Below, piece by piece: positions 1 to 46,414 of a DNA stretch of 46,414 bases. Where the stretch lies: the IMG/VR virus record IMGVR_UViG_3300048997_000259, positions 1-46,414 of that record; one strand, written 5' to 3'. Origin of the DNA: a virus. The notes under the pieces were generated by a model. The model made no database searches, had not been told where the DNA came from, and saw only the letters and a program-made list of their open reading frames with translations. The position numbers and the translations under genes were made by a program. How positions within the stretch are numbered: the stretch's first letter is position 1; each line of letters opens with the position of its first letter.

Positions 1-127
1 CGAGTTGTGTAGGTTTTTTGCAGATGGCGCACGCGCCGCCTTGTTGAATGACCATTGCTTCGAATTGCTCTTTTGAGAGTCGGTGATTTCGCGTGTAAAT
101 CGGTATTCGTGCGCGGTATCGTCGGTT
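1..127. repeat. Left copy of terminal direct repeat (circular overlap)
   Basis: The first 127 bases recur exactly as the last 127 bases of the window. Joining them gives a closed circle of about 46,287 bp, and a gene (endonuclease VII) reads continuously across the join. The length of 127 is a typical assembler k-mer, so this marks circular or permuted DNA and probably not a real packaged terminal repeat. Confidence 0.95.
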
Positions 128-295
128 CTTTTCCCTGTTGCGATTTGCATTCATTGTCCATCTTCTCCGGTTGCATCGAGCGACCGTCTCCTTCACTGCT
201 GGATTTTTGCGATACCTTTTTTGCCAAGCGTTGCGGCAGGGACGGCATCGCTTACCGACTTCGCGATTCCTGCCGCACTTGATGCACCTCTTCAT
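1..295 (-). CDS. Recombination endonuclease VII, N-terminal part (gene crosses the circle junction)
   Basis: Read on the minus strand from an ATG at 295 through base 1 and on to 46136, this is one 148-aa protein. The N-terminal part seen here begins MKRCIKCGRN and has a CxxC...CxxC zinc-binding start (CIKC, CRPC) and a very basic middle. The C-terminal part at the other end of the window carries the endonuclease VII core. In phages this family (T4 gp49-like) cleaves Holliday junctions and branched DNA before packaging. It is the sixth gene of the leftward recombination operon; its stop overlaps the start of the next gene (HNH). The start lacks a strong Shine-Dalgarno, so an upstream TTG cannot be excluded. 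Confidence 0.85.
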   Translation of the reverse strand, partial: MKRCIKCGRNREVGKRCRPCRNAWQKRYRKNPAVKETVARCNRRRWTMNANRNREKNRRYRARIPIYTRNHRLSKEQFEAMVIQQGGACAICKKPTQL

Positions 296-380
296 GGCTT
301 TCGACCTATGCGACGGGAAGTGGAACGTAGCGCCCTTCTTCGTCAATCCAAGGCGTATCGAAGCCGTAATACACTCGGCA

Positions 381-671
381 TCAATCGCATGAGCCGGAAT
401 CATCGTGGCACTTGCAGCCTTGCGGAAACAATCGATTGGCTTCTTCTTCGTAAAAATGTTGCATGGTCGCCGCCCTTTCGGTTTTGTGAACGTGCTTCGC
501 TTCGTGCTCCGTCGCGCACTCCCGGCACAGAAATCGGCCGCACTCGCTGCATTCCGCGATGTGAGATGAGCACAGTGGTGTTTCGCATTCGGCACAACTG
601 GTGATGGCCGGGTGCGGACACATGGTAGTTGCGTTGCGGGCGTGAATCCAGCTTTCGGTTGAGCAGGCCAT
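381..671 (-). CDS. Small Cys/His-rich zinc-binding protein
   Basis: 96-aa protein with dense metal ligands: CPHP, CAEC, CSSH, CSEC, CREC and an HEAKHVH stretch near residue 55, resembling a B-box-like double zinc site. The start ATG overlaps the stop of the YqaJ exonuclease gene (TAATG), so it is translationally coupled inside the leftward recombination operon. The function is not recognised. The zinc pattern suggests nucleic-acid or protein binding. Similar Cys-rich small proteins are scattered through the right-hand early region (for example 43220-43390). Confidence 0.75.
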   Translation of the reverse strand: MACSTESWIHARNATTMCPHPAITSCAECETPLCSSHIAECSECGRFLCRECATEHEAKHVHKTERAATMQHFYEEEANRLFPQGCKCHDDSGSCD

Positions 672-1324
672 TAGAACTCCAATCCGCCCGGTTCGGGCAT
701 TGAAAGTTTGTCCACGGTTCCATCCACTTCTTCGAGAAATTCCTCGATCTTGCGCTCGATCTCGCCGATGATGGCGTCATTGCGAAAGAGACGCCGGATG
801 AAAAGCTGCAGGTGTTCTGGTAAGCGCGGATCGTAACTGACGAAGTCACACCACGCGCGTCCGGTGCAGGCCATTTGCGCGAACATCTGCGAGGCGTATT
901 CGGCGGGTAAAGATTGCCCGAGCAGATAGCCGATGTGGGTTGCGGTGTTTGGGCATTTGAATTCGACCAGGCCGTCTTCTCCGACCAGTCCGTCCGGCGA
1001 AGCGCCGAAGCGGGGAATGTGAGAGTGGATGGCGAAGCCGGTCGTGTCTACAGTTGTGTCGCACTTCAGCTCGTAGGTTGCGCGGGCGAAGGGCTCCTGG
1101 TCGGTTCCCCAGAGCATTTCCGGTGATACGTATTGTGGAACCGGAACGCGCGTGAGGGTTTCGATCACCAGCTCCATGCGGTAGTTGCGCCGTGAGGCTG
1201 ATTCGCCCTTTTTGATTTCAGCGAGGATATCGGCGATCCGTGAGGCGGTGACTTTACCGCAGCGCAGCGCCGCCCACTCTTCAGTTCTTTGTTCGCAGTT
1301 GATGAGAATTCCGGGGGCGCTCAT
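671..1324 (-). CDS. YqaJ-like phage exonuclease (lambda exonuclease fold)
   Basis: 217 aa, the usual length for YqaJ/lambda-Exo type recombinases. The N-terminal RTEEW (residues 13-17) and KVTASRI are typical of the family. Metal-site residues fit the PD-(D/E)xK plan: E77 in DQEPFAR, D111 in ASPDGLV, then E121-F-K123. Such enzymes resect dsDNA ends 5'-3' and work with an annealing protein. Here the gene just upstream (1321-2079) overlaps it by ATGA and is the natural partner. Family assignment is firm; partner assignment is inferred from position. Confidence 0.9.
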   Translation of the reverse strand: MSAPGILINCEQRTEEWAALRCGKVTASRIADILAEIKKGESASRRNYRMELVIETLTRVPVPQYVSPEMLWGTDQEPFARATYELKCDTTVDTTGFAIHSHIPRFGASPDGLVGEDGLVEFKCPNTATHIGYLLGQSLPAEYASQMFAQMACTGRAWCDFVSYDPRLPEHLQLFIRRLFRNDAIIGEIERKIEEFLEEVDGTVDKLSMPEPGGLEF

Positions 1325-2079
1325 TGGAGTTCCCGCTTTCTGGCGTCCTTGGCGCGAACGAAAGCATCGAGCGCTGTTCGATCGTTGGCGATTTTGGCTT
1401 CATTCCCGGCGGCTAGATAGCGTTTCTTAAGTTCAGCCAGGTCTCGCGATTTGGTAATTCCGGTGCAGAGCTGCTTCACGTGCTCGATGTGAATGGGTCT
1501 GCACTCGATTCGCGATGCTATGGCGCGTCCGTAAGGGCTGGCACCATCCATCTCTTCTGCCGGTGTCGGAGCGTAGCCAGCCATGACGACAACCCATGCG
1601 AGCATGCTGCGTAGCGCCTTTGCCTGGGCGCGGGTTTGTGCCATCGAGCGCAGTTGGAAAAGTGGTTTGCCGCGCCACTTTTCTTCATCGTCGAGGCATT
1701 CTCCCTGAGCAGCTCCAATGACTTGTCCCGACGAAACCAGAATAGTTTCGGCGTGGCATTCATAGCCTTGAGCGCGTCCGCGTTCGACGTATCGGGTTTC
1801 TCGCGCGGCTGCCGTGATCCCGTAAAAGCGGCCTAGAGTTTGCCAGTCCTCGAACTGAAGATAGGTCTTTCCGTTGATGGTGCATTTGTTGGGCTTGCTC
1901 TCGATCACATCGCGCAGAGCTTGTGCGGCTTTTGCGGCTTCCTGGAGGACGAGTTCAGGAGCGCGTTGTAGTGCGAGTGACTGAGGCTGCAAAATAATGG
2001 ACTCTGCATCTGCCTCAATCGGCTTTCTGGTGAGATGGTGTACTTCGGAGGTTGCAGGCTGATTCGGAACAGATGCCAT
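1321..2079 (-). CDS. Putative single-strand annealing / recombination-mediator protein
   Basis: 252 aa. The N-terminal 75 residues look disordered. The core holds TYLQFEDWQTLGRFYG, then a conserved-looking MAQTRAQAKALRSML and MAGYAPTPAEEM, a pattern I associate with phage proteins encoded beside YqaJ exonucleases and loosely like the TRA-KALR helix of Rad52/ERF annealases. The stop overlaps the exonuclease start (ATGA), giving strict coupling. I infer annealing or loading of ssDNA during recombination; no catalytic motif is present. The C-terminal ~70 residues are helical and charged. The function call is an inference. Confidence 0.6.
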   Translation of the reverse strand: MASVPNQPATSEVHHLTRKPIEADAESIILQPQSLALQRAPELVLQEAAKAAQALRDVIESKPNKCTINGKTYLQFEDWQTLGRFYGITAAARETRYVERGRAQGYECHAETILVSSGQVIGAAQGECLDDEEKWRGKPLFQLRSMAQTRAQAKALRSMLAWVVVMAGYAPTPAEEMDGASPYGRAIASRIECRPIHIEHVKQLCTGITKSRDLAELKKRYLAAGNEAKIANDRTALDAFVRAKDARKRELQ

Positions 2080-2217
2080 TCAGATTCTCCTTTTGGTTTG
2101 AAGTTCGTATCCGAGCAAGATCAGTGGAACCACGCCGAGGCCGGTGAAGAATCCGACCTCGACGATGCACTTGAAGAACAAAAAAATGTCGTGGACCTCG
2201 GCCAGAAGGGAAGTCAT
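2080..2217 (-). CDS. Small single-span membrane protein
   Basis: 45 aa starting MTSLLAEVHDIF; the ATG at 2217 overlaps the stop of the preceding gene (ATGA). A hydrophobic segment (about residues 12-36, VGFFTGLGVVPLILLG) ends in a basic tail, QTKRRI. The stop is immediately followed by the ATG of the 252-aa protein (TGAATG). Tight spacing on both sides argues that it is a real member of the leftward operon. Function unknown; superinfection exclusion or membrane tethering are only possibilities. Confidence 0.6.
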   Translation of the reverse strand: MTSLLAEVHDIFLFFKCIVEVGFFTGLGVVPLILLGYELQTKRRI

Positions 2218-2576
2218 AGATTCACCTGCCAGCACTGGACGCAGAGGGTGTGTCCGGTTTCTACATCGCTGACCGTGCCGGGTTGGTTGCACTCGTTAGC
2301 GTGACCGCCCGAGTAGTCGTACCAAACTTTGCAGGAGCCAAGAATCGAGCGCACGCTGAGCGGAATGCGCTCCGCGTACACCGGGTCCGGCATCGCCAAT
2401 TGAGCCGATGAGGACCGCTGATTGAGTTGCTCGGCTTTCGCGATCGCGAGGGCTAAATTCTGGTGCCGTGAAATGATGCGGTTGGTTTCGAGTGCCACGA
2501 TCTTCCAGGTGTATGTAGAAGAGAGGGTCGGGAAGACCAGGAACGCAGGTTGCGATGTAGTATGAGGTGAAGCCAC
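2214..2576 (-). CDS. Hypothetical protein, first gene of leftward operon
   Basis: 120 aa, GTG start at 2576 chosen because a strong GGAGG lies about six bases upstream. The C-terminal half has CKVWYDYSGGHANEC and CVQCWQ, so four cysteines and histidines may bind one metal ion. The middle is helical (ALAIAKAEQLNQ). It is the promoter-proximal gene of the leftward recombination operon, read from the divergent control region at 2577-2762. I do not recognise the family. Confidence 0.75.
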   Translation of the reverse strand: MASPHTTSQPAFLVFPTLSSTYTWKIVALETNRIISRHQNLALAIAKAEQLNQRSSSAQLAMPDPVYAERIPLSVRSILGSCKVWYDYSGGHANECNQPGTVSDVETGHTLCVQCWQVNL

Positions 2577-2762
2577 TGTGACCTCCTAAGTAGGTCGCTT
2601 TGGTTAGGGCTGATCGGGTGCTTGTAACACCCGGTTGGCCCGTCTTACAATTCACATACTATGCCGCTTAGCATAGCGCGTCAAGAACTTTATTCGCTAG
2701 GCGCTCAATCACTTACAAAGCGGCTTAGCATGTTGCGCCGAACGTGCTTGTAGACTCGGCTT
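2577..2762. promoter_or_regulatory. Divergent control region with repeated GCTTAGCAT boxes
   Basis: This 186-bp gap separates the leftward recombination operon from the rightward small-gene operon. It is locally AT-richer than its surroundings. A nearly palindromic box, TATGCCGCTTAGCATA (2660-2675; TATGC and GCATA arms), has a second partial copy, CGGCTTAGCATG (2721-2732). The shared GCTTAGCAT cores start 57 bp apart, about five and a half helical turns. I read these as operators for a phage regulator controlling both directions. The repeats are seen directly; the regulatory role is inferred. Confidence 0.55.
2689..2718 (-). promoter_or_regulatory. Candidate leftward promoter
   Basis: On the minus strand TTGTAA (2718-2713) and AATAAA (2694-2689) are spaced by 18 bases, close to a sigma70-type arrangement. 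It sits between the two GCTTAGCAT boxes, where a repressor could block it, and it points at the leftward operon starting at 2576. The match is imperfect and is offered as a candidate only. Confidence 0.35.
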
Positions 2763-2906
2763 GTGGAAAGTATTCGAGACTACCTCTCGAAGATCGGGCG
2801 GAAAGGCGGAAAGTCCCGCCTGAAGAAGATGACCGCCGAAGAGCGCAAAGCTGTGGCTCGGAAGGCCGCTCAGGCCCGTTGGTCAAAGAAGGAAAAGTCG
2901 TCGTAG
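2763..2906 (+). CDS. Small basic protein, possible DNA-binding regulator
   Basis: 47 aa from a GTG at 2763. Very basic, with the pattern SKIGRKGG...KKMTAEERKAVARKAA followed by ARW and a lysine tail. Small proteins of this MTxEERxxxARKAAxARW type are common in bacterial genomes, with no function I can name; the charge suggests nucleic-acid binding. The stop TAG shares its G with the GTG of the next gene (TAGTG), so the two are coupled. First rightward gene after the divergent control region. Confidence 0.6.
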   Translation: MESIRDYLSKIGRKGGKSRLKKMTAEERKAVARKAAQARWSKKEKSS

Positions 2907-3301
2907 TGAAAACTCTTGCTATAGCGGTGTTGTTTCTCACCAGCTGCGCGTTCGGCGAAGATGAGGTCGCCAATGCTCAGCGCGGTGCAGCTTTGTTGCG
3001 GGAGAAGATGCGTGATCCTGATTCTTTGGTGATTGAGCACGTGTACGCCAAGATGGATCACAAACCAGACCACCCCTTGATGTGCATTGCTTATCGAGCC
3101 CACAACGCTTTTGGTGGTTACAGTCGCCAGATGGCGGAATACAAGGGCGGCGACAATGTTAACTCAGACGCTGGGGAGAGTATTAGTCGGTGCGCTGGCA
3201 TCGAACGCAATTGGAAGCGGGCCTCCAAGAAGGGTTGGGCTGATATCACCGCCGAATATTTCAAAGGGAATCCCAAAGCCAGTAGCGCCTTAAAGCCTTA
3301 G
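2906..3301 (+). CDS. Secreted or lipoprotein-type hypothetical protein
   Basis: 131 aa from GTG 2906. The first 19 residues form a signal peptide (KTLAIAVLFLTSCAFG); LTSC resembles a lipobox, so the mature protein may be lipid-anchored, although ordinary signal peptidase cleavage after CAFG is also possible. The mature part holds LLREKMRDPDSLVIEHVYAK, a pattern seen in small periplasmic proteins, and two cysteines. An exported protein early in a phage genome suggests host-envelope modification or exclusion; this role is inference. Confidence 0.65.
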   Translation: MKTLAIAVLFLTSCAFGEDEVANAQRGAALLREKMRDPDSLVIEHVYAKMDHKPDHPLMCIAYRAHNAFGGYSRQMAEYKGGDNVNSDAGESISRCAGIERNWKRASKKGWADITAEYFKGNPKASSALKP

Positions 3302-3344
3302 TCACAAAGCGTGCCGCTCAAGCGCGTGAACGAAAGAAGGAATC

Positions 3345-3488
3345 ATGACTCCAATCTGGGAAAAAGAGCGTAAGGAACTAAGGGACATTCAGCGCAGCAC
3401 TCGCAAAGTCGTTAAGCAGGGAGAGCGGCTGCTGAAGAAGTCGAAAGGTCAATCCGGCGAGCGCGAGAAGAAGAAGTCCAATGGCTGA
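3345..3488 (+). CDS. Small highly charged hypothetical protein
   Basis: 47 aa beginning MTPIWEKERKELRDIQ, with AGAAGGAA as a good ribosome-binding site. Almost entirely charged and helical, ending in a lysine-rich tail (REKKKSNG). It overlaps the start of the next gene by 8 bases. No family recognised; the coupling and binding site are the main reason to accept it. Confidence 0.55.
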   Translation: MTPIWEKERKELRDIQRSTRKVVKQGERLLKKSKGQSGEREKKKSNG

Positions 3489-3666
3489 GTCTGAACTGAA
3501 GCAGCGAATACAAGAACTGGAGAATGCTTTGCGGCCATTCGCTGAACTAGCTACCGGTGATGATCTAGATCATTTAGATGAGTGTCATTTCGGATCGGCG
3601 ACTATGTTGATTCAGGCCGAGGCTGTGCGTGAAGCTCGCGCCGTTTTGGGCCTGTCACTTAGGTAA
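3481..3666 (+). CDS. Small coiled-coil hypothetical protein
   Basis: 61 aa, MAESELKQRIQELENALRPF at the start forms a short coiled coil. The rest is acidic, then helical. Its start is embedded in the end of the preceding gene. Proteins of this shape (heptad-rich N-terminus, about 60-100 aa) are common in phage early operons; function unknown. Confidence 0.6.
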   Translation: MAESELKQRIQELENALRPFAELATGDDLDHLDECHFGSATMLIQAEAVREARAVLGLSLR

Positions 3667-3850
3667 TCTAGGCAACTTCCGGTGTTTCCCGCACAATTCT
3701 CGGTGTTGGCCTGCAAAGGCCGTTTCCTTCGCCAATCGAACAAATGATGCGGTATTGCTGCTTTTGGCAGCCGCGCCCTGAGAAGGCATCGCCCCTGCGC
3801 AGTGCGGGACGTTCCATTAGGTCGGATTTCTCCGCTCACACACACAAATC
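3667..3850. other. Intergenic stretch with weak hairpin
   Basis: No convincing gene in these 184 bases. A short hairpin, GGCCT-gcaa-AGGCC (about 3710-3723), with a GNRA-type loop followed by GTTTCC may act as a weak terminator for the small operon before it. I see nothing else supportable here. Confidence 0.3.
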
Positions 3851-4315
3851 ATGCGACAGACACCTGGGCACCGCTTATTCCAGTCGGACGGCTATTCCTT
3901 TATTCGTTGGATTGACGAGTTCGAGATGACTGAAATGCTCGACTCTGACGAGATCACGCGATGCGTCGATCCCCGCACCGATAAGGTGATGGGCTTTCGG
4001 CTGAAACAGAAAACCGCCGACAATATCCTCTCTGAAGTTTTACTTCCGCTTGGCCGGGTCTACAACCCACTTCTACAACCGCCCTCACTGCACTATGAAA
4101 TTCCTCACGCCGGGGATTGCCGCACGATTTGTTTACGCCGTTTCAGCATGCGTCGTTTTGATCGAGGTGAGCACCAGGGAAAACTCGCTCGCAGGATCGT
4201 CAAAGTTTCAGGGCGGAAGCTGGATTTCACACAGCCGCCGCTTACAATGACGCGGAGACGGGCTCTTTCGATCCCGAATGCCGCTTCCGTCCTGAATTCA
4301 TCAGTGTCAGCCTGA
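3851..4315 (+). CDS. Hypothetical protein, uncertain reading frame
   Basis: An open frame of 154 aa. The first ~55 residues (including FIRWIDEFEMTEML and RTDKVMGFRLKQ) look protein-like. The second half is arginine-rich and less convincing. In another frame a 51-aa protein starting MKFLTPGIAARFVYAV with a signal-like N-terminus begins at 4095 and overlaps this tail, so the true gene may end earlier or be disrupted. No Shine-Dalgarno is evident. I keep it as a low-confidence call. Confidence 0.35.
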   Translation: MRQTPGHRLFQSDGYSFIRWIDEFEMTEMLDSDEITRCVDPRTDKVMGFRLKQKTADNILSEVLLPLGRVYNPLLQPPSLHYEIPHAGDCRTICLRRFSMRRFDRGEHQGKLARRIVKVSGRKLDFTQPPLTMTRRRALSIPNAASVLNSSVSA

Positions 4316-4316
4316 G

Positions 4317-4499
4317 ATGCCGATCCCGCGTCCCCTAGCCCACGTCTTATTAAATCGCTTGCAGGTCATCATGAGCGCGGTCGAGCAGAACAAAGTCAAA
4401 TACGCGGTCGAGAAAATCCGCGAGCTGGGCTTTTTTATTTCCGGGCGCACTGAAACCGCCGAAGAAGAGCAGGAGCGGGCACAAAAGGAACGAGCATAA
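4317..4499 (+). CDS. Small helical hypothetical protein
   Basis: 60 aa from ATG 4317; an internal ATG at 4371 (MSAVEQNKVKYAVEKI) gives a 42-aa alternative. The centre, NKVKYAVEKIRELGFFISG, is amphipathic; the tail EEEQERAQKERA is highly charged. It lies just upstream of two membrane-type small genes and may belong with them. Function unknown. Confidence 0.5.
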   Translation: MPIPRPLAHVLLNRLQVIMSAVEQNKVKYAVEKIRELGFFISGRTETAEEEQERAQKERA

Positions 4500-4502
4500 G
4501 TT

Positions 4503-4787
4503 TTGCGTGACCCACTCCTAATTGACGAAGGGGAAAAGCGAATTCCCGACGAATGGCGTCGCAGATATCTCAAGCGCTCGATCGCGGAGTTGCCCGCCGA
4601 TGTGGTCAAGGTTTTCGATCGCGTGTGGGCCGTGGAGCGGGAGAAGGACAAAGTCGCTGGCGAGCTGATCGAGACCCAGCGCAAGTTGCGCCAGGCCAAC
4701 CTGAAAATTTGGGTGATGTCGCTGATCGTCTCCCCGCTGATCGGCGAGGGCGTGAAGGCATTACTGCACTGGGCATTTTCGTTCTGA
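4503..4787 (+). CDS. Small protein with C-terminal membrane anchor
   Basis: 94 aa from a TTG start just after the preceding stop. Residues 1-70 are charged and helical with a coiled-coil look (VEREKDKVAGELIETQRKLRQ). The last ~24 residues (IWVMSLIVSPLIGEGVKALL) form a membrane segment. The overall shape, a coiled coil then one membrane span, resembles phage accessory lysis or exclusion proteins, but I cannot assign it. The next membrane peptide starts 4 bases after its stop. Confidence 0.55.
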   Translation: MRDPLLIDEGEKRIPDEWRRRYLKRSIAELPADVVKVFDRVWAVEREKDKVAGELIETQRKLRQANLKIWVMSLIVSPLIGEGVKALLHWAFSF

Positions 4788-4790
4788 CCC

Positions 4791-4952
4791 ATGCAGCCTC
4801 GGCGGACCTGGCGATGGGCGATCGCGCTTTTAAACGTTTCGATGAGAGTCAGATTCGATGCCGGCTCATTCATGGCTTTCTGGGCTGTGGCCTGGTTGCT
4901 TGCCCTGATGGGGATGGTCGCTGTCCAGTGGCTGAGGGTTGGCCACTTTTAG
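4791..4952 (+). CDS. Tiny hydrophobic membrane protein
   Basis: 53 aa starting MQPRRTWRWAIALLN, with a strongly hydrophobic segment (MAFWAVAWLLALMGMVAVQW, about residues 27-46) and a weaker one near the N-terminus. The start lies 3 bases after the stop of the upstream membrane-anchored gene. Together they could be a holin/antiholin-like or exclusion pair, but position far from the late lysis region argues for caution. Confidence 0.5.
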   Translation: MQPRRTWRWAIALLNVSMRVRFDAGSFMAFWAVAWLLALMGMVAVQWLRVGHF

Positions 4953-4956
4953 CGCG

Positions 4957-4981
4957 TGTCCGAGTCTAATAGTCTCGGACA
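4957..4981. other. Perfect 8-bp inverted repeat upstream of recombinase gene
   Basis: TGTCCGAG (4957-4964) and CTCGGACA (4974-4981) flank a 9-base AT-rich spacer. A run of A then T follows on the right. It could be a terminator for the small-gene operon, or, given its two short arms around a spacer and its position 36 bp before a tyrosine recombinase gene, the crossover site of that recombinase. Confidence 0.45.
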
Positions 4982-5017
4982 AAAATTGATTGTTTTTGAT
5001 TATTCAAAAGAATCAAA

Positions 5018-5623
5018 GTGCCCCACGTCTTTGAATTCGAGCAGGTGATGAGGCTCTTCCGGGCGATGAAGGAAGAGTCGGAAACCGACTGGCTGATGGC
5101 GGTGGTCGCTTTCAATCACTGTCTCAGGCCGCGAGAAGTCGTAGGCGGTGAGTGCGTCCGTACTGACCGGAAAACAGGCAAGATAACCCGCTGGCAGCAT
5201 CCCGGGATCACGACTCAGAGCATTGTGGGGATTCGCATAAGCCTGAAGAGGACCAAAGGATCCGAGCCGGTGGATGACGAGCTATTGGAATCAGTGAATC
5301 CACTCCTAAACGAGCGCCAGGCGGTGCTTGAATTGTGTTTGAAAACCCCGCGAAATCAAAAGCTCTTTCCTATGACCGTCCGGACCTTTCAGCGCCGGAT
5401 GAACTACTACGGAAAGCTCGCCGGTCTGCCTGAAAAGTGGGCGCATCCGCACACCTTGAAGCACTCGATCATTGACCATTTGCGCTTATCTGGCATGAGG
5501 TTAGAGGAACTCCAAGACCGCAGCGGACACAAGAGCCTGGATTCACTTCGCGTGTACATGCACCCCAAGAAAGTCGAGACCGACCGCGCGGTACACACGG
5601 CCCTCCAGAGGGCGCACGTTTGA
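5018..5623 (+). CDS. Tyrosine recombinase, catalytic domain only
   Basis: 201 aa from GTG 5018; an in-frame TGA lies shortly upstream, so no N-terminal domain is hidden. Box I is CLRPREV (R37, E40). Box II is HTLKH (about residues 145-149), with lysine where arginine is usual. Then comes SGHKSLDS with the nucleophile tyrosine in RVYMHP (about Y180). It lacks the core-binding/SAM-like domain of full integrases. It sits immediately before the terminase genes, unlike the integrase at 35175. It may resolve genome multimers or invert a segment; the role is inferred. Confidence 0.8.
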   Translation: MPHVFEFEQVMRLFRAMKEESETDWLMAVVAFNHCLRPREVVGGECVRTDRKTGKITRWQHPGITTQSIVGIRISLKRTKGSEPVDDELLESVNPLLNERQAVLELCLKTPRNQKLFPMTVRTFQRRMNYYGKLAGLPEKWAHPHTLKHSIIDHLRLSGMRLEELQDRSGHKSLDSLRVYMHPKKVETDRAVHTALQRAHV

Positions 5624-5657
5624 AAAGATTGATTTTCGAAGGTGAATTCAAAGGCTG

Positions 5658-5993
5658 ATGGCAAAGGGTGGAGCAAGAACTGGGGCGGGTCGCAAGAAGT
5701 CGAAACCCGAGCTGTCGGGTGACATCGACAAACTAATGGCCACACGGGTCCTCGCCAGGGTAGGGAAGCCGGGTTGGACAGACTATGCTGACCTCCGCAA
5801 AGTCAAGTCCGAAGAGGACTTCCATTTGTACCTGTTAGTGCTTCATCCCTACGACCAGTTTCACCGCTTGCAAAATCGCAAGTACGGCAAAGAAGTGCAG
5901 CGCGTCCGCGTGGGCAACCCCGAGGGCGAGAAGCTGAAGCTCCAAGTCGATGTGACCAGCGCCCGCGACAAACTGATCTCGAAGCTTCTCTAA
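5658..5993 (+). CDS. Probable terminase small subunit
   Basis: 111 aa beginning MAKGGARTGAGRKK, a basic N-terminus common in phage small terminase proteins; the C-terminal half is helical and charged (SARDKLISKLL). It is placed directly upstream of and overlapping the large terminase start (TAATGTG). TerS recognises the packaging site on phage DNA and loads TerL. The assignment is from gene order and N-terminal style; no diagnostic HTH is obvious. Confidence 0.65.
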   Translation: MAKGGARTGAGRKKSKPELSGDIDKLMATRVLARVGKPGWTDYADLRKVKSEEDFHLYLLVLHPYDQFHRLQNRKYGKEVQRVRVGNPEGEKLKLQVDVTSARDKLISKLL

Positions 5994-5994
5994 T

Positions 5995-7404
5995 GTGCAA
6001 TCTCTCGCAGAAAAGTTTCGCGCCTTGCCGGAAGACGAGCGCAAGCGCCGTATCGAGAAACTCTCGGAGGCGGAAGCCGATGCTCTCTTGCATGACTGGG
6101 ACTTCTGGGCGCGTCCCGCGCAGCTCGAACCGCCAGAATTCGCGAGGGGCGAGAAAACAAACTGGCTGGTCAAAGCAGGTCGCGGATTCGGCAAGACCCG
6201 CGTGGGCGCCGAGCAAGTCCGCAAGTGGGCGAAGGATTTTCCAATCGTGAACCTGGTCGGTCCAACCGTGGCTGACGTGCGCGACGTGATGGTGCGCGGC
6301 ATCGGCGCTAATTCTTCCATTATGGAAATCTGCCGACGCGACGAGCGCCCGGAGTATGAGCCTTCGAAGCGCCGGCTCACCTGGCCGAATGGTGCGGTTT
6401 CGCTTTTATTCACTGCCGAAGATCCTGAATCGTTGCGCGGTCCGCAGCACATGAAGGTGTGGGGCGACGAGCTGGCGGCGTGGAAGTATCCCGATGCGAC
6501 CATGGAGCAGATTGAATTCGGCTTGCGGTTGGGGTCATCGCCTCAGGGTGTGTACACCACGACGCCCAAGAATACGAAATTGGTTCGCCGCCTGGTGGAC
6601 GATCCAAATACGATCGTGACTTCCGGCTCGACCTACGACAACAAAGCAAATCTCGCGCCGAAGTTTTTCTCCACTGTCGTAAATAGACACGAAGGAACGC
6701 GGATGGGCCGGCAGGAGTTGATGGGGGAACTTCTGACCGACAATCCGGGCGCATTGTGGACGCTGACCGCGATTGACCTCGACCGTATCGGCTTTCTTCC
6801 CGCTGGTCTCACCCGCATCGTCGTCGGCGTCGATCCTGCAGTGACCTCAAATGAAGAATCGTGCGAGACCGGAATCGTAATCGCCGCGATGGGTCTAAGT
6901 CCAGAAGGCAAAGACGACATCCCGCACTTCTATGTGATCGACGATTTGTCGTTGCTGGGTTCTCCCGACGAATGGGCGCAAAAAGTTGTTGTCGCCTACG
7001 CTGAGCAGAAGGCCGATCGCATAATCGCTGAAGTCAATAACGGCGGCGACCTGGTCGAAGCCATCTTGCGCACCAAACGGCTGGAGTTCGCTTACCAGGC
7101 TGTGCATGCAACAAGAGGCAAGATTCGGCGTGCTGAGCCGATCTCCGCTCTTTACGAGCAGCACCGGGTTCATCATGTCGGAGCATTCCCGCAGCTTGAA
7201 GACCAGATGTGCGATTACGTTCCGGGCAAAACCAAGCAATCGCCGGACCGCATGGACGCGCTGGTGTGGGCTCTCTGGGCATTATCCGAGCCGGAAGAGG
7301 TTTCTGACATTGTGACCCACGAAGAGCCGGTGCAGATCGCGCCTGACCTGGATGAAATTTTAGAAGACGCCAGCAATAACAATCCCACTTGGGGAATGTT
7401 CTAA
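5995..7404 (+). CDS. terL: Terminase large subunit (packaging ATPase/nuclease)
   Basis: 469 aa from GTG 5995. The ATPase has Walker A GRGFGKT (residues 62-68) and Walker B MKVWGDE (about 152-158), followed by YTTTPK, the usual coupling motif. The RNase-H-like nuclease begins with GVDPAV (about residue 279) and continues with IIAEVNNGGD and SPDRMDALVWAL, which supply acidic residues. It powers DNA translocation into proheads and cuts concatemers. Length and motif order are normal for the family. A portal gene follows 3 bases later. Confidence 0.95.
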   Translation: MQSLAEKFRALPEDERKRRIEKLSEAEADALLHDWDFWARPAQLEPPEFARGEKTNWLVKAGRGFGKTRVGAEQVRKWAKDFPIVNLVGPTVADVRDVMVRGIGANSSIMEICRRDERPEYEPSKRRLTWPNGAVSLLFTAEDPESLRGPQHMKVWGDELAAWKYPDATMEQIEFGLRLGSSPQGVYTTTPKNTKLVRRLVDDPNTIVTSGSTYDNKANLAPKFFSTVVNRHEGTRMGRQELMGELLTDNPGALWTLTAIDLDRIGFLPAGLTRIVVGVDPAVTSNEESCETGIVIAAMGLSPEGKDDIPHFYVIDDLSLLGSPDEWAQKVVVAYAEQKADRIIAEVNNGGDLVEAILRTKRLEFAYQAVHATRGKIRRAEPISALYEQHRVHHVGAFPQLEDQMCDYVPGKTKQSPDRMDALVWALWALSEPEEVSDIVTHEEPVQIAPDLDEILEDASNNNPTWGMF

Positions 7405-7407
7405 ACC

Positions 7408-9000
7408 GTGAAACGCCGCACAACTAAAGTTAAAGAATCTCGCCGCACGAACGCGAGCACGCCGCGCTTTTCTGAAGAGCAGGTGCTGTCCGTCTTGATG
7501 TCGATTCCTGAAGTAAAGGAATCGCTCTCGGGTGGCGATGCCATTCTCGCCGCGGAAGACGTTGGCTGGATTTCCTCTCGCGCTGGCGGCGACGGCCTGG
7601 AGCTTCCTCCTCAGCGCCGCGAACGCATGGTGAAAGTTTGCCGCGCATTCTGGCACGGCGATCCGCTGGCGAAGCAGGCAGTACGCTTGTGGACGGATTA
7701 CGCGGTCGGGACCGGAATCACTTTCAATTCGAAAGACACCGGCATCGTCAAGGAACTTACTTCTTTTTGGCGCAACCGCAAAAATAAACGCCTCACCAGT
7801 TCGCGCGGCCAGCAGCGGCTTTCAAAGAAGCTGCTGGTGGATGGCGAGATTTTCTTTGCCGTGTTCGGTGCGGAAGACGAGCAGAAGGTGATTCGTACTC
7901 TTGACCCGCTGCAGGTGAAAGACATCATCTGCGATCCCGGTGACGATGAAGAAGCGTTGTGCTACAAACGCACCGACCGCAGCTCCCCGCCTAAGACCCT
8001 TTATTACAAAGACTGGGTGGCGGATGATGACAAGCTCGCGAACTTAAAAGACGCCGAGGGCAACGCTATCTCCGTCGAAGAGGATGTCGTGGTTTATCAC
8101 GTCCCATTCGACGACATCGGCATGCGCGGCAATAGCTTGCTGTCGTCGTGCATTGGTTGGGCGAATGAGCACCGGAAATTCATGGAAGCGCGGGTTTCGC
8201 TCGTGCGCGCGCTTGCAACCTTTGCCTGGAAGGTGACAGCGAAGGGCGGACAGAAAGTCATCGACAAAGTTCAGCAGGACCTGAATTCCACGCTCTCGAA
8301 AAATGCGGGAAGCCGCGAGCGTAATCCTCCAGCTACAGCCGGTTCCACCTGGGCGCAAAACCAGGGCATCGATATGCAGCCGATGCCGCGCGCGACAGGC
8401 GCGAATGATGCCGGCGAGGACGGACGCAATCTGCGGCTGCAGTTCTTTGCTGGCACCGGAACCTTCCCGCACTACTACGGCGATGGACGAGATGCGAATC
8501 TTGCGACCGCCGAGGCTATGGAACTGCCGATGCTCAAGGAGTTCACCGGCTACCAGGAACTCTGGAAGGACGTGTGGCGCGACATCTTTGCCATCATTCT
8601 CGGCGAGGACATCGACGAAGAGCCGCTGGATGTAACCGTAAATCTGCCGAACATTCTGCAGGACGATCTGAAAAAGCTCGGTGAGTTCCTTACTGGGTTA
8701 CACCAGGTGTTCCCTGAGGTTCAGATCCCGGAGATCCTGCAAATCTGTTTGGTTGCCATGGGCGTCAACAATGTGGATCAGGTGATGCTTTCAGTCGCGG
8801 CGAAGAAAGCTGAGAACGCGACGTTGGCGCAAGTTGTTCCGCCTCACCAGGTCCCTCAGCCGGTACCGGCAGGGAAGGGAACTCCTGTGCCGAACGCTCC
8901 CGGTGCTCTGCCGGTGAAGGAATCCGCGAAGATCGAGGCCGCCAAGGTGAAGGCGCTGAATCGCCTCTCGAAAGTTCTGACCGAGGTGTTTGCCGCGTGA
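7408..9000 (+). CDS. Portal protein
   Basis: 530 aa, GTG start 3 bases after TerL. Features of phage portals: a charged N-terminus, LWTDYAVGTGITF, KKLLVDGEIFFAVFG near residues 130-150, and ITYV-free helical crown region with FFAGTGTFPHYYGD. The C-terminus is proline-rich, then helical. The dodecameric portal forms the DNA channel at the capsid vertex and docks TerL. The call rests on position between TerL and a MuF-like protein together with the DGEIFF-type motif, and is secure. Confidence 0.9.
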   Translation: MKRRTTKVKESRRTNASTPRFSEEQVLSVLMSIPEVKESLSGGDAILAAEDVGWISSRAGGDGLELPPQRRERMVKVCRAFWHGDPLAKQAVRLWTDYAVGTGITFNSKDTGIVKELTSFWRNRKNKRLTSSRGQQRLSKKLLVDGEIFFAVFGAEDEQKVIRTLDPLQVKDIICDPGDDEEALCYKRTDRSSPPKTLYYKDWVADDDKLANLKDAEGNAISVEEDVVVYHVPFDDIGMRGNSLLSSCIGWANEHRKFMEARVSLVRALATFAWKVTAKGGQKVIDKVQQDLNSTLSKNAGSRERNPPATAGSTWAQNQGIDMQPMPRATGANDAGEDGRNLRLQFFAGTGTFPHYYGDGRDANLATAEAMELPMLKEFTGYQELWKDVWRDIFAIILGEDIDEEPLDVTVNLPNILQDDLKKLGEFLTGLHQVFPEVQIPEILQICLVAMGVNNVDQVMLSVAAKKAENATLAQVVPPHQVPQPVPAGKGTPVPNAPGALPVKESAKIEAAKVKALNRLSKVLTEVFAA

Positions 9001-9242
9001 TTGCAGTGAAATCAGAAAGCTCCGAGCTGAAGACGGTTGAACGGCTGAACTCTGACGGCACAGTAGATCGTTTCGAAGGTTTTAAGCAGTTAAGAAAAGG
9101 CGACCGCTTCCGCATTGTGGATGAACAAGGCGAAGGCTGTATCTGGGTTGCGATCTGCGATTCCTATCCTCGGCCTGACCTAGCGAGTCGCTTGGCAATT
9201 CGTGCCTACGTGGAAAAGAAAGCGGAGCTAGTAATTCGGTGA
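8997..9242 (+). CDS. Small hypothetical protein in head module
   Basis: 81 aa from a GTG that overlaps the portal stop; its own stop overlaps the next start. It contains TVDRFEGFKQLRKGDRFRIVDEQGEG, which looks like a small beta-barrel. Coupling on both sides supports a real gene. No function recognised. Confidence 0.65.
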   Translation: MIAVKSESSELKTVERLNSDGTVDRFEGFKQLRKGDRFRIVDEQGEGCIWVAICDSYPRPDLASRLAIRAYVEKKAELVIR

Positions 9243-10102
9243 GCGCGACGTCTTCCATCATTGCAATCGACGATGTCATAGAGAAACTGACTCGCCCTGG
9301 CCTTCTCGGAATCGGCGGCAAAGCCGTGAAAGCACGCGCCACGAAAGACCTACGCAGTTATTTCCGCAGCCTGAAGTCTGAAGTGAAAAAGCTGAAGCTG
9401 CAGGATGTCGCCTCATCCGATGTGACGATGACGGCCGAAACTGCCAAGCATGCCGCCACAATGCGCCTGCAAAATACCGTGCGGCACGCGCGTCCGGTTC
9501 TGCAAGCGTTGCTCGAATCGAACATGGCTGCCGCGATGCTAGTGGCTGACAAGATCAGCGAGCACGCCGAAGCCACGCAGCCAACGACTACCGGAGTTCC
9601 GCCGATTCCGCCTGATCTTCTCGATGTCGGCACCGAGATCGAGGACGAGATTGACCGGCTGGGACTCTCTGGACAAGCAGCTGCAGCGTGGGCGGCGAAG
9701 AATGCCGGCCAATTGATTCCGGGCATCGACGATTACACCATTCAATTGATTGCCGACGCTGTGTCCGAAGGGATTCAAGAGCAGCTGGGAGTTTCAGGCA
9801 CGGCCTCACTCATCAATCAAATTCTCGACGACATGACTAGTTCGCGCGCCGAAACCATCGCCACCACGGAAATGAATGCCGCGATGTCTGAGGCTGCGCT
9901 ACAGAAGCTCACGCGGCTGGGGATTGCTTATAAGCAGTGGATACTGGGGCCGAATCCTTGCGAAATCTGCGAAGGCAATGCAGACGACGGCGCGATCGGA
10001 GTGGATGAAGATTTTTCGAGCGGAGACGCAAGACCGCCAGCTCATCCGAATTGCGAATGCGCGGTGACCGGAGCGCGAGCACCTGAGGATGAGGCGGCAT
10101 GA
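9239..10102 (+). CDS. MuF-like minor head protein
   Basis: 287 aa, GTG start. The C-terminal domain has the Mu gpF/SPP1 gp7 pattern: ETIATTEMNAAMSEA, YKQWILGPNPCEICEGN and PPAHPNCECAV, with paired cysteines and HPxC. The N-terminal 150 residues are helical. Such proteins sit inside or at the portal vertex and are needed for infectious particles; some carry effector domains, but none is visible here. Position right after portal is typical. Confidence 0.85.
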   Translation: MSATSSIIAIDDVIEKLTRPGLLGIGGKAVKARATKDLRSYFRSLKSEVKKLKLQDVASSDVTMTAETAKHAATMRLQNTVRHARPVLQALLESNMAAAMLVADKISEHAEATQPTTTGVPPIPPDLLDVGTEIEDEIDRLGLSGQAAAAWAAKNAGQLIPGIDDYTIQLIADAVSEGIQEQLGVSGTASLINQILDDMTSSRAETIATTEMNAAMSEAALQKLTRLGIAYKQWILGPNPCEICEGNADDGAIGVDEDFSSGDARPPAHPNCECAVTGARAPEDEAA

Positions 10103-10263
10103 ACAAGCAGGCTAAATTCGTTTTTAAACTCTGGTTGAACGGCGAGATATCCGCGTGGATGTGCCTTCAGCAGTTCCTTACCTACAATCATTGTGGTTGT
10201 TCAATTCCCTCCTGGTTGGCCGTCCATTTGTGTGAAGTGGTAACGCCGAAGAGAGTTCCTTGA
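10099..10263 (+). CDS. Small hypothetical protein
   Basis: 54 aa whose ATG overlaps the MuF stop (ATGA). The sequence starts MNKQAKFVFKLWLNGEIS and is hydrophobic in the middle with four cysteines. It is coupled at its end to the following TTG start. No recognised family; the coupling is the only strong argument. Confidence 0.45.
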   Translation: MNKQAKFVFKLWLNGEISAWMCLQQFLTYNHCGCSIPSWLAVHLCEVVTPKRVP

Positions 10264-10550
10264 CCGAGCGCCACGCGAAAACCGAAGGAACCGGTGACTG
10301 GGAGGCGATCATTTTGCCCGGTTCGTGTTCCTACTATTCGATTTACGGACGCTCGGTCGATGGCCAGGGAAATGTCTCACCGGTAAAGTTCGATAAATGT
10401 TCAGATCCCGAAGATCCGAATACCTGCATTGAAAAGATCACCGAATTTGACTGTGTTGCGCAGCCCTCGCGCGAGTGGCGCTGGAATAAAGGGGATGTAA
10501 TCACCTACGTGCGCTCGTCGAGCCCTCTTGAACTTTATTTTCTTCGATAA
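10260..10550 (+). CDS. Small hypothetical protein in head module
   Basis: 96 aa from TTG 10260, overlapping the preceding stop. It contains CSYYSIYGRSVDGQGNV and four cysteines spaced along a polar, beta-rich sequence. It ends 10 bases before the next start. Could be a small virion accessory protein; no family recognised. Confidence 0.5.
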   Translation: MTERHAKTEGTGDWEAIILPGSCSYYSIYGRSVDGQGNVSPVKFDKCSDPEDPNTCIEKITEFDCVAQPSREWRWNKGDVITYVRSSSPLELYFLR

Positions 10551-10560
10551 AGGAACCCCA

Positions 10561-11172
10561 ATGAGACGACTGATGAAGTGGGAAGCTCCGAAGTGGGTTG
10601 CGGTTTTATTGTTGGCCTTCGCGGTCACGTTTGGCGGCTGGATCAGTAAAGTAATCGCGCAGCAGATGCAGTCTGGCGGGCAGGCGGTCACAGTGACCTC
10701 TGGAACCGTGGCGGCAACGCAAAGCGGCACATGGACGGTGCAGCCGGGAAACACGGCTAACACGACCGCATGGAAGGTAGATGGAAGCGCAGTCACTCAG
10801 CCTGCATCGCTAGCATCGCTTCCGGCGCTGGCAGCGGGCACCGCGAAAATCGGTGTCACCTATCCCTACACCAGCTGTGGAACGACCGCATTCACGTCCG
10901 CATTACAGGCGATGCCGACTTCTTCAACGGCTGTCGCTCCTGCAACGACTTGTTTGCTGCTGTTGAATATTTCAAACACCACGGCGGGTGCCTTGAATGT
11001 GACCGTGTCCGACAATGCCGGCACGCCGGTTAACTTTCTGAACGCGGTCACCTTGAACGCCGGCGAAACCCGTACTTACGCCTTCGCACCAGGTGGGGCG
11101 AAATTCACTTCCGGAATCAAGATGCTCGCATCCGGCGCCGGGATCACCTACACAGCTGAAGGATTGCAGTGA
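10561..11172 (+). CDS. Signal-anchored or exported virion-module protein
   Basis: 203 aa; the ATG at 10561 is chosen because AAAGGA lies just upstream. Residues 11-34 (WVAVLLLAFAVTFGGW) form a signal anchor, then VIAQQ. The mature part is rich in Thr, Ala and Gly beta-strands (SGTWTVQPG, NVTVSDNAGTP) like an Ig-type or decoration domain. It lies between MuF and the protease. A membrane signal on a protein in the head module is unusual. Function unknown; surface display on the host is possible. Confidence 0.65.
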   Translation: MRRLMKWEAPKWVAVLLLAFAVTFGGWISKVIAQQMQSGGQAVTVTSGTVAATQSGTWTVQPGNTANTTAWKVDGSAVTQPASLASLPALAAGTAKIGVTYPYTSCGTTAFTSALQAMPTSSTAVAPATTCLLLLNISNTTAGALNVTVSDNAGTPVNFLNAVTLNAGETRTYAFAPGGAKFTSGIKMLASGAGITYTAEGLQ

Positions 11173-11597
11173 GATTCGTAGTACGACAACTGCTGGCGTT
11201 CGCGCTGCTGGGAATTCCGTGCGCAGCACAACAGGCTAATAGCTATGCCGATCCGTGCTCGAATCCCACACTGGCGAAGTCCTCGAAGGCGATCTCGCTG
11301 GCTTCGAACACGGCGACGGCCATAGTTGCGGCGGTCGCGAGCAAGACGGTTTACGTTTGCGGTGCGAGTTTCACCCTGGCCGGCACGACGCCAACCGCGC
11401 TCTGGACTTCGGCAGCTACTTGTGGAACTTCGCCGACGAACCTGACGGGAACTTACGCACCCACAACCGGCACGCACATCCTGATCGGATACGGAAATCA
11501 GACCGCGTTTCCAAACACCAGCGGCCAGAATCTGTGTCTGACATTGGGCGGCACTTCGCCGAGCGCGCAGGGCGTGCTGACTTACGTGCAGCAATAG
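11169..11597 (+). CDS. Secreted beta-rich protein in head module
   Basis: 142 aa from a GTG that overlaps the stop of the previous exported-looking protein. The N-terminus (RQLLAFALLGIPCAAQQ) is a Sec signal with probable cleavage near CAA-QQ. The mature part is Thr/Gly/Ala-rich with four cysteines (VCGASF, TCGTS, LCLTL) that could form disulfides in the periplasm. Coupled to its neighbour, so the two probably work together. No family recognised. Confidence 0.65.
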   Translation: MRFVVRQLLAFALLGIPCAAQQANSYADPCSNPTLAKSSKAISLASNTATAIVAAVASKTVYVCGASFTLAGTTPTALWTSAATCGTSPTNLTGTYAPTTGTHILIGYGNQTAFPNTSGQNLCLTLGGTSPSAQGVLTYVQQ

Positions 11598-11609
11598 GAG
11601 ACGACTTTT

Positions 11610-13217
11610 ATGAAGCTGAAATTCATCACCATCGAGCACGTGAATGAAGCGGTGAAGTATCTGGTCTTAAAAGGCGGCGAAGATCACCTGCCTTATACCG
11701 AGTCGGACGGCTCGCCGAATCATCGCCTGATGGGCGCCGCATGGGCTGCGTGCCATGAAGGTTATCGCGGCAAAAAGTACGAGGGTCCGGACAAAGCGAA
11801 AGCCATCTCGAAGCTGAAGGCGCTCTATAAGTCGGAGTCGATGGACACGCCGGCTGAGAGCTATGCGATTGATGGTGAGTTCTTCCAGGAAGCACTGCCG
11901 GCGGGAAATTCTTTCGATGCCATCCGCTCACGGGTGCAATCCGCGCTCGATAAAGCCGTGCGTATGGGCCGCGACATGGACCTCGACGGCGACGACGATT
12001 CCGGCGAATGCTGCTATTGCTGGGTGCGCGATCTCTTTCCCGGTACGGTTGTGTATTCAATGAACGGCGATCTCTTCCAGGTGGATTACACCGACGACGG
12101 CGAAGCAGTGACCATCGGAACTCCGGTTGAAGTTGAGATGAGCTACACCCCGGTTGGAGAGTCGGTGAGAGGCGAAAAGTTCCGCGCCTTCGCTCGCGAA
12201 ACAATTTCCCTTCAGGAAGCCGTCTACGACCAGACGAAGGGCGAACTGACCGTCACTGTTATCAAGCCCGGTTTCAGCCAGAACTCGATAAAGGGCAAGC
12301 GTCGGTACTATCCCCAAGAAACCCTGAGGCGTGATCACAAGGTTTTCGATGGCGTGAAGATGTTCGCCGATCACCAGACGGAGGCAGAAAACAAAGTCCG
12401 ACCTGAAGGCTCAGTCCACAACTGGGTTGCGAGTCTTGGCGAAACTTGGACAGGTGACGATGGCAGCATAAAAGGCCGTGCCACGTTGATTGATCCTGTA
12501 TTCAAAGCCAAAGTCGATCGGCTGAATGAGGCTAGCCTGCTCAACCAATTAGAACTCTCCATCCGGGCTTCTGCCGAAGTTTCTCCAGCCACGATACAAG
12601 GCGAAGACGCAATGTGCATCGAGTCGTTGCTGGCTGCTCGCTCGGTGGATTTCGTAACCCAGGGAGCTGCTGGTGGACGTGCGGAGCTTTTGGAGAGCCA
12701 CTCGGAAGATTTTGATGTGGACCTGATTTCAGAAAAAGATTTTCGTGTTCGGCGGCCAGATATCGTCGCCTCAATTCAATCAGCAAAACAAGGAGCAGAA
12801 ATGAAATCGTTAGAACAGCAGTTACAGGAATCCAATCAGCAACTGGCCGCCGAAAAGAAACGAGCAGATGAGGCGACGGCCAAAGTTCAGGAAAGCGAGA
12901 AAGTGGCGAAGAAGGCCACAGCGCAGGCCGAACTCACCAAAATGTTGACCGAATCCAAGCTGCCCGAGGTCTCACAGACACGCATTCGCGAGATGTACAA
13001 GGATGCGGTTGAGGTCACCGGCATGAAGGAATCCGTCGCTGCCGAGGCGGAATACGTGAAGTCCCTTTCTGGCACCGCGCAGGTGAAGGGCCTGGGCTCG
13101 AAGCAGAACGGCGGCGGCACTGACACGGCTTCCGAGTCGCGCCAGACACTGATTGAGAGCTTCAAGTCGGCTGGTTTGACCGAAGATCAGGCCAAGCTCG
13201 CAGCGGCTGGCCGATAG
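11610..13217 (+). CDS. Prohead maturation protease with C-terminal scaffold
   Basis: 535 aa. Residues 1-80 (HLPYTESDGSPNHRLMGAA, GYRGKKYEGPDKAKAI) match a domain often fused to phage capsid proteases (DUF6582-like as I recall it). The centre (about 185-350) carries the protease: VYDQTKGELTVTVIKPGFS, MFADHQTEA, VDFVTQGAAGG. From residue 398 a coiled-coil scaffold follows (LEQQLQESNQQLAAEKKRAD). The enzyme cleaves scaffold and coat during head maturation. The scaffold part also has its own start (next entry), giving lambda C/Nu3-like organisation. Confidence 0.85.
   Translation: MKLKFITIEHVNEAVKYLVLKGGEDHLPYTESDGSPNHRLMGAAWAACHEGYRGKKYEGPDKAKAISKLKALYKSESMDTPAESYAIDGEFFQEALPAGNSFDAIRSRVQSALDKAVRMGRDMDLDGDDDSGECCYCWVRDLFPGTVVYSMNGDLFQVDYTDDGEAVTIGTPVEVEMSYTPVGESVRGEKFRAFARETISLQEAVYDQTKGELTVTVIKPGFSQNSIKGKRRYYPQETLRRDHKVFDGVKMFADHQTEAENKVRPEGSVHNWVASLGETWTGDDGSIKGRATLIDPVFKAKVDRLNEASLLNQLELSIRASAEVSPATIQGEDAMCIESLLAARSVDFVTQGAAGGRAELLESHSEDFDVDLISEKDFRVRRPDIVASIQSAKQGAEMKSLEQQLQESNQQLAAEKKRADEATAKVQESEKVAKKATAQAELTKMLTESKLPEVSQTRIREMYKDAVEVTGMKESVAAEAEYVKSLSGTAQVKGLGSKQNGGGTDTASESRQTLIESFKSAGLTEDQAKLAAAGR
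12801..13217 (+). CDS. Nested scaffolding protein (internal in-frame start)
   Basis: The ATG at 12801 is in frame with the protease and has a canonical AAGGAG five bases upstream, so a separate 138-aa scaffold starting MKSLEQQLQ is probably translated. It is a long coiled coil (residues 1-45), then a helical region with a Gly-rich linker, ending in ESFKSAGLTEDQAKLAAAGR-like helices. Scaffold is needed in excess over protease, and an internal start achieves that, as in lambda C/Nu3. Translation from the internal start is inferred from the ribosome-binding site. Confidence 0.7.
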   Translation: MKSLEQQLQESNQQLAAEKKRADEATAKVQESEKVAKKATAQAELTKMLTESKLPEVSQTRIREMYKDAVEVTGMKESVAAEAEYVKSLSGTAQVKGLGSKQNGGGTDTASESRQTLIESFKSAGLTEDQAKLAAAGR

Positions 13218-13236
13218 TCTCCGGATCCACACGTCA

Positions 13237-13278
13237 AAGCTGGCGATGCGGGATTCTCGCGGTCCTCATCGCCAGCTT
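13237..13278 (+). terminator. Strong hairpin after protease/scaffold gene
   Basis: A perfect 12-bp stem, AAGCTGGCGATG with CATCGCCAGCTT, closes an 18-base loop. There is no immediate T-run; a run of T occurs 25 bases later. It may attenuate read-through or stabilise the 3' end of the scaffold message before the highly expressed cement and coat genes. Confidence 0.5.
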
Positions 13279-13365
13279 CAGCGATGCCAGCTCGAGTAAA
13301 AGTTTTTTTCGCACCGATCTCGAAACAATTTCGCGCAACACACCTCAAGTTTCAGGAGAAAACGC

Positions 13366-14094
13366 ATGTCAAAGAATCAAGTACAAAGCGGGAAGGTTTT
13401 AACCTTCCTCGATTCGCAGTTGGTGAAACCTACACACGCCGACGGTTTTGCCCACAATGGTGATCCGGTTGTCGCCGGAACTTTGGTGGGAGTCGTAATC
13501 GACAGCGCGCTTGCCGCGAGCGGCAACGTGGATGTCGCAACCGAGGGCGTGTTTAACCTTTCAGTTTTGGCCAAGCACGCCGGTGCAGTGAACGATGCAG
13601 TTGTGGCCGGCGATCAGATTTATATCGACGGTGCGACCGCAGTTCTTTCGAAGGACGCAACTAAGGTCCCCTACGGGAAGGCGCTCGATGCGGTCAACGC
13701 CGGAGCGACAACGGCAATCCGGGTCAAGATCGTTCAGCCGGGAGCACTGGCTGCACTGACGCAATCCGGTCCAGCGACCGACAGCGTGACCCATGCCGTG
13801 GCGAGCGGTGCGATTGCCGTGGCCTCTGGAACTGTGGGCTTGGGAAGTGGCGGCGCGCTTGCCATGACTCTCGCGACTCCCGCAAATCCCGGCGATGATG
13901 GCAAGCAAATCTTCGTCGTGGCCGAGACCGCGCACGCGCACACCGTGGTCACTGCTGCCAACGTCATTAAGAAGGCCAATGCATCGGGTGACACGCTGAC
14001 CTTCGCCAACCAGGGCGACAACGTTGTGCTCGAAGCGATCGCTGGCCTCTGGTACGTGCGTGAGCTCAGTGGTCCAGTTCTAACCGAAGTCTAG
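13366..14094 (+). CDS. Capsid cement/decoration protein (DUF2190 type)
   Basis: 242 aa, strong CAGGAG upstream. The first ~125 residues show the DUF2190 cement pattern: DGFAHNGDPVVAGTLVGVV, DVATEGVFNLSV, VVAGDQIYIDG, PYGKALDAVNAG, TTAIRVKI. The C-terminal ~110 residues add a second beta-rich domain (GVGSGGALAMTLATPANPGD-like), longer than the usual ~110-aa family, perhaps exposed on the capsid surface. It sits just before the coat gene, as is typical. Confidence 0.85.
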   Translation: MSKNQVQSGKVLTFLDSQLVKPTHADGFAHNGDPVVAGTLVGVVIDSALAASGNVDVATEGVFNLSVLAKHAGAVNDAVVAGDQIYIDGATAVLSKDATKVPYGKALDAVNAGATTAIRVKIVQPGALAALTQSGPATDSVTHAVASGAIAVASGTVGLGSGGALAMTLATPANPGDDGKQIFVVAETAHAHTVVTAANVIKKANASGDTLTFANQGDNVVLEAIAGLWYVRELSGPVLTEV

Positions 14095-14123
14095 TCGTAA
14101 AGGTTTCTTCAGTTCGAAGCAAG

Positions 14124-14157
14124 CGGCCTGCCCTTAAAACGGCGGGCCGTCGTGTTT
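14124..14157 (+). terminator. Terminator-like hairpin between cement and coat genes
   Basis: CGGCCTGCC (14124-14132) pairs with GGCGGGCCG (14141-14149), allowing one T-G pair, followed by GTTTTC. Probably a rho-independent or partial terminator adjusting cement-to-coat ratios. Confidence 0.55.
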
Positions 14158-14189
14158 TCAAATTCAATTCGGCTCAGGAGCTAAAGGTC

Positions 14190-15551
14190 ATGAAGATTAA
14201 AAAGAATTTACGTGCGGGCGAGCGCAAATCAATGGCGCGTTTTCGCCAGCATTTCGGGGGGCCGCGCTTGATGGCTGCACTTGCCTATCGTGCGCTGAGC
14301 CTCATTGCGCCGGTCGCTGTGCTGGCCCTTCTTGGGCTGGGTGTAGCGCACTTCGCCGGTAACCACGGGTTGATGATGGCAGCGGTTGGCGGTGGCGTCG
14401 GCACAAAATTTCTCGAAGTAATGGATTTCGAGGAAGCGGTGGCGGCCTCGGCGCAAGACCGCGCCAGTCAGATGGGTAATTTTGAGGAGCGTCTGGCCGG
14501 TTTCATGAAGGGCTTCATGAACTGGAGGCCCTCAAAGCGCCTGGCGTTCCTTGAAGAAGCTGGCGCTGAGACCATCAGTGATTTTCTGGTGCTGTTCTCA
14601 AACGTCATCGACCGGATGCTGTTGCCAAAGTACAAAATGCAAACTCCGGACTATCGCAACTATGTGAAGATCGGGTCCAGTCGTGACTTCCGCAAGTCTC
14701 AAGGAATCGGGACCTGGGGACTGCGCGGTGCTTTTGACTCCCGCACTTTGCGCGGTGAGTACAAAGAGCGGGTGTTGAACGACGGCAAGGTTGAGATTCA
14801 GGTGGTTCCATTCGGCAATCGCTTCTCGATTGGTATGGAGAACTTCATCAACGATGATTTGGGCGCGCTCGCTGGCGTGGCCGATGATTTCGTGCAAGCG
14901 GCGCTGGCCACGGAATTGCGTGAAGGCTCGAAGCTGATCGCTGGGGCTGGCGGACCGAATGCTGCCTTATTCGGTAATGCAGTCGTGCACCCGATCGATG
15001 CCACTGTCATCGATAACACGGACATCCTCGATTACTCACTCGACAATCTGGGAACCGTGATCACGCGGCTTTCGAGCCAAGTGGACGCTGATGGCAATCC
15101 CATTCTGGTTTCGAAGTTCCACGTGGTCTATCCGCCGGCGCTCGAAATTCCTGTACTCAAGTCGCTCAGTCCGCAACAGCTGATCGCGGTGGGTTTTGGG
15201 AATTCGGCTGCTGTCACTACGTCCGAGAACGTGATCGGAAAGAACTTCTCGATCACACCTCACAAAAACGCTTGGCTGCCGATCCTCGACAAATCAGGGA
15301 ACGCAGACAAGACCTGGTACGTCTTTGCCGATCCTACGGCGGACGGACCGGCGGTGCAGCTGAACTTCCTGCGCGGGCGCGAGACTCCGGAAGTGCTGAT
15401 GAAGGCTTCAAACAAAGTGGCCTTGGGCGGCGCTGCGGTTTCGGCGATGGAAGGCGACATCGAGACTGACAAAGTCGTGTTCCGTGGTCGTCACATCATG
15501 GGCGGTGCGGCGGTCGATCCCCGCTTCGCTTATGTGAACGTCGGCGCGTAA
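14190..15551 (+). CDS. Major capsid protein
   Basis: 453 aa from ATG 14190 with CAGGAG upstream. From about residue 70 it reads as an HK97-fold coat: MDFEEAVAASAQDRAS, LPKYKMQTPDYRNYVKIG, FGNRFSIGMENFINDD, VVYPPALEIPVLKSL, then a beta-rich end RGRHIMGGAAVDPRFAYVNV. The first ~65 residues are odd: basic, then a hydrophobic segment (LIAPVAVLALLGLGVAHFAG). This may be a cleavable N-terminal arm (delta-like) removed by the maturation protease. Placement after protease and cement genes is standard. Confidence 0.85.
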   Translation: MKIKKNLRAGERKSMARFRQHFGGPRLMAALAYRALSLIAPVAVLALLGLGVAHFAGNHGLMMAAVGGGVGTKFLEVMDFEEAVAASAQDRASQMGNFEERLAGFMKGFMNWRPSKRLAFLEEAGAETISDFLVLFSNVIDRMLLPKYKMQTPDYRNYVKIGSSRDFRKSQGIGTWGLRGAFDSRTLRGEYKERVLNDGKVEIQVVPFGNRFSIGMENFINDDLGALAGVADDFVQAALATELREGSKLIAGAGGPNAALFGNAVVHPIDATVIDNTDILDYSLDNLGTVITRLSSQVDADGNPILVSKFHVVYPPALEIPVLKSLSPQQLIAVGFGNSAAVTTSENVIGKNFSITPHKNAWLPILDKSGNADKTWYVFADPTADGPAVQLNFLRGRETPEVLMKASNKVALGGAAVSAMEGDIETDKVVFRGRHIMGGAAVDPRFAYVNVGA

Positions 15552-15584
15552 CTCCGTCGAACGTAATTCCGTCGAACCTGGCGG

Positions 15585-15633
15585 CAGGGCGAGATTCCTA
15601 AACCCTTAAGAGAGTCTCGCCCTGGGACTTTTT
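15585..15633 (+). terminator. Rho-independent terminator after coat gene
   Basis: CAGGGCGAGA (15585-15594) and TCTCGCCCTG (15615-15624) form a perfect 10-bp stem with a 20-base loop, followed by a T-run at 15629-15633. Typical transcript end after the abundant coat gene. Confidence 0.8.
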
Positions 15634-15642
15634 GATATCACC

Positions 15643-15816
15643 ATGCACTGCATCTGCACCCATTCACCGGAAGCGCATGGCGAAAACGGGTGCAGGCTGT
15701 GCCCTTGCTTCAAGTACAGGCCATGTGTGGCGGATTCTCTGGCTGAATACGATTCCGAAGTTTCCGCCAAGCTGAGCTTGCACCGCATGCCCATGGCTTC
15801 GCCGTACGTGCAGTAA
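15643..15816 (+). CDS. Small Cys-rich protein
   Basis: 57 aa, MHCICTHSPEAHGENGC then RLCPCFKYRPC: seven cysteines and several histidines in the first 33 residues, suggesting a zinc knuckle. The rest is polar. It starts 10 bases beyond the coat terminator, so it may have its own promoter or depend on read-through. No family recognised. Confidence 0.5.
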   Translation: MHCICTHSPEAHGENGCRLCPCFKYRPCVADSLAEYDSEVSAKLSLHRMPMASPYVQ

Positions 15817-15829
15817 AAAGGACTTCAAA

Positions 15830-16072
15830 ATGAAATTCCCGATCACCAGTACAGGCTATCCATTCGCGAAGATCGGACACATGCGCGGTGACAGGATGCC
15901 GCGCATTGCGTGTCTTGTGTTTCGTTGGTGCTGGAAGGGCGATACCCGCATTCGCCTGACATTCAACCTGACTTTTTGGCGTAAAAGCGCTGTCCCGTTT
16001 TTCTCTGTGTCCTATCGTGCAGGTTCAGTAATTTGCGCGAGGAAGTGTTCGCAGTTAGGACATGCCGTTTAA
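15830..16072 (+). CDS. Small basic hypothetical protein
   Basis: 80 aa starting MKFPITSTGYPFAKIGHMRG, with AAAAGGA upstream of the ATG. Basic and beta-rich, with four cysteines. It fits the gap between the Cys-rich peptide and the connector gene. Function unknown. Confidence 0.5.
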   Translation: MKFPITSTGYPFAKIGHMRGDRMPRIACLVFRWCWKGDTRIRLTFNLTFWRKSAVPFFSVSYRAGSVICARKCSQLGHAV

Positions 16073-16080
16073 CTGAGCAT

Positions 16081-16461
16081 ATGAGCGACCTGAGCGATAG
16101 CGATAAAGTTCGCGTGCTGATCGGCGACTATCAGCAAACGCCGGCAACGTTTTCGGATGACGAGATCGGCGTTTTTTTGGACGTGACAGGCGGTAGCTTG
16201 TTCCTCGCCGCGGCGGTTGGTCTCGACACCATGGCGGCGAAGCAGGATGTCACGCCAGTCGAGTTCTCGATCGGTAAGTACCAGCAATCGACGGGAAGGA
16301 CGCAGATCCGCCAGCTCACCCAGCAAGCCGAGGCGTTTCGCCAGTTGGAGTACAACACCCCGGCTTATGCGGTGATTGAGACCGACAATTCCTCGTTCGC
16401 GCGGCTGGAAATTATCCGCAACCGCATTCTGCGGAGCTTGGGTTTCGTGGGTTGTGACTAA
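16081..16461 (+). CDS. Head-tail connector (gp6-like adaptor)
   Basis: 126 aa from ATG 16081 (MSDLSDSDKVRVLIGD), chosen over an upstream start because it lies just after the previous stop. The N-terminal LIGDYQQTPATFSDDEIGVFL is the characteristic helix-turn of phage head-tail adaptor proteins (HK97 gp6 / SPP1 gp15-like), followed by an all-helical repeat region. The adaptor forms a ring beneath the portal. Confidence 0.75.
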   Translation: MSDLSDSDKVRVLIGDYQQTPATFSDDEIGVFLDVTGGSLFLAAAVGLDTMAAKQDVTPVEFSIGKYQQSTGRTQIRQLTQQAEAFRQLEYNTPAYAVIETDNSSFARLEIIRNRILRSLGFVGCD

Positions 16462-16463
16462 GT

Positions 16464-16943
16464 ATGAGCGCCGCGCCTCCATTTACTTTCACCGGAGATC
16501 GCTTCGATCTTCTGATGAATATGCGGTGCTCGGTGTGGAAGAAGTCAACGACGGGCACTACCGGCTACGGGCAGCCGATCGAAGAATTCGTTCAGCTAAA
16601 TGGAGTTTTACATTTGCTGACTGGAGATCAGTCGGTCACTGACGAAATTCCTTGTTTTGTCGAGCAGACTAGCGGCAAAGAATTAAACGTGCCGCCGGCG
16701 CCGACTTCAGAGACTTCGACCGGGATTAAGACTTACACCATTCTTATGCGTCCGCTTTCGGTGGATGAACCGCCGGTGCCACTGAACAAGAACCATTGGT
16801 TGCAAATTAAAAAACCTGGCGATCCAACGCTTGACCCGAACGACAAGAATTCGGGTGCGGTGATGTTTGACGTGACCGACGTGGATGATCCCGGATTGAT
16901 TGGGCATCACTACGAGGTTGCGGCCACAGTGCTGGTGCCGTAA
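16464..16943 (+). CDS. Probable head-closure / stopper protein
   Basis: 159 aa, beta-rich, with CSVWKKSTTGTTGYGQP, TDEIPCFVEQTSGKE, LQIKKPGDPTLDPND and a C-terminal HHYEVAATVLVP strand. The size, position between adaptor and gp10-like gene, and an OB-like beta-barrel look fit a stopper that seals DNA in the head. Identity is inferred from gene order. Confidence 0.6.
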   Translation: MSAAPPFTFTGDRFDLLMNMRCSVWKKSTTGTTGYGQPIEEFVQLNGVLHLLTGDQSVTDEIPCFVEQTSGKELNVPPAPTSETSTGIKTYTILMRPLSVDEPPVPLNKNHWLQIKKPGDPTLDPNDKNSGAVMFDVTDVDDPGLIGHHYEVAATVLVP

Positions 16944-17368
16944 TGCCGATTGAATTCCGTTCTCGGATACCCGCAGCAAATGCGCTGGCAAGACAGGCCA
17001 TCAGCGAAGCGATTACTGAAACTTTCGAGCTGGACATTAAACCAGCAGCGGTTGAGCATTCCCCGGTCACGGAGCAAGGTTACGCGCACAATTTAGAACT
17101 CCTGGCTGAGCACAAGTTGGGCGGGCGTAGGGCCAGCGGTACCGGAACAAATCGGAGATCGATAGATTACGAAGTCGAGATTCGGCCAGACGGCGTTTAC
17201 GTAAAGCTTTTCACGCAATCGGGTTATGGCGGATACCTCGAACTCGGCACATTCAAGATGCCTGCTCAGCCGTATCTATGGCCAGCGTTTATCGAGTTCA
17301 TAGAGAAAGTCGCGGTGAGAGCCAAAGAGAAGATCGACGCTGCTGGAGCAGTCGGAGGTAAATCGTGA
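16943..17368 (+). CDS. HK97 gp10-like tail completion protein
   Basis: 141 aa; its ATG overlaps the previous stop. The diagnostic segment is VKLFTQSGYGGYLELGTFKM followed by PAQPYLWPAF, the conserved end of HK97-gp10 family proteins that link head closure to the tail. The N-terminal helix and basic loop (LGGRRASGTGTNRRS) are normal. Its stop overlaps the next small gene. Confidence 0.85.
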   Translation: MPIEFRSRIPAANALARQAISEAITETFELDIKPAAVEHSPVTEQGYAHNLELLAEHKLGGRRASGTGTNRRSIDYEVEIRPDGVYVKLFTQSGYGGYLELGTFKMPAQPYLWPAFIEFIEKVAVRAKEKIDAAGAVGGKS

Positions 17369-17544
17369 TTCGCTACATCGTTGAAAAAGAAGTATGGGCG
17401 AATTCTATCGAAGAGGCGATTAAGAAGGCGGATGATACCGAAGCCAAAGTTGTCGGAGTATCGAGTGATCCCACTCAGCGACGAATTAATGTGCATCCCG
17501 CTGGTCTTTTGCCGAGTTCGAGCCGAACGATAAACCGTGATTGA
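17365..17544 (+). CDS. Small protein related to the 34479-34664 gene product
   Basis: 59 aa from GTG 17365, overlapping genes on both sides. The first 30 residues (RYIVEKEVWANSIEEAIKKA) align by eye with the other small protein in this genome (TYIVQKKVVADSVQEALTKE): same beta-strand then helix. This looks like a paralogous pair; small proteins starting with YIVxKxVxAxSxxEA are widespread in phages, function unknown to me. Confidence 0.6.
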   Translation: MIRYIVEKEVWANSIEEAIKKADDTEAKVVGVSSDPTQRRINVHPAGLLPSSSRTINRD

Positions 17545-18040
17545 CACCAATCTTTTGGTCCGGAAGTGGCTGCTCACCCCAGAGCTGGACATTGAAGGGC
17601 AAACCGTTGAAAACCAGGTCCCGATTGTGCTGGCCAGCCACTTTACGGCGGTAGCTGTGCCGCCGAATGACACGCCGAACCGGGTTTATGGTGGCCATCT
17701 TGTGCCAGGCTTTGACCCGCAATTTGGTCCTGGCCTGGTGGTCAGAGTAGGCAGCGGTGCAAGCGCAGGGACCGGAGGAGGCAGCTCCCGTTCTGAGGTT
17801 CCAATTCGTGAGCCGCGTGTTTACCTGACATCGTGGGCGGATAAAAACCAGTTCGACATCGCCCGCGAGCTGTACGGTGCAGCCTACGACTGGATGCAGC
17901 GCCGCAACAATATCGACTTAGGGGAGTTCGGTTTTATTTTCAGTTGCCTTGAACAAGTGGAAGGCCAGGACATCGACGATCCACACACCGGTTTTGCCAC
18001 AGTGATGGGTATTTGGAAAGTAATGATCCCCGAAAGCTGA
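17537..18040 (+). CDS. Probable tail terminator protein
   Basis: 167 aa from GTG 17537, overlapping the preceding gene. Motifs such as ELDIEGQTVENQVPIVLAS, REPRVYLTSWADKNQFD and RELYGAAYDWMQRRN resemble tail-terminator/neck proteins, with alternate strands and helices and a Gly/Ser-rich loop. It caps the tail tube and joins it to the head. The call depends mainly on its place just before the tail tube gene. Confidence 0.6.
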   Translation: MIDTNLLVRKWLLTPELDIEGQTVENQVPIVLASHFTAVAVPPNDTPNRVYGGHLVPGFDPQFGPGLVVRVGSGASAGTGGGSSRSEVPIREPRVYLTSWADKNQFDIARELYGAAYDWMQRRNNIDLGEFGFIFSCLEQVEGQDIDDPHTGFATVMGIWKVMIPES

Positions 18041-18097
18041 AACGATTCGTAGCACCAATTTTGATTCAAGTTCGAAACCATAGGAGGAATTTCCGCA

Positions 18098-18652
18098 ATG
18101 CCGCAAAATTCAAAGGAAGTTACTATCGGCGCTTCGCTGCTCTTTATCGCACCCGAAACGGTGGCAATACCGTCGCTGACTGGCAATCCCGACTCTGACT
18201 TTGTCGCTTTCGACACGCCTGGTTACACCGAGAAAGGTGTCGAGGTTGACCATACCACTACTGACCACGAAGTGCGGGCAGATGAAGAGTCTAATCCCAT
18301 TGACGTGATCATCGACAAGGAAACCAACGGCATCAATGTACAGTTTTTGCAGACCAACATGAAAAACCTGTACTACTCGCTTGCCGGTGGGACGATGCCG
18401 GATGCTGACACCATCACTTTTGGCGGAAAGCAACGCCCGGACAATTTCCGCATTGGGGTTGTTGGTCCGTCCACGCGGGCAGGTTTTCGGCGTTTTATCC
18501 TGCTTTATCGGGTGTACGCAAAGACTGCCCTTAAGTACAGCTTCCAGCGGTCCAAGGAGTCGCTCTACCAGGTCAATTTCATTGCCCTTGCCGATTCGAC
18601 CCAGCCAGTAGGCTCGCGCACTGGGATATACAAAGACTTCGCCGTTGTGTAG
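18098..18652 (+). CDS. Major tail tube protein
   Basis: 184 aa preceded by AGGAGG. Beta-rich with FDTPGYTEKGVEVDHTTTDH, INVQFLQTNMKNLYYSL and the C-terminal YRVYAKTALKYSFQRSK then VNFIALAD, matching the two-sheet tube fold of siphovirus tail proteins. Upstream and downstream spacers have strong ribosome-binding sites, suggesting high expression. Confidence 0.75.
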   Translation: MPQNSKEVTIGASLLFIAPETVAIPSLTGNPDSDFVAFDTPGYTEKGVEVDHTTTDHEVRADEESNPIDVIIDKETNGINVQFLQTNMKNLYYSLAGGTMPDADTITFGGKQRPDNFRIGVVGPSTRAGFRRFILLYRVYAKTALKYSFQRSKESLYQVNFIALADSTQPVGSRTGIYKDFAVV

Positions 18653-18711
18653 TGGCAGCCTTCTAATTTTCGAACCAAAATTCTCAACACAATTTCTAAG
18701 GAGAAATTCTC

Positions 18712-19494
18712 ATGGGTATGCTCAATAATTCCGAGCTGACGATCATCCTCGACAAGCTGGCGCGCTTTGCCACCGAGTCGGTGGGCGATCCCGAGTTCGA
18801 CAACGCTTTCAATGCGGGAATGGAAAAAGCTTCAGGCGATGTGCTTTCAGGTGCAGGCGCGCTCGATGCTTACATCTTGACCTTGAACGATGTGGACATC
18901 GAGGCCGATTTACTTCCTGCGGCGCGCGATCTCGACGAAACTCATCCCACGCCAGCGGATGGCTTCCTGCTGCAAATCACCGGCGTCACTGCCATGATTA
19001 GGGCGATCGACACCCACTACAAGCGCAACGGCTTCAAGGGCGTCGATGATTACCTCACCCAGCAGAACGCGGTCACTCCTACGCTGCGGGCTCACGGCCA
19101 CTTCAAGAAGTATTTGAAGACCATCAGCGCCAAAAACAGCTTCATTCCGAATGATCTGGTGCTTGCAACCTTCACCGAGACTGGAGCCGCGGCTGGGACC
19201 TACGCCCACCTGGCGTCGATCTCGCCCACGCTGTATGCGGGCGCAAAGCTGGTGATCAAGAACGTTACCGCCTTGACCACTTCGGCAGTTGTCACCGTCA
19301 CCGCCAAGAAACTGGACGGCACGACCGCAACCCTCACGGCCACGCTTGCGACCCACACCATCGGCCACGAGACGGATCTGTCGGACGCGACCAAGAGCTT
19401 CATTGACGTGACCGCGATCTCGATCACTACCGGGACCGCGACCGACGAATTTGAAGTTGTCGCAAAAACCGACCGCGACATTTCGGCGGCCTAA
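18712..19494 (+). CDS. Hypothetical tail-module protein
   Basis: 260 aa with TAAGGAGA upstream. The N-terminal half is helical (LTIILDKLARFATESVGD). The C-terminal third is a Thr/Ala-rich beta domain (VVTVTAKKLDGTTATLTATL). It lies between the tail tube gene and the chaperones and ends at a strong terminator, so it may be an abundant tail component, perhaps a second tube or tube-decorating protein. Family not recognised. Confidence 0.65.
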   Translation: MGMLNNSELTIILDKLARFATESVGDPEFDNAFNAGMEKASGDVLSGAGALDAYILTLNDVDIEADLLPAARDLDETHPTPADGFLLQITGVTAMIRAIDTHYKRNGFKGVDDYLTQQNAVTPTLRAHGHFKKYLKTISAKNSFIPNDLVLATFTETGAAAGTYAHLASISPTLYAGAKLVIKNVTALTTSAVVTVTAKKLDGTTATLTATLATHTIGHETDLSDATKSFIDVTAISITTGTATDEFEVVAKTDRDISAA

Positions 19495-19544
19495 GTTCGG
19501 TTTCCGTTCCGTCTCTTGTCGCACCAGGTTTCTCTTCTTCCCAA

Positions 19545-19609
19545 CGCGGCTGGGCTTTGAGCTTTGTCTTTACGCAGCAAGGTGAAGCTCAGCCGCGCCT
19601 TTTTGTTTC
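19545..19609 (+). terminator. Strong terminator before tail chaperone genes
   Basis: CGCGGCTGGGCTT (19545-19557) pairs with AAGCTCAGCCGCG (19585-19597), one G-T pair allowed, followed by a T-rich run to 19609. A clear rho-independent structure separating abundant tube genes from low-level chaperones. Confidence 0.8.
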
Positions 19610-19622
19610 TGGAGGTATTTGA

Positions 19623-20087
19623 ATGTCTCAAATTACTGATGCTCTCAAAGAAGCGCCGCGCTCGGGTTCTGATGTTTTATTGAAAGAACTGAAGCTGAAG
19701 TTTGGCGACAAAGAGTATGTCGTTCCGGTGCTGCGAATGCGCGCCGCGGAGAAATGGCGCGCGGAATATTTCGCTAAAACCAAGGAAGTTTCGGACTCGA
19801 TGCCGGAGAAGTTCGACAAGGAAAACGATCCGCGAGAGTTGTCGAAGGCAATCGGGCGCGGGCTGATGGGCGCTCTGCTTCAATTTCCCAACCAGATTCC
19901 TGAGCTGGTGTTTTCCTACGCGCCTTCGCTTCCCAAAGAAGAAGTCCTCGACGCCGCTTACGATCAGGACTTCGCTCGCGCTTACAAGCAGATTTGGGAG
20001 GTAGCTTTCGCGCCTTTTTTAGGCTCACTACAGATGGTGATCGAGATGCAGAGGTCGCAGGTTTCTCGCTCGACTCCGATCCACTGA
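19623..20087 (+). CDS. Tail assembly chaperone (gpG-like)
   Basis: 154 aa from ATG 19623, with GGAGG upstream. A helical protein starting MSQITDALKEAPRSG, containing KLKFGDKEYVVPVLRMRAAEKW, as in tail chaperones that coat the tape measure. It ends shortly after a slippery site from which a fraction of ribosomes continue into the overlapping frame (next entry). It ends 12 codons past the terminase-size cutoff normal for gpG (lambda 140 aa). Confidence 0.8.
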   Translation: MSQITDALKEAPRSGSDVLLKELKLKFGDKEYVVPVLRMRAAEKWRAEYFAKTKEVSDSMPEKFDKENDPRELSKAIGRGLMGALLQFPNQIPELVFSYAPSLPKEEVLDAAYDQDFARAYKQIWEVAFAPFLGSLQMVIEMQRSQVSRSTPIH

Positions 20088-20329
20088 TCCGCAAGTTTGA
20101 GCTTGCGCTCCGTTACTGGGGAACGACGCCTGAATACCTTCTCGAAAACTGGACGGATGAGCAGTTTGAGCGCTTCTGGAATGGCTTCAATGAGAACCGG
20201 GCGGCTGAAAGTAGCGTACTGACCGAGATCCACGGCGGTGCGGCTGCGAGTGACAATGCTGCGCGCGCGCGTTCGAAGCCGGTGAGCGACGTTGAGATGT
20301 TTCAGCAAATGGGCATCGGGAGCGCGTAG
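19623..20329 (+). CDS. Frameshifted tail assembly chaperone fusion (gpGT-like)
   Basis: A -1 shift at 20015-20021 joins the upstream frame (133 codons) to the frame that stops at 20329, giving about 235 aa. The T part reads FFRLTTDGDRD, then LIRKFELALRYWGTTPEYLL and DEQFERFWNGF, with a C-terminal tail typical of GT extensions. The overlap, slip site and position before the tape measure match the lambda G/GT arrangement. The T part alone starts with no ribosome-binding site, which supports the fusion. Confidence 0.8.
20015..20021 (+). promoter_or_regulatory. Programmed -1 ribosomal frameshift site T TTT TTA
   Basis: Reading frame of the chaperone places the heptamer as T-TTT-TTA, an X-XXY-YYZ slippery sequence. 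The upstream gene ends 66 bases later and the second frame is open across the site. Frame arithmetic gives -1, as expected for siphovirus tail chaperones. Confidence 0.85.
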
Positions 20330-20484
20330 TGGCAGCAGAATGCACGATCTATTTTGACTTCGAAATTGTGTGCGAGGTCGAGGATTTAATTACGCTAAGG
20401 CGTCAAGTGCTGGTTTTAATGCGCTTCCACAATGACAAAGGATGGTCATACGAAAGCTTGATGATCGTCACGGAAGAAAACTGA
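20329..20484 (+). CDS. Small hypothetical protein before tape measure
   Basis: 51 aa from a GTG overlapping the GT stop (TAGTG); the stop is one base before the tape measure ATG. It reads VAAECTIYFDFEIVCEVED then a helix. Coupling on both sides supports it. No function recognised. Confidence 0.5.
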   Translation: MAAECTIYFDFEIVCEVEDLITLRRQVLVLMRFHNDKGWSYESLMIVTEEN

Positions 20485-20485
20485 A

Positions 20486-23281
20486 ATGGCGATTGATATC
20501 GGCGATGCGGTACTCACCTTTTTAGGTGATACCACTCAACTCGACGCTGCCTTTGACAAGGTAGGCACAGAAGCGCCCGCGAAACTTGCGCCCGCCGACG
20601 CCGCGATCGGCGCGCTGGGAACGAAGTTTCAGACAACCGGCGCCCAAGGCACCCAAGCCGCGGGAACTCTGGCGGATGCTTGGAAACTGTTGCCTCCGGT
20701 CATCGCGCAAACCGATGCCGAGCTGCAGAACATGGCCTTCGCGTTGCGCAACGTGTCTGTTGCGGCTGAGGGTGCAGGAGAGCAGACTGCGTTAGCTGCG
20801 GTAAGGGGCAGCGAGAAAATCCGCATCCTGGATGAGGCCATTGGGATTAAGTTGCCGCGCGGTGTCACGCGGTTCATCTCTGAATTGGTTCCTCTTGGCG
20901 GAATCATGGATGCCGCTTTTGCTGCCAGCGTGATCTTCATTGTGGTTGAGGCGCTCGCAAAGGGCATAGAGAAGTTGGTTGAGTGGTCGCAGGAAGCTCA
21001 CAAGATCGCCCTGGCACAGGAGGAGTTTAAGACTTCCATTCTCACCAGCTTTAATTCGCTCGACGACAAACTGCTACAGTCCGGCGCTAGGTTAGATGAG
21101 CTGCGCGGCGATCACATGGCGGCGTTGCGCAAAGAACTGGAGCTGATCGATCATCAGACGCTTCAGGATTTAGTGAAGGAGTTCGACGTTCTCGAAAAGG
21201 CTGCGGACGCGATCTTTGAGCAGCTGAAGACCAGTTGGGCTTCCTTTGACGCCGGATCGAAAGGCGCACAGAACGCGATTAAGGATTTCAAGGCGCAATA
21301 TGATTTGTTGCTCGCTGAAGGCAAGGACGAAAAGGCCAACGATCTCCTACTGGGCACGCTTGACTCCGCAAAGAAAGTTCTCGAAACGATGGAGCAGGCC
21401 CACAAAGAGGCCGAGATAACTTTCAAATCTATCGGCCCTCATGGGCAGGAGATTGAACGTAAACAAGGTGGCGGACCTAGCGAAAAAGAGCTGAAGGCGC
21501 AAGAGGATTTAGTCGAGATACTCAACGCACAGGTTGAGGCGCGGAAAAAGATTAACCAGGAAGCCGACAACGAAAAAGCCATCAAGAACACCGAAGAGGC
21601 GAACAAGGTTGCGACGGAGCAGGAGCGGTTGCTCAAGGCGCAAGTAGACGCGCAAAAGCGAGCAGACGAGCAGGAAGACAAGGACGAAGACGATCGACGC
21701 AACAAGTTCATTGCCTCTTTTCAAGAGCAGGAAAAAGAAAAGATTGCGGCCACCAAGCAGGGATCAGAAGAGCGCATCCGGGTTATCGACGCCGCGATCA
21801 AAGAAGAACAGGCCCACGGTTTCCAGGATGAGGCGTATTACAAATCTCTTCAGGTGCAGCGCGTCCAGGCAGTCCAGGCGCGAATCGCACAGGAACAAAA
21901 GGCGCAACTCGACGCCGACAAGCAACAGCTGACCACCGCCGAGCAACAGGCAAAGCGCGAAGTCGAAGTCGAGAAAGAATCGGCCAACGAGCAGGAAAAG
22001 GCGATTCAGGACTTGGGCAAGGCGCGAGTTTTCTCGCAATCAGAAACCTCGCGCCGGATGATCGCCGCCTATAACGACGAGAGAACTAAAACTCTCGCAG
22101 TTCTAAACCATCTTCTCAGTGACGAAAAAGCGCTGATGGAGAAGGCCGCGAAGCAACTGGCCGATGCCAAGTTGAATCCCGGCGTGACGCCCGAGCAAAT
22201 TCAGCAGGCGGAAGCGCTCTTAACTCAACTCAAAAATGCGATCGCGAATACCGAAACCCAGATTGGAAAAGTAAAGAGCGATACCAATTCGAGAATGCTG
22301 GCGCTCGATAAAAGTTATTACGGGCAAGCACTCGCGCTCGCCGTCGCATTCGGGAATCAGGACCTGGCGGTTCGGCTGAAAGAAAATCATGCGGCCCTGC
22401 TCTCGGCTCAGGCCAATCTCGCGGACGCTAAAGCGCGCGGCGCGGATACCCACGCGATCGAGCAGCAAATTAAATCGCTGCAGAAGTTAGAAAAAGAACT
22501 GACCAAAGAAGCGCGGGCCGAAAATAAGGGCCACGCGCAACTGATGGCTGAGTTCGGCCAGACTTCAAGGGCCATCGGTGCGTACGAAGCGGAGTTGGAT
22601 GCGAGCGGGAAGAAGACTGCCGCGTGGGGAGCGGGAATCGGCACCGTGCTTTCGGCTGTGGCCGAAGCTTACGCCCAAGGGGGAGTTTCGGCTGAGCAGG
22701 CTTTCGCCAAGGTCGCAGCGGCTGAAATTAGCGCCATCGCCCAGGTTGCGGAAAAAGAAGGCACCAAACAACTCGCTCTCGCGCTCGGATCGTACCCGGA
22801 CTTTGCGGGCATGGCTCACCACTTCGCCGCTGCCACTCTGTGGTTCACGTTAGGTGGCGCTCTCTCGGCTGGTGCTGGTGCATTGTCCGGCGGCGGGAGC
22901 GGTTCGTCGGGATCGTCTTCCAGTGCTTCAAGGGGCACTGCCGCGCCAGCTCCAGGCAGCCCAGCTGCCACCGCTGGAGGCGTGCCAGTTTCTACCGTGA
23001 ACGTTCCTCACCTGGCGAGCGGCGGACTGATCGCGCGCGACACGATGGTGGTTGTACATGGCGGTGAAGCGGTCATTCCTTTTTCGAATCGTGAAGCCAT
23101 GCGAAGCTTTAGCAGCGCGATCTCCGCGATGATGCAAAATGGCGCGCAACCCATAGAAATTCACATCAAGCATGAAGCCGACGTTCCCGGTTTTGCTCGC
23201 ATTCTCAATCACAGCGTGAAAAGTGGGCGCGTCAGACTCACTTCCTCGAACACCCTTTCCCCGCGCGGACGGCGCAGCTAA
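20486..23281 (+). CDS. Tail tape measure protein
   Basis: 931 aa, the longest gene. Long charged coiled-coil stretches (about 180-690) with Glu/Lys/Gln-rich repeats, a hydrophobic segment near residues 130-165 (GGIMDAAFAASVIFIVVEAL), and a Gly/Ser/Ala-rich C-terminal region ending with LASGGLIARDTMVVVHGGEA, a typical tape-measure end. Length sets tail length; at roughly 1.5 angstrom per residue this predicts a tail of about 140 nm. Preceded by the chaperones. Confidence 0.95.
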   Translation: MAIDIGDAVLTFLGDTTQLDAAFDKVGTEAPAKLAPADAAIGALGTKFQTTGAQGTQAAGTLADAWKLLPPVIAQTDAELQNMAFALRNVSVAAEGAGEQTALAAVRGSEKIRILDEAIGIKLPRGVTRFISELVPLGGIMDAAFAASVIFIVVEALAKGIEKLVEWSQEAHKIALAQEEFKTSILTSFNSLDDKLLQSGARLDELRGDHMAALRKELELIDHQTLQDLVKEFDVLEKAADAIFEQLKTSWASFDAGSKGAQNAIKDFKAQYDLLLAEGKDEKANDLLLGTLDSAKKVLETMEQAHKEAEITFKSIGPHGQEIERKQGGGPSEKELKAQEDLVEILNAQVEARKKINQEADNEKAIKNTEEANKVATEQERLLKAQVDAQKRADEQEDKDEDDRRNKFIASFQEQEKEKIAATKQGSEERIRVIDAAIKEEQAHGFQDEAYYKSLQVQRVQAVQARIAQEQKAQLDADKQQLTTAEQQAKREVEVEKESANEQEKAIQDLGKARVFSQSETSRRMIAAYNDERTKTLAVLNHLLSDEKALMEKAAKQLADAKLNPGVTPEQIQQAEALLTQLKNAIANTETQIGKVKSDTNSRMLALDKSYYGQALALAVAFGNQDLAVRLKENHAALLSAQANLADAKARGADTHAIEQQIKSLQKLEKELTKEARAENKGHAQLMAEFGQTSRAIGAYEAELDASGKKTAAWGAGIGTVLSAVAEAYAQGGVSAEQAFAKVAAAEISAIAQVAEKEGTKQLALALGSYPDFAGMAHHFAAATLWFTLGGALSAGAGALSGGGSGSSGSSSSASRGTAAPAPGSPAATAGGVPVSTVNVPHLASGGLIARDTMVVVHGGEAVIPFSNREAMRSFSSAISAMMQNGAQPIEIHIKHEADVPGFARILNHSVKSGRVRLTSSNTLSPRGRRS

Positions 23282-23734
23282 ATGCCCTTCATCATTCCCA
23301 AGATCACCTACCCGGCGGACACGCAAGAGACCACGCTCGACTTCACTTATCCGCCGACTGAGAAGCCGGGAATCCCCGATCAGGAAGGCGTCTCGGCGGT
23401 TTCGAAAACTCTCAGCGGGCTTAAGCAGACGATGTGGTGGAGGGAAGATCAATATATCAACCTGCATTTTAAGAACGTTCCCATGGAGGACTTGCCCGCA
23501 TTGAAAGACTTCATCAACTACTGCCACCAGGGCGGAAGTTTTCTTTTGTATCCGGACGCAAACGATATCTCGACCTTTGTCGAATGCTGGCTTGAAGATT
23601 CGGGCGGATCGGCGCGCGCCTCTTCAGCGTCCGGGACATCGAGCGAAGCCTGGACGCCGACGTTTGCTCTCCGTGGCCTGGTTGCATTCGATTTGGTCCT
23701 GCAAATAGTTCCCGACGGGATTTCCGGCCCATAG
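23282..23734 (+). CDS. Probable distal tail / tail tip protein
   Basis: 150 aa directly after the tape measure. Beta-rich, with TQETTLDFTYPPTEKPG, MWWREDQYINLHFKNV and FINYCHQGGSFLLYPDAND. This is the position of lambda gpM or of distal tail proteins. I do not recognise a precise family; the call is from order and fold style. Confidence 0.6.
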   Translation: MPFIIPKITYPADTQETTLDFTYPPTEKPGIPDQEGVSAVSKTLSGLKQTMWWREDQYINLHFKNVPMEDLPALKDFINYCHQGGSFLLYPDANDISTFVECWLEDSGGSARASSASGTSSEAWTPTFALRGLVAFDLVLQIVPDGISGP

Positions 23735-23737
23735 AGA

Positions 23738-25699
23738 ATGATTACTGCAACCGACAACTGGCTCGCCGCGAACGCCAAGCTGGCAAAAAAACCTGTTCGC
23801 CTGATCGAGATCGAGGGCTACGGGAAGGCGTTCTCAAGCCCCTCAGATCTGGATACGAGCAGCGGGCTTCCACTCCAGGGCGTAATCCAGTACGCTTCAC
23901 GAATCGTTGATGTTGGCGGACTTTCGCTCTTTCCGAGTAGCGTAACTCCGGCGCAAGCGGTCACCGCCGGTAACATCATCTTCGTATTCATCTACAACGC
24001 CAGCTCCGAAACAACCGCCTCGCTCGCCATCGACGACACCGGGTCGAATACTTGGATTCCGATTTATTCCGATTCCTCGATTCGCGGCTGGTATGCCATC
24101 GCCAATTCGACCGGAAGCATCACCATCAGCGTCAGTGGAAGCTCGCACGGCGCTATAGGTGGCGGAAATTTTGAAATCTACGCGATGGAGGTTTCCGCAA
24201 AGTTTGCGGGTTTTGCCGCAACCGGAGCCACCGGAACGAGTAATCCCGCTATCATCACTGCGGGCAGTACCACTATTGTTTTTCCCTGCGCTACCAGCCC
24301 AGCTTGGCATTTGATCTTAGTGGAATTGGCTTCAGCATCTGGACCTGCGCTGCCTATTACGTTGCTGTTCGCGCGCGTCAACCTGGCGGGAGTGGGCCCG
24401 ATACCGGGCGCCAGCCTGATTAGCGGCGGTGCGGCGTCCACGGTCTATGCCATCGTCGGCGATGCCACAGTTCTTCCTTGGATACTGAACGTCGATCCGC
24501 TTTCAGAAACCGTCTCCGATCTCGACGGGGGTTCCGACCTAAGCGACCTGGTATTCACGGTTCAAGATCGCAGGCAGCTCATCACCGCCGACATGGCGGG
24601 TTTTATATTCGAAGGCAAGAAAGTGGTGTTCAAGGAAGGCTTCGTTGGGCTTGCCTACGAGGATTACCTGCCGCGCTTCACTGGGAAAATCGAGAGCGTT
24701 GATTCTGGCAACGCCAACCTCGAATACACCTTTACCTGTCCGGACATTCGCAAAGATTTATCGCAGATCATTTTCGCGACAGGCGATGATGGATTTGCCA
24801 CCTCGAGCGATCACCCGAAAACCCTGAACGATCACCCCTTAAACATCCTCATTGATTTACTGGAGAACGAAATCGGCTGGGACGCTTCGATCATCGACAT
24901 CGCGAAAATCCAGTTGTGGCGGGGCACCATTTATTCCGGTGTCCAGTTCTTGTTCCGCAAGATCACCAGCGCCCCGGTAGCCAAAGATTTCATTGAAAAT
25001 GAAATCATGAAGCCCTTGGGCGCCTATCACCGCACCAACAATCTGGGCGTGTTCACGGTGAACTTTTTCTATCCCATCAATCCTGCCCCGGTCGCGACCC
25101 TCGATCATGGGACTCTGACTGACGTTCCAAACGCCCAACAGGCCGCGCTCGTTAACCAGAGTGTTTTCCGCTTCGATTATTCAGACGATGACAAGCCGCA
25201 GGCGGAGAAAGTTGCCAGCTACAAGCCATCGCTAGACAAATACGCCCTCGCCGGCGAGAACATCATCGAGAGCCGGGGATTACGTTCCGCTTTTGGTGGC
25301 TACGCCATTGCGGCAATTGTTTCGCGGCTGATCTTTCTGCGCTACGCCAATAAGCAGCTGCAATTTGAGAGCCTGCCGAATATCTGGTCGCAGTCCTTAC
25401 TCGAACCGGGAGACATTGTTTCTGTAACCAGCGCGATCGTTCCCGATAGGGAATTGGGAGTGCTCGGCATAACCGCGAAGTCATTCGAGATTTTAGATCG
25501 CGCCTGGGACCCGATGCAGGGAATCGCGAGTTTCAAACTGCTGGCGGTGGACCTCGCGAAGTTCAAGCCGTCTCTGATTCCACCGAACGCGGAAGCGGAT
25601 TTTCTTTCGGCTTCACCGAGCGACGAAGATACTTACTTATTTCTTTCCGGTGACGACGGGAAATATTCGAACGGAACGCCGGCGAACACGCTGTGTTAG
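23738..25699 (+). CDS. Tail hub / baseplate-like protein
   Basis: 653 aa. The N-terminus (KKPVRLIEIEGYGKAF) is typical of tail proteins downstream of the tip gene. Residues 60-240 form a Thr/Ser/Ile-rich beta domain (SITISVSGSSHG). From about 260 the hub-like region starts (SDLDGGSDLSDLVFTVQDRR), with RFTGKIESVDSGNANLEYTF and a C-terminal helical/beta end. It probably forms the tail tip hub to which fibres attach. Confidence 0.65.
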   Translation: MITATDNWLAANAKLAKKPVRLIEIEGYGKAFSSPSDLDTSSGLPLQGVIQYASRIVDVGGLSLFPSSVTPAQAVTAGNIIFVFIYNASSETTASLAIDDTGSNTWIPIYSDSSIRGWYAIANSTGSITISVSGSSHGAIGGGNFEIYAMEVSAKFAGFAATGATGTSNPAIITAGSTTIVFPCATSPAWHLILVELASASGPALPITLLFARVNLAGVGPIPGASLISGGAASTVYAIVGDATVLPWILNVDPLSETVSDLDGGSDLSDLVFTVQDRRQLITADMAGFIFEGKKVVFKEGFVGLAYEDYLPRFTGKIESVDSGNANLEYTFTCPDIRKDLSQIIFATGDDGFATSSDHPKTLNDHPLNILIDLLENEIGWDASIIDIAKIQLWRGTIYSGVQFLFRKITSAPVAKDFIENEIMKPLGAYHRTNNLGVFTVNFFYPINPAPVATLDHGTLTDVPNAQQAALVNQSVFRFDYSDDDKPQAEKVASYKPSLDKYALAGENIIESRGLRSAFGGYAIAAIVSRLIFLRYANKQLQFESLPNIWSQSLLEPGDIVSVTSAIVPDRELGVLGITAKSFEILDRAWDPMQGIASFKLLAVDLAKFKPSLIPPNAEADFLSASPSDEDTYLFLSGDDGKYSNGTPANTLC

Positions 25700-25739
25700 T
25701 GAATAGTAAATCTTCTCTGTAATACCTCTTCTCATTCTG

Positions 25740-27335
25740 ATGGGTCTCACCATCCAAACTCCAGGCGGCTTTTTTGATGTCGCTGATTCCGTCCTAGCTT
25801 CCGGCCAGCCTGCCTTTGCCATCGATCTGGCGAAGATCTACTCGAACTCTGTGCTGGGCATGGTGCGCCCGGAAGTTTTCCCCGGAGTGTACAAAAACGG
25901 GGATACCGTTGCGCTGCCAAAATCGTCCATTGACGGCTATGCCTATTCCCGCGATGAGCTGATTTATTTCTGGACGGTCCGCAATTCAACCGACCCGGAA
26001 ACTCTCTGGATCACTGGCGACGATTCGCTTCAGTACGGCGGCTGGCTGGTCGAGCAATCAACCGGAATCGTTCACTGCGACGAAACCTATCGCCGGTCCG
26101 GCAAACACGCCGATATTACCCACACCAACGACGGAAAGCTCGAAGTATGGACCGTCGGGCAACGATCGCAAGCCGAGATGATCGTTGCTAGTTCGCCAAC
26201 TTACGCGGACATCGATCCGGCCTGGCTGGGAGTGGACAAGCCCTTCACTCAGCAACTGGCCCAAGCCCTTTCCCGTAATGCGAAATTCGCTCTCCTCAAC
26301 AAAGAGTTTTTCTATCTCGGCGAATACTACAACGGGCAGACGGTGGTGATCCCGCATTCCCCGGTCGATGGCTACGCCTACTCGGCTGCTGAAGCCACAT
26401 TTATTTTCTCGCCCCGCTGGACCCCGCCTGGAAACACTTCATCGCTTACCCCGCCTGATCTCTCAAAAGGCCAACTCGGCCCGTTTATGTTCTCGGTGAA
26501 TTCGAGCGGCGTGGTTTCAACCACGGTGAAATATATCGACGATGGCGGGAATCTCAATTCGACCAACGACGGGCGCATTGCGGTCTTCGCCTTTTTCAAG
26601 AGAAGTGGCACGCCGGCAACGCTCTCTGCGGTGGCTGATTTGTTTTCGGAAATCGACTATGACAACTTCATGCCGGGAGACGCGGTCTCCTCGTCGCTCA
26701 TCGATCAGATCGTTGAAAACATTCTGCAATCGCTGGTTGAAGTCGAACGCTTTGGACCGACAACCCACGCGAACGGCGACACCATAGCTCTGCCAACTTC
26801 AGGAGTGGACGGCTACGCCTACGCGCGCGATGAACTGAGTTATTTCTGGACCTGGTCGGACACCTCAAATCAAACCGGTTCGAATCTTCGCTTGCCGCTT
26901 TTCTTTGGCCACATCGATCCCGCGACCGGCGTGGTCACCCTGCATGTGTGGAGGCTTCCGCCTGGTGGACCCTACGTCGATGACGATGACGCGCTGGCCA
27001 GAATCTCGGTAGTGACTTTTGCGCGCAGAAAGACCATCGCGCCGACAGCGTGGCATGCGGCGGAAGGCTCGACGCCACCGACCGGGTCAACTACGACGGG
27101 CGGCGGCGTGGTAGCGGATGTGCCTACCTTGACCGGAGCGACCGGGGAAGCTGCCGGCGGTACAAAAGACAGCTCGAATCAAACCTTCACCATCTCGACA
27201 GCGGGCAAGATTATTTTTCTGGTTTGGAACGGCCAGATCCGCTTCGATTTCACTCAGACCGGAACTTCAACTTCTTTCACCACGGGTTTTACTCCTGATG
27301 CACCGGACACCCTCTATGCGATTTACACAACTTAA
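25740..27335 (+). CDS. Tail fibre-type protein with three internal repeats
   Basis: 531 aa containing three related modules spaced about 146 residues apart: NGDTVALPKSSIDGYAYSRD (near 53), NGQTVVIPHSPVDGYAYSAA (near 198) and NGDTIALPTSGVDGYAYARD (near 345), each followed by an aromatic strand (FWT or FIFSP). This tandem plan suggests domain duplication in an adhesin or fibre shaft. The C-terminus is a Gly/Thr-rich beta region. It overlaps the next fibre gene by about 20 bases. Confidence 0.75.
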   Translation: MGLTIQTPGGFFDVADSVLASGQPAFAIDLAKIYSNSVLGMVRPEVFPGVYKNGDTVALPKSSIDGYAYSRDELIYFWTVRNSTDPETLWITGDDSLQYGGWLVEQSTGIVHCDETYRRSGKHADITHTNDGKLEVWTVGQRSQAEMIVASSPTYADIDPAWLGVDKPFTQQLAQALSRNAKFALLNKEFFYLGEYYNGQTVVIPHSPVDGYAYSAAEATFIFSPRWTPPGNTSSLTPPDLSKGQLGPFMFSVNSSGVVSTTVKYIDDGGNLNSTNDGRIAVFAFFKRSGTPATLSAVADLFSEIDYDNFMPGDAVSSSLIDQIVENILQSLVEVERFGPTTHANGDTIALPTSGVDGYAYARDELSYFWTWSDTSNQTGSNLRLPLFFGHIDPATGVVTLHVWRLPPGGPYVDDDDALARISVVTFARRKTIAPTAWHAAEGSTPPTGSTTTGGGVVADVPTLTGATGEAAGGTKDSSNQTFTISTAGKIIFLVWNGQIRFDFTQTGTSTSFTTGFTPDAPDTLYAIYTT

Positions 27336-29010
27336 GAAAATCTTAACTTTTGCGATTCTCGTCTTCGCTTCCGCTTGCGCCTTCGGGGTGGACTGCAACA
27401 CGGCGGGCTACGCTTGCATGAACCTCGACAGCCAGATCAAAGGCTCACGCCTGCCGAGCTGGGGTGTGGACTCCGGATCGTCGAACGCTTACGCCATTAC
27501 CACGGTCGCGCCTCTCGGCCCAGCACTGAAGACCGGGTCGGTGTTCATGTTCAAGGCCACCCATGCGAATACCAGCGCGTCAACGCTTGTCGTGGATGGC
27601 GGATCGACAATTGCGATCAAAAAGAATGTTTCCTCGGCGCTGACTGGTGGCGAGATTGCGCTGAATGGCGTCACAGAAGTTGTTTACGATGGCACGAACT
27701 TTCAGTGCATGAGCTGCGGAAGCAGCACGGGAACAGTCACTAGCATTGCCACGACTTCTCCGATCACAGGTGGCACGATCACCACGACAGGAACAATTTC
27801 CTGTCCAACTTGTGCAATCGGCCCCGGAAGCTCAAGCGCAAACCATCTGGCGAAGTTTTCAGGCACTGATGGACTCACCCTTGCCGATGGGGGAGCGATA
27901 CCAACGGGAACGGTTACCAGCGTTGCCGAAACCGCACCCAGTGGACTTCTGTCGGTATCCGGCAGCCCGATCACAACTTCTGGAACCTTCGCTTGGAGCT
28001 GGGCTGGAACATCTGGAGGCATCTCATATTTCTCCAGCACTTCAGCCTTGGCTTCGTCCGCGCTGCTTACTAATCATGCGCTCGTTGTCGGCGGTGGAAC
28101 TGGCGCAGCGCCTTCAGTAGTGAGCAGCTTAGGTACGACAACTACAGTGCTCCATGGCAACGCTTCTGCAAATCCATCATTCGGAGCGGTGAGCCTGACC
28201 GCAGATGTCAGCGGAATTCTTCCTGTCGCCAATGGTGGAAACGGAACGGCTACACCAACGCTTTCGCCAGGTGCCAACGTGACCCTTGCTGGAACCTGGC
28301 CGAATTACACCATTAATGCAGCAACGGGTTCAGGTGGAAGTGGCACATCGACAGCACGTCCGAACACTCGCCGCTGGGCTTATGGAGCGCAAACAGGGGA
28401 CAATAATTCTGGCAATTGGTCTGGCACGGAATCCTCAAACGTTGGCTTTAGTGGATCTCTCGGCAGTGCCGCGACAGGGACTGCCACTTGTGGTCCCACT
28501 AGAACAGGGAGCACCGCAGCAACAATAGGAAGCGTGGCCGGTGAAGGTAATAGTGCCGCCCCGATTCGCAACTGGAATTACGGCAAAAATCCGATGTTTC
28601 AGGCGCAAGTCGCGCTGAACAATACAAGCAACGTTCGCCAATGGCTTGTTTTCACCGATCAGACCATTGCCACCGTTGGCGCGTCGGCAACTCCCGCAGG
28701 AAATTCCACCGGATTTCGCTATGACACAGGAGCAGGTGATACCCACTGGCAATGCGGGAGTTCAGCATCAGGTTCTTGGACGTTTGTCGATACCGGAGTC
28801 ACGCCGGATACTTCTTGCCATACCTTTGAAGTGTTGGTCACGTCGGGAACGAACGCAGTCTGCAAAATTGACGGCGGCTCGGCGACGACCGTTTCATCAA
28901 ACCTCCCAGCGAACAGCACAATGCTGGGCTGGCAAGACGAGATTACAGCGCTGGCTGCTTCAATAGTCTCGATTAAATGGTCGTATCACTACTGGGAACA
29001 AGATCCGTAG
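27316..29010 (+). CDS. Large Gly/Ser/Thr-rich tail fibre protein with signal-like N-terminus
   Basis: 564 aa. I choose ATG 27316 (MRFTQLKKILTFAILVFASA), which gives a signal peptide ending ACA-FG. The body (residues 30-350) is low-complexity beta sequence with recurrent GTVTSxA and LVVGGGTGAAPS-like segments (for example TGTVTSIATTSP and TGTVTSVAETAP), typical of phage fibres. The last ~170 residues look like a lectin-type tip (NWSGTESSNVGFSG, DTGAGDTHWQCGSS). A Sec signal on a tail fibre is unusual. It converges with the desaturase-like gene, overlapping 38 bases. Confidence 0.7.
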   Translation: MRFTQLKKILTFAILVFASACAFGVDCNTAGYACMNLDSQIKGSRLPSWGVDSGSSNAYAITTVAPLGPALKTGSVFMFKATHANTSASTLVVDGGSTIAIKKNVSSALTGGEIALNGVTEVVYDGTNFQCMSCGSSTGTVTSIATTSPITGGTITTTGTISCPTCAIGPGSSSANHLAKFSGTDGLTLADGGAIPTGTVTSVAETAPSGLLSVSGSPITTSGTFAWSWAGTSGGISYFSSTSALASSALLTNHALVVGGGTGAAPSVVSSLGTTTTVLHGNASANPSFGAVSLTADVSGILPVANGGNGTATPTLSPGANVTLAGTWPNYTINAATGSGGSGTSTARPNTRRWAYGAQTGDNNSGNWSGTESSNVGFSGSLGSAATGTATCGPTRTGSTAATIGSVAGEGNSAAPIRNWNYGKNPMFQAQVALNNTSNVRQWLVFTDQTIATVGASATPAGNSTGFRYDTGAGDTHWQCGSSASGSWTFVDTGVTPDTSCHTFEVLVTSGTNAVCKIDGGSATTVSSNLPANSTMLGWQDEITALAASIVSIKWSYHYWEQDP

Positions 29011-29788
29011 CGCGTGGCAGTTTGGCTGGTTTAATCATTCGCGCCCATTCTAAGAACGGACCTAGCAAAGCTTCGCTGACCGTGGTGATCTTTTTATCAG
29101 AAAGCCCGCAAGTAATCGATCTCTTGTCGGGAGCGAAGTAAGTTCCGAAGATCACGTCCCACATCGGAAAGAATGCTGCGAAGTTTTTATTGAAGTGCTC
29201 CGGTGAATTGGAATGGTGAATGCGGTGAGTTCGCGGGTTTGCCAAAATTCGATTCAGCGGGCCGAGGCTCAGATTTGAATTCAGGTGGATGAAGTAGCCC
29301 CAAGCGTAAGGCAATGCCGACAACAGAATCGCTGCCGCGACGGGAGGCCGGAACAGTATCAGCATCGGTGCGTCAATGAAAATCACTTCGAGCGGCTTTT
29401 CCAGCCAGTGATGGCGGGTGGCTGTCGTTACATTCATGTGTTCGTCGCTGTGATGCAGCATGTGTTCCGCCCACAGCCATCGGGAGTGATGCTGAAAGCG
29501 GTGAAGCCAGTAATAAAAGAAGTCGTGCACGGCAAGCCAGAGCGGGGCTGTGGCCAGCAAGCCGAGAGATGGGAAATTCATCAGCCCGTAAATGTGCAAG
29601 CGATTCAGCAGCGCATAGACTCCCAGAACTAAGGGAACGGCTAGAAGTGCCTCGGCCACAAAATAGAACACCGTGCAGGTGGCATTGAAGAGCAGATTCT
29701 TGGCGGTGTTCGATTCATCGGCTGGTGACATTCCCTCGATGGTGAAACCGACGAAGTAGGCGACAAGAGTTTGGATCAGTGTGCTCAC
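28973..29788 (-). CDS. Membrane fatty acid hydroxylase / sterol desaturase family enzyme
   Basis: 271 aa, GTG start at 29788. The eight-histidine di-iron pattern is complete: HDFFYYWLHRFQHH (H88, H96, H100, H101), HMLHH (H109, H112, H113), and THRIHH (H188, H191, H192). Hydrophobic spans lie around residues 36-60, 72-90 and 145-170. The family hydroxylates or desaturates lipid acyl chains or sterol-like substrates at the membrane, using O2. Here it is read against the late genes, in an operon with two tiny membrane peptides and a secreted protein: probable lysogenic-conversion cargo. The substrate is unknown. Confidence 0.85.
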   Translation of the reverse strand: MSTLIQTLVAYFVGFTIEGMSPADESNTAKNLLFNATCTVFYFVAEALLAVPLVLGVYALLNRLHIYGLMNFPSLGLLATAPLWLAVHDFFYYWLHRFQHHSRWLWAEHMLHHSDEHMNVTTATRHHWLEKPLEVIFIDAPMLILFRPPVAAAILLSALPYAWGYFIHLNSNLSLGPLNRILANPRTHRIHHSNSPEHFNKNFAAFFPMWDVIFGTYFAPDKRSITCGLSDKKITTVSEALLGPFLEWARMIKPAKLPRATDLVPSSDTTI

Positions 29789-29880
29789 TAACGTCCATCA
29801 CCCAGTGCAATCGCAGCTAGGGCAACAAAAGCCGCAGCCAGTACCCAATTACGTAGATAGGGTTTCATCGAGTGAGCCAT
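29788..29880 (-). CDS. Tiny membrane peptide, cargo cassette
   Basis: 30 aa, MAHSMKPYLRNWVLAAAFVA followed by LAAIALGDGR. One hydrophobic span. Its stop shares a base with the start of the desaturase-like gene (TAGTG) and its start lies within the end of the next upstream peptide gene, so three genes are strictly coupled. Too short for homology; acceptance rests on coupling. Confidence 0.5.
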   Translation of the reverse strand: MAHSMKPYLRNWVLAAAFVALAAIALGDGR

Positions 29881-29975
29881 TTTCTAACCAGTACGGTGAT
29901 GACGGTAGCGGCGGCGATAACAATTGCGAATTCACCCAAACCGCCAGGATCGAGAGATTGATTGCGTGAGATCAT
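29865..29975 (-). CDS. Tiny membrane peptide, cargo cassette
   Basis: 36 aa, MISRNQSLDPGGLGEFAIV then IAAATVITVLVRKWLTR: a single membrane span with a basic end. It starts 4 bases after the stop of the secreted-protein gene and overlaps the next peptide gene. Probably translated as part of the leftward cargo operon; function unknown. Confidence 0.5.
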   Translation of the reverse strand: MISRNQSLDPGGLGEFAIVIAAATVITVLVRKWLTR

Positions 29976-29979
29976 CGGC

Positions 29980-30351
29980 TTAGTGGCAGGCATCGTGAAT
30001 GAGCTGCCACATCAGTCTATCCCCGCCAGCCATTCTGTAGTCGGACCAAATCATTTCGCCAGATTTGAGGGTCAGTTCAGCTGACGCTCCTCGGGTGTGA
30101 AGAATGCTGTCTTCCTGCGCCTCTTTGACTTCAAGCACCGCGTCCGCTTCGGGAGCCTTAGAAGCGAGCGTGAAACACGCTTTGCTGCTCAACATCTTTT
30201 TTCGGGCTTCGAGCGCCTGCTGGTTATTGCCCGAGATGAATATGGACTTCACGGTGCGCAGACGAGAATCACGCGCGGTGTCTTTTGCGACCATCGCACC
30301 GGCAGCCATAAGTACGAGAAGAGCGGTGAGTAAAGCTTTGTTAGGCAGCAT
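29980..30351 (-). CDS. Secreted hypothetical protein, first gene of cargo cassette
   Basis: 123 aa with a signal peptide (NKALLTALLVLMAAGAMVA), then a mature domain containing TVKSIFISGNNQQALEARKK, KACFTLASKAPEADAVLEV and a C-terminal IHDACH. The fold style (short alpha/beta with ADAVLEV) looks like small periplasmic proteins of bacterial chromosomes rather than phage structural proteins. First in the leftward operon behind a good promoter candidate. Confidence 0.7.
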   Translation of the reverse strand: MLPNKALLTALLVLMAAGAMVAKDTARDSRLRTVKSIFISGNNQQALEARKKMLSSKACFTLASKAPEADAVLEVKEAQEDSILHTRGASAELTLKSGEMIWSDYRMAGGDRLMWQLIHDACH

Positions 30352-30379
30352 CCACGAAGTCTCGAATTAAAGGGTTCCC

Positions 30380-30409
30380 ACTTTACCCTTGATCTCCCCA
30401 TCCTGACAA
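30380..30409 (-). promoter_or_regulatory. Candidate promoter for leftward cargo cassette
   Basis: On the minus strand TTGTCA (30409-30404) and TAAAGT (30385-30380) are separated by 18 bases, a good sigma70-like arrangement, about 30 bases upstream of the secreted-protein start. An independent promoter would let these genes be expressed in a lysogen. Confidence 0.5.
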
Positions 30410-30461
30410 GCTGAAAACCTTTGCACATAAAGCGCTGCAATCTGTAATTCCGAGGCAAACC

Positions 30462-30941
30462 ATGAAAATCACCGTTCGCCGCGATCTCTATTCTTCGCTC
30501 TCGACGCAGGGAGAACTTCTGCTGGACGCCCAGCACTTCTGTTTCACCCTCGAACCGCCGGTGAAGCTCGACAACACCAAGCCGCGAGCGATCCAGTGTG
30601 GGACATTTCCGCTGACTATCCGCTGGAGTGTCGAATTCGGCAAGCACGTGCCGCACGTCGAGAGCGTGCCCGGCTTTACTACGATCGAGCAGCACATCGG
30701 GAATTCCCCGAAAGACACAAAAGCCTGCACTTTGGTGGGACTCACGCGCGGACCGGAACCGAACTGGATCGGCCAGAGCTTGGTTGCCTGGACGCACCTC
30801 ATGTCCGAATACATGAAAGTTGCGGTGCTCATCAATCCCGAGGCCAAAGACGAAAAGCTGCACGTGTGGAATGTGGGCGAAGTGACCTACGAAGCGGCGG
30901 ACGATAGGCCGGCCGATCTCGATGGTGAAATCGCGGTCTAA
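30462..30941 (+). CDS. DUF5675-like phage protein, lysis-region position
   Basis: 159 aa starting MKITVRRDLYSSLSTQGELL. The run FTLEPPVKLDNTKPRAIQCG, FPLTIRWSVEF, VPGFTTIEQHIGN and TLVGLTRG matches my memory of the DUF5675 family, often encoded beside holins. The conserved order (E-P-P, then P-x-G-T/F-P-L) is suggestive of an enzyme, but no proven activity is known to me. First rightward gene after the divergent cargo cassette. Confidence 0.65.
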   Translation: MKITVRRDLYSSLSTQGELLLDAQHFCFTLEPPVKLDNTKPRAIQCGTFPLTIRWSVEFGKHVPHVESVPGFTTIEQHIGNSPKDTKACTLVGLTRGPEPNWIGQSLVAWTHLMSEYMKVAVLINPEAKDEKLHVWNVGEVTYEAADDRPADLDGEIAV

Positions 30942-30976
30942 AAAGTTCCCCAGAAAAAACCTAAGGAGAAAATCAC

Positions 30977-31387
30977 ATGCACGAGACTCACTTTCAATCG
31001 CAGTTCACCGCAGCAGCCGTACTTGAGTATCTGCTGCACTTTCTTCAGAAGTGGTCAAAGACCCCGTGGATCACTGAGCACACGAACGGAATTACCGTCG
31101 GTGCCAGGGCGCTCTTTGCCTTCGCTGCTACGCTTGGCATCACCTGGAAGTATTCCGGCGATACGCATGAACTTGTCATCGGCGGACTTTCGGCAATCGC
31201 CATCGCCACCGGGCTCTGGCACGTGATTTCGCAGTATGCGATGCAGCACGCCTTCGGTGGACTTGTCCGATCCGGCAACCTCGACAAGATCAAGGCCATT
31301 GTGACCGTCGCAGTGGCGCAGGCCATCGCCAGCGAAACAAGTGTGTCGGCGGAAATTCCCGCAGTCGCAGTAGCCAAGCAGTCATAA
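30977..31387 (+). CDS. Holin-like membrane protein
   Basis: 136 aa preceded by TAAGGAGA. Two membrane segments (GARALFAFAATLGITW, about 47-62; LVIGGLSAIAIATGLWHVI, about 68-86) with a short polar loop, then an Ala/Val-rich C-terminus. Topology and position between the DUF5675-like gene and a small helical protein suit a holin, but sequence families of holins are diverse and I cannot confirm it. Confidence 0.5.
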   Translation: MHETHFQSQFTAAAVLEYLLHFLQKWSKTPWITEHTNGITVGARALFAFAATLGITWKYSGDTHELVIGGLSAIAIATGLWHVISQYAMQHAFGGLVRSGNLDKIKAIVTVAVAQAIASETSVSAEIPAVAVAKQS

Positions 31388-31425
31388 CTTTCTCGCACCA
31401 CAAATCCAAACAGGAGAATTCCAAA

Positions 31426-31782
31426 ATGTCGTTTCTTCGAAAGCTCGGGCAGATATTGAAAGTCGTAGGCGTGGTCTCCGGTTTCATGCCATTGATCGAA
31501 CCGGCCCTCCCGCAATCGGCGCAGAAAGTAGTTGGGACGGTCAACGATAAATTACAGCAAGCCTTCGGGGTGATCGTGACCACCGAGCAAGCTGCCGTCG
31601 CATCCGGAGCTGGGCTCAGCGGATCACAGAAACTAGCGGCTGCTACGCCGTTCGTGGCTCAGCTGATTCAGCAGACAGATTTACTCACCGGGAAAAAGCC
31701 GAAAGACGAAGCCAAGTTTCAAAGCGCTGCTACGCAGCTGACTTCGGCGCTGGCGGACATCCTCAATAGCTTCGGGGAGTAA
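31426..31782 (+). CDS. Small helical protein in probable lysis region
   Basis: 118 aa with a strong AGGAGA upstream. N-terminal amphipathic or hydrophobic helix (MSFLRKLGQILKVVGVVSGF), then polar helices ending ADILNSFGE. Small proteins of this style occur near holin genes in some phages. Function unknown. Confidence 0.55.
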   Translation: MSFLRKLGQILKVVGVVSGFMPLIEPALPQSAQKVVGTVNDKLQQAFGVIVTTEQAAVASGAGLSGSQKLAAATPFVAQLIQQTDLLTGKKPKDEAKFQSAATQLTSALADILNSFGE

Positions 31783-32016
31783 TCAGGCGCGACAGGACGG
31801 GGAGCGGCATTCAGAGGGGAGTGAATCAGATCACTCCAGCGAGCGGAGATGGTACCCGACAGAAATCGGGGGAACTGCCGACGCTAGTACATCCTGAGGG
31901 GCCGTCGCGACGGGGACGAGGCAAGCCCGTCACAATGTCGATCGCGCATCGCCAGAAATGGTGTTGGAGGCCTAGGTGCTTGACAGCATCGCCGGATCGT
32001 GCGATGGTGGACCGTC
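31783..32016 (+). other. Structured intergenic region, possible noncoding RNA
   Basis: In 234 bases without a convincing gene there are several inverted repeats: GGAGTGA-atcaga-TCACTCC (31818-31837), CCCGA-cagaaa-TCGGG next to it, and a 12-bp perfect palindrome, CCGTCGCGACGG (31902-31913). An open frame crosses it but runs on as a shadow of the downstream methylase. The density of stems suggests a structured RNA or a complex control site. I do not recognise a known RNA class. Confidence 0.35.
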
Positions 32017-32811
32017 ATGACCTACCCAGGCGGGAAAAACGGATCAGGCGTTTTTCAGACCATCATCAACCTGATGCCGCCGCATCCGGTTTACATCGAA
32101 CCATTCTTGGGAGGCGGCGCGATCCTGCGATTGAAGCGGCCAGCAGCGCTCTCGATCGGCGTCGATCTCGACTCGGCCGTTATCGCCAGAATGCGCGATG
32201 CCGCCGGCGGAATCGTCAGTTATGGCGATGCGGTCCCTATCGTCAAAAATGTTGGTACTGGATCCCATCGCCAGAAACGGCGAGCCGGACCGGCGCCACA
32301 CGCCAAATCCGGCGATACCGGCGATCGCGCGCGCTTTTGTTTTCTCAACCAAGACGCATTCCAGTTTCTCCGCACTTACAAGTTCACCGGCGACGAGCTG
32401 GTGTACTGCGACCCGCCTTACGTTCACTCCACTCGCACCCGCTGCGATCTCTACCAATTCGAGATGTCCGACGCGCAACACGTCGAGTTGCTCCGCATCA
32501 TCCGTTCACTTCCCTGTCGAGTGATGATCTCCGGATATTGGACCAAGCTCTATGCCGAGAAATTAACCGGCTGGAATTCGACCACGTTTCAGGCGGTCAC
32601 CAGGTCCGGACGCGTGGCCACCGAGTGGCTGTGGTTCAACTTTCCCGAGCCGGTTGCGCTGCACGATTATCGTTATCTGGGAAATAATTTCCGGGAACGC
32701 GAGCGGATCAAGCGGAAAAAGTTGCGCTGGGCCAATCGGCTGAAGACCATGCCGGTGCTCGAACGGCGTGCGCTGATGGCTGCCCTCGAGCTGGCATCGC
32801 CGAATCGGTAG
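32017..32811 (+). CDS. Dam-type N6-adenine DNA methyltransferase
   Basis: 264 aa from ATG 32017 (MTYPGGKNGSG), with GGTGG upstream. Motif I is YIEPFLGGGAI, the target/SAM region follows, and motif IV is YCDPPY (about residue 132). The C-terminus is basic (RERERIKRKKLRWANRL). The D12 class methylates adenine, usually in GATC. As a solitary methylase in a phage it may protect DNA from host restriction or time packaging/expression. No partner nuclease is adjacent. Confidence 0.85.
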   Translation: MTYPGGKNGSGVFQTIINLMPPHPVYIEPFLGGGAILRLKRPAALSIGVDLDSAVIARMRDAAGGIVSYGDAVPIVKNVGTGSHRQKRRAGPAPHAKSGDTGDRARFCFLNQDAFQFLRTYKFTGDELVYCDPPYVHSTRTRCDLYQFEMSDAQHVELLRIIRSLPCRVMISGYWTKLYAEKLTGWNSTTFQAVTRSGRVATEWLWFNFPEPVALHDYRYLGNNFRERERIKRKKLRWANRLKTMPVLERRALMAALELASPNR

Positions 32812-32908
32812 GTGCGATACCTTTCGCCTGGATTACCTCGTCAACTCTCGCGACCAGGGCATCGACTAGGGCATCGACGCACATGCAGGTGAGTTCCAGA
32901 TCGCTCAT
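32708..32908 (-). CDS. Small hypothetical protein overlapping Dam 3' end
   Basis: 66 aa from ATG 32908 with CAGGGAAA upstream. N-terminal MSDLELTCMCVDALVDALVA is helical; the C-terminal half is Ala/Pro/Ser-rich and may be an artefact of the opposite coding strand. It overlaps the methylase gene by about 100 bases convergently. Plausible, not proven. Confidence 0.35.
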   Translation of the reverse strand: MSDLELTCMCVDALVDALVARVDEVIQAKGIAPTDSAMPARGQPSAHAVRAPAWSSADWPSATFSA

Positions 32909-32981
32909 TTTCCCTGAGTAACAAACGACCGCGTGCTTGTCTATCCGCCGACGCACAGTAAATTGTGCGCAGAAGTACAAC

Positions 32982-33371
32982 CTAGCTGGCAGATTTGAGC
33001 GCTCTCGGCGGAGGAATAATTTCGGGCTCGGGAAGTTCGTGAGCGATCTCCGCTTCCGAGAGTCGGCCTTCGCGCTCGATCACCATCTCAAACATGCGAC
33101 CGAAAGCGGCTTGGGTTTCTAGCCGGTGCATGCCCACCAGATTTCGCACCATGTGATAGGCCGCGTAGTTGAAGAAGTCCCACTCTGCCGGGCTGGGCTT
33201 GATGCCCATGATCATCACGCACGAGGGGCAGATATAGACGGTTGGGGCGGCGGACTTCCGGCGCGGTTTCACGCCGATGGTCTGACAGAACATGAAAACC
33301 GAAATCCCCTTATCCGACAGCTCGACAATCGATCCGCAGCGTCGGCAGGTGGTACGTTCGCGGTTGGCCAT
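32982..33371 (-). CDS. Zinc-ribbon regulatory-type protein
   Basis: 129 aa from ATG 33371, with GGAGG at ideal spacing. A four-cysteine ribbon (CRRC about residues 9-12; CPSC about 48-51) frames a beta-rich loop, followed by helices (GMHRLETQAAFGRMFEMVIE). Its leader holds two palindromic TGCTAGCA boxes, suggesting tight repression. Transcribed away from the LuxR-like gene block, it may be part of the lysogeny switch. Function inferred from context only. Confidence 0.7.
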   Translation of the reverse strand: MANRERTTCRRCGSIVELSDKGISVFMFCQTIGVKPRRKSAAPTVYICPSCVMIMGIKPSPAEWDFFNYAAYHMVRNLVGMHRLETQAAFGRMFEMVIEREGRLSEAEIAHELPEPEIIPPPRALKSAS

Positions 33372-33387
33372 GAAAACCTCCAAAAGC

Positions 33388-33406
33388 TGCTAGCACGGTG
33401 CTAGCA
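33388..33406. promoter_or_regulatory. Tandem palindromic operator TGCTAGCA-cgg-TGCTAGCA
   Basis: Two copies of the self-complementary octamer TGCTAGCA are separated by CGG, 11 bp centre to centre (one helical turn), 17-35 bases upstream of the zinc-ribbon gene start. Such spacing places two regulator dimers on the same DNA face. The boxes are seen directly; the regulator is unknown. Confidence 0.6.
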
Positions 33407-33478
33407 CGCCCTGTAGCGTCTCACCGAACCGCCGTTCCGCGCCGCAATTCCTCGGAAGTCGGCACCAAACCAGTAAAT

Positions 33479-33496
33479 ACTGCACATTTGTACAGT
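33479..33496. promoter_or_regulatory. LexA-like palindrome CTG-N10-CAG
   Basis: ACTGCACATTTGTACAGT is an imperfect 18-bp palindrome matching on seven of nine half-site positions, and it contains the CTG-N10-CAG layout of SOS boxes. It lies in the gap between the divergent zinc-ribbon and 61-aa genes. It could tie induction to DNA damage or be the phage repressor operator. Confidence 0.45.
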
Positions 33497-33601
33497 GCCG
33501 GTTTCAGTTACTTCGGTTTGCCGTTTTTGCTGGTTTTCGTGGACGAATCGCCGGCTCTCGGCTCTAAATGAAAGAGACCGCCAAAATGACGATCTCGGCC
33601 C

Positions 33602-33787
33602 ATGACCGTACTCATTCCTTCCGTCGATGCTCCGACCGTCGCTTCTCTTAGCGATGCTGAAATCGATGCCTATGTGCGCCGGGTTGCTGAAATCCTGACT
33701 CGCTCTTCCGCTCCTCAGGCCATTGATGCTTTTTGTGCCCGGATCGAGGGCTTGCTGGAGCGGGCAGATCTGGTAAAAAACCGATGA
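33602..33787 (+). CDS. Small helical protein upstream of LuxR-like regulator
   Basis: 61 aa, ATG 33602. Reads as a helical bundle (LSDAEIDAYVRRVAEILTRS, then IDAFCARIEGLLERADL). It ends with ATGA overlap to the regulator gene, so the two are coupled. It may be a partner or antagonist of the regulator; no family recognised. Confidence 0.6.
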   Translation: MTVLIPSVDAPTVASLSDAEIDAYVRRVAEILTRSSAPQAIDAFCARIEGLLERADLVKNR

Positions 33788-34185
33788 GCCTCGAACTGCA
33801 AACCACGCCGGGGGAGCAACGAATTGTGGATCTCCTGCTTGAGGGTCACGATACCCGCGAGATCGCGTCCCGTATGGGCCTTCAAGAGCAGGGCATAAGA
33901 AACCGACTCAGGGTTATCTATCGCAAGGCTGGTATTTCTGACGGCAGAAAGCGTGTCCGTTTGATCGACGCTCTTTCGGCTAAACAAGAGAAATTGTTTT
34001 TGCCGACGCTCACTCCACGCGAGCGCCAGATTGCCGAGCTTGTCATTTCTGGTCTGACTAATCCTGACATTGCTTCGCGGCTCGATCTCTCGGTGCAAGT
34101 CGTGAAAAATTATTTACGAGCCGTCTTCGACAAGTGTGGCGTGTGGAGCCGCACCGAACTTGCTGCGAGGTTCCGCTGTGCCTAA
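33784..34185 (+). CDS. Tandem LuxR-type HTH transcription regulator
   Basis: 133 aa from ATG 33784. Two LuxR/GerE-like HTHs in tandem: residues ~7-60 (TPGEQRIVDLLLEGHDTREI, then ASRMGLQEQGIRNRLR) and ~75-130 (LTPRERQIAELVISGLTNPD, then IASRLDLSVQVVKNYLR). The second is the better match to the family. There is no receiver or ligand domain. Tandem binding heads would favour direct-repeat operators. Candidate regulator of lysis-lysogeny or late genes; the role is inferred. Confidence 0.8.
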   Translation: MSLELQTTPGEQRIVDLLLEGHDTREIASRMGLQEQGIRNRLRVIYRKAGISDGRKRVRLIDALSAKQEKLFLPTLTPRERQIAELVISGLTNPDIASRLDLSVQVVKNYLRAVFDKCGVWSRTELAARFRCA

Positions 34186-34474
34186 AGCCCAAAAAGAAAA
34201 TCCCGAATTTCTCCTCGAACGCATGACCGCCCTGCACGTCTCGGCCCTCGCCGAAGGGAAAGCCAAGTACAAAGAAGCTGATGCCGCGCTCGATGCGCTG
34301 ATGAAAATCGCGAAGCCTGGTCAGATCATTGCATTGCCGGAAGAGAAAACCATCCGTCCATCTCTGCGCGGAAAAAAGTTTCGCGTGAAAGACAAATTCG
34401 AGAAGAAGAACTCGATCGGCGTCGGGCTTTCGGCGCGACGTTACGAGCTGGAAGAAGTCGAAGAAGTAAGCTAA
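34178..34474 (+). CDS. Hypothetical protein following the regulator
   Basis: 98 aa from GTG 34178, overlapping the regulator stop by 8 bases. N-terminal helix (FLLERMTALHVSALAEGKAK), a coiled-coil-like centre and a basic beta-rich C-terminus (FRVKDKFEKKNSIGVGLS). Coupling implies co-expression with the regulator. No family recognised. Confidence 0.6.
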   Translation: MPKAQKENPEFLLERMTALHVSALAEGKAKYKEADAALDALMKIAKPGQIIALPEEKTIRPSLRGKKFRVKDKFEKKNSIGVGLSARRYELEEVEEVS

Positions 34475-34478
34475 GAGA

Positions 34479-34664
34479 ATGCCGACCTATATCGTTCAAA
34501 AGAAAGTCGTCGCCGATTCGGTGCAGGAGGCGCTCACCAAAGAGCGCGAAACCCACGTCACCAGCGTTTTCCCCGATAAGGATGGTGACGACAAAAGGCT
34601 GTCCGACGTCATCGGATTTAAGCACATTCCCACCAAGCCCCGCTATCGCCTGCCGCTGAAGTAA
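34479..34664 (+). CDS. Small protein related to the 17365-17544 gene product
   Basis: 61 aa, MPTYIVQKKVVADSVQEALTK, aligning with the protein encoded at 17365-17544 over the first 29 residues. Its stop codon lies at the left edge of the 334-bp transposon-like insertion; the TAA is followed by the duplicated AAATTCCC. Before the insertion the gene would have faced the integrase leader. Function unknown. Confidence 0.65.
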   Translation: MPTYIVQKKVVADSVQEALTKERETHVTSVFPDKDGDDKRLSDVIGFKHIPTKPRYRLPLK

Positions 34665-34670
34665 ATTCCC
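34663..34670. repeat. Target-site duplication, left (AAATTCCC)
   Basis: Eight bases immediately outside the left inverted repeat, identical to 35005-35012 immediately outside the right one. Direct flanking repeats of this type are made when a transposon inserts into staggered target DNA. Confidence 0.75.
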
Positions 34671-34690
34671 GGTAGTGGGTCAGTTTGAAT
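34671..34690 (+). repeat. Left terminal inverted repeat
   Basis: 20 bases, perfect reverse complement of 34985-35004. Matching stops on the next inner base pair, so the repeat is exactly bounded. Confidence 0.85.
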
Positions 34691-34718
34691 CGTGGGTACT
34701 TTTCGCCGCGCTGGGAAC

Positions 34719-34967
34719 ATGTCATCATTAGGCATGCCGTATCGTTGGGTACTTCCCTGCAAAAGCTGCCAAACGGAATTCACGGTTCGCCAAGTCGATG
34801 AGCAACACCCTCGCGAAATCGTCAGCAACGTACATGACGAAAAGGTAGAGCCGCCGAAGCCCCCGCTCCAACATCCTACTCAGATATGCCCGCACTGCAA
34901 GCATAAGGCCCGCTATACCCGCCACGATCAGGAATTCAGGAGAAGTCAGGACAGTACCCATGCCTAA
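34719..34967 (+). CDS. Zinc-ribbon ORF inside the transposon-like element
   Basis: 82 aa from ATG 34719 (a GTG at 34692 gives 91 aa). It has CKSC (about residues 14-17) and CPHC (about 60-63), a four-cysteine ribbon typical of nucleic-acid-binding domains, with a Pro-rich linker (KPPLQHPTQ). Entirely inside the element, ending 18 bases before the right repeat. It could be a passenger gene or a reduced regulator of transposition. An opposite-strand frame is less protein-like. Confidence 0.55.
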   Translation: MSSLGMPYRWVLPCKSCQTEFTVRQVDEQHPREIVSNVHDEKVEPPKPPLQHPTQICPHCKHKARYTRHDQEFRRSQDSTHA

Positions 34968-34984
34968 ACGCTCTTACAAGAAAA

Positions 34985-35004
34985 ATTCAAACTGACCCAC
35001 TACC
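34985..35004 (-). repeat. Right terminal inverted repeat
   Basis: 20 bases, exact reverse complement of the left end of the element at 34671-34690. Confidence 0.85.
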
Positions 35005-35012
35005 AAATTCCC
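35005..35012. repeat. Target-site duplication, right (AAATTCCC)
   Basis: Identical to the eight bases at 34663-34670 outside the left inverted repeat. Confidence 0.75.
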
Positions 35013-35174
35013 TTGCCTCTTGACACTGCACTGCTCACGGTGCATCATCCGCAACTCTGTCGGTTTACCGACCGACGCATGAGTTGTGTCACACCTATCG
35101 GGTCGCGATGTTTTGATGGGTTGCCCTGGCTTCCCCGCAGGAGGCAATTCATTGAAATATCCGGAGAGCCCGCA

Positions 35175-36206
35175 ATGGAGCTTATGCCTACAGCTGCGCT
35201 CACGCAGTTGCCCTTCAAGTCCGCATGTGAAGCCTGGTTAGAATCCCGCCGCCCTTATATCTCGGCCAAGACTCATCACGAATACCAACTGAACATCAAC
35301 ACTCTTTCCGCATTTTTCGGGGAGCTGCGTTTGCAGGAGATTGATGGCGATCTGCTCAGAAAGTATCAGCGCATGCGCCAGTTGAAGTGCGGGCCGTTCG
35401 CCATCAATCACGAATGCGGATTGATCTGCCAGATCAGAAAAAAGCGGATGGGGATGCCGATCGAAGATTATCAGCCGCTGCCATTGCCCAAGGAAAAAGT
35501 TGGGCGCGTGCTCAGTGACGAAGAGCGCGAACGATTGCTGCGGGTTGCGGGTTCGAATCCAAATTGGGAAGCCGCATATTTGTTCGCCATGATCTCGGTC
35601 AATACCGGCGCCGGTCCGAAAGAAGTCGCCAGCCTGCGATTCAAAGACGTGGACTGGCAGCGTGAGGAAATTCACATTCCTCCGCACGGCGCGAAGAACG
35701 TTACCCGTATTCGGCCCATCCCGCTCAACTCGGAGGCCATGAAGGGAATCAAGGCGGCTGTTCAGAGAGCGAAGAGACTTGGCTCGACCGAACCGCAGCA
35801 CCACATTTTCCCCTTTCGCAATATTCATCTTTCATGTTTCGATCCCGCCAAGCACCAGACGACATTCAAGACAGCTTGGAAAAAACTCACGAAAGCCGCT
35901 CTGCTCGGGGATTTACAGATGTACGATCTTCGCCGCACCGTAGCGACAGACATGCTGGAAAATCCTGAAATCAGTGATGAGACGATCGAAGAAATTCTCG
36001 GCCACACGCCCGGTTCGCGCACCAAAAAGCTGTACTCCTACATTCGCGTCGAAGCCCGGCGCAAAGCGGTGAATGCACTTTCACCGAAAAAACCAGCCAA
36101 GCAGCGCAAAAATTCTCCCAAGAAAAAGCCCTCGATTTCCACAAACCGCGATGAGCTGGTTTCGCAGCTCTCGACTCTTCTGGCGAAGCTCCTAAAAGGC
36201 GCGTGA
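35175..36206 (+). CDS. int: Tyrosine-family integrase
   Basis: 343 aa from ATG 35175 with CGGAGAG upstream; the frame is open back to 35013 but lacks a better start. An N-terminal core-binding domain (YISAKTHHEYQLNINTLSAF) precedes the catalytic domain. Box I reads NTGAGPKEVASL, with Gly where Arg is usual. Box II is YDLRRT, with Tyr for the first His. GHTPGSRTKKLYSY carries the nucleophile tyrosine. The Lys-rich C-terminus may bind DNA. The attP candidate lies 370 bases downstream. The motif changes suggest a divergent subfamily and not necessarily loss of activity. Confidence 0.85.
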   Translation: MELMPTAALTQLPFKSACEAWLESRRPYISAKTHHEYQLNINTLSAFFGELRLQEIDGDLLRKYQRMRQLKCGPFAINHECGLICQIRKKRMGMPIEDYQPLPLPKEKVGRVLSDEERERLLRVAGSNPNWEAAYLFAMISVNTGAGPKEVASLRFKDVDWQREEIHIPPHGAKNVTRIRPIPLNSEAMKGIKAAVQRAKRLGSTEPQHHIFPFRNIHLSCFDPAKHQTTFKTAWKKLTKAALLGDLQMYDLRRTVATDMLENPEISDETIEEILGHTPGSRTKKLYSYIRVEARRKAVNALSPKKPAKQRKNSPKKKPSISTNRDELVSQLSTLLAKLLKGA

Positions 36207-36327
36207 GTGGCCGGAATCAGCGGAGTTAACATACCGGCGCAGAGGTGCGCCGTTGCTGCCCAAAACAGGAAATCCATCTGTGCGCTGTGGAACATCCCTG
36301 ATTTTTTCTATTGACTCGCACTTGTTA

Positions 36328-36336
36328 AGTCCTTAC
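36328..36336. repeat. Candidate integrase arm-type site, left
   Basis: AGTCCTTAC recurs at 36630-36638, so the two copies flank the attP core at roughly 240 and 10 bases. Integrases of this class bind short direct repeats in the arms; these are the best pair I see. Confidence 0.35.
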
Positions 36337-36346
36337 AGTTGGCCGC

Positions 36347-36517
36347 ATGAGTTCGAGACGCGATTTAGCGCCACGCACCTGCGCGAATGCAAACTGCAAA
36401 AGTAAGTATTCGCCGCGCGTGCGGACTCAGCGTTTCTGCTCTCAGCGTTGCTCAAACCTGGTGAATCAACATGCTTACCGGAGGCGGCAACGCGAGCGGC
36501 AGGCAATAGCAGCTTAA
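36347..36517 (+). CDS. Small zinc-finger protein beside attP
   Basis: 56 aa, MSSRRDLAPRTCANANCKSK then RFCSQRCSN: a C-x4-C...FCSxxC finger with many arginines. FCSxxC fingers of this kind are common in phage small proteins. It lies between integrase and attP, where recombination directionality factors often lie; its basic zinc-finger makes that plausible but unproven. Confidence 0.55.
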   Translation: MSSRRDLAPRTCANANCKSKYSPRVRTQRFCSQRCSNLVNQHAYRRRQRERQAIAA

Positions 36518-36570
36518 TTTGTGGTGATGGACTCTTTGAGGCCAGAGCAACTGATGGTCGAACCGATTCG

Positions 36571-36620
36571 ACTCACTCTTAATCAGTAGGTTGTAGGTTC
36601 GATTCCTACCGCGCTCACCA
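36571..36620 (+). other. attP candidate: 3' half of a tRNA-Lys(CTT) gene
   Basis: From the anticodon loop CTCTTAA (36576-36582; anticodon CTT) the sequence follows a tRNA exactly: anticodon stem TCAGT, variable loop, T-arm GTAGG-TTCGATT-CCTAC (36593-36609), acceptor strand CGCGCTC, A, CCA. The acceptor 5' strand GAGCGCG is absent, so it is not a working tRNA. Its place downstream of the integrase marks it as attP whose insertion rebuilds the host tRNA. The arms ACTCA and TCAGT around the loop are nearly symmetric, fitting a 7-bp crossover. Confidence 0.8.
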
Positions 36621-36629
36621 ACCTCCTTG

Positions 36630-36638
36630 AGTCCTTAC
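36630..36638. repeat. Candidate integrase arm-type site, right
   Basis: Second copy of AGTCCTTAC, 10 bases after the CCA end of the attP core. Confidence 0.35.
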
Positions 36639-36652
36639 CTAAACGGTGAGGA
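36632..36652 (+). terminator. Hairpin after attP
   Basis: TCCTTACC pairs with GGTGAGGA around a 5-base loop (one T-G pair), followed by TTGTGCGTTTT. A possible terminator isolating the integrase region from the early operon that begins at 36757; it overlaps the right arm repeat. Confidence 0.45.
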
Positions 36653-36756
36653 TTGTGCGTTTTACATCCCGACAATCTGAACGCGGTCCTCCCCAGAGCA
36701 ACTGTTTTTCTGGTGTAGGTCGAAGTGTGTTCAGCGTCCAGCCTGAAGGAGGATAA

Positions 36757-36975
36757 ATGCCGCACGACAAGAATGGCGTAGCGGCGCTCGCGGTCGGTGA
36801 CGAGATCACGATCCGCGCCAAAGTCACCTCGATTCAAACCGGGGAAGAGTATTGCAATCTGAGCGCCTCGACGCTTGAGCCGATGTTCCCGAGCGACTCC
36901 CCGACGACAATCACCTTGAACACTAAACAGGTTGAGAAAGTTCAGAAAGAAGCGCTGGCGGAAGCCGGCAGTTGA
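36757..36975 (+). CDS. Small beta-rich protein, first gene of rightward early operon
   Basis: 72 aa with an excellent GAAGGAGG upstream. Reads as a small beta-barrel (LAVGDEITIRAKVTSIQTGE, TITLNTKQVEKV), consistent with an OB/SH3-type fold. Strong translation signals suggest an abundant early protein. It is followed by a 9-bp hairpin. No named family recognised. Confidence 0.7.
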   Translation: MPHDKNGVAALAVGDEITIRAKVTSIQTGEEYCNLSASTLEPMFPSDSPTTITLNTKQVEKVQKEALAEAGS

Positions 36976-36984
36976 AAAAGCAAA

Positions 36985-37011
36985 CGGCGCGGAGTGCTGA
37001 TGTCCGCGCCG
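36985..37011 (+). terminator. GC-rich hairpin within early operon
   Basis: CGGCGCGGA (36985-36993) pairs perfectly with TCCGCGCCG (37003-37011) around 9 bases. There is no T-run after it, so attenuation or message stability is likelier than full termination. Confidence 0.5.
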
Positions 37012-37039
37012 CCGTAAAACACGTCAAGGAGCCTTGCGA

Positions 37040-37198
37040 ATGGCCTCAACAGTTGCAGCGTACCCCAACCCGGAAATTTCGTCCAGCACTTTCCTTCCCG
37101 CCATTTATGCGGCTTTAACTTCTGTGGTCGCCAAAGACTTCGTGGCCGGGGTGTTCCTGGTCGTGATTCTGCTGGTGCTGTGCATGGTGCCCGCATGA
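37040..37198 (+). CDS. Small membrane protein
   Basis: 52 aa from ATG 37040 with AAGGAG upstream. A polar N-terminus, then a C-terminal membrane span (FVAGVFLVVILLVLCMVPA). ATGA overlap with the next gene. Typical of phage early genes for host takeover or exclusion; the function is unknown. Confidence 0.6.
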   Translation: MASTVAAYPNPEISSSTFLPAIYAALTSVVAKDFVAGVFLVVILLVLCMVPA

Positions 37199-37572
37199 TC
37201 TACGACGTGATCCGTAATCGCCGGGATCAGAGCGGATCGCACGATGAAATCGTGGTTCGCGGACTGACGCTTGAGGCAGCTCGCCAGAAAGCGACCGAAC
37301 TGCAAGCTGATTATCGCAACGCGAATCCCGAAAAAACATCTTGGACGTGTGATTTGTTCATGATTCGGCTGGACGAGAAGTTGATGGATGCCACGCCGGA
37401 AATAGTTAGAGCACTCCAAGACGCGCACAATTATTTGAACGGGATGGCGGCTTATCTGGCCACGTGCGCAACAGCTGTAATCCTCAACAACCTTGAAACG
37501 ACCATCGCCGCTCTCCACAAAGAGGCCGACAAGTATGAGGCAGTGATTCGCAAAGCCCGAGGCGAAGCATGA
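37195..37572 (+). CDS. Hypothetical protein
   Basis: 125 aa from ATG 37195, coupled by ATGA. The first half is a small alpha/beta unit (IYDVIRNRRDQSGSHDEIVV, TLEAARQKATELQADYR). The second half is helical (VRALQDAHNYLNGMAAYLA). No family recognised. It is coupled at its end with a zinc-ribbon protein gene. Confidence 0.65.
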   Translation: MIYDVIRNRRDQSGSHDEIVVRGLTLEAARQKATELQADYRNANPEKTSWTCDLFMIRLDEKLMDATPEIVRALQDAHNYLNGMAAYLATCATAVILNNLETTIAALHKEADKYEAVIRKARGEA

Positions 37573-37823
37573 AGGGACTGACCGTCAAGCTGACTCGTCT
37601 CTCGATTTGTCCGTGCGGCGAGCCTGTGTTGATGGATGAAATTCCGCTGGGGACTACGTACCGCGTTTATCCCGAAACCATTCGGCGCGGATTTTCCTAT
37701 CGCTGCGGAAAATGCGGCAGGCTTCAGTACAACGTTCAGGTCATATCAGCGGACAACCGCGACGGATCGGGACGCGGCGAGTTGCCGTTGGCTTTATTCG
37801 ATCTTGCGGAGGTCGCGGCATGA
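37569..37823 (+). CDS. Zinc-ribbon hypothetical protein
   Basis: 84 aa; CPCG (about 15-18) and CGKCG (about 46-50) give a four-cysteine ribbon on either side of a beta loop (LMDEIPLGTTYRVYPETI). Overlaps both neighbours by ATGA. Perhaps an RNA polymerase- or DNA-interacting adaptor; not assigned. Confidence 0.65.
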   Translation: MKGLTVKLTRLSICPCGEPVLMDEIPLGTTYRVYPETIRRGFSYRCGKCGRLQYNVQVISADNRDGSGRGELPLALFDLAEVAA

Positions 37824-38149
37824 GCACCCAGTCTCAATACCCATCGCGCAACGCCATGAAGCGCGCCTTTCGTGAAGGCAAGGGCCGCTACGACGACGGC
37901 CAATCCAGTTGGTCGGTGAACTGCCAGAATGCGCGGGCGCGCGGACGCAGGCCGATGTCAGAAGCCATCAAAATCGTGCGGACACTCTTGAAGGCAGAAG
38001 GCCGCAATGTTTCCGTTGCCGATGCCCGCACGGCTTTAATTCTCTCGCACGATGGCGAGTGGCACCACACTTCGAAATTCGGCAACCGCACGGATTACTA
38101 CAATCCCGGCGCGGCGATTGAGTACCTGCGAAAGGCGGTGAAGCTGTGA
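37820..38149 (+). CDS. Hypothetical protein with possible winged-helix end
   Basis: 109 aa from ATG 37820. A basic N-terminus (SRNAMKRAFREGKGRYDDGQ), then a helical domain EAIKIVRTLLKAEGRNVSVA, and a C-terminal GEWHHTSKFGNRTDYYNPG. The middle might be a small DNA-binding fold. Tightly coupled on both sides. No family recognised. Confidence 0.65.
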   Translation: MSTQSQYPSRNAMKRAFREGKGRYDDGQSSWSVNCQNARARGRRPMSEAIKIVRTLLKAEGRNVSVADARTALILSHDGEWHHTSKFGNRTDYYNPGAAIEYLRKAVKL

Positions 38150-38460
38150 GCCAAGCACAACACACGCCCGAACCTTGGAATTTTATCGCGGAAGTTGGTC
38201 GGATCGAGGACAGCAAGGGTGACACTATCGCATTTATTTCTGGACGTGCGCGACTTTTCGGAACCGATCGCTGGACTGAAGCTTTTGCCAATGGCTGCCT
38301 GATCGCAGTCGCACCGGAGCTGCTCAAAGCACTGGAAAGAATTATGGATTCCGATCCCATTCGGCACATTCTCGGGTTGAATCATCGTTACCAGAAGGAT
38401 TGCAACTGCCCGAAATGTGAGATTGAAGCTGTGATCGAAAAGAGCAGGAGCCTTGCATGA
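38146..38460 (+). CDS. Conserved small phage protein (HTPEPW type)
   Basis: 104 aa from GTG 38146. The start QAQHTPEPWNFIAEVGRIED and the AFANGCLIAVAPELLKALE centre match a small protein found in very many phages, function unknown. The C-terminus adds CNCPKCEIE, a zinc-like cluster. Coupled to both neighbours. Confidence 0.75.
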   Translation: MSQAQHTPEPWNFIAEVGRIEDSKGDTIAFISGRARLFGTDRWTEAFANGCLIAVAPELLKALERIMDSDPIRHILGLNHRYQKDCNCPKCEIEAVIEKSRSLA

Positions 38461-38633
38461 GTCTGCGCTTCCCACCTCTACCCGCAGTGAACTCGCGCTG
38501 CACTCTGTGCGGCGGATCGGGCTGGCGCTACGTGGCCAAGAATCGCGTGACCAGGTGCCAGTGCCGAAAAGGGAAGGATCGACCGGACTTGTCGATCGTG
38601 GATCACAAATCGAACGCGGCGGGTGAGCGATGA
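38457..38633 (+). CDS. Small C4 zinc-finger protein
   Basis: 58 aa. CTLCGGSGW followed by CQCRKGK gives a DnaJ-like CxxCxGxG...CxC finger between residues 15 and 38. The C-terminus is polar. ATGA overlaps on both sides. Small finger proteins of this kind often accompany phage replication genes; role unknown. Confidence 0.6.
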   Translation: MSLRFPPLPAVNSRCTLCGGSGWRYVAKNRVTRCQCRKGKDRPDLSIVDHKSNAAGER

Positions 38634-38836
38634 ACAAAGGCGATCACGTTCGGATCACAGCAACCAAGCCAGACGGTACGCCACATCCGCATGCAGGTAA
38701 GACCGGCATCATTGCCGAGGTGTTCTCTTTTGCGCCGCGAATCACGGTGCTGTTGGATCGAGGGCAAGAGCTTGGCGGAACCTACGCAGTCGTATCCAGT
38801 TCATGTGTCGAACAATTGGCGGCGGGTGAGCGATGA
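38630..38836 (+). CDS. SH3-like small protein
   Basis: 68 aa: MNKGDHVRITATKPDGTPHP, then GKTGIIAEVFSFAPRITVLL and GGTYAVVSSSCVEQL. This reads as a five-strand KOW/SH3-like barrel, a fold used in nucleic-acid or protein contacts. Coupled to both neighbours. Function unknown. Confidence 0.65.
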   Translation: MNKGDHVRITATKPDGTPHPHAGKTGIIAEVFSFAPRITVLLDRGQELGGTYAVVSSSCVEQLAAGER

Positions 38837-39036
38837 AACCTTTCGAACTCATTGCCGAAATCTGCAAACCTGCGAACTTGCCGGCCAATTTTCGCAGACC
38901 AGTGGAGTTGGCCCGCGTGTTTCGCGTTCTCGCTGGGCGTTTGCCGGAATCGAGAACGCTCGACGGTCGCCGAGTGCTCGACCAGTCCGACTTTACTCAC
39001 TGGCTGCGCGAGTTGGCAGAAGAGGCGGAAAAGTAG
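38833..39036 (+). CDS. Small helical protein before HerA-like ATPase
   Basis: 67 aa, MKPFELIAEICKPANLPANF, then RVFRVLAGRLPESRTLDGRR. Helical, with no motif. The ATPase ATG follows the TAG stop directly, so it may be a partner of the ATPase. Not recognised. Confidence 0.6.
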   Translation: MKPFELIAEICKPANLPANFRRPVELARVFRVLAGRLPESRTLDGRRVLDQSDFTHWLRELAEEAEK

Positions 39037-40785
39037 ATGACAAAACTTCCGTTTCCAGAGCGCGTGCTGCATCAGCACATCGCCACGCTGGGCAAGACCG
39101 GCGCCGGAAAATCTTCCGCCATGCGCGTCATTGCCGAGCACCTACTCGACAAGAATCGGCGGGTCGCCATCATCGATCCGAAAGGCGACTGGTGGGGCTT
39201 GAAATCTTCTGCCGACGGCAAGAGCGCCGGTTATCCGGTCATCACCTTTGGCAATTTCAAAGAGGAACGCGCGACTGATGTTCCGATCAATGAGCAATCA
39301 GGCAAGCACGTTGCCGAATTGATTGCCACCGGGAATCGTCCGTGCGTCCTCGGATTTCGCGGCTGGATGCCTGGGCAGCTCACGCGCTTCTGGCTTGATT
39401 TCGCGCCGACTCTTTTCAACGCCAACGAAGGCGAACTGTACGTCATCATCGACGAGGTTCACAACTTCGCGCCCAAGGGCAAGATCATGGACCCGCAAGC
39501 AGGGAAGTGCTTGCACTGGACCAATCGCATCATGAGCGAAGGCCGCGGGCTGGGCCTGACGTTCTTCATTGCTTCGCAGCGCCCGCAGAAGGTCCACAAC
39601 GACACGCTGGACAATTGCGAAACCCTGATCGCGATGCGAGTCACCCATCCGCGATCGCGCGACGCCGCCGAAGAATGGATCAACGCGAAAGGCGATCCCA
39701 AGTTCGAGAAGGAAGTTCTCGGCTCGCTCGCGCAACTGAAACGCGGTGAGGCTTGGGTGTGGTCACCGGAAAACGGATTCGGTCCGGAGCGCGTGCAGTT
39801 CCCGATGTTTCAGACCTTCGATTCTTTCGCGCCGCCGCAAGTTCAAAAGAAAGTCAGTCAGGCGGGCTGGGCGGAAGTGGATCTAGACCAGGTCAAACAG
39901 AAACTTGCGACCGTGATCGCAGAGGCAAAGGCGAATGACCCGAAAGAGCTGAAGGCAGAAGTCTTCCGACTGAGGCAGGAGCTGGCCAAGAAGCCGGCGT
40001 CGGTCACATCGGCGCCGATTGTTCAGGAGAAAGAAAAGATCGTCGAAGTGTCGGTGTTCACCGACAACGACAAGCAATCTCTCGCTGCACTGCAAAGAGA
40101 GTTGTCGGAGATTACGGGCCTCGCCCATGATGTTGCTTCAGTCCAGGCCATCATTCAAAGGGCGATTGACACAGTTGCAAAGCAGCGATTCCTTACTGCG
40201 CCCCCGCGATTCACAAAGCCGATTCCAGCGCCGCAGAATATACGCCACCAGCCAGGGCGAGTTGAATCACACGTCGAATCGAACGGTGACCTCTCTCGCC
40301 CGCAACTCAAGTTGATCGAAGCCCTGGGCGAAGCGGAAGCCATTGGACGCAAAGAAATCTCGCGCTCCTGGCTGGCCTTCATCGCTGGCGTTTCGCCGCT
40401 ATCGTCCGGCTTTGAAAAAAACGTGAGCACTTTAAGTGCGAAGGGAATGCTGCGTTATCCCGCGTCCGGTTGCGTTGCGCTCACTGACGTTGGCCGCACA
40501 CTCGTGCCGCCGATCTCGACGCCGCTGACTACCGAGTCATTGCTCGATCGCGTGTGTCGCTTGTTATCCGGGCCGCAAGAAACATTGCTGCGCGTTCTGC
40601 ATCGTGAATACCCGAACTCTTTGACCAGGTCGGAACTCGCGCGCCACGCCAATGTGAGCGAGTTATCGAGCGGATTCGAAAAGAACGTCTCGACGCTTTC
40701 CGGTCGCGAGCTGGTGGAGTATCCCGGAAAGGGTGAAGTAGTTTGCGCCGATTGGTTGTTCATCGGTGACGAGGTGGCTGCATGA
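39037..40785 (+). CDS. HerA/FtsK-like DNA translocase ATPase
   Basis: 582 aa. Walker A GKTGAGKSS (residues 19-27), a DPKGDWWG signature, Walker B VIIDEVHNF (about 134-142) and the sensor region FIASQRPQKVHND (about 175-187) mark a HerA-type (VirB4/FtsK superfamily) hexameric ATPase. The C-terminal third has two winged-helix-like repeats, each with the phrase SSGFEKNVSTLS (near 455 and 545). Such ATPases move dsDNA. Its presence before a methyltransferase and a Rep gene suggests a role in replication or segregation rather than packaging. Coupled to the next gene. Confidence 0.85.
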   Translation: MTKLPFPERVLHQHIATLGKTGAGKSSAMRVIAEHLLDKNRRVAIIDPKGDWWGLKSSADGKSAGYPVITFGNFKEERATDVPINEQSGKHVAELIATGNRPCVLGFRGWMPGQLTRFWLDFAPTLFNANEGELYVIIDEVHNFAPKGKIMDPQAGKCLHWTNRIMSEGRGLGLTFFIASQRPQKVHNDTLDNCETLIAMRVTHPRSRDAAEEWINAKGDPKFEKEVLGSLAQLKRGEAWVWSPENGFGPERVQFPMFQTFDSFAPPQVQKKVSQAGWAEVDLDQVKQKLATVIAEAKANDPKELKAEVFRLRQELAKKPASVTSAPIVQEKEKIVEVSVFTDNDKQSLAALQRELSEITGLAHDVASVQAIIQRAIDTVAKQRFLTAPPRFTKPIPAPQNIRHQPGRVESHVESNGDLSRPQLKLIEALGEAEAIGRKEISRSWLAFIAGVSPLSSGFEKNVSTLSAKGMLRYPASGCVALTDVGRTLVPPISTPLTTESLLDRVCRLLSGPQETLLRVLHREYPNSLTRSELARHANVSELSSGFEKNVSTLSGRELVEYPGKGEVVCADWLFIGDEVAA

Positions 40786-41933
40786 CCTGTGGAATGTGCG
40801 GCGCTCCCATCTCGCTCACCCGTCGCCTCTGCGGTCTGTGTCTTAACCGGGCGCATCTCGCCGGCTGCCCCTCGCCGAGTAGCGAATGCAGTTGCGGATT
40901 CTCCGAGTTGTTCTGGGCGGACGTGGAAGCTTGCTATCTGGCGATGCCGCTCTGCATCGAGCTTTACGCCGGATTGCACGGCTGGGGAGAAGGCTTTGCC
41001 ACCGAAGGTTATAGGTGTGTGGGATTCGACATCGTGGACATGTGCGCCCTGCTCGGACATCGTCGGTCGGCGAGTTGCCAGCTGGTTTTGCAGGACGTGC
41101 TCACCCTGCACGGTTCGCAGTTCAAAGATGCGGCGGTGATCGTGGCTTCGCCACCGTGCCAGGAATATTCGTATCGGGCGATGCCCTGGTCGCGCGCCAG
41201 GTCCTTACCGCCGCCAGACAATTCTCTTTTCGAAGCCTGCTTCCGGATTCAGCGTGAAGCATGCGAAGCTGCCGGCCGATTCATTCCGCTGATCGTTGAA
41301 AACGTCAGAGGCGCGCAGAAGTGGGTTGGCAAAGCCAAGTGGCATTTCGGCTCGTACTACTTGTGGGGAGATGTTCCCGCGCTGATGCCGATTGCTCAAT
41401 CGCGCAAGATCGCCGGCCAGAACTGGAAAGATTTTCGCCGCACCGGAGAAATCTCTCCGCACTGGCGAATGAAGGCGTTTCAATCGCTGCCCAACGATGG
41501 CGGTTACAAGTGTGCGCAGTTAATAAAGTTCGACGACGGCGCGTCCCATACCAGGCACCTCACCAATCCGGCTGAGCACGTGCGCATCGAGTACGCGGGA
41601 GTCAAGTTGGCATCGCCAGGGCACTACCGCAAATCCGGCAGCGGACCTGATTGGTTCGATGGCGGCGGGGCTGCCAGTGGATCGAACTCCCTGAAGCGCA
41701 AAGCCGCATCCGCGATGCTGGCGAAGATCCCGTTTCCTCTCGCGCAGCACATTGCGCGGGTCTTTCACCCCAGCAGCTTCGGGGTTGATCTTGATCTTGG
41801 TTTTGCTTTTGGCGCTCGCCCTCCCGAAATTCGCCGGATCACGGACGATTCCGGGCGAGACGGAGGGACACCGGCTTATCCCCAGGCAGGCGATAGCGGT
41901 GCGCTCCCCTCAGGGGCGGGGGGGTGGTCTTGA
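40782..41933 (+). CDS. C5-cytosine DNA methyltransferase with N-terminal zinc ribbon
   Basis: 383 aa. N-terminal ribbon CGMCGAP...CGLC (residues 3-20). The methylase core follows: motif I ELYAGLHGWGEGF (about 59), FDIVDM for the SAM-acidic site, motif IV ASPPCQEYS with the catalytic cysteine (about 124), and motif VI IVENVRG (about 173). The target-recognition part is short and non-standard. It starts within the ATPase stop (ATGA), so it is made with HerA. Likely DNA protection or modification; whether it targets phage or host is unknown. No restriction enzyme is adjacent. Confidence 0.8.
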   Translation: MTCGMCGAPISLTRRLCGLCLNRAHLAGCPSPSSECSCGFSELFWADVEACYLAMPLCIELYAGLHGWGEGFATEGYRCVGFDIVDMCALLGHRRSASCQLVLQDVLTLHGSQFKDAAVIVASPPCQEYSYRAMPWSRARSLPPPDNSLFEACFRIQREACEAAGRFIPLIVENVRGAQKWVGKAKWHFGSYYLWGDVPALMPIAQSRKIAGQNWKDFRRTGEISPHWRMKAFQSLPNDGGYKCAQLIKFDDGASHTRHLTNPAEHVRIEYAGVKLASPGHYRKSGSGPDWFDGGGAASGSNSLKRKAASAMLAKIPFPLAQHIARVFHPSSFGVDLDLGFAFGARPPEIRRITDDSGRDGGTPAYPQAGDSGALPSGAGGWS

Positions 41934-41980
41934 CTTTACGTTCGGCAGTTGAAGGCTCTGGCGGTCGAGATCGGACGATA

Positions 41981-42016
41981 GCAGAGTGCGGGGCTTTTTA
42001 GCGCCCCGCACTCTGC
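41981..42016 (+). terminator. Perfect 14-bp hairpin between methylase and Rep genes
   Basis: GCAGAGTGCGGGGC (41981-41994) and GCCCCGCACTCTGC (42003-42016) enclose TTTTTAGC; GGTTTT follows. It may terminate the upstream operon. Because it sits about 110 bases before a rolling-circle Rep gene it could equally be a structural part of an origin. Confidence 0.7.
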
Positions 42017-42128
42017 GGTTTTAAGCGAAGCACGGCGGGTCTTTGCGGGTTCGCACGTGCCTCGCTTGAGGTGTGTCTTGTCGATTGTACTCGGGGTTTT
42101 GGGGTTGCTTTTGATTTTGAGGTCTTTA

Positions 42129-42135
42129 CTTGATA
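42129..42135 (+). other. Candidate rolling-circle nick site CTTGATA
   Basis: CTTGATA is the conserved nick core of pC194/pUB110-type double-strand origins, cut after CTTG in those plasmids. Here it overlaps the TTG start of the Rep gene, in the context CTTTACTTGATACC. Seven bases is a weak signal, but the matching Rep family and the nearby hairpin add weight. Confidence 0.4.
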
Positions 42136-43209
42136 CCAGTGCATAAATCGACAGATTTCAACTCGGCATCGTCGTCCTCCGCTCAACCATTTTTGAATAA
42201 GGCGGTTTCACTTCTAGATCGTTACGTCTTGCAGGGGAAATTAGTGGAAGCTCTTGAAAACACGGAGTACCACAAGCATTTGGCGGTGAAGGTTTACAAC
42301 TGCCACAAACGCTTTCGAAAGAAGCGTTGCGACCAGAATCACGACTGGGCTGTGGTTGACGAGAAAAACAAGCCTTGCTCGCTGCGAATTTGCCCGCACT
42401 GTGCATCTCGTCGTTCGCGAATTGTGGCGGCGCGGACGCAGAAGCTTCTTTTTGGGAAAACTGGTTTGCGTTATGCCGTGTTGGCGGAGCGCAATTCGGA
42501 AAATTTGCAAGCGGGTGTGCGCTCGCTATGGAGAGCCTGGACAAGTCTTCGTCGTTCGGTGTGCTGGAAGGCGAAGGTGAAGGGATGCATTGTGGCGCTA
42601 GAGGTCACCTATAACCCGAAGCGAAAGACTTGGCATCCCCATTTGAACGTGCTGATGGAGGGGGAATATTTTCCGTTTGAGGAGTTGAACAAGGCGTGGA
42701 TTAAGGCGACAGAGGGGAACGGGCGGACCAGCCGGATTCAAGCTGCAGACCATGAAACCGTTTTCGAGTTGCTGAAGTACACGCTGAAAGTGGCCGCGCG
42801 CGACAAAGACACCGGGGAATTTGAGTTGATCTTCGATGAGCCGGAAGCTATTGACGAATTTTTGTCAGCCGTCCATGGGAGCCGCCTGGTGCGGAGTTAT
42901 GGCACCTTGCACGGTTTAAAACTCGAAGATGAAGACGAGGAAAAAGCCCGCGAAAAATGCCCGGATTGTGGTTCGACTTGTGTGATCGATTTGGGCGGGG
43001 TGACCCACAATCAGCTGAGTTTCGATTTTGAAAAACAAACTTTCCGCGTGGTGCGTGCCCCTACGGAAGCCGATGTCGGCTTGCATCTCGTCCGAGATAA
43101 CCACTCGCGCCGGGTTTCAACTAATCCCGAATCGATTGCGTTGGCAGTGGAAGCGCGGCGCGCGATGAGGTCTTACGAAAAAGCGGTCGCACTGAAATTC
43201 GCAGCTTGA
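42130..43209 (+). CDS. Plasmid-type rolling-circle replication initiator (Rep_1-like HUH)
   Basis: 359 aa from TTG 42130 with a GAGG upstream. Near residue 81 is the Rep_1 zinc segment SLRICPHCASRRSR. The metal-binding HUH motif is WHPHLNVL (about 167-174). The catalytic tyrosine lies in LLKYTLKVA (about 213-221). A C-terminal CPDCGSTC (about 277) adds a second finger. The enzyme nicks one strand at a double-strand origin, staying 5'-linked. In a tailed phage it implies rolling-circle or sigma replication started by a plasmid-like initiator. Motifs are in standard order. Confidence 0.85.
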   Translation: MIPVHKSTDFNSASSSSAQPFLNKAVSLLDRYVLQGKLVEALENTEYHKHLAVKVYNCHKRFRKKRCDQNHDWAVVDEKNKPCSLRICPHCASRRSRIVAARTQKLLFGKTGLRYAVLAERNSENLQAGVRSLWRAWTSLRRSVCWKAKVKGCIVALEVTYNPKRKTWHPHLNVLMEGEYFPFEELNKAWIKATEGNGRTSRIQAADHETVFELLKYTLKVAARDKDTGEFELIFDEPEAIDEFLSAVHGSRLVRSYGTLHGLKLEDEDEEKAREKCPDCGSTCVIDLGGVTHNQLSFDFEKQTFRVVRAPTEADVGLHLVRDNHSRRVSTNPESIALAVEARRAMRSYEKAVALKFAA

Positions 43210-43219
43210 GGAGGTTACC

Positions 43220-43390
43220 GTGGTCAACGTTTGTCATCGCTGCGGAATAGATCTTTCGCTGGCTCACTGTGCAGCGTGCGGCGGCGGACCGTGTACACAC
43301 TTTTCGTGTGCTTGTTGTGGCGGGCATTACTGTCACGTATGCCTCGCAACTCACAATCGCGAGAATTGGTGCGAGAAAAAGGCGTCGTGA
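43220..43390 (+). CDS. Very Cys-rich small zinc-binding protein
   Basis: 56 aa from GTG 43220 with GAGGAGG at ideal spacing. Ten cysteines and five histidines (CHRCG, HCAACGGGPC, CACCGGHYCHVC, CLATHN) suggest two or more zinc sites, B-box-like. It lies right after Rep and may regulate it or bind partner proteins. No named family recognised. Confidence 0.65.
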   Translation: MVNVCHRCGIDLSLAHCAACGGGPCTHFSCACCGGHYCHVCLATHNRENWCEKKAS

Positions 43391-43399
43391 TTTCGAGTT

Positions 43400-43437
43400 T
43401 GCGGCCTAAAGCCGCATAAATAGCGGCAATTAGCCGC
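43400..43437 (+). promoter_or_regulatory. Tandem GCGGC/GCCGC palindromes before the 43456 gene
   Basis: TGCGGC-ctaaa-GCCGCA (43400-43416) and GCGGC-aatta-GCCGC (43423-43437) lie 22 bases apart, two helical turns. The middle GCCGC and GCGGC can also pair with each other, giving mutually exclusive stems. This could be a two-site operator or a translational switch just upstream of the start at 43456. Confidence 0.5.
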
Positions 43438-43455
43438 ACAAAAAGGAGAAGCAAA

Positions 43456-43815
43456 ATGGCAACAGCACCAGCAACACCCATCAGCAGCAAGCGGCCAGAG
43501 ATGGTCGAAGTGAAAGCACCGAAACAGGTCCAGTTCGAAAAGCAGGGTCAGACGCTAAACGGCGTACTGGTTTCGATCGAGCCCACAACCGTGAAAGACA
43601 AACAGGCGATCGAGTATCTGATCGTGGACGAGCGGGGAGATCGATCGACCTTTCTCGGCACGGCTGACCTCAACAAGAAAATTCATTCCGGCCACATTGG
43701 TCACATGCTCGAAATCCGCTATGAGACCAATGACAGCTCTTTCCAGAAAGAAGGACAGAGCGCGATGAAAATCTTCAAAGTCCTGGCCTCGAAGGAGAAG
43801 GTCGCTGGATTTTGA
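43456..43815 (+). CDS. Abundant small protein, possible ssDNA-binding OB-fold
   Basis: 119 aa with AAAAAGGAG upstream. After a flexible N-terminus the body is beta-rich with PKQVQFEKQGQTLNGVLVSI, YLIVDERGDRSTFLGTADL and HMLEIRYETNDSSFQKEG, which reads as a five-strand barrel. A basic/aromatic mix and location after Rep hint at a single-strand DNA-binding role, needed in rolling-circle replication. The fold and role are inference; the gene itself is clear. Confidence 0.65.
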   Translation: MATAPATPISSKRPEMVEVKAPKQVQFEKQGQTLNGVLVSIEPTTVKDKQAIEYLIVDERGDRSTFLGTADLNKKIHSGHIGHMLEIRYETNDSSFQKEGQSAMKIFKVLASKEKVAGF

Positions 43816-43888
43816 AGCTGGTGCTGTAACTGCCGGGGTGCGGGATTGCGGTCTCGCACCTTGGCAGATTTTCAAGGGAGTTAATGCG

Positions 43889-44176
43889 ATGGAATTCTTG
43901 ACGACTCACACTTGGTACGACTGCAAATGTCATCGCCAGTTCTGTCAGTTTTGCGACGGCGGCCTCGCCGCTTGCACCGTCTGCCAAGGATTTGAAGGTT
44001 CGCTTCCGACCGACTGTCCTGGCGTTGCTATGACGCAGGTGCAGCAAGACCTGGTGTACGAAGGGAATCTCGATTTCCGTGTTGGACGAGGTTGGGTCAC
44101 CCCGGACGGAAACGGGCGAAGCATGGGAGATGTGGCGATCATCGCCGAGAATATGCGTCACGAGGCGCACACGTGA
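43889..44176 (+). CDS. Conserved Cys-rich phage protein
   Basis: 95 aa from ATG 43889. The signature CKCHRQFCQFCDGG, then CTVCQGFEGSLPTDCPG, with EGSLxTDCPG, matches a small zinc-binding protein widespread in phages and never assigned a role. The C-terminus is beta-rich. Coupled by GTG overlap to the next gene. Confidence 0.75.
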   Translation: MEFLTTHTWYDCKCHRQFCQFCDGGLAACTVCQGFEGSLPTDCPGVAMTQVQQDLVYEGNLDFRVGRGWVTPDGNGRSMGDVAIIAENMRHEAHT

Positions 44177-44439
44177 GCTACATTCTCGATCTCCGCTACA
44201 GCTTCGAGTTTTGCCTGTGCGGACACGGTGCGAAGTTTCATTGCGATTGGAAAAAATCTGCGGATGAACTTTGCGATAAACCCATTTGCCAGAAACACGC
44301 GAAAGAAGTTGGGCCAGATAAGCACCTCTGCCCATTCCATCAGCTTCAGTACCAAAGCTGGAAGCGCAAGCACCCGGAGAAAGTTGGAGCGGTTGAAGTG
44401 GGAGTGCAGGAAAGTTTGTTCGATGGAGCGCAAGTGTAA
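44173..44439 (+). CDS. Cys/His-rich hypothetical protein
   Basis: 88 aa from GTG 44173. CLCGHG, CDWKKSADELCD, CQKHAK and CPFH give six cysteines with histidines, consistent with two zinc sites. The C-terminus is Val/Glu-rich and ends VQESLFDGAQV, which could be a protein-contact tail (LF motif), for example with a sliding clamp. This last point is speculative. Confidence 0.65.
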   Translation: MSYILDLRYSFEFCLCGHGAKFHCDWKKSADELCDKPICQKHAKEVGPDKHLCPFHQLQYQSWKRKHPEKVGAVEVGVQESLFDGAQV

Positions 44440-44879
44440 TGGATTATCTGGGCAAATTGCTGATTGGCCGCACAGGCCAAGGTGAGGTTCACTTTGTAGG
44501 GCGTTGCGTTTCGCACTGCGAAGCACCCACCGTTACGGTTGTTACGCCGGATGGTCGGAAGATTCATTGGCGTGCTGATCTTTGCGAAGTGATTCAGTTC
44601 AGCGATGAAGTTGTGGAAATGCTTTTGCCGTTGAATCAAGGAGGGACAATTCCAATGCTGATTGCACAAAATGACGATCCTGAGCTTTTAGAGTGGCTGG
44701 CGAATGCTCACCGGCTGGGCGGTGGCTTCGTGTCGTCGCTGGCGAGTGCCGCGCTACGAGCTGATCCTGAGAACTACGCGATCATTCGTCCGATGATCCT
44801 GCAAATGCGGCAGAAGTATCCCGGGTATGAACCGACGGATGCGGTGAAGGCCGAGATCGCGGCGAGGGTACGATTATGA
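44439..44879 (+). CDS. Hypothetical protein
   Basis: 146 aa starting at the base where the preceding gene stops. N-terminal beta-rich half (LIGRTGQGEVHFVGRCVSHC, TVTVVTPDGRKIHW), C-terminal helices (LEWLANAHRLGGGFVSSLAS). Likely two domains. Coupled to the next gene by ATGA. No family recognised. Confidence 0.65.
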   Translation: MDYLGKLLIGRTGQGEVHFVGRCVSHCEAPTVTVVTPDGRKIHWRADLCEVIQFSDEVVEMLLPLNQGGTIPMLIAQNDDPELLEWLANAHRLGGGFVSSLASAALRADPENYAIIRPMILQMRQKYPGYEPTDAVKAEIAARVRL

Positions 44880-45112
44880 TCATCGACCTCGAAGTCCTGA
44901 ACCTCTCTGACGACGAACTCCGTCGCATCTACAAGTGGGTCTATGCGCGTGGGGTGCAGCCGAAATTCCTGCAATCTTTCGCGGCGGCGTTCCTGCTAGT
45001 CGAAGACCAGCAGGATTTTATTTTGCTTAGGAAGGCGGCGGTGATTTTGGTGGCGAAGTATAACCTCGCCTGCTTTCTGTGTGAGTCGAGCGATTTGGGG
45101 ATAGCCGGATGA
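44876..45112 (+). CDS. Small helical hypothetical protein
   Basis: 78 aa, MIIDLEVLNLSDDELRRIYK, all-helical with hydrophobic heptads. Coupled on both sides by ATGA. No family recognised. Confidence 0.6.
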   Translation: MIIDLEVLNLSDDELRRIYKWVYARGVQPKFLQSFAAAFLLVEDQQDFILLRKAAVILVAKYNLACFLCESSDLGIAG

Positions 45113-45390
45113 CGCCCGCCGAAATCATCCGCACTTGGGGCGAGAACGACTCGGTCATCTTTTGTGTTCGCGTGCCGATCGAGCGTTCTGACGCCGCGTG
45201 CGAGTTGTGTGAGCACTGGATTGCGGCTCTGCCTTCCTCGCGCATGAAAGGCCGCCAGCCTGGCTGGCACTTGGTGTGCAAAGAATGCCTCAATAAATAT
45301 TTTCCCGAGATGCGTGAGCGCGGCGGCGTGGTTAAATTCGGTGGACGATTCAAAACTGAAGACGAAGCAAAGAAGGTTCTACCTGAATGA
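45109..45390 (+). CDS. Zinc-finger hypothetical protein
   Basis: 93 aa. CELCEHW and CKECLNKYF form a four-cysteine finger (about residues 25-67), followed by a basic beta strand (GGVVKFGGRFKTEDEAKK). ATGA overlap with the next gene. Possibly nucleic-acid binding. Confidence 0.65.
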   Translation: MTPAEIIRTWGENDSVIFCVRVPIERSDAACELCEHWIAALPSSRMKGRQPGWHLVCKECLNKYFPEMRERGGVVKFGGRFKTEDEAKKVLPE

Positions 45391-45572
45391 GCGAATTTGA
45401 ATGGCTAGACCAGAAGCACTACGCACTTTCTTTGGATGCTTGGTTGGCGAGACTGGCGTACGATTTGGGCTTAAGACTGAAGCCCGGTGAACGGCAGTTG
45501 AGAGGGCGCAGGTGTGCCGGGTGTTCTTCTTTCCGGTTTTGTGTGCTCGGAAGTGTGATCTCGGTAAACTAA
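45387..45572 (+). CDS. Small hypothetical protein
   Basis: 61 aa; helical N-terminus (LDAWLARLAYDLGLRLKPGE) and a CAGCSSFRFC end. Coupled upstream; the next gene starts 1 base after its stop. No family recognised. Confidence 0.55.
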   Translation: MSEFEWLDQKHYALSLDAWLARLAYDLGLRLKPGERQLRGRRCAGCSSFRFCVLGSVISVN

Positions 45573-45573
45573 G

Positions 45574-45798
45574 GTGAAAAAAGGCGCACGGAAGCCGGAC
45601 AGTAAGTGGGGCGCTGCTCTCGACATGGCGGCGGCTTTGAAGACCGGTCACGGTTTTTTGCTGGAAGGCGACAACCGCGTCGCTAATCGGTTTCGGTCGA
45701 TCTTGCGCGTGTCTAATCGAACCTCTCGATGGCGTTTCACTGTCAGGCAGACGAAAGGTAACTGGTACGCTGTAACTAAAATTGGCGAGTGGCGCTAG
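45574..45798 (+). CDS. Small basic protein, last gene of rightward early operon
   Basis: 74 aa from GTG 45574. Basic and beta-rich, with HGFLLEGDNRVANRFRSILR and RWRFTVRQTKGNWYAVTKIG, a small nucleic-acid-binding look. Its stop overlaps the stop of the convergent HNH gene (CTAG). Confidence 0.6.
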   Translation: MKKGARKPDSKWGAALDMAAALKTGHGFLLEGDNRVANRFRSILRVSNRTSRWRFTVRQTKGNWYAVTKIGEWR

Positions 45799-46139
45799 CC
45801 CTTTTCTACATTGCATACCCAGTGCGCTGCCCCGTTCCAATCCTGCCCGTCTTTTGTGATCCGGTCATCTCTGAACGCCGCGTGCATCCCGCGCCTTCGC
45901 TGGTGCTCAAAAGTGGCTTGCGAGAGCGCCAGCCGGCGATTGCAGAGGCAGCAGCGATGGTTCTGGCGCATGACCATGACCTCGACTCGCCGTTTGTATT
46001 CCCGCCAGCCTTGGGGCGTGTCGGTGCACACTTCCCGTCCATCCGGGTACACGCGGACCGCACCGTCGAGGATGACGGTATAGCGCATGGATTGCTCCGG
46101 GTAGGAATGGGAGTGCGGGATGGGACGGCGGCGAATCAT
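45795..46139 (-). CDS. HNH endonuclease
   Basis: 114 aa from ATG 46139, overlapping the endonuclease VII stop (ATGA). The core reads MRQNHRCCLCNRRLALS, then TFEHQRRRG and HWVCNVEKG: a CxxC zinc pair, a central EH in place of the usual HH/DH, and a final asparagine, the layout of compact HNH nucleases. The last gene of the leftward recombination operon. It may nick DNA during packaging or recombination. Confidence 0.75.
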   Translation of the reverse strand: MIRRRPIPHSHSYPEQSMRYTVILDGAVRVYPDGREVCTDTPQGWREYKRRVEVMVMRQNHRCCLCNRRLALSQATFEHQRRRGMHAAFRDDRITKDGQDWNGAAHWVCNVEKG

Positions 46140-46342
46140 GGCTTCTTCAGATAGGCGATAATCATTTGCGTATTTTGCTCGAACCAACCAAGATTGCTAT
46201 TGCAACTTCTGCACAGTAGGCCGCGGACGCACTTTCCACACGTTCTTCCGCTGGGCCGATTGCAACAGGCGTGATCGTGGTCTATTACGAGTTGTGTAGG
46301 TTTTTTGCAGATGGCGCACGCGCCGCCTTGTTGAATGACCAT
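46136..46342 (-). CDS. Endonuclease VII, C-terminal catalytic part (continues across junction)
   Basis: The C-terminal core of the gene begun at 1-295: CAICKKP, LVIDHDHACC, TCGKCVRGLLCRSCNSNLG and the final helices IIAYLKKP. The DHDH pair and the four-cysteine zinc site followed by VRGLLCxxCNxxLG are the endonuclease VII signature. Bases 46288-46342 repeat bases 1-55, so only 46136-46287 are new sequence here. Confidence 0.85.
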   Translation of the reverse strand: MVIQQGGACAICKKPTQLVIDHDHACCNRPSGRTCGKCVRGLLCRSCNSNLGWFEQNTQMIIAYLKKP

Positions 46343-46414
46343 TGCTTCGAATTGCTCTTTTGAGAGTCGGTGATTTCGCGTGTAAATCGGTATTCGTGCG
46401 CGGTATCGTCGGTT
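46288..46414. repeat. Right copy of terminal direct repeat (circular overlap)
   Basis: Exact copy of bases 1-127. See the left copy for interpretation. Confidence 0.95.

Follow-up and report, generated by a model that had tools for sequence, protein, structure and literature searches.

What would a gene for a membrane-bound lipid hydroxylase contribute to a tailed phage when it lies in the late region, transcribed against the genes around it? The question is raised by a viral sequence of 46,414 nt (IMG/VR record IMGVR_UViG_3300048997_000259, the whole of which is called the window here), in which a first-pass annotation described a hydroxylase with three small partners as lysogenic-conversion cargo. 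The window carries a tyrosine integrase gene, which indicates that the phage is temperate; its host may be a member of the Acidobacteriota. The relevant features are:

27298..29010, plus strand: last tail-fibre-type ORF (570 aa, ORF call), convergent with the cassette
28973..29788, minus strand: PF04116 membrane hydroxylase, OlsE-like, 271 aa, GTG start (Pfam, conserved ligand histidines, NCBIfam, AlphaFold2)
29788..29868, minus strand: membrane-type peptide of 26 aa (MKPYLRN...), an ORF directly upstream of the hydroxylase
29865..29975, minus strand: membrane-type peptide of 36 aa (MISRNQSLD...), inside a 42-aa ORF starting at 29993
29980..30351, minus strand: exported-looking protein of 123 aa, with a signal-peptide-like N-terminus by eye
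30380..30409, minus strand: promoter candidate of the first-pass annotation, at chance level
30462..30941, plus strand: DUF5675 gene (PF18925, E 6.4e-23; phrog_1501, unknown function), the other border of the putative exchange site
35013..36206, plus strand: tyrosine integrase (phrog_1, E 1.9e-37; PF00589)

The hydroxylase and its small partners

The gene had been annotated as a complete eight-histidine hydroxylase, and this was borne out. Its product matches PF04116 with an E-value of 4.3e-29 (102.1 bits against a cut-off of 31), which places it in the superfamily. Residues H96, H100, H109, H112, H113, H188, H191 and H192, which we take to be the eight-histidine ligand motif, do not vary across the 34 rows of alignment A6, and neither does H168; the AlphaFold2 model has a pLDDT of 88.7. 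The sole NCBIfam family matched is OlsE (NF052566; E 3e-26, 92.4 bits), which is also the best match of the enzymes in contigs L008 (85.6 bits) and L021 (86.3 bits; both described below). All three scores lie below the equivalog cut-off of 475 bits, and for that reason the window enzyme is named OlsE-like and not OlsE. On these sequence criteria the annotation as a putative di-iron-type enzyme of the lipid hydroxylase family largely holds. A search for cellular relatives gave at least 593 candidate stretches and at least 534 relatives by tblastn, of which 80 rows were kept; among these best 80, the nearest are 38% (full length) or 43% (partial) identical to the window protein.

The cassette lies on the minus strand, against the late genes as had been reported, and shares 38 bases with the 3' end of the fibre ORF. 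Residues 54–133 of that ORF weakly match tail fibre proteins of Pseudomonas phages, while a Pfam search with it was without match. Of the earlier placement between fibre and lysis genes, the fibre side stands; the lysis genes had been inferred, and the next gene encodes DUF5675. Upstream of the hydroxylase on the same strand are the two tiny membrane peptides and the secreted protein, and the junctions agree with the coupling proposed for them: the stop of the 26-aa peptide overlaps the hydroxylase start (TAGTG), its own start overlaps the stop of the 36-aa peptide (ATGA), and 4 bases separate the stop of the 123-aa protein from the MISRNQSLD start. The 123-aa protein belongs to no family found in Pfam or phrog searches, it matches plasmids at E = 8 only, and its structure prediction (mean pLDDT 43) is useless. 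While the hydroxylase, strand and partners were thus correctly described, the claim that the cassette has its own promoter was not upheld, as the consensus has a single match (30409-30380), and shuffled sequences average 1.2 (sd 1.1).

The interval between the fibre and DUF5675 genes

Related contigs carry differing genes at the equivalent site. In L008 (G001) there is a hydroxylase 48% identical to that of the window, likewise convergent with the fibre gene, and the peptide ahead of it begins with MISRNQSLD as in the window, the first 27 bases being identical at 26 positions. Contig G005 has the order fibre, acyltransferase, DUF5675, with the same orientations as in the window; the acyltransferase matches PF01757 and the O-antigen acetylase family phrog_6705 (E 1.1e-32), which shows a gene of the predicted O-antigen acetylase kind at the same site and in the same orientation. 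Other ORFs occupy the equivalent site in L002 (G003), and DUF5675 homologues border it in L002 (70%) and L107 (36%). In sequence, the interval looks like an exchange site with cargo turnover.

The occurrence of unrelated genes at this site in related phages (L002/G003 and G005) had been named beforehand as an observation that would speak against the cargo reading. It does not do so, because a cargo-exchange site predicts exactly such genes. Opposite strand relative to the surrounding phage module and other genes at the site in G005 and L002 are both features of a moron, and the identification as lysogenic-conversion-type cargo gains from the shared arrangement in L008, the acetylase-type gene in G005 and an immunity-type partner in L021. 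Conservation of the four-gene order was found in part: two of the four cassette genes, the hydroxylase and the MISRNQSLD peptide, are recognisably homologous between the window and L008, but the secreted proteins in the same slot showed no similarity on comparison.

In L021 (G002) the hydroxylase is not convergent with a fibre gene. It is followed directly by a gene matching PF14373 (Imm_superinfect, E 4.5e-13) and phrog_1039, immunity to superinfection (E 2.4e-18). PF14373 may be a general family of bacterial membrane proteins, so the name is no proof of immunity in L021.

The N-terminus of the G005 acyltransferase, MSTRNQSLDVLRG, makes the 36-aa peptide of the window look like the stump of such a gene. 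The L008 peptide and full acyltransferases have RNQSLDVLR in common, and none of 1000 shuffles matched either of the two acyltransferase N-termini as well as the L008 peptide did; the window peptide alone gave a weak result (14 and 96 of 1000 shuffles did as well). The PF01757 profile found no match in G000, G001, G002 or G003, and no complete acyltransferase domain was therefore recognised in them. As the resemblance is confined to the first residues, the peptide is described as a remnant and not as a PF01757 member. The comparison shows, at the level of sequence, that the window and L008 each combine a hydroxylase module with a short peptide that begins like an acyltransferase of this kind, and the MISRNQSLD peptide is probably left over from the N-terminal part of an acyltransferase-3 gene. 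G003 also has a putative stump. A second RNQSLD-like start, that in L002 (MITRNLYLG...), was rejected, being at chance level against the acyltransferases (348 and 473 of 1000 shuffles), and L103, L104 and L108, from a scan for RNQSLDVLR, were unrelated ORFs.

Phage hydroxylases in other contexts

Turnover at the fibre/DUF5675 site would also suit a passive hitchhiker, that is, a recently acquired host gene without selected function in the phage. Against this, three phage hydroxylases with 40–50% identity retain an intact frame and every ligand histidine, and they cluster apart from the cellular rows with support of 90/95 in a 54-row tree and 93/98 in a 26-row tree, neither value being starred. 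Together these features point to long purifying selection, and a hitchhiker is very unlikely. The 54-row tree excluded L009 and L012-L019 (nine rows), rows of fewer than 150 residues and rows more than 80% alike; the other was built from 26 hand-chosen rows, leaving out the long branches L004 and L011.

L010, from a different phage, has its hydroxylase tail-to-tail with its own fibre gene, and a single clade of L010 with the other three phage hydroxylases was rejected in the 26-row tree (p-AU 0.0165). By this phylogeny an unrelated phage appears to have placed a hydroxylase against its fibre gene independently.

The hydroxylases of the window, L008, L010 and L021 are all on the strand opposite to the late genes, indicating that the cassette is not on the late transcript. 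This bears on the proposal that the membrane peptides and exported protein are part of the lysis programme, with the hydroxylase changing the membrane at lysis. The cassette does adjoin the DUF5675 region, the L021 hydroxylase is near an endolysin gene (phrog_181, E 3.8e-39) as well as an integrase gene, and that of L011, codirectional with the genes around it, lies among ORFs that resemble lysozyme and spanins by eye. However, the shared opposite strand and the other-side neighbours in L008, a MarR-type gene and an integrase, make a lysis accessory highly improbable.

Several candidates did not qualify as phage cases. The L009 hydroxylase is plasmid-like, with the length and N-terminus of that on the P. 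aeruginosa plasmid pPAMH19 (L006). Two contigs labelled 'Acinetobacter phage MD-2021a', from a tblastn search of INPHARED, were dropped because of the chromosomal neighbours nahG, pcaK and dctA (the surroundings of one contig were checked). Single-protein scans returned nothing from viral_contigs with either the hydroxylase or the portal, and no relative from genome_contigs.

A proposed role in lysogens and its known counterparts

The best explanation, which on balance we favour, is that the cassette is conversion cargo in a fibre/DUF5675 exchange site of a temperate tailed phage, acting in superinfection exclusion through OlsE-like hydroxylation of an envelope lipid. The site would formerly have held an acyltransferase gene and then acquired the hydroxylase module, the first residues of the acyltransferase being left behind as a coupled microprotein. 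In the lysogen, the OlsE-like membrane di-iron enzyme would hydroxylate a host envelope lipid; the likeliest single candidate, proposed with little confidence, is an amino lipid of the ornithine type. The altered lipid, in combination with the exported protein and the small membrane peptides, could then change adsorption or DNA entry of phages using the same surface; the lysogen may also gain under stress. Envelope modification in lysogens is the most likely role of the cassette, superinfection exclusion a probable one, and the pattern suggests an in-and-out exchange of envelope-remodelling enzymes in such viruses, which would change or guard the host surface.

A gain under stress could be the whole of the matter, if the hydroxylase is a host-fitness moron that alters lysogen membranes for tolerance of acid or temperature and excludes no phages. 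OlsE-like enzymes are cellular genes that occur on many plasmids (240 plasmid records have a match). Control of receptor or entry better explains why hydroxylases lie against fibre genes in the window, L008 and L010, why a gene of the O-antigen acetylase type takes the cassette's place in G005, and why L021 has an Imm-type partner. We regard a fitness function alone as unlikely, though worth some weight. A bolder form of the superinfection-exclusion reading can be put forward tentatively: unrelated phages may have independently recruited OlsE-like hydroxylases beside receptor-binding genes as a new exclusion chemistry, hydroxylating lipids where others acetylate the sugars of the O-antigen. 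The enzyme would then have taken the place of an acetylase, of which the start survives as a coupled membrane microprotein.

Among known systems, OlsE is the nearest characterised relative. It shares a superfamily with the window enzyme, but the latter is phage-borne, convergent with a fibre gene and below the equivalog cut-off. OlsE hydroxylates the ornithine moiety of ornithine lipid, according to PMC3972451. Giant-virus (NCLDV) fatty acid hydroxylases share the superfamily and predicted fold (BFVD structure matches include Barrevirus, Fadolivirus and Orpheovirus), but these are viruses of eukaryotes, identity is 16–23% in the first 19 of 21 BFVD rows, and no phage is named in the 21. The best solved structural neighbour of the model is the yeast sphingolipid fatty acid 2-hydroxylase Scs7p (4zr0, 4zr1; Z 5.1 over 169 residues, rmsd 5.3–5.4); here identity is 15–17%, the Foldseek E-value is 5.2 and the Z score is in a range that may reflect mere arrangement. 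Foldseek against the PDB gave nothing at E <= 0.001, and PDB sequence searches with the window protein and alignment A6 nothing at E <= 1. T4 Imm (PF14373, phrog_1039) has a counterpart directly after the L021 hydroxylase, whereas Pfam and phrog searches detected none among the window cassette proteins.

The best-described phage surface conversion is sugar chemistry, namely O-antigen glucosylation and acetylation (in part PMC8787464 and PMC11436027). O-antigen acetylase cargo (Sf6, Sf101, D3 Oac) resembles the cassette in being a conversion-type gene adjoining receptor-binding genes, and an acetylase-type gene is at the equivalent G005 site; the window differs in having a lipid hydroxylase instead of a sugar acetylase, with only a short acyltransferase-like stump. 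D3 Oac blocks phage binding through a receptor change (PMC11436027), and the receptor-changing genes of Shigella phages are commonly near int-att (PMC8787464). Open-access PMC titles and abstract openings yielded papers on giant viruses and none on a phage PF04116 hydroxylase as conversion cargo. If the proposed role is correct, temperate phages also rewrite host lipids, and superinfection exclusion extends to lipid chemistry.

The hydroxylase cassette and its genome

The window (46,414 bases, from IMG/VR) carries genes for a YqaJ exonuclease, terminase, portal, Mu-F-like protein, capsid and integrase, and is therefore a temperate tailed phage. Its cassette, between a fibre ORF (27298-29010) and a DUF5675 gene (30462-30941), comprises:

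28973-29788, minus strand, complete PF04116 protein (Pfam E 4.3e-29)
upstream of the hydroxylase, minus strand, 26-aa peptide
upstream of the hydroxylase, minus strand, 36-aa peptide
upstream of the hydroxylase, minus strand, 123-aa exported-looking protein

The hydroxylase gene and the fibre ORF share 38 bases at the 3' end of the latter. The gene is complete, as claimed in the first-pass annotation, and its product has ligand histidines that are kept across 34 alignment rows. The AlphaFold2 model is confident (mean pLDDT 88.7), with yeast Scs7p as its best solved structural neighbour (Z 5.1). The cassette junctions (TAGTG, ATGA and one 4-base gap) fit coupled translation; the promoter candidate proposed at 30380-30409 is at chance level.

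Elsewhere in the window there are two tyrosine recombinases (5018-5623 and 35013-36206; PF00589), as there are in a third hydroxylase-bearing phage contig, L021; the first resembles the second of L021 and one in L002, a contig with a DUF5675 gene. A P-loop-type protein (39037-40785) matching terminase and FtsK/SpoIIIE-like PHROGs has a homolog in the second phage (L020, a further handle for L008), and is overlapped by a DNA-methyltransferase-like gene (40782-41933).

Related phage hydroxylases and their neighbours

Scans of viral contigs with the hydroxylase alignments gave 13 distinct contigs (12, L008-L019, in one scan and L021 in another; a further scan added none), the genome and viral scans using short peptide patterns, by which relatives are missed. 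From their names, these IMG/VR contigs are taken as metagenomic. Close to the window hydroxylase are that of L008, at 48% over almost the whole length, and that of L021, at 44%; the three group together in trees of 54 rows (90/95) and 26 rows (93/98). Among the matches listed, cellular relatives reach at least 38% over the full length and at least 43% over a part. Pfam was run on the window protein and on proteins of six of the 13 contigs (L010, L011, L013, L014, L015, L019), all six with PF04116 over the cut-off; the L008 and L021 assignments rest on tblastn and NCBIfam. The L012 protein has the length and start of that of L011, and those of L015, L017 and L018 match L016 in the same way. L009 is plasmid-like and was set aside. 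L004 (CAKLQH020000004.1), named 'Acinetobacter phage MD-2021a', was rejected; it looks mislabelled as phage, since the bacterial chromosomal genes nahG, pcaK and dctA surround the match.

The L008 hydroxylase gene shares 16 bases with a convergent fibre-type gene of 796 aa, at the 3' end of the latter. Upstream lie a 76-aa membrane ORF and a membrane peptide of 41 aa, which an ATGA links to the stop before it, as well as a protein that looks exported. The 41-aa peptide and the window's 36-aa peptide both start MISRNQSLD, with 26 of the first 27 bases identical. The exported proteins of the two phages are unrelated, showing no similarity when compared; conservation of the four-gene order in another phage thus extends to the hydroxylase and the peptide, but not to the exported protein. 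The fibre-type gene (L020 10777-13167) has a GH43 glycosidase domain (E 4.2e-10), and the second phage therefore probably binds or cuts a glycan.

Among the five phage-like contigs with a full-length hydroxylase whose surroundings were examined (window, L008, L010, L021, L011), three have it convergent with a fibre gene (window, L008, L010). L010, in which the PF04116 gene ends 18 bases from the end of the convergent tail-fibre gene, is a different phage, its connector proteins being Hc3 and Ad3; a single clade uniting its hydroxylase with those of the window, L008 and L021 was rejected (p-AU 0.0165), although the L010 branch is long. The L021 hydroxylase (5847-6716) lies between the integrase and the second recombinase, near an endolysin, its start overlapping the stop of a 42-aa ORF. 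The gene 28 bases past it matches PF14373 Imm_superinfect (4.5e-13) and phrog_1039, immunity to superinfection (2.4e-18). Directly past the L021 integrase, positions 5515-5575 read by eye like the 5' half of a tRNA with a CAT anticodon, although ARAGORN found no whole tRNA; this stretch, immediately ahead of the hydroxylase, may be an attachment site. In L011 (3566-7342), a 304-aa PF04116 protein (E 7.1e-27) lies between, and on the same strand as, ORFs resembling by eye a lysozyme and a spanin pair. Shorter proteins occur in other settings:

L013, L014, L016, L019, short PF04116-type ORFs, 142-189 aa

Those of two large viral contigs (L013 4626-8192 and L014 7178-8396; 142-148 aa) adjoin ORFs with, by eye, fatty-acid-desaturase-like histidine motifs, and represent a separate cluster of phage lipid genes, perhaps a marine one.

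Acyltransferase genes at the fibre site

L002 (G003) was found via its DUF5675 gene, 70% identical to that of the window. No hydroxylase match was found in 12,260 of its 33,650 bases; the equivalent site holds MATRNQSLDVLRWWRR, which has the orientation of the window cassette with respect to the late genes and is ATGA-coupled to a membrane ORF. Scanning viral contigs for RNQSLDVLR gave seven contigs: three unrelated ORFs, L008 and L002, and two complete acyltransferases (G005 and G004), the only two of six records with PF01757 over the cut-off. Both match phrog_3333 O-acetyltransferase (2.9e-35 for G005, 2.9e-30 for G004) and phrog_6705 O-antigen acetylase (1.1e-32 and 7.2e-32). The G005 gene (L107) lies between a convergent fibre-type gene and a DUF5675 homolog; that of G004 (L110) has a convergent fibre-type ORF to one side and the start of a 1975-aa ORF to the other.

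In shuffle tests against the two acyltransferases, the score was reached in 0/1000 each for the L008 peptide, 0/1000 and 1/1000 for the L002 peptide, and 14/1000 and 96/1000 for the window peptide; since the last is weak alone, the reading for the window is carried by the identity of its peptide to that of L008. From these sequences we infer that the MISRNQSLD peptide is the remainder of an acyltransferase gene: the site would first have held the acyltransferase and then gained the hydroxylase, the peptide being what was left.

Comparison with known systems

The window protein matches one NCBIfam family, OlsE; its score of 92 bits falls below the equivalog cut-off of 475, and on this measure it is OlsE-like rather than OlsE, an enzyme that hydroxylates the ornithine moiety of ornithine lipids (PMC3972451). 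None of the papers listed in literature searches dealt with a phage lipid-hydroxylase cassette of this kind. Two sources offer parallels: in many S. flexneri phages the genes for seroconversion are found close to int-att-xis (PMC8787464), D3 Oac alters the O-antigen and so prevents phage binding, and T4 Imm stops the injection of DNA (both PMC11436027). By analogy, the window cassette would most plausibly act like these systems, lipid hydroxylation taking the place of sugar acetylation.

Follow-up and report, generated by a model that had tools for sequence, protein, structure and literature searches.

A probable IS1-family mobile insertion cassette of 334 bp carrying a zinc-ribbon reading frame beside a phage integrase gene

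The window analyzed here is the whole of a 46,414-base virus record that carries the genes of a tailed temperate phage, including terminase, capsid, and tyrosine integrase genes. A short insert separates a small phage gene from the integrase gene. The features of this locus are listed below by position in the window; the repeats, the duplication, and the reading frames were read from the sequence, and the class of the unit was assigned from its ends, its relatives, and its slot anatomy.

34479 to 34664, plus strand: host-phage gene of 61 amino acids (aa), no family; its stop codon marks the insertion point
34663 to 34670, no strand: left copy of the 8-bp target-site duplication, AAATTCCC; overlaps the TAA of the 34479-34664 gene
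34671 to 35004, plus strand: non-autonomous IS1-family unit of 334 bp (mobile insertion cassette, or passenger-bearing MITE)
34671 to 34690, plus strand: left terminal inverted repeat, GGTAGTGGGTCAGTTTGAAT
34719 to 34967, plus strand: 82-aa zinc-ribbon open reading frame (ORF), the slot (passenger) gene upstream of KGG, placed by the slot and overlap pattern of other elements
34960 to 34995, plus strand: 5' stump of a KGG ("histone H1") gene, MPKRSYKKNSN and a stop, with a KGG-like start; its TGA lies inside the right inverted repeat
34985 to 35004, minus strand: right terminal inverted repeat, ATTCAAACTGACCCACTACC
35005 to 35012, no strand: right copy of the 8-bp target-site duplication, AAATTCCC, an exact match to the left copy
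35175 to 36206, plus strand: phage tyrosine integrase (PF00589, E 4e-18), to the right of the insertion; likely start ATG 35175

The left copy of the duplication starts at base 2 of the TAA of the 61-aa gene, so the stop codon is kept and the gene is intact. The two ends of the unit match over all 20 nt (20/20), and they form the sole inverted repeat of 12 nt or more between 34600 and 35100. The zinc-ribbon ORF runs from an ATG at 34719 to a TAA at 34965-34967, or from a GTG at 34692 if read as 91 aa, and the 82-aa form has CxxC pairs at residues 14 to 17 and 57 to 60. The initial annotation had described a 334-bp unit with perfect 20-bp inverted ends, an exact 8-bp flanking duplication, and one small ORF with two CxxC pairs, and each of these points was confirmed. 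Its statement that the unit has no transposase also held, as the list of ORFs within the 334 bp includes none.

Three other regions of the phage record drew our attention. A second tyrosine recombinase gene lies at 5018-5623 (PF00589, E 3e-14). A fatty acid hydroxylase-like gene, an unusual passenger for a phage, is on the minus strand at 28973-29788 (PF04116, E 4e-29). A Rep_1 plasmid-type replication protein (42130-43209, E 4e-14) and a HerA-like ATPase (39037-40785) are possible phage-plasmid features.

The unit is present as one copy in the 46-kb record, and its ends recur widely outside it. We found the exact 20-bp end in 28 stretches of virus contigs and its first 18 bp in at least 118 stretches of genome contigs, whose sources include Acidobacteria, Alphaproteobacteria, Nitrospirae, Planctomycetes, Chloroflexi, Actinobacteria, and other groups. 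The exact 20-mer occurred in 10 of 396 genomes of one phylum and in 3 of 398 of another; the reversed end pattern, used as a control, had no match in these 794 genomes. The initial annotation had taken a lack of other copies anywhere as evidence against its reading. The ends are clearly not confined to this phage, but the search for the unit's interior returned no copy other than this one.

We defined a complete unit as a pair of inward-facing ends, with at most 6 mismatches in 18, flanked by an exact 8-bp duplication. Loci were collected by their ends or by the transposase (some were added through the transposase), and the proportions given here and below describe this sample only. We counted 82 complete units, 78 of them distinct, at 81 loci, each unit with its exact 8-bp duplication; no unit was found when the right flank was moved by 20 to 100 bp (five shifts). 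Their lengths span 33 bp to 4.4 kb. The smallest in the set, two 33-bp units (L087:3959-3991 and L118:1761-1793), are simply two ends that abut, and each unit is flanked by an exact 8-bp duplication of its own. One 514-bp unit (L236), also with an exact 8-bp duplication, holds an 89-aa ORF and a C-terminal stump of the transposase described below, and it is an independent parallel to the phage unit. A Rhodobacteraceae contig has an 878-bp unit with the same ends and one dCTP-deaminase-like gene (L079:1103-1980), and its flanking 8-mers match at 6 of 8 positions.

Most of the distinct complete units (51 of 78) encode one IS1-family transposase of about 277 aa whose catalytic core can be aligned, and transposase-bearing relatives with the same 20-bp ends as the phage unit exist (L025 and L116). 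The description of the insert as a non-autonomous, passenger-bearing transposon derivative inside a phage is thus borne out by the recurring ends and by these full-length relatives. A representative transposase scored 28.4 bits against the Pfam IS1 model PF03400, above the cutoff of 24.1. It also matched the NCBIfam IS1 model with an E value of 1.9e-13, yet below that model's curated cutoff; the match covers positions 43 to 168 of 199 and leaves 1 to 42 unmatched. Plasmid records label relatives of this protein "IS1 family transposase."

A KGG gene accompanies the transposase in 47 of these 51 units. The KGG protein is small and basic, mostly 70 to 95 aa, has a conserved KGG motif, and is annotated as "histone H1" in Mesorhizobium (L151). 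In about two-thirds of loci, the KGG start lies 56 to 94 bp from the end, usually at about 65 bp, and in a second group of loci it lies at about 258 to 357 bp. The gap in the second group is mostly filled by one small ORF of roughly 60 to 95 aa, whose stop commonly overlaps the KGG start by 1, 4, or 8 nt (for example, in L151 and L152). This slot ORF is a minority feature, with most elements having none, and it varies between elements. Four loci have, like the phage unit, cysteine-pair proteins in the slot (L126, L070, L152, and L195), and an alignment of the cysteine-pair slot ORFs gave no convincing homology beyond the cysteines. The typical full-length order is an end, an optional small slot gene, KGG, variable cargo, the IS1-type transposase, and the other end.

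The phage unit retains part of this order. The truncated frame at 34960-34995, a feature absent from the initial annotation, begins MPKRSYKK, and KGG proteins of other elements begin MPKRSSKK (L004 and L092) or MPKRSRK (L007 and L015). The MPKRS start was found in nine KGG genes; outside KGG genes it occurs once in 4.0 million strand-bases of the sequences collected, and the chance expectation for a 30-nt stretch is about 7e-6. The stump's ATG lies 289 bp from the end of the unit, and its frame shares 8 nt with the zinc-ribbon ORF; both values fall within the second, slot-ORF group of loci. This is most simply explained by a deletion that began near the ninth KGG codon and reached the far end.

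Searches with the zinc-ribbon ORF found no homologue in virus contigs, phages, nine element-bearing genomes, or 396 genomes of one phylum, and the plasmid search gave one weak, chance-like match. The ORF matched none of the IS1 zinc-finger or transposase models; for the IS1 zinc finger and for IS1595 (PF12760), there was no match even at an E value of ≤1. It does show weak similarity to zinc-ribbon families and to a Lar-like anti-restriction PHROG (E 0.006). A single-sequence structure prediction, of low confidence (pLDDT 61), placed four short strands with a pair around each CxxC. A frame of comparable length, 77 aa, is open on the opposite strand and resembles the ORF in codon-position GC. 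Because no homologue is detectable, the case for a real gene rests on the position of the ORF, its overlap with KGG, and its CxxC pairs, and we infer that it could be translated.

We also looked for the insertion site without the unit. Relatives reached through the integrase or through a LuxR-type HTH gene provided no base-level empty site. In one distant relative (L150), the HTH gene is 56% identical and there is no such insert, but the genes that follow differ, so this locus does not count as a base-level empty site. An exact search for the joined flank and a blastn search against named phages each returned no match.

We consider it very probable that the unit arose by internal deletion from a cargo-carrying IS1-family element and was moved beside the integrase by a transposase acting in trans. 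The ends, the duplication, the autonomous relatives, the slot position, and the KGG stump are all directly observed. An internal deletion would have taken out the transposase, the remainder of KGG, and whatever other cargo there was, leaving one end, the zinc-ribbon slot gene, and about the first eight KGG codons joined directly to the other end, and it presumably preceded the insertion. An IS1-family transposase, from the host or another element, would then have acted on the two intact ends, and insertion next to the phage integrase would have duplicated 8 bp of target. Counting against this origin, we found no full-length parent bearing this zinc-ribbon ORF and no homologue of it, the opposite strand has its own 77-aa open frame, and neither an empty site nor another copy within the record turned up. 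The reading explains the insert without a new mechanism and would illustrate how such an element decays to the carrier of one small gene.

The initial annotation had left two options for the protein, a true cargo gene or the retained DNA-binding end of a transposase. The first is supported by the position of the ORF in the small-cargo slot of other elements, overlapping the KGG start. As a passenger, the ORF would have no part in transposition, and it is likely, in our judgment, to be residual cargo that is not essential to the phage. The same origin could also have led to a cargo under selection, a reading that differs only in the present role of the ORF: the zinc-ribbon protein would be produced and would benefit the phage or lysogen, for instance as a regulator that binds DNA or RNA, and the unit would be kept for it. 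Nucleic acids and proteins are common binding partners of small zinc ribbons. The intact ORF with both CxxC pairs, the weak similarity to zinc-ribbon families and the Lar-like PHROG, and the passenger-only units elsewhere (the dCTP-deaminase-like gene of L079 and the 89-aa ORF beside the transposase stump of L236) are consistent with such a role. However, the ORF has no homologue and no clear ribosome site, and units without coding content (33 to 152 bp) also move, so retention needs no selection. We regard selected cargo as unlikely, though it deserves some weight. In a broader proposal, the relatives would be an undescribed IS1 group with a working module made up of KGG and an interchangeable slot gene, whose product is sometimes a zinc ribbon; the module would regulate or protect the element, and the slot and the ends could break away as a cassette that takes small genes into phages. 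We hold this to be improbable.

The second option, that the zinc-ribbon ORF is the retained DNA-binding N terminus of a transposase, is unsupported. In its favor, an N-terminal zinc finger is part of classical IS1 InsA and is missing from the transposase tested here (the unmatched positions 1 to 42). The slot ORFs of L070 and L126 also match Zn_ribbon_IS1595 weakly, below threshold. The phage ORF itself has no such match even at an E value of ≤1. In the relatives, the slot ORF precedes KGG and is remote from the transposase gene, and the majority of elements lack a slot ORF. The KGG stump contradicts this option directly, since the phage ORF runs into a KGG start rather than into transposase sequence, and we give it very little credence. 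A fortuitous combination of inverted and direct repeats, which the single copy in the record might suggest, is refuted to the point of being negligible by the occurrence of the 20-bp end in many genomes, paired and with exact 8-bp duplications, against the empty reversed control.

Non-autonomous internal-deletion derivatives of insertion sequences (ISs) are called MITEs if they have no coding sequence and mobile insertion cassettes if they have one (PMC5444012). Such cassettes are considered products of internal deletion that a cognate transposase activates (PMC5444012, PMC3129680), and some non-autonomous IS derivatives can be activated in this way (PMC3129680). The phage unit has a putative passenger coding sequence between IS ends, no transposase, and a KGG stump joined to the right end; it is an IS1-family mobile insertion cassette by published usage. 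MIC231 and its relatives, as well as passenger-bearing MITEs, likewise have IS ends around a passenger gene and no transposase (PMC5444012, PMC3129680), but MIC231 belongs to IS231, whereas the phage unit traces to an element of the IS1 type and still has the stump of a core gene. A further mark of MITEs is many copies of one unit per genome; the count here, in the virus record, is one. The IS1 family is characterized by duplications of 8 to 9 bp and inverted repeats of about 20 bp, and the unit has 8 bp exactly and 20/20. An autonomous IS encodes its own transposase; with no transposase ORF in its 334 bp, the unit is a derivative and not an autonomous IS.

Compared with single-ORF members of the IS1 family, the full-length relatives share a transposase that passes PF03400, ends of about 20 bp beginning with GG, and the 8-bp duplication. 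They differ in that the complete relatives collected here are mostly 2 to 4.4 kb, with variable cargo beside a KGG gene that is nearly constant; moreover, the tested transposase lacks the zinc-finger part of the IS1 model, and the phage unit has no transposase. ISs with extra passenger genes are known as transporter ISs (PMC3129680). Those described with the IS1595 family likewise carry genes unrelated to transposition (PMC3129680 and the work it cites), but the transposase of the phage unit's relatives is of the IS1 type. Membership in IS1595 was rejected: the tested transposase matched IS1 and IS240 models only, and the phage ORF did not match PF12760. Open papers held nothing on IS1 elements with such passengers (ISfinder was outside the scope of the search), and the parent group, IS1-type with a near-constant KGG and a variable slot, may be new. 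It is a broad group, spread over many bacterial phyla and found also in virus contigs, and the 18-bp end, the 8-bp duplication, and the KGG gene provide a simple signature for finding its members.

The cargo of the larger units includes candidate defense genes. A protein joining XRE and peptidase parts is encoded in 17 of the 61 distinct complete units above 900 bp, and the two such proteins scanned both matched the PADLOC model PD-Lambda-2_B (E 1e-46 and 1e-43). Twelve of the 17 units also hold a common partner of about 150 to 180 aa, 3 of these 12 with a HigB-like toxin as well. PD-lambda-2 is an experimentally shown three-part anti-phage system composed of a HigB-like protein, an XRE-peptidase, and an antitoxin-related protein (PMC9519451). 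Three complete IS1-type units (L008, L126, and L202) combine a HigB-like toxin, an XRE-peptidase (similar to PD-Lambda-2_B where scanned), and a third protein of about 155 aa, and this cargo appears to be a PD-lambda-2-like defense module, in which the third protein may correspond to the antitoxin-related part. Since some elements carry such a module, anti-phage genes may pass between bacteria and phages on a small IS.

Two further observations concern individual loci. A 4.4-kb IS1-type unit encodes a 494-aa ATPase (L061:1964-3445) that matches PADLOC HEC-04 (E 2e-52) as well as AAA/Toprim defense proteins. The 321-kb genome of Brevundimonas phage vB_BpoS-Gurke (ON529850.1) has an unannotated relative of the IS1-type transposase at 174791-175666 (L154:4001-4876), with 33% identity.

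Follow-up and report, generated by a model that had tools for sequence, protein, structure and literature searches.

Genes and features of the locus

The window, by which we mean the whole stretch of DNA that was analysed, comprises 46,414 nucleotides (IMG/VR virus record IMGVR_UViG_3300048997_000259, positions 1 to 46,414, 5' to 3') and represents a tailed phage of about 46 kb with terminase, portal and integrase. The region under study contains the following features:

38457-38633, 38630-38836 and 38833-39036, + strand: three small overlapping genes leading into herA (open reading frames with ATGA overlaps)
39037-40785, + strand: HerA-family ATPase of 582 aa with C-terminal tandem winged helices (PF01935, AF2 model)
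39037-39852, + strand: HerA motor core, residues 1-272, Walker A at residues 19-26 (model, invariant residues)
40291-40488, + strand: winged helix 1, residues 419-484, recognition helix 457-468 (model, self-alignment)
40564-40752, + strand: winged helix 2, residues 510-572, recognition helix 545-556 (model, self-alignment)
40782-41933, + strand: C5 cytosine DNA methylase (PF00145, PHROG 363)
41981-42016, + strand: perfect stem-loop between methylase and Rep, 14-bp stem and 8-nt loop
42021-42070, + strand: second, imperfect stem-loop before the origin (-26.8 kcal/mol)
42113-42162 (approximate), + strand: predicted double-strand origin (dso), a block of about 45 bp (conservation, nick motif)
42123-42141, + strand: 19-bp dso core (conservation)
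42129-42135, + strand: nick motif CTTGATA (named in PMC10378824)
42139-43209, + strand: Rep_1 (pC194-type) rolling-circle initiator (PF01446; residues invariant in 10 phage Reps)
43456-43815, + strand: conserved 119-aa gene after rep (relatives in other Rep records)

A sequence-only reading of this DNA had placed ATPase, methylase and Rep genes here, and matches to PF01935, PF00145 and PF01446 confirmed all three at the positions claimed. The herA product matched PF01935 with an E value of 9e-11, Rep was above the curated cut-off of PF01446 (E 4e-14; 53 bits, cut-off 33.2), and the methylase was just over that of PF00145 (E 1e-5; 25.7 bits, cut-off 22). The methylase translation contains PPCQ and ENV, which we take to be C5 cytosine methylase motifs. 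The 4-base ATGA overlap between herA and the methylase gene and the hairpin ahead of rep had also been described correctly. The last of the three small genes stops one base ahead of herA, and relatives of it are present in four other Rep records, at different places. Folding of the 227-nt stretch between methylase and Rep beat 200 of 200 shuffles (z -5.2). The perfect stem-loop within it is likely to be the transcription terminator of the herA-methylase unit; a strict terminator scan did not call it.

A rolling-circle initiator and its origin

A first peptide-pattern search and a tblastn search of the phage collection returned no relatives of Rep. These empty searches suggested that Rep is unique, which was overturned by a degenerate WHPHLNV pattern that matched 11 stretches, nine of them Rep relatives and two of them chance matches. 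The Rep set comprises 11 records, 10 of which were aligned for the origin and the catalytic residues; G058, which is the same record as L163, was read singly, and L138 and L155, near relatives of each other, both stayed in the set. It encodes the closest relative, a Rep that is 64% identical and lies directly behind the 19-bp core. The HPH motif (H169, H171) and residues E158, E213 and Y217, counted from TTG 42130, are invariant in the 10 aligned phage Reps, and E213 and Y217 have the same spacing of four as Glu210 and Tyr214, which are among the catalytic residues of pC194 RepA according to PMC5703833.

The dso core is 93-97% identical in the 10 aligned phage records (0.94, 0.97 and 0.93 in 10-nt bins), and identity outside -20 to +30 is 0.44-0.58. 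CTTGATA, the Rep_1 dso nick site according to PMC10378824, is exact in six of these records and also in L163, which was read separately. Because three records have CTAGATA and one (L133/G050) has TTCATA for TTGATA, the motif varies more than the flank ATACCAGTG. When the viral collection was scanned with the 19-bp core, we obtained nine stretches, every one ahead of a Rep relative; eight lie in Rep loci already known and the ninth, L163, was new. The TTG at 42130 lies within the nick motif, and since this codon is TAG in 3/10 and TTC in 1/10 of the relatives' records, it is an improbable start for Rep and GTG 42139 is probably the likelier one.

The conserved block overlaps the start of rep, and the TTG or GTG start falls inside it, as would be the case for an operator or a translation signal rather than an origin. 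We regard this explanation as unlikely: the block extends to both sides of the rep start, its bases are kept where codons could vary, and it holds the nick motif published for Rep_1 (PMC10378824). The imperfect stem-loop before the origin was stronger than the best local stem in 60/60 mononucleotide shuffles, for which the scan used a coarser grid, and equally strong stems are present in 7/9 other Rep records. The 119-aa gene after rep has relatives of 62-76% identity in six other Rep records (7/10 in all) and showed no match in Pfam or PHROG and no meaningful match in the PDB.

To judge by sequence, the stretch from 42113 to 43815, hereafter module A, would be a rolling-circle replicon of the pC194 kind in a tailed, integrase-bearing phage. 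Rep would recognise the dso at about 42113-42162 and nick within CTTGATA, presumably at CTTG/ATA, a cut position that we take from pC194. The resulting 3' end would prime strand-displacement synthesis, the product of which would probably be packaged as concatemers. With the plasmids pC194 and pUB110 the window shares the Rep family, Glu/Glu/Tyr catalysis, the HPH motif and a dso that lies at the front of rep and contains the nick motif CTTGATA. Unlike in these plasmids, Rep belongs to a tailed-phage record of 46 kb that also encodes terminase, portal and integrase, the dso and the start of rep overlap, the dso has the highly conserved flank ATACCAGTG...TCGACAGAT, and the 119-aa gene comes after rep.

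A HerA-type motor with paired winged helices

In HerA proper, an N-terminal barrel domain precedes the motor. The AF2 model of the window protein (pLDDT 84.9) has no such barrel and nothing before the motor, and its residue 1-2 aligns with residue 114-155 of the best HerA chains. Residues 1-272 resemble HerA structures (Z 25 over 233-240 residues, rmsd 2.4-3.1), showing that the ATPase core is present; the Z score against FtsK is 16. Within this core, K25, E140, Q181 and R182 are invariant in 28 proteins. The protein scored 63.8 bits against NF040819, the equivalog model of HerA proper, whose curated cut-off is 970. Its C-terminus is modelled as two packed winged helices (pLDDT 92.7, pTM 0.85) with sequence likeness to MarR/ArsR proteins and fold likeness to MarR/DtxR (Z about 11). 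Archaeal and defence HerA proteins have the same ATPase core and fold, but the window protein differs from them by the missing barrel, by its C-terminal coiled coil and tandem winged helices, and in that no nuclease partner was seen for it.

Translocases of the FtsK/TraB type carry a winged helix after the motor, and a membrane anchor. Streptomyces TraB and FtsK/SpoIIIE, like the window protein, combine an FtsK-HerA-type dsDNA motor with a C-terminal winged helix, and hexameric TraB reads 8-bp TRS repeats at clt (PMC4170104). In contrast to both, the window motor belongs to the HerA branch, has nothing ahead of it, and is joined in each chain to two winged helices whose recognition helices match.

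The window gene belongs to a separate, widespread family of phages and plasmids that consists of a bare motor with two tandem winged helices. We found relatives at 57 viral and 62 genome loci, and also on plasmids. One of them, annotated as 'hera helicase' in MW202482 (Podoviridae sp. ct4oC223), is 30% identical over 98% of the protein and has the same architecture and matched helices; unlike the window, this record has no Rep_1 match and has different neighbours.

The recognition helix of winged helix 2 in the window protein, SSGFEKNVSTLS, is the same as that of winged helix 1. We compared the two helices across the family, using 85 of 89 proteins (L051, L075, L102 and L130 were left out, with best self-alignment scores of 60 or less) and 81 once near relatives had been removed. 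The two helices within one protein were 88.5% identical, with repeats delimited by the best self-alignment, a procedure that leans towards within-protein similarity and that 85/89 proteins passed. When permuted between proteins, identity was 27.5%, and the largest value in 2000 permutations was 0.347. A protein's first helix was closer to its own second helix than to that of its nearest motor relative in 75 of the 81 proteins, equally close in three and less close in three. The recognition helices change between proteins while the motor remains alike, and their paired architecture is shown statistically. The protein of L002, for example, has a motor 89% identical to that of the window protein, whereas 0/9 helix residues agree. 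Matched helices were also present in all three proteins outside the set (two plasmids and L155).

Gene conversion between the repeats could produce such matches without any bearing on specificity. Identical residues share a codon slightly more often than expected, both in the helix columns (343/672, expected 300.8) and in the other columns (714/1553, expected 664.5), and this slight surplus leaves room for some old gene conversion. As an account of the matched helices we find it improbable, since synonymous codons are near random and the excess match is limited to the recognition helix, the start of helix 1 and the wing, with none in the columns between.

Two other tasks of the motor were considered. 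The window protein shares the motor fold of defence effectors such as Sir2-HerA, DUF4297-HerA or HerA-NurA, and the PADLOC HerA models match it (E 2e-18), as does mad8 (1e-18). It falls far under the curated cut-offs of the anti-phage HerA models (51.6 vs 850 bits) and lacks the N-terminal barrel, and the recurring neighbours in the first 25 families listed for each set (128 viral, 115 genome) include neither a nuclease nor a Sir2 gene, so that a defence role is very unlikely. To our knowledge, tandem readers are not part of these defence systems. The best PHROG label, terminase large subunit (PHROG 2666, E 1.6e-19), and the match of the motor to B204, the packaging ATPase of STIV2 (Z 19), would instead indicate a capsid packaging motor. 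This is slightly less probable still: a separate terminase, complete with both Terminase_6 domains, is encoded in the window at 5995-7404, and the relatives of HerA occur on plasmids too.

Instead, the architecture suggests a bare, hexamer-type motor that acts as a sequence-addressed DNA translocase. As both winged helices carry the same recognition helix, we infer that both read the same half-site. The motor would load where the phage's own DNA holds this half-site twice, and would pump dsDNA from there for segregation, resolution or other handling of replicated DNA. Searches for the target site returned nothing convincing, whether among clusters of repeated 9-mers, over-represented 8- and 10-mers, gapped direct or inverted 6-mer pairs in loci sharing the same helix, or 7-10-mers and 5-mer pairs common to six loci with SSG[YF].NNLG-like helices, where two of the best shared 10-mers are coding sequence for NNLG. 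An 11-mer, CGGGTGAGCGA, with three exact copies round herA, was rejected: it had been chosen post hoc, and with one mismatch allowed 4/100 shuffles were equal. A search of these loci for another protein bearing the recognition helix was negative; the highest score, 33, fell on a 104-residue segment that nothing else supported. The neighbours (128 viral, 115 genome) included no constant partner that would point to one task, the commonest in the families listed being DUF5131 (5/128) and DnaB (3/128) in viruses and N6_N4 methylases (4/115) in genomes. Replacement of DnaB by HerA was rejected because DnaB_C, which is absent from the window, occurs in 12/50 records.

Relation of the motor, the methylase and Rep

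The sequence-only reading had joined the three genes into one replication block, in which HerA, as helicase or segregation motor, would serve the replication that Rep drives and the methylase would mark the product. The genes do adjoin in the window. In G057, too, Rep is preceded by a divergent HerA whose helices match, another FtsK/VirB4-like ATPase lies upstream of Rep in L161 (AAA_10, E 5.5e-4, under the cut-off), and L156 has a piece of one; some ATPase of the HerA/FtsK superfamily is thus upstream of Rep in 4/10 Rep records examined. We searched 50 records with PF01446, namely the window, 47 of the 57 viral HerA loci, MW202482 and the record of L060, and the window was the sole match. Conversely, HerA (profile A2) was present in 1/9 and 0/1 other Rep records, that is in 2/11 with the window, and G058 has neither HerA by profile nor a relative of the methylase in the 5 kb ahead of rep. 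The trio is not a conserved unit, because Rep_1 occurs in 1/50 of these records and HerA in 2/11 Rep records, and a single block is an unlikely arrangement. The earlier reading had itself named failure of the three genes to co-occur elsewhere among its refuting conditions; in the collections searched they were never together outside the window, and by this criterion the block is refuted on these collections. What stands is that genes for a HerA-type translocase, a DNA methylase and a rolling-circle Rep adjoin.

Rep is served by an origin of its own, 205 bp and the hairpins separate it from the methylase, and a conserved partner gene of its own comes after it. The small genes, the HerA motor and the methylase form one unit, module B (38457-41933). 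Its methylase adjoins HerA in no other locus; the sole other HerA locus with this kind of methylase, L007, carries it about 8 kb away. The N-terminal stretch of the methylase resembles a small gene ahead of rep in L163 (tblastx, 64% over 28 codons, 40848-40931), and the methylase appears to be cargo that was joined to a small gene already resident there. As a passenger, it may modify cytosines of the phage DNA, going by its family.

We therefore favour, with reasonable confidence, two adjoining, separable modules at 38457-43815, the Rep replicon (A) and the HerA unit (B). This suggests a plasmid-style rolling-circle origin in a phage, next to a separate sequence-addressed DNA motor. The matched readers suggest that motors of this kind are directed to a sequence specific to each virus. 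For tailed phages, the dso is an origin of plasmid-type rolling-circle replication that is precisely placed and testable, pinned by conservation in 11 records. More tentatively, and with the odds somewhat against it, the phage and plasmid HerA family may consist of addressed motors with a readable code that lets a replicating element move only its own DNA. Each motor would carry one exchangeable reader in duplicate, and both copies would be replaced together while the motor is retained. If so, these proteins would form a new motor class between FtsK/TraB and HerA. The family is a natural experiment in DNA recognition, with dozens of proteins, one motor and many readers, and as each reader is present twice, the alignment can show which residues confer specificity, and domain swaps can test them. 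These motors have so far been annotated only as DUF87 or HerA-like, and finding the target site would reveal the role of such motors in phages and large plasmids.

Gene layout and the proposed replication block

The 46,414-base IMG/VR virus record encodes a terminase, an integrase and a probable portal gene. The HerA, methylase and Rep genes, which the sequence-only reading had joined into one replication block, were all found where that reading placed them, and both the ATGA overlap of the first two and the hairpin before rep were confirmed in the sequence.

671-1324, minus strand: YqaJ-type recombinase nuclease (PF09588, E 3e-29)
1321-2079: adjoining 252-aa gene, no Pfam match
38457-41933: run of closely spaced genes that includes herA, the methylase gene being its last
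38616-38634 and 38819-38837: exact copies of a 19-nt sequence, one at each of two consecutive stop/start junctions upstream of herA
40812-40822: 11-nt core of this repeat, inverted, at the methylase start
43456-43815: 119-aa gene downstream of rep
45795-46187 and 46136-46342, minus strand: two small Cys/His-rich proteins, HNH- or endonuclease VII-like on visual inspection; relatives of the first occur in three Rep records (L158, L159, L162), and it has no Pfam match at 0.01

The 19-nt repeat may be either a site for HerA or a translation signal that was duplicated. The rep gene lies 205 bp beyond the methylase end, with two stem-loops between.

We searched for HerA relatives in viruses (63 stretches matched, 57 loci fetched), in bacteria and archaea (81 matched, 62 loci fetched), in a plasmid collection (47 of 72,556 records) and in a phage collection (1 of 50,697). 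When the window, 47 of the 57 viral HerA loci, MW202482 and the record of locus L060 were searched together (n = 50), the Rep family PF01446 matched the window only, and the methylase family PF00145 matched 17 records. Among the other HerA loci, just L007 had the window's own methylase subfamily, some 8 kb away from herA. Conversely, a HerA profile matched one of nine Rep records and not the one found later, that is, 2/11 with the window included. The trio is not a recurring unit in other HerA and Rep records, and on these gene-content comparisons HerA, methylase and Rep are not one block. A reading as separate modules has to accommodate two further Rep records of the ten, which carry another ATPase of the FtsK/VirB4 kind upstream of rep (L161, with a piece of it in L156); these count against it, and phages of the Rep group may have some preference for a motor of this sort close to rep. 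The ATPase of L161 (9563-11125, minus strand, 520 aa) differs from HerA.

The methylase is most plausibly cargo, as if joined onto a small gene like that before rep in the Rep record L163, because its N-terminus resembles that gene (64% over 28 codons). In bacterial genomes, N6/N4 DNA methylases are the commonest HerA neighbours (4/115; loci L070-L119), and plasmid pCSL1 (L165) encodes a cytosine methylase and a second FtsK-type protein within a few genes upstream of HerA; these cases are too few to claim an association.

The Rep gene and the replication origin

Rep shows weak similarity to proteins of many small plasmids, mostly from Gram-positive bacteria: 388 of 72,556 records matched at E ≤ 0.01, and none of these at 80% coverage. 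A degenerate WHPHLNV pattern hit 11 stretches of the viral collection, nine of them Rep relatives with 38-60% identity. E158, E213 and Y217 are the counterparts of the catalytic Glu142, Glu210 and Tyr214 reported for pC194 RepA (PMC5703833) and are invariant in the 10 phage Reps, as are both HPH histidines.

All nine relatives share conserved DNA around the start of rep. In the 10 records, aligned ungapped on ATACCAGTG, identity was 0.81, 0.94, 0.97, 0.93 and 0.76 in successive bins from -20 to +30 and 0.44-0.58 in the other bins. The block contains CTTGATA (42129-42135), described in PMC10378824 as the conserved nicking site of the double-strand origin (dso) of Rep_1 proteins. The motif is exact in six records, CTAGATA in three and TTCATA in one; because of the TAG variants, the TTG within it is not the start codon in those records. 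As an independent test of the origin, TCTTTACTNGATACCAGTG was scanned across the viral collection and gave nine stretches, eight in known Rep loci and one new, L163, where the block is immediately followed by a Rep with 64% identity to that of the window. The window has one copy, and none of 100 shuffles had any copy within three mismatches. In 8 of 10 records (all but L158 and L161), a stem-loop upstream of the block was stronger than the best of 60 shuffles, for which the scan used a coarser grid. The origin in the block is the place where rolling-circle replication most likely starts, near 42133, with Rep predicted to nick within CTTGATA.

Downstream of rep, 7 of 10 Rep records have the 119-aa gene, with 62-76% identity to that of the window. 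Its product has no Pfam or PHROGs match and no meaningful PDB match; from size and place, a single-strand binding protein would be our guess. In our reading, the dso, rep and this gene together form the replication module in a tailed-phage group, the larger records of which span 38-46 kb. In L155 and L157, a gene upstream of rep (cluster 18) carries repeats of LADLAYLADLAYRADLAY at its end.

Matched recognition helices in HerA

The motor begins at residue 1, with no preceding domain, and is HerA-like (Z 25 over 233-240 residues); K25, E140, Q181, R182 and IDPKGDWWG (46-54) are invariant in 28 HerA proteins. Helices and a loose linker (pLDDT <50 in places) lead to two winged helices; modelled on their own from 80 sequences, these reached pLDDT 92.7. 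They resemble MarR and ArsR proteins in sequence and MarR and DtxR in fold; of 80 members, 12 match MarR_2 and 11 match HTH_Crp_2 in Pfam.

The two recognition helices are near-identical within a protein and widely different between proteins. From 89 distinct HerA proteins, 85 had a clear repeat pair and 81 remained at <70% overall identity. Agreement between the two repeats of a protein is 80-100% at helix columns 113-119 and 121, where different proteins agree in 15-53% of cases. Within helices 1 and 2 most columns show no such excess; the wing, the start of helix 1 and some isolated columns show a smaller one. Over nine helix columns, mean within-protein identity was 0.885, compared with a mean of 0.275 and a maximum of 0.347 in 2000 random pairings. 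The repeats were delimited by self-alignment, which favours within-protein similarity, but few proteins were lost thereby and the column-to-column contrast is hard to get from such a bias. Relatedness does not explain the match: compared with the second helix of the nearest motor relative, a protein's own second helix was closer to its first in 75 of 81 cases, equally close in 3 and less close in 3. Between the window and L002 the motors are 89% identical, and 0 of 9 helix positions agree; for L024 and L015 the values are 91% and 22%. Gene conversion between the repeats is a poor explanation for the match: identical helix residues share a codon in 343 of 672 cases (300.8 expected from gene codon usage), and identical residues elsewhere in 714 of 1553 (664.5 expected). 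Outside the set, three proteins show this pairing as well, two encoded on plasmids pCSL1 and pCBMA213_1 and one in Rep record G057.

A motor with a proposed address of its own

This architecture and pairing suggest that the motor finds its DNA through two copies of one reader. Since readers differ even where motors are nearly alike, the DNA address is probably peculiar to each element, much as hexameric TraB of Streptomyces plasmids is reported to read 8-bp TRS repeats at clt (PMC4170104). Repeat, k-mer and paired-k-mer searches of the HerA loci found no target site, which is the main weakness of reading HerA as an addressed motor. With phages and large plasmids as carriers, segregation or processing of replicated DNA would fit as its task.

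Titles and abstract openings, mostly from outside the subscription journals, gave no description of a rolling-circle Rep with a dso in tailed phages or of a HerA with tandem readers. Rep and its dso are of a known kind in an unusual setting. HerA, if its paired helices bind DNA as their form suggests, would be a new form of sequence-addressed DNA motor.

Follow-up and report, generated by a model that had tools for sequence, protein, structure and literature searches.

Here we find that a Rep_1 protein of plasmid type is the likely initiator of replication in a tailed and probably temperate phage, whose genome would then be copied as a rolling circle. We place the probability of this reading at roughly 0.75, with nicking, the production of single-stranded DNA (ssDNA) and the essentiality of the protein all inferred. 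The window, by which we mean the whole 46,414-nucleotide stretch analysed (IMG/VR virus record IMGVR_UViG_3300048997_000259), and its relatives support the reading on points that can be shown by sequence: the Rep_1 family membership and catalytic motifs of the protein, a conserved block with a nick motif, the order of rep and an SSB-like gene, the recurrence of rep with unrelated virions, and the lack of any other recognisable initiator.

The rep gene (42130..43209, + strand) encodes a Rep_1 (pC194/pUB110-type) HUH initiator, identified by its Pfam match, its conserved motifs and a model with an HUH-like core. Specifically, residues 79-272 of the product match Rep_1 (PF01446.23) with an E-value of 4.4e-14 and a score of 53 bits; because the curated cut-off for the family is 33.2 bits, this is not a chance resemblance. 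The same cut-off was passed by the nine relatives tested, while a PF01446 search of 14 control genomes returned no match in any of them. The protein carries zinc segment cysteines at C58, C83, C88 and C91, the sequence HPHLN at residues 169-173 (HPH at 169-171) and KYxxK at 216-220, and alignment with plasmid Reps retains C83, C88 and C91, the HPH and E213-xx-K216-Y217-xx-K220. Within the plasmid alignment P170-H171, E213, Y217 and K220 are invariant, as is H169 within the phage alignment, and E213, four residues before Y217, is invariant in phage and plasmid Reps alike. The catalytic motifs are furthermore conserved in the nine other phage contigs aligned. There is one catalytic tyrosine in the window Rep, with a glutamate at -4, and the two-tyrosine criterion of P2-type proteins is not met. 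The initial annotation had noted a zinc segment, an HPHLNVL motif and a KYTLK tyrosine in Rep_1 order, and this held in both the PF01446 match and the motif alignment.

Structural evidence is supportive only. The check proposed at the outset, a structure prediction that could have refuted the HUH fold, did not do so: HUH Reps aligned best to the modelled core (residues 112-266), with geminivirus Rep (Z 6.7), AAV Rep (Z 6.1) and pMV158 RepB (Z 5.4) the nearest structures. The model is of moderate quality (mean pLDDT 58) and all Z values lie below 8; Foldseek alone gave no match below E 0.001 for this model or for that of the OB-fold protein described below, and searches of PHROGs, NCBIfam and PDB sequences with Rep returned nothing. 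An IS91-type transposase identity was considered and rejected, having only a weak zinc-domain match (E 0.042) against the far stronger match to Rep_1. As for the start of the gene, the codon at 42130, TTG in the window, is TAG in three relatives and TTC in one, while the GTG at 42139 is kept in all; rep therefore probably begins at GTG 42139, and TTG 42130 could serve as a start in some members only.

The genome around rep is that of a tailed phage (Caudoviricetes), with terminase, portal, capsid and tail genes in one genome. The terminase large subunit (5995..7404, +; phrog_979, E 3e-28) is up to 49% identical to terminases of phage records and is followed by the portal protein (7408..9000, +; phrog_10963, E 2e-43), the major head/protease protein (14190..15551, +; phrog_133, E 4e-29, and phrog_4523, E 3e-26) and the tape measure protein (20486..23281, +; phrog_15478, E 1e-4); a connector gene was also recognised. 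The description of the phage as a siphophage is only likely: its tape measure, portal, terminase and capsid genes can be identified, the type of its tail remaining unproven. A tyrosine integrase (35013..36206, +; PF00589, E 4e-18; phrog_1, E 2e-37) points to a temperate lifestyle. Just upstream of the terminase, a separate 201-residue tyrosine recombinase without the usual N-terminal domain (5018-5623, +) has 53-56% identical copies in the contigs G010 and G011, and might be a multimer resolvase. A match to fatty acid hydroxylase (PF04116, E 4.3e-29) probably comes from an ORF at 28973-29788 (-) that has HHxxHH-type histidine motifs; a gene of this kind is unusual cargo for a phage.

The window ends in an exact 127-bp repeat, with an endonuclease VII-like gene at the ends, supporting a circular genome. 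Since repeats of the same length occur in two relatives and this one resembles an assembly k-mer overlap, the most likely form of the genome is a closed circle of about 46,287 bp.

No other initiator could be recognised. A Pfam scan of the 59 window ORFs detected no DnaA, DnaB, DnaC, primase, polymerase, D5-like protein or other known initiator, and a scan of 53 ORFs of G017 and G018, mostly non-structural, likewise found no DnaA, DnaB, DnaC, primase, polymerase or D5-like protein. The proposal that Rep is the best candidate initiator is thus supported, and the separate initiator that would have refuted it was not found among those 59 ORFs as far as known families go. Many window proteins match no family, so an unknown initiator is not excluded. 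The initial annotation's further statement that no DnaA/DnaG/helicase set or polymerase is visible held in part: DnaA, a DnaB-type helicase, primase and polymerase are not found, but "no helicase" was too strong given a HerA/FtsK-type P-loop ATPase at 39037..40785 (+; PF01935, E 8.8e-11; phrog_2666, E 1.6e-19), which could be a helicase or a translocase. An ATPase of the same family lies upstream of rep in G018, and one of the same PHROG lies beside rep in the Acidobacteriota genome G491. The best PHROG of the window ATPase, phrog_2666, is labelled terminase large subunit; the window has another clear terminase, and the label may be wrong for this protein.

Rep recurs well beyond the window, among phages with several unrelated virions. 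Neither the window Rep nor that of G010 matched any of 50,697 phage records, plasmids gave only matches of 23-30% identity, viral contigs yielded no relative of Rep or of the portal in single-sequence searches, and a mixed plasmid/phage alignment held no stretch conserved enough to serve as a search query. The family was found in IMG/VR by a degenerate codon pattern for WHPHLNV, which matched 11 contigs; nine of these carry a Rep with 38-63% identity to that of the window, and one more from a profile scan makes ten relatives. Tailed-phage genes were found on G012, G017, G018 and G022, with which G010, G011, G013 and G014 have head genes in common, such that eight of the ten further Rep contigs carry tailed-phage head genes; the other two, G015 and G016, are short fragments. 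These phages fall into at least four unrelated capsid/terminase sets: that of the window, that of G010-G012 and G022 (portal phrog_156), that of G013, G014 and G018 (portal phrog_21), and that of G017 (terminase phrog_9, portal phrog_12). Conversely, G006 has the whole virion block in common with the window at 27-60% identity, and no Rep_1 was seen on that contig, which may be incomplete. Because the same Rep occurs with unrelated virions and a virion homologous to that of the window is seen without Rep_1, we infer that replication and virion modules are exchanged independently. Integrases related to that of the window are found in G014 and G018.

A second line of evidence is a putative double-strand origin overlapping the start of rep, the block TTTTGAnTTCTTTACTnGATACCAGTGnATAAnTCGACAGATC at 42114..42158 (+), recognised by its conservation at the DNA level. 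Across ten distinct sequences the major base has a frequency of 0.88-0.95 over -20 to +19 of the GTG, against 0.42-0.5 in the flanks, and some 40 bp are conserved as DNA in all 11 Rep contigs (window and ten relatives), unlike the flanking DNA. The block occurs once in the window, where none is expected by chance, and each of its seven exact copies in IMG/VR is on a rep-carrying contig. Moreover, Thr5 and Asp6, both encoded within the block, have the same codons in 10/10 sequences, while only three of 70 other invariant Rep residues keep identical codons, and it is this that leads us to infer, from sequence alone, that the constraint here acts on the DNA. Within the block, at 42129..42135 (+), lies CTTGATA, reported as the Rep_1-origin nick site (PMC10378824), with a predicted cut at CTTG/ATA, and the block as a whole resembles the pC194 origin, TTCTTTCTTATCTTGATA / TTCTTTCTTATCTTGATAATAAGGG (PMC7072734). 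The heptamer varies in four of the 11 phage contigs (CTAGATA in G010, G015 and G017; GTTCATA in G011). Chance alone would give an expected 2.7 copies of CTTGATA in the window, and the case for an origin therefore rests on the conservation of the block. A related block, TTTACTGGATACCACCGATTAAGTCAACA, with the variant heptamer CTGGATA, is found in the closed 3.8-kb element of G491, about 116 bp upstream of where its rep ORF begins. We consider it likely that 42114-42158 is the double-strand origin; this too is an inference from sequence, and nicking has not been shown.

The GC skew of the window gave no simple origin signal. A stem-loop directly upstream of the block was set aside as a part of the origin, since it is clear in G015-G018, G011 and G022 but weak or missing in the window and in G010, G012 and G014; separately, hairpins upstream of the block in several relatives differ in sequence and have similar GAA-type loops. 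A C5 methylase gene lies near rep in the window, and between the two is a perfect 14-bp inverted repeat (41981..42016, no strand) that is terminator-like; it is not counted as part of the origin, because a hairpin lies closer to the block in several relatives and is missing from others.

The next conserved gene after rep (43456..43815, +) encodes an SSB-like OB-fold protein, so named from its conservation and model, with homologues of 51-76% identity in nine other contigs; in ten contigs an SSB-like gene accompanies rep even where virion modules have been swapped. Modelled with a pLDDT of 84, the window protein shows five strands in OB order, the helix lying between strands 3 and 4, and can be aligned to OB folds, the PRD1 SSB P12 (Z 6.3) among them, although Z values are modest and the protein itself has no match to PF00436 in Pfam. 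In G014 its slot is occupied by a genuine SSB, which matches PF00436 at E 4.3e-40 and whose last residues are DEDIPF. That swap is the best evidence that the OB-fold protein binds ssDNA and that Rep makes it, both of which are inferred, without binding or ssDNA data. Further downstream, a small Cys/His-rich protein (44092..44439, +) ends in the sliding-clamp-motif-like QESLF; it has homologues in nine other contigs, the rep-less G006 among them, and most of these end in QxxLF after a linker of variable length. In the phage alignment, Q295 and D299 of Rep itself are invariant within the hexamer Q[LIV]x[FLMI]D[FL], which approaches the consensus of the sliding-clamp motif, Q-aliphatic-x-[L/M]-x-[F/L] (PMC11139829), and fits it strictly in five of ten sequences. 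Any link of this hexamer to the sliding clamp remains a hypothesis drawn from the letters, and the hexamer may be structural.

Taken together, a rolling-circle scheme can be proposed, in which nicking, strand, termination mode, ssDNA, host enzymes, packaging substrate and host are all inferred. Rep would bind the 42114-42158 block and Tyr217 would cut the + strand at CTTG/ATA, at about 42132/42133; host polymerase III would then extend the 3' end, with unwinding by a host UvrD/PcrA-type helicase or possibly the phage HerA-like ATPase, and the SSB-like protein, from the gene shortly after rep, would coat the displaced + strand. The RepA of pC194 has E210 and Y214, an arrangement that predicts termination after one round and not re-initiation; by analogy, Glu213, four residues before Tyr217, would bring termination after one genome length as opposed to the two-tyrosine re-initiation of phiX174 and P2. 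The resulting ssDNA circle would be made double-stranded by host enzymes. Multimers packaged by the terminase may in turn be built by a YqaJ/RecE-type exonuclease (671..1324, -; PF09588, E 3.3e-29; phrog_149) and a probable ERF-type single-strand annealing protein (1321..2079, -). The latter is similar to proteins of G010 and G012, and its G012 counterpart matches PF04404 ERF (E 2.6e-9); the window protein itself has no Pfam match.

There is no experimental evidence for this scheme, and it is possible that rep serves prophage or plasmid maintenance only. Under that alternative, Rep would keep the prophage as a plasmid or act briefly after excision, with lytic replication started from a theta origin that depends on the host, or by a phage initiator that has escaped recognition. 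Rep_1 proteins do normally maintain small plasmids, pC194-type termination yields one copy per initiation, and several window genes have no family. Nevertheless, we regard this as unlikely: the integrase of the window, with a related one in G014 and G018, fits integrated lysogeny and not plasmid maintenance, no partition gene or second initiator is recognised, and rep is retained with the SSB-like gene in ten contigs despite swapped virion modules. Still less probable is that rep is a hitchhiker, captured from a plasmid or small phage and without part in phage replication. The closest Reps in the Acidobacteriota genomes sampled do sit on small elements (a 3.8-kb circle with an ATPase in G491, a 4-kb contig in G021), and stray rep genes occur in phages elsewhere, as in Listeria phage LIS04; however, conservation extends to the catalytic residues, the origin block and the partner gene among contigs whose Reps are 38-63% identical to that of the window, implying a module under selection, and nothing else recognisable replaces Rep.

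A further alternative concerns the origin only and may hold alongside the main reading, namely that the block serves rep as a promoter, an operator or a signal for translation and is not a nick site. The block overlaps the rep start codon, a TTGA hexamer lies upstream, and the nick heptamer is varied in the four contigs named above. Against this, the block resembles the pC194 origin TTCTTTCTTATCTTGATA, it reaches into codons 2-6 with synonymous sites frozen, and the related G491 block sits away from the rep start. We find an expression signal alone improbable, and the two roles may coexist. Returning to the preferred reading of Rep as initiator, the comparative evidence, in which Rep, block and SSB-like gene recur across unrelated virions, is stronger than the structural evidence. 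It also modifies the earlier suggestion of a chimeric phage-plasmid replication mode, as what emerges is a conserved replication module of a tailed-phage group and not a one-off chimera. Nothing shows the phage living as a plasmid; the genome has an integrase, and none of the window ORFs was recognised as a partition gene. A bolder reading, which we consider less likely than not, is that tailed phages with unrelated virions in one host group swap a hitherto unrecognised module, comprising a Rep_1 with its origin inside its own gene start, a dedicated OB-fold SSB in place of one of host type, and QxSxDF (Rep) and QxxLF (small zinc protein) motifs recruiting the host replisome, with replication via unit-length ssDNA circles.

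The host is likely to be a member of the Acidobacteriota, an inference without proof, made because the closest Reps among the Acidobacteriota genomes searched are those of G021 (on a 4-kb contig) and G491 (on a closed circle), both small elements from one order. The G491 element, contig 277, is a closed 3.84-kb circle with a 127-bp end repeat, encoding Rep, an FtsK/Zot-type ATPase and a hydrophobic protein, and it may be an inovirus-like or plasmid element. If the main reading is true, it would represent a new route by which plasmid replicons and tailed phages exchange replication systems, and a compact origin/initiator pair for phages of the Acidobacteriota, which are abundant and little cultured, with possible use as a genetic vector.

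Rep_1 has been described as a plasmid family (PMC5714925), and no paper on Rep_1 replication of tailed phages was found in the open-licence literature searched, whose coverage is incomplete. When the phage collection was queried with two plasmid Rep_1 proteins, matches were confined to inoviruses, two further records of small viruses and a single large Listeria phage. The last of these, LIS04, resembles the window in having a Rep_1-like gene ("protein Rep") in a tailed-phage record; it differs in that its 181-kb genome has rep beside nucleotide-metabolism and unknown genes and is not matched by the window Rep at E 1e-5. Rolling-circle replication in tailed phages is known from P2-type gpA; the gpA proteins of P2/186 and phiX174 are HUH rolling-circle phage initiators, and P2 is a tailed dsDNA phage. 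These proteins have two catalytic tyrosines and belong to other families, whereas the window Rep has one tyrosine with a glutamate at -4 and belongs to Rep_1. Closer in kind are small inovirus- or plasmid-like elements, Streptococcus suis pISU2812 and that of G491, in which a Rep of the same family lies beside a Zot/FtsK-type ATPase; the G491 element has in common with the window phage its Rep clade and a related origin block, yet elements of this type are about 4-6 kb and, unlike the window, have no tailed-phage virion genes in the stretches read. With Rep_1 plasmids of the pC194/pUB110 type the window shares PF01446, the zinc cysteines, HPH, ExxxYxxK and a CTTGATA upstream of or at rep, at 24-29% identity to the plasmid Reps aligned. 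In contrast to those plasmids, the window-type Rep is found in tailed-phage genomes of roughly 38-46 kb, has its own OB-fold SSB-like partner, and bears QxSxDF and CPDC motifs in its C-terminal part that are absent from the aligned plasmid Reps. Rolling-circle initiation by Rep_1 is known; what appears to be new is its use as a conserved and exchangeable tailed-phage module, with an SSB-like partner and an origin inside the start of rep.
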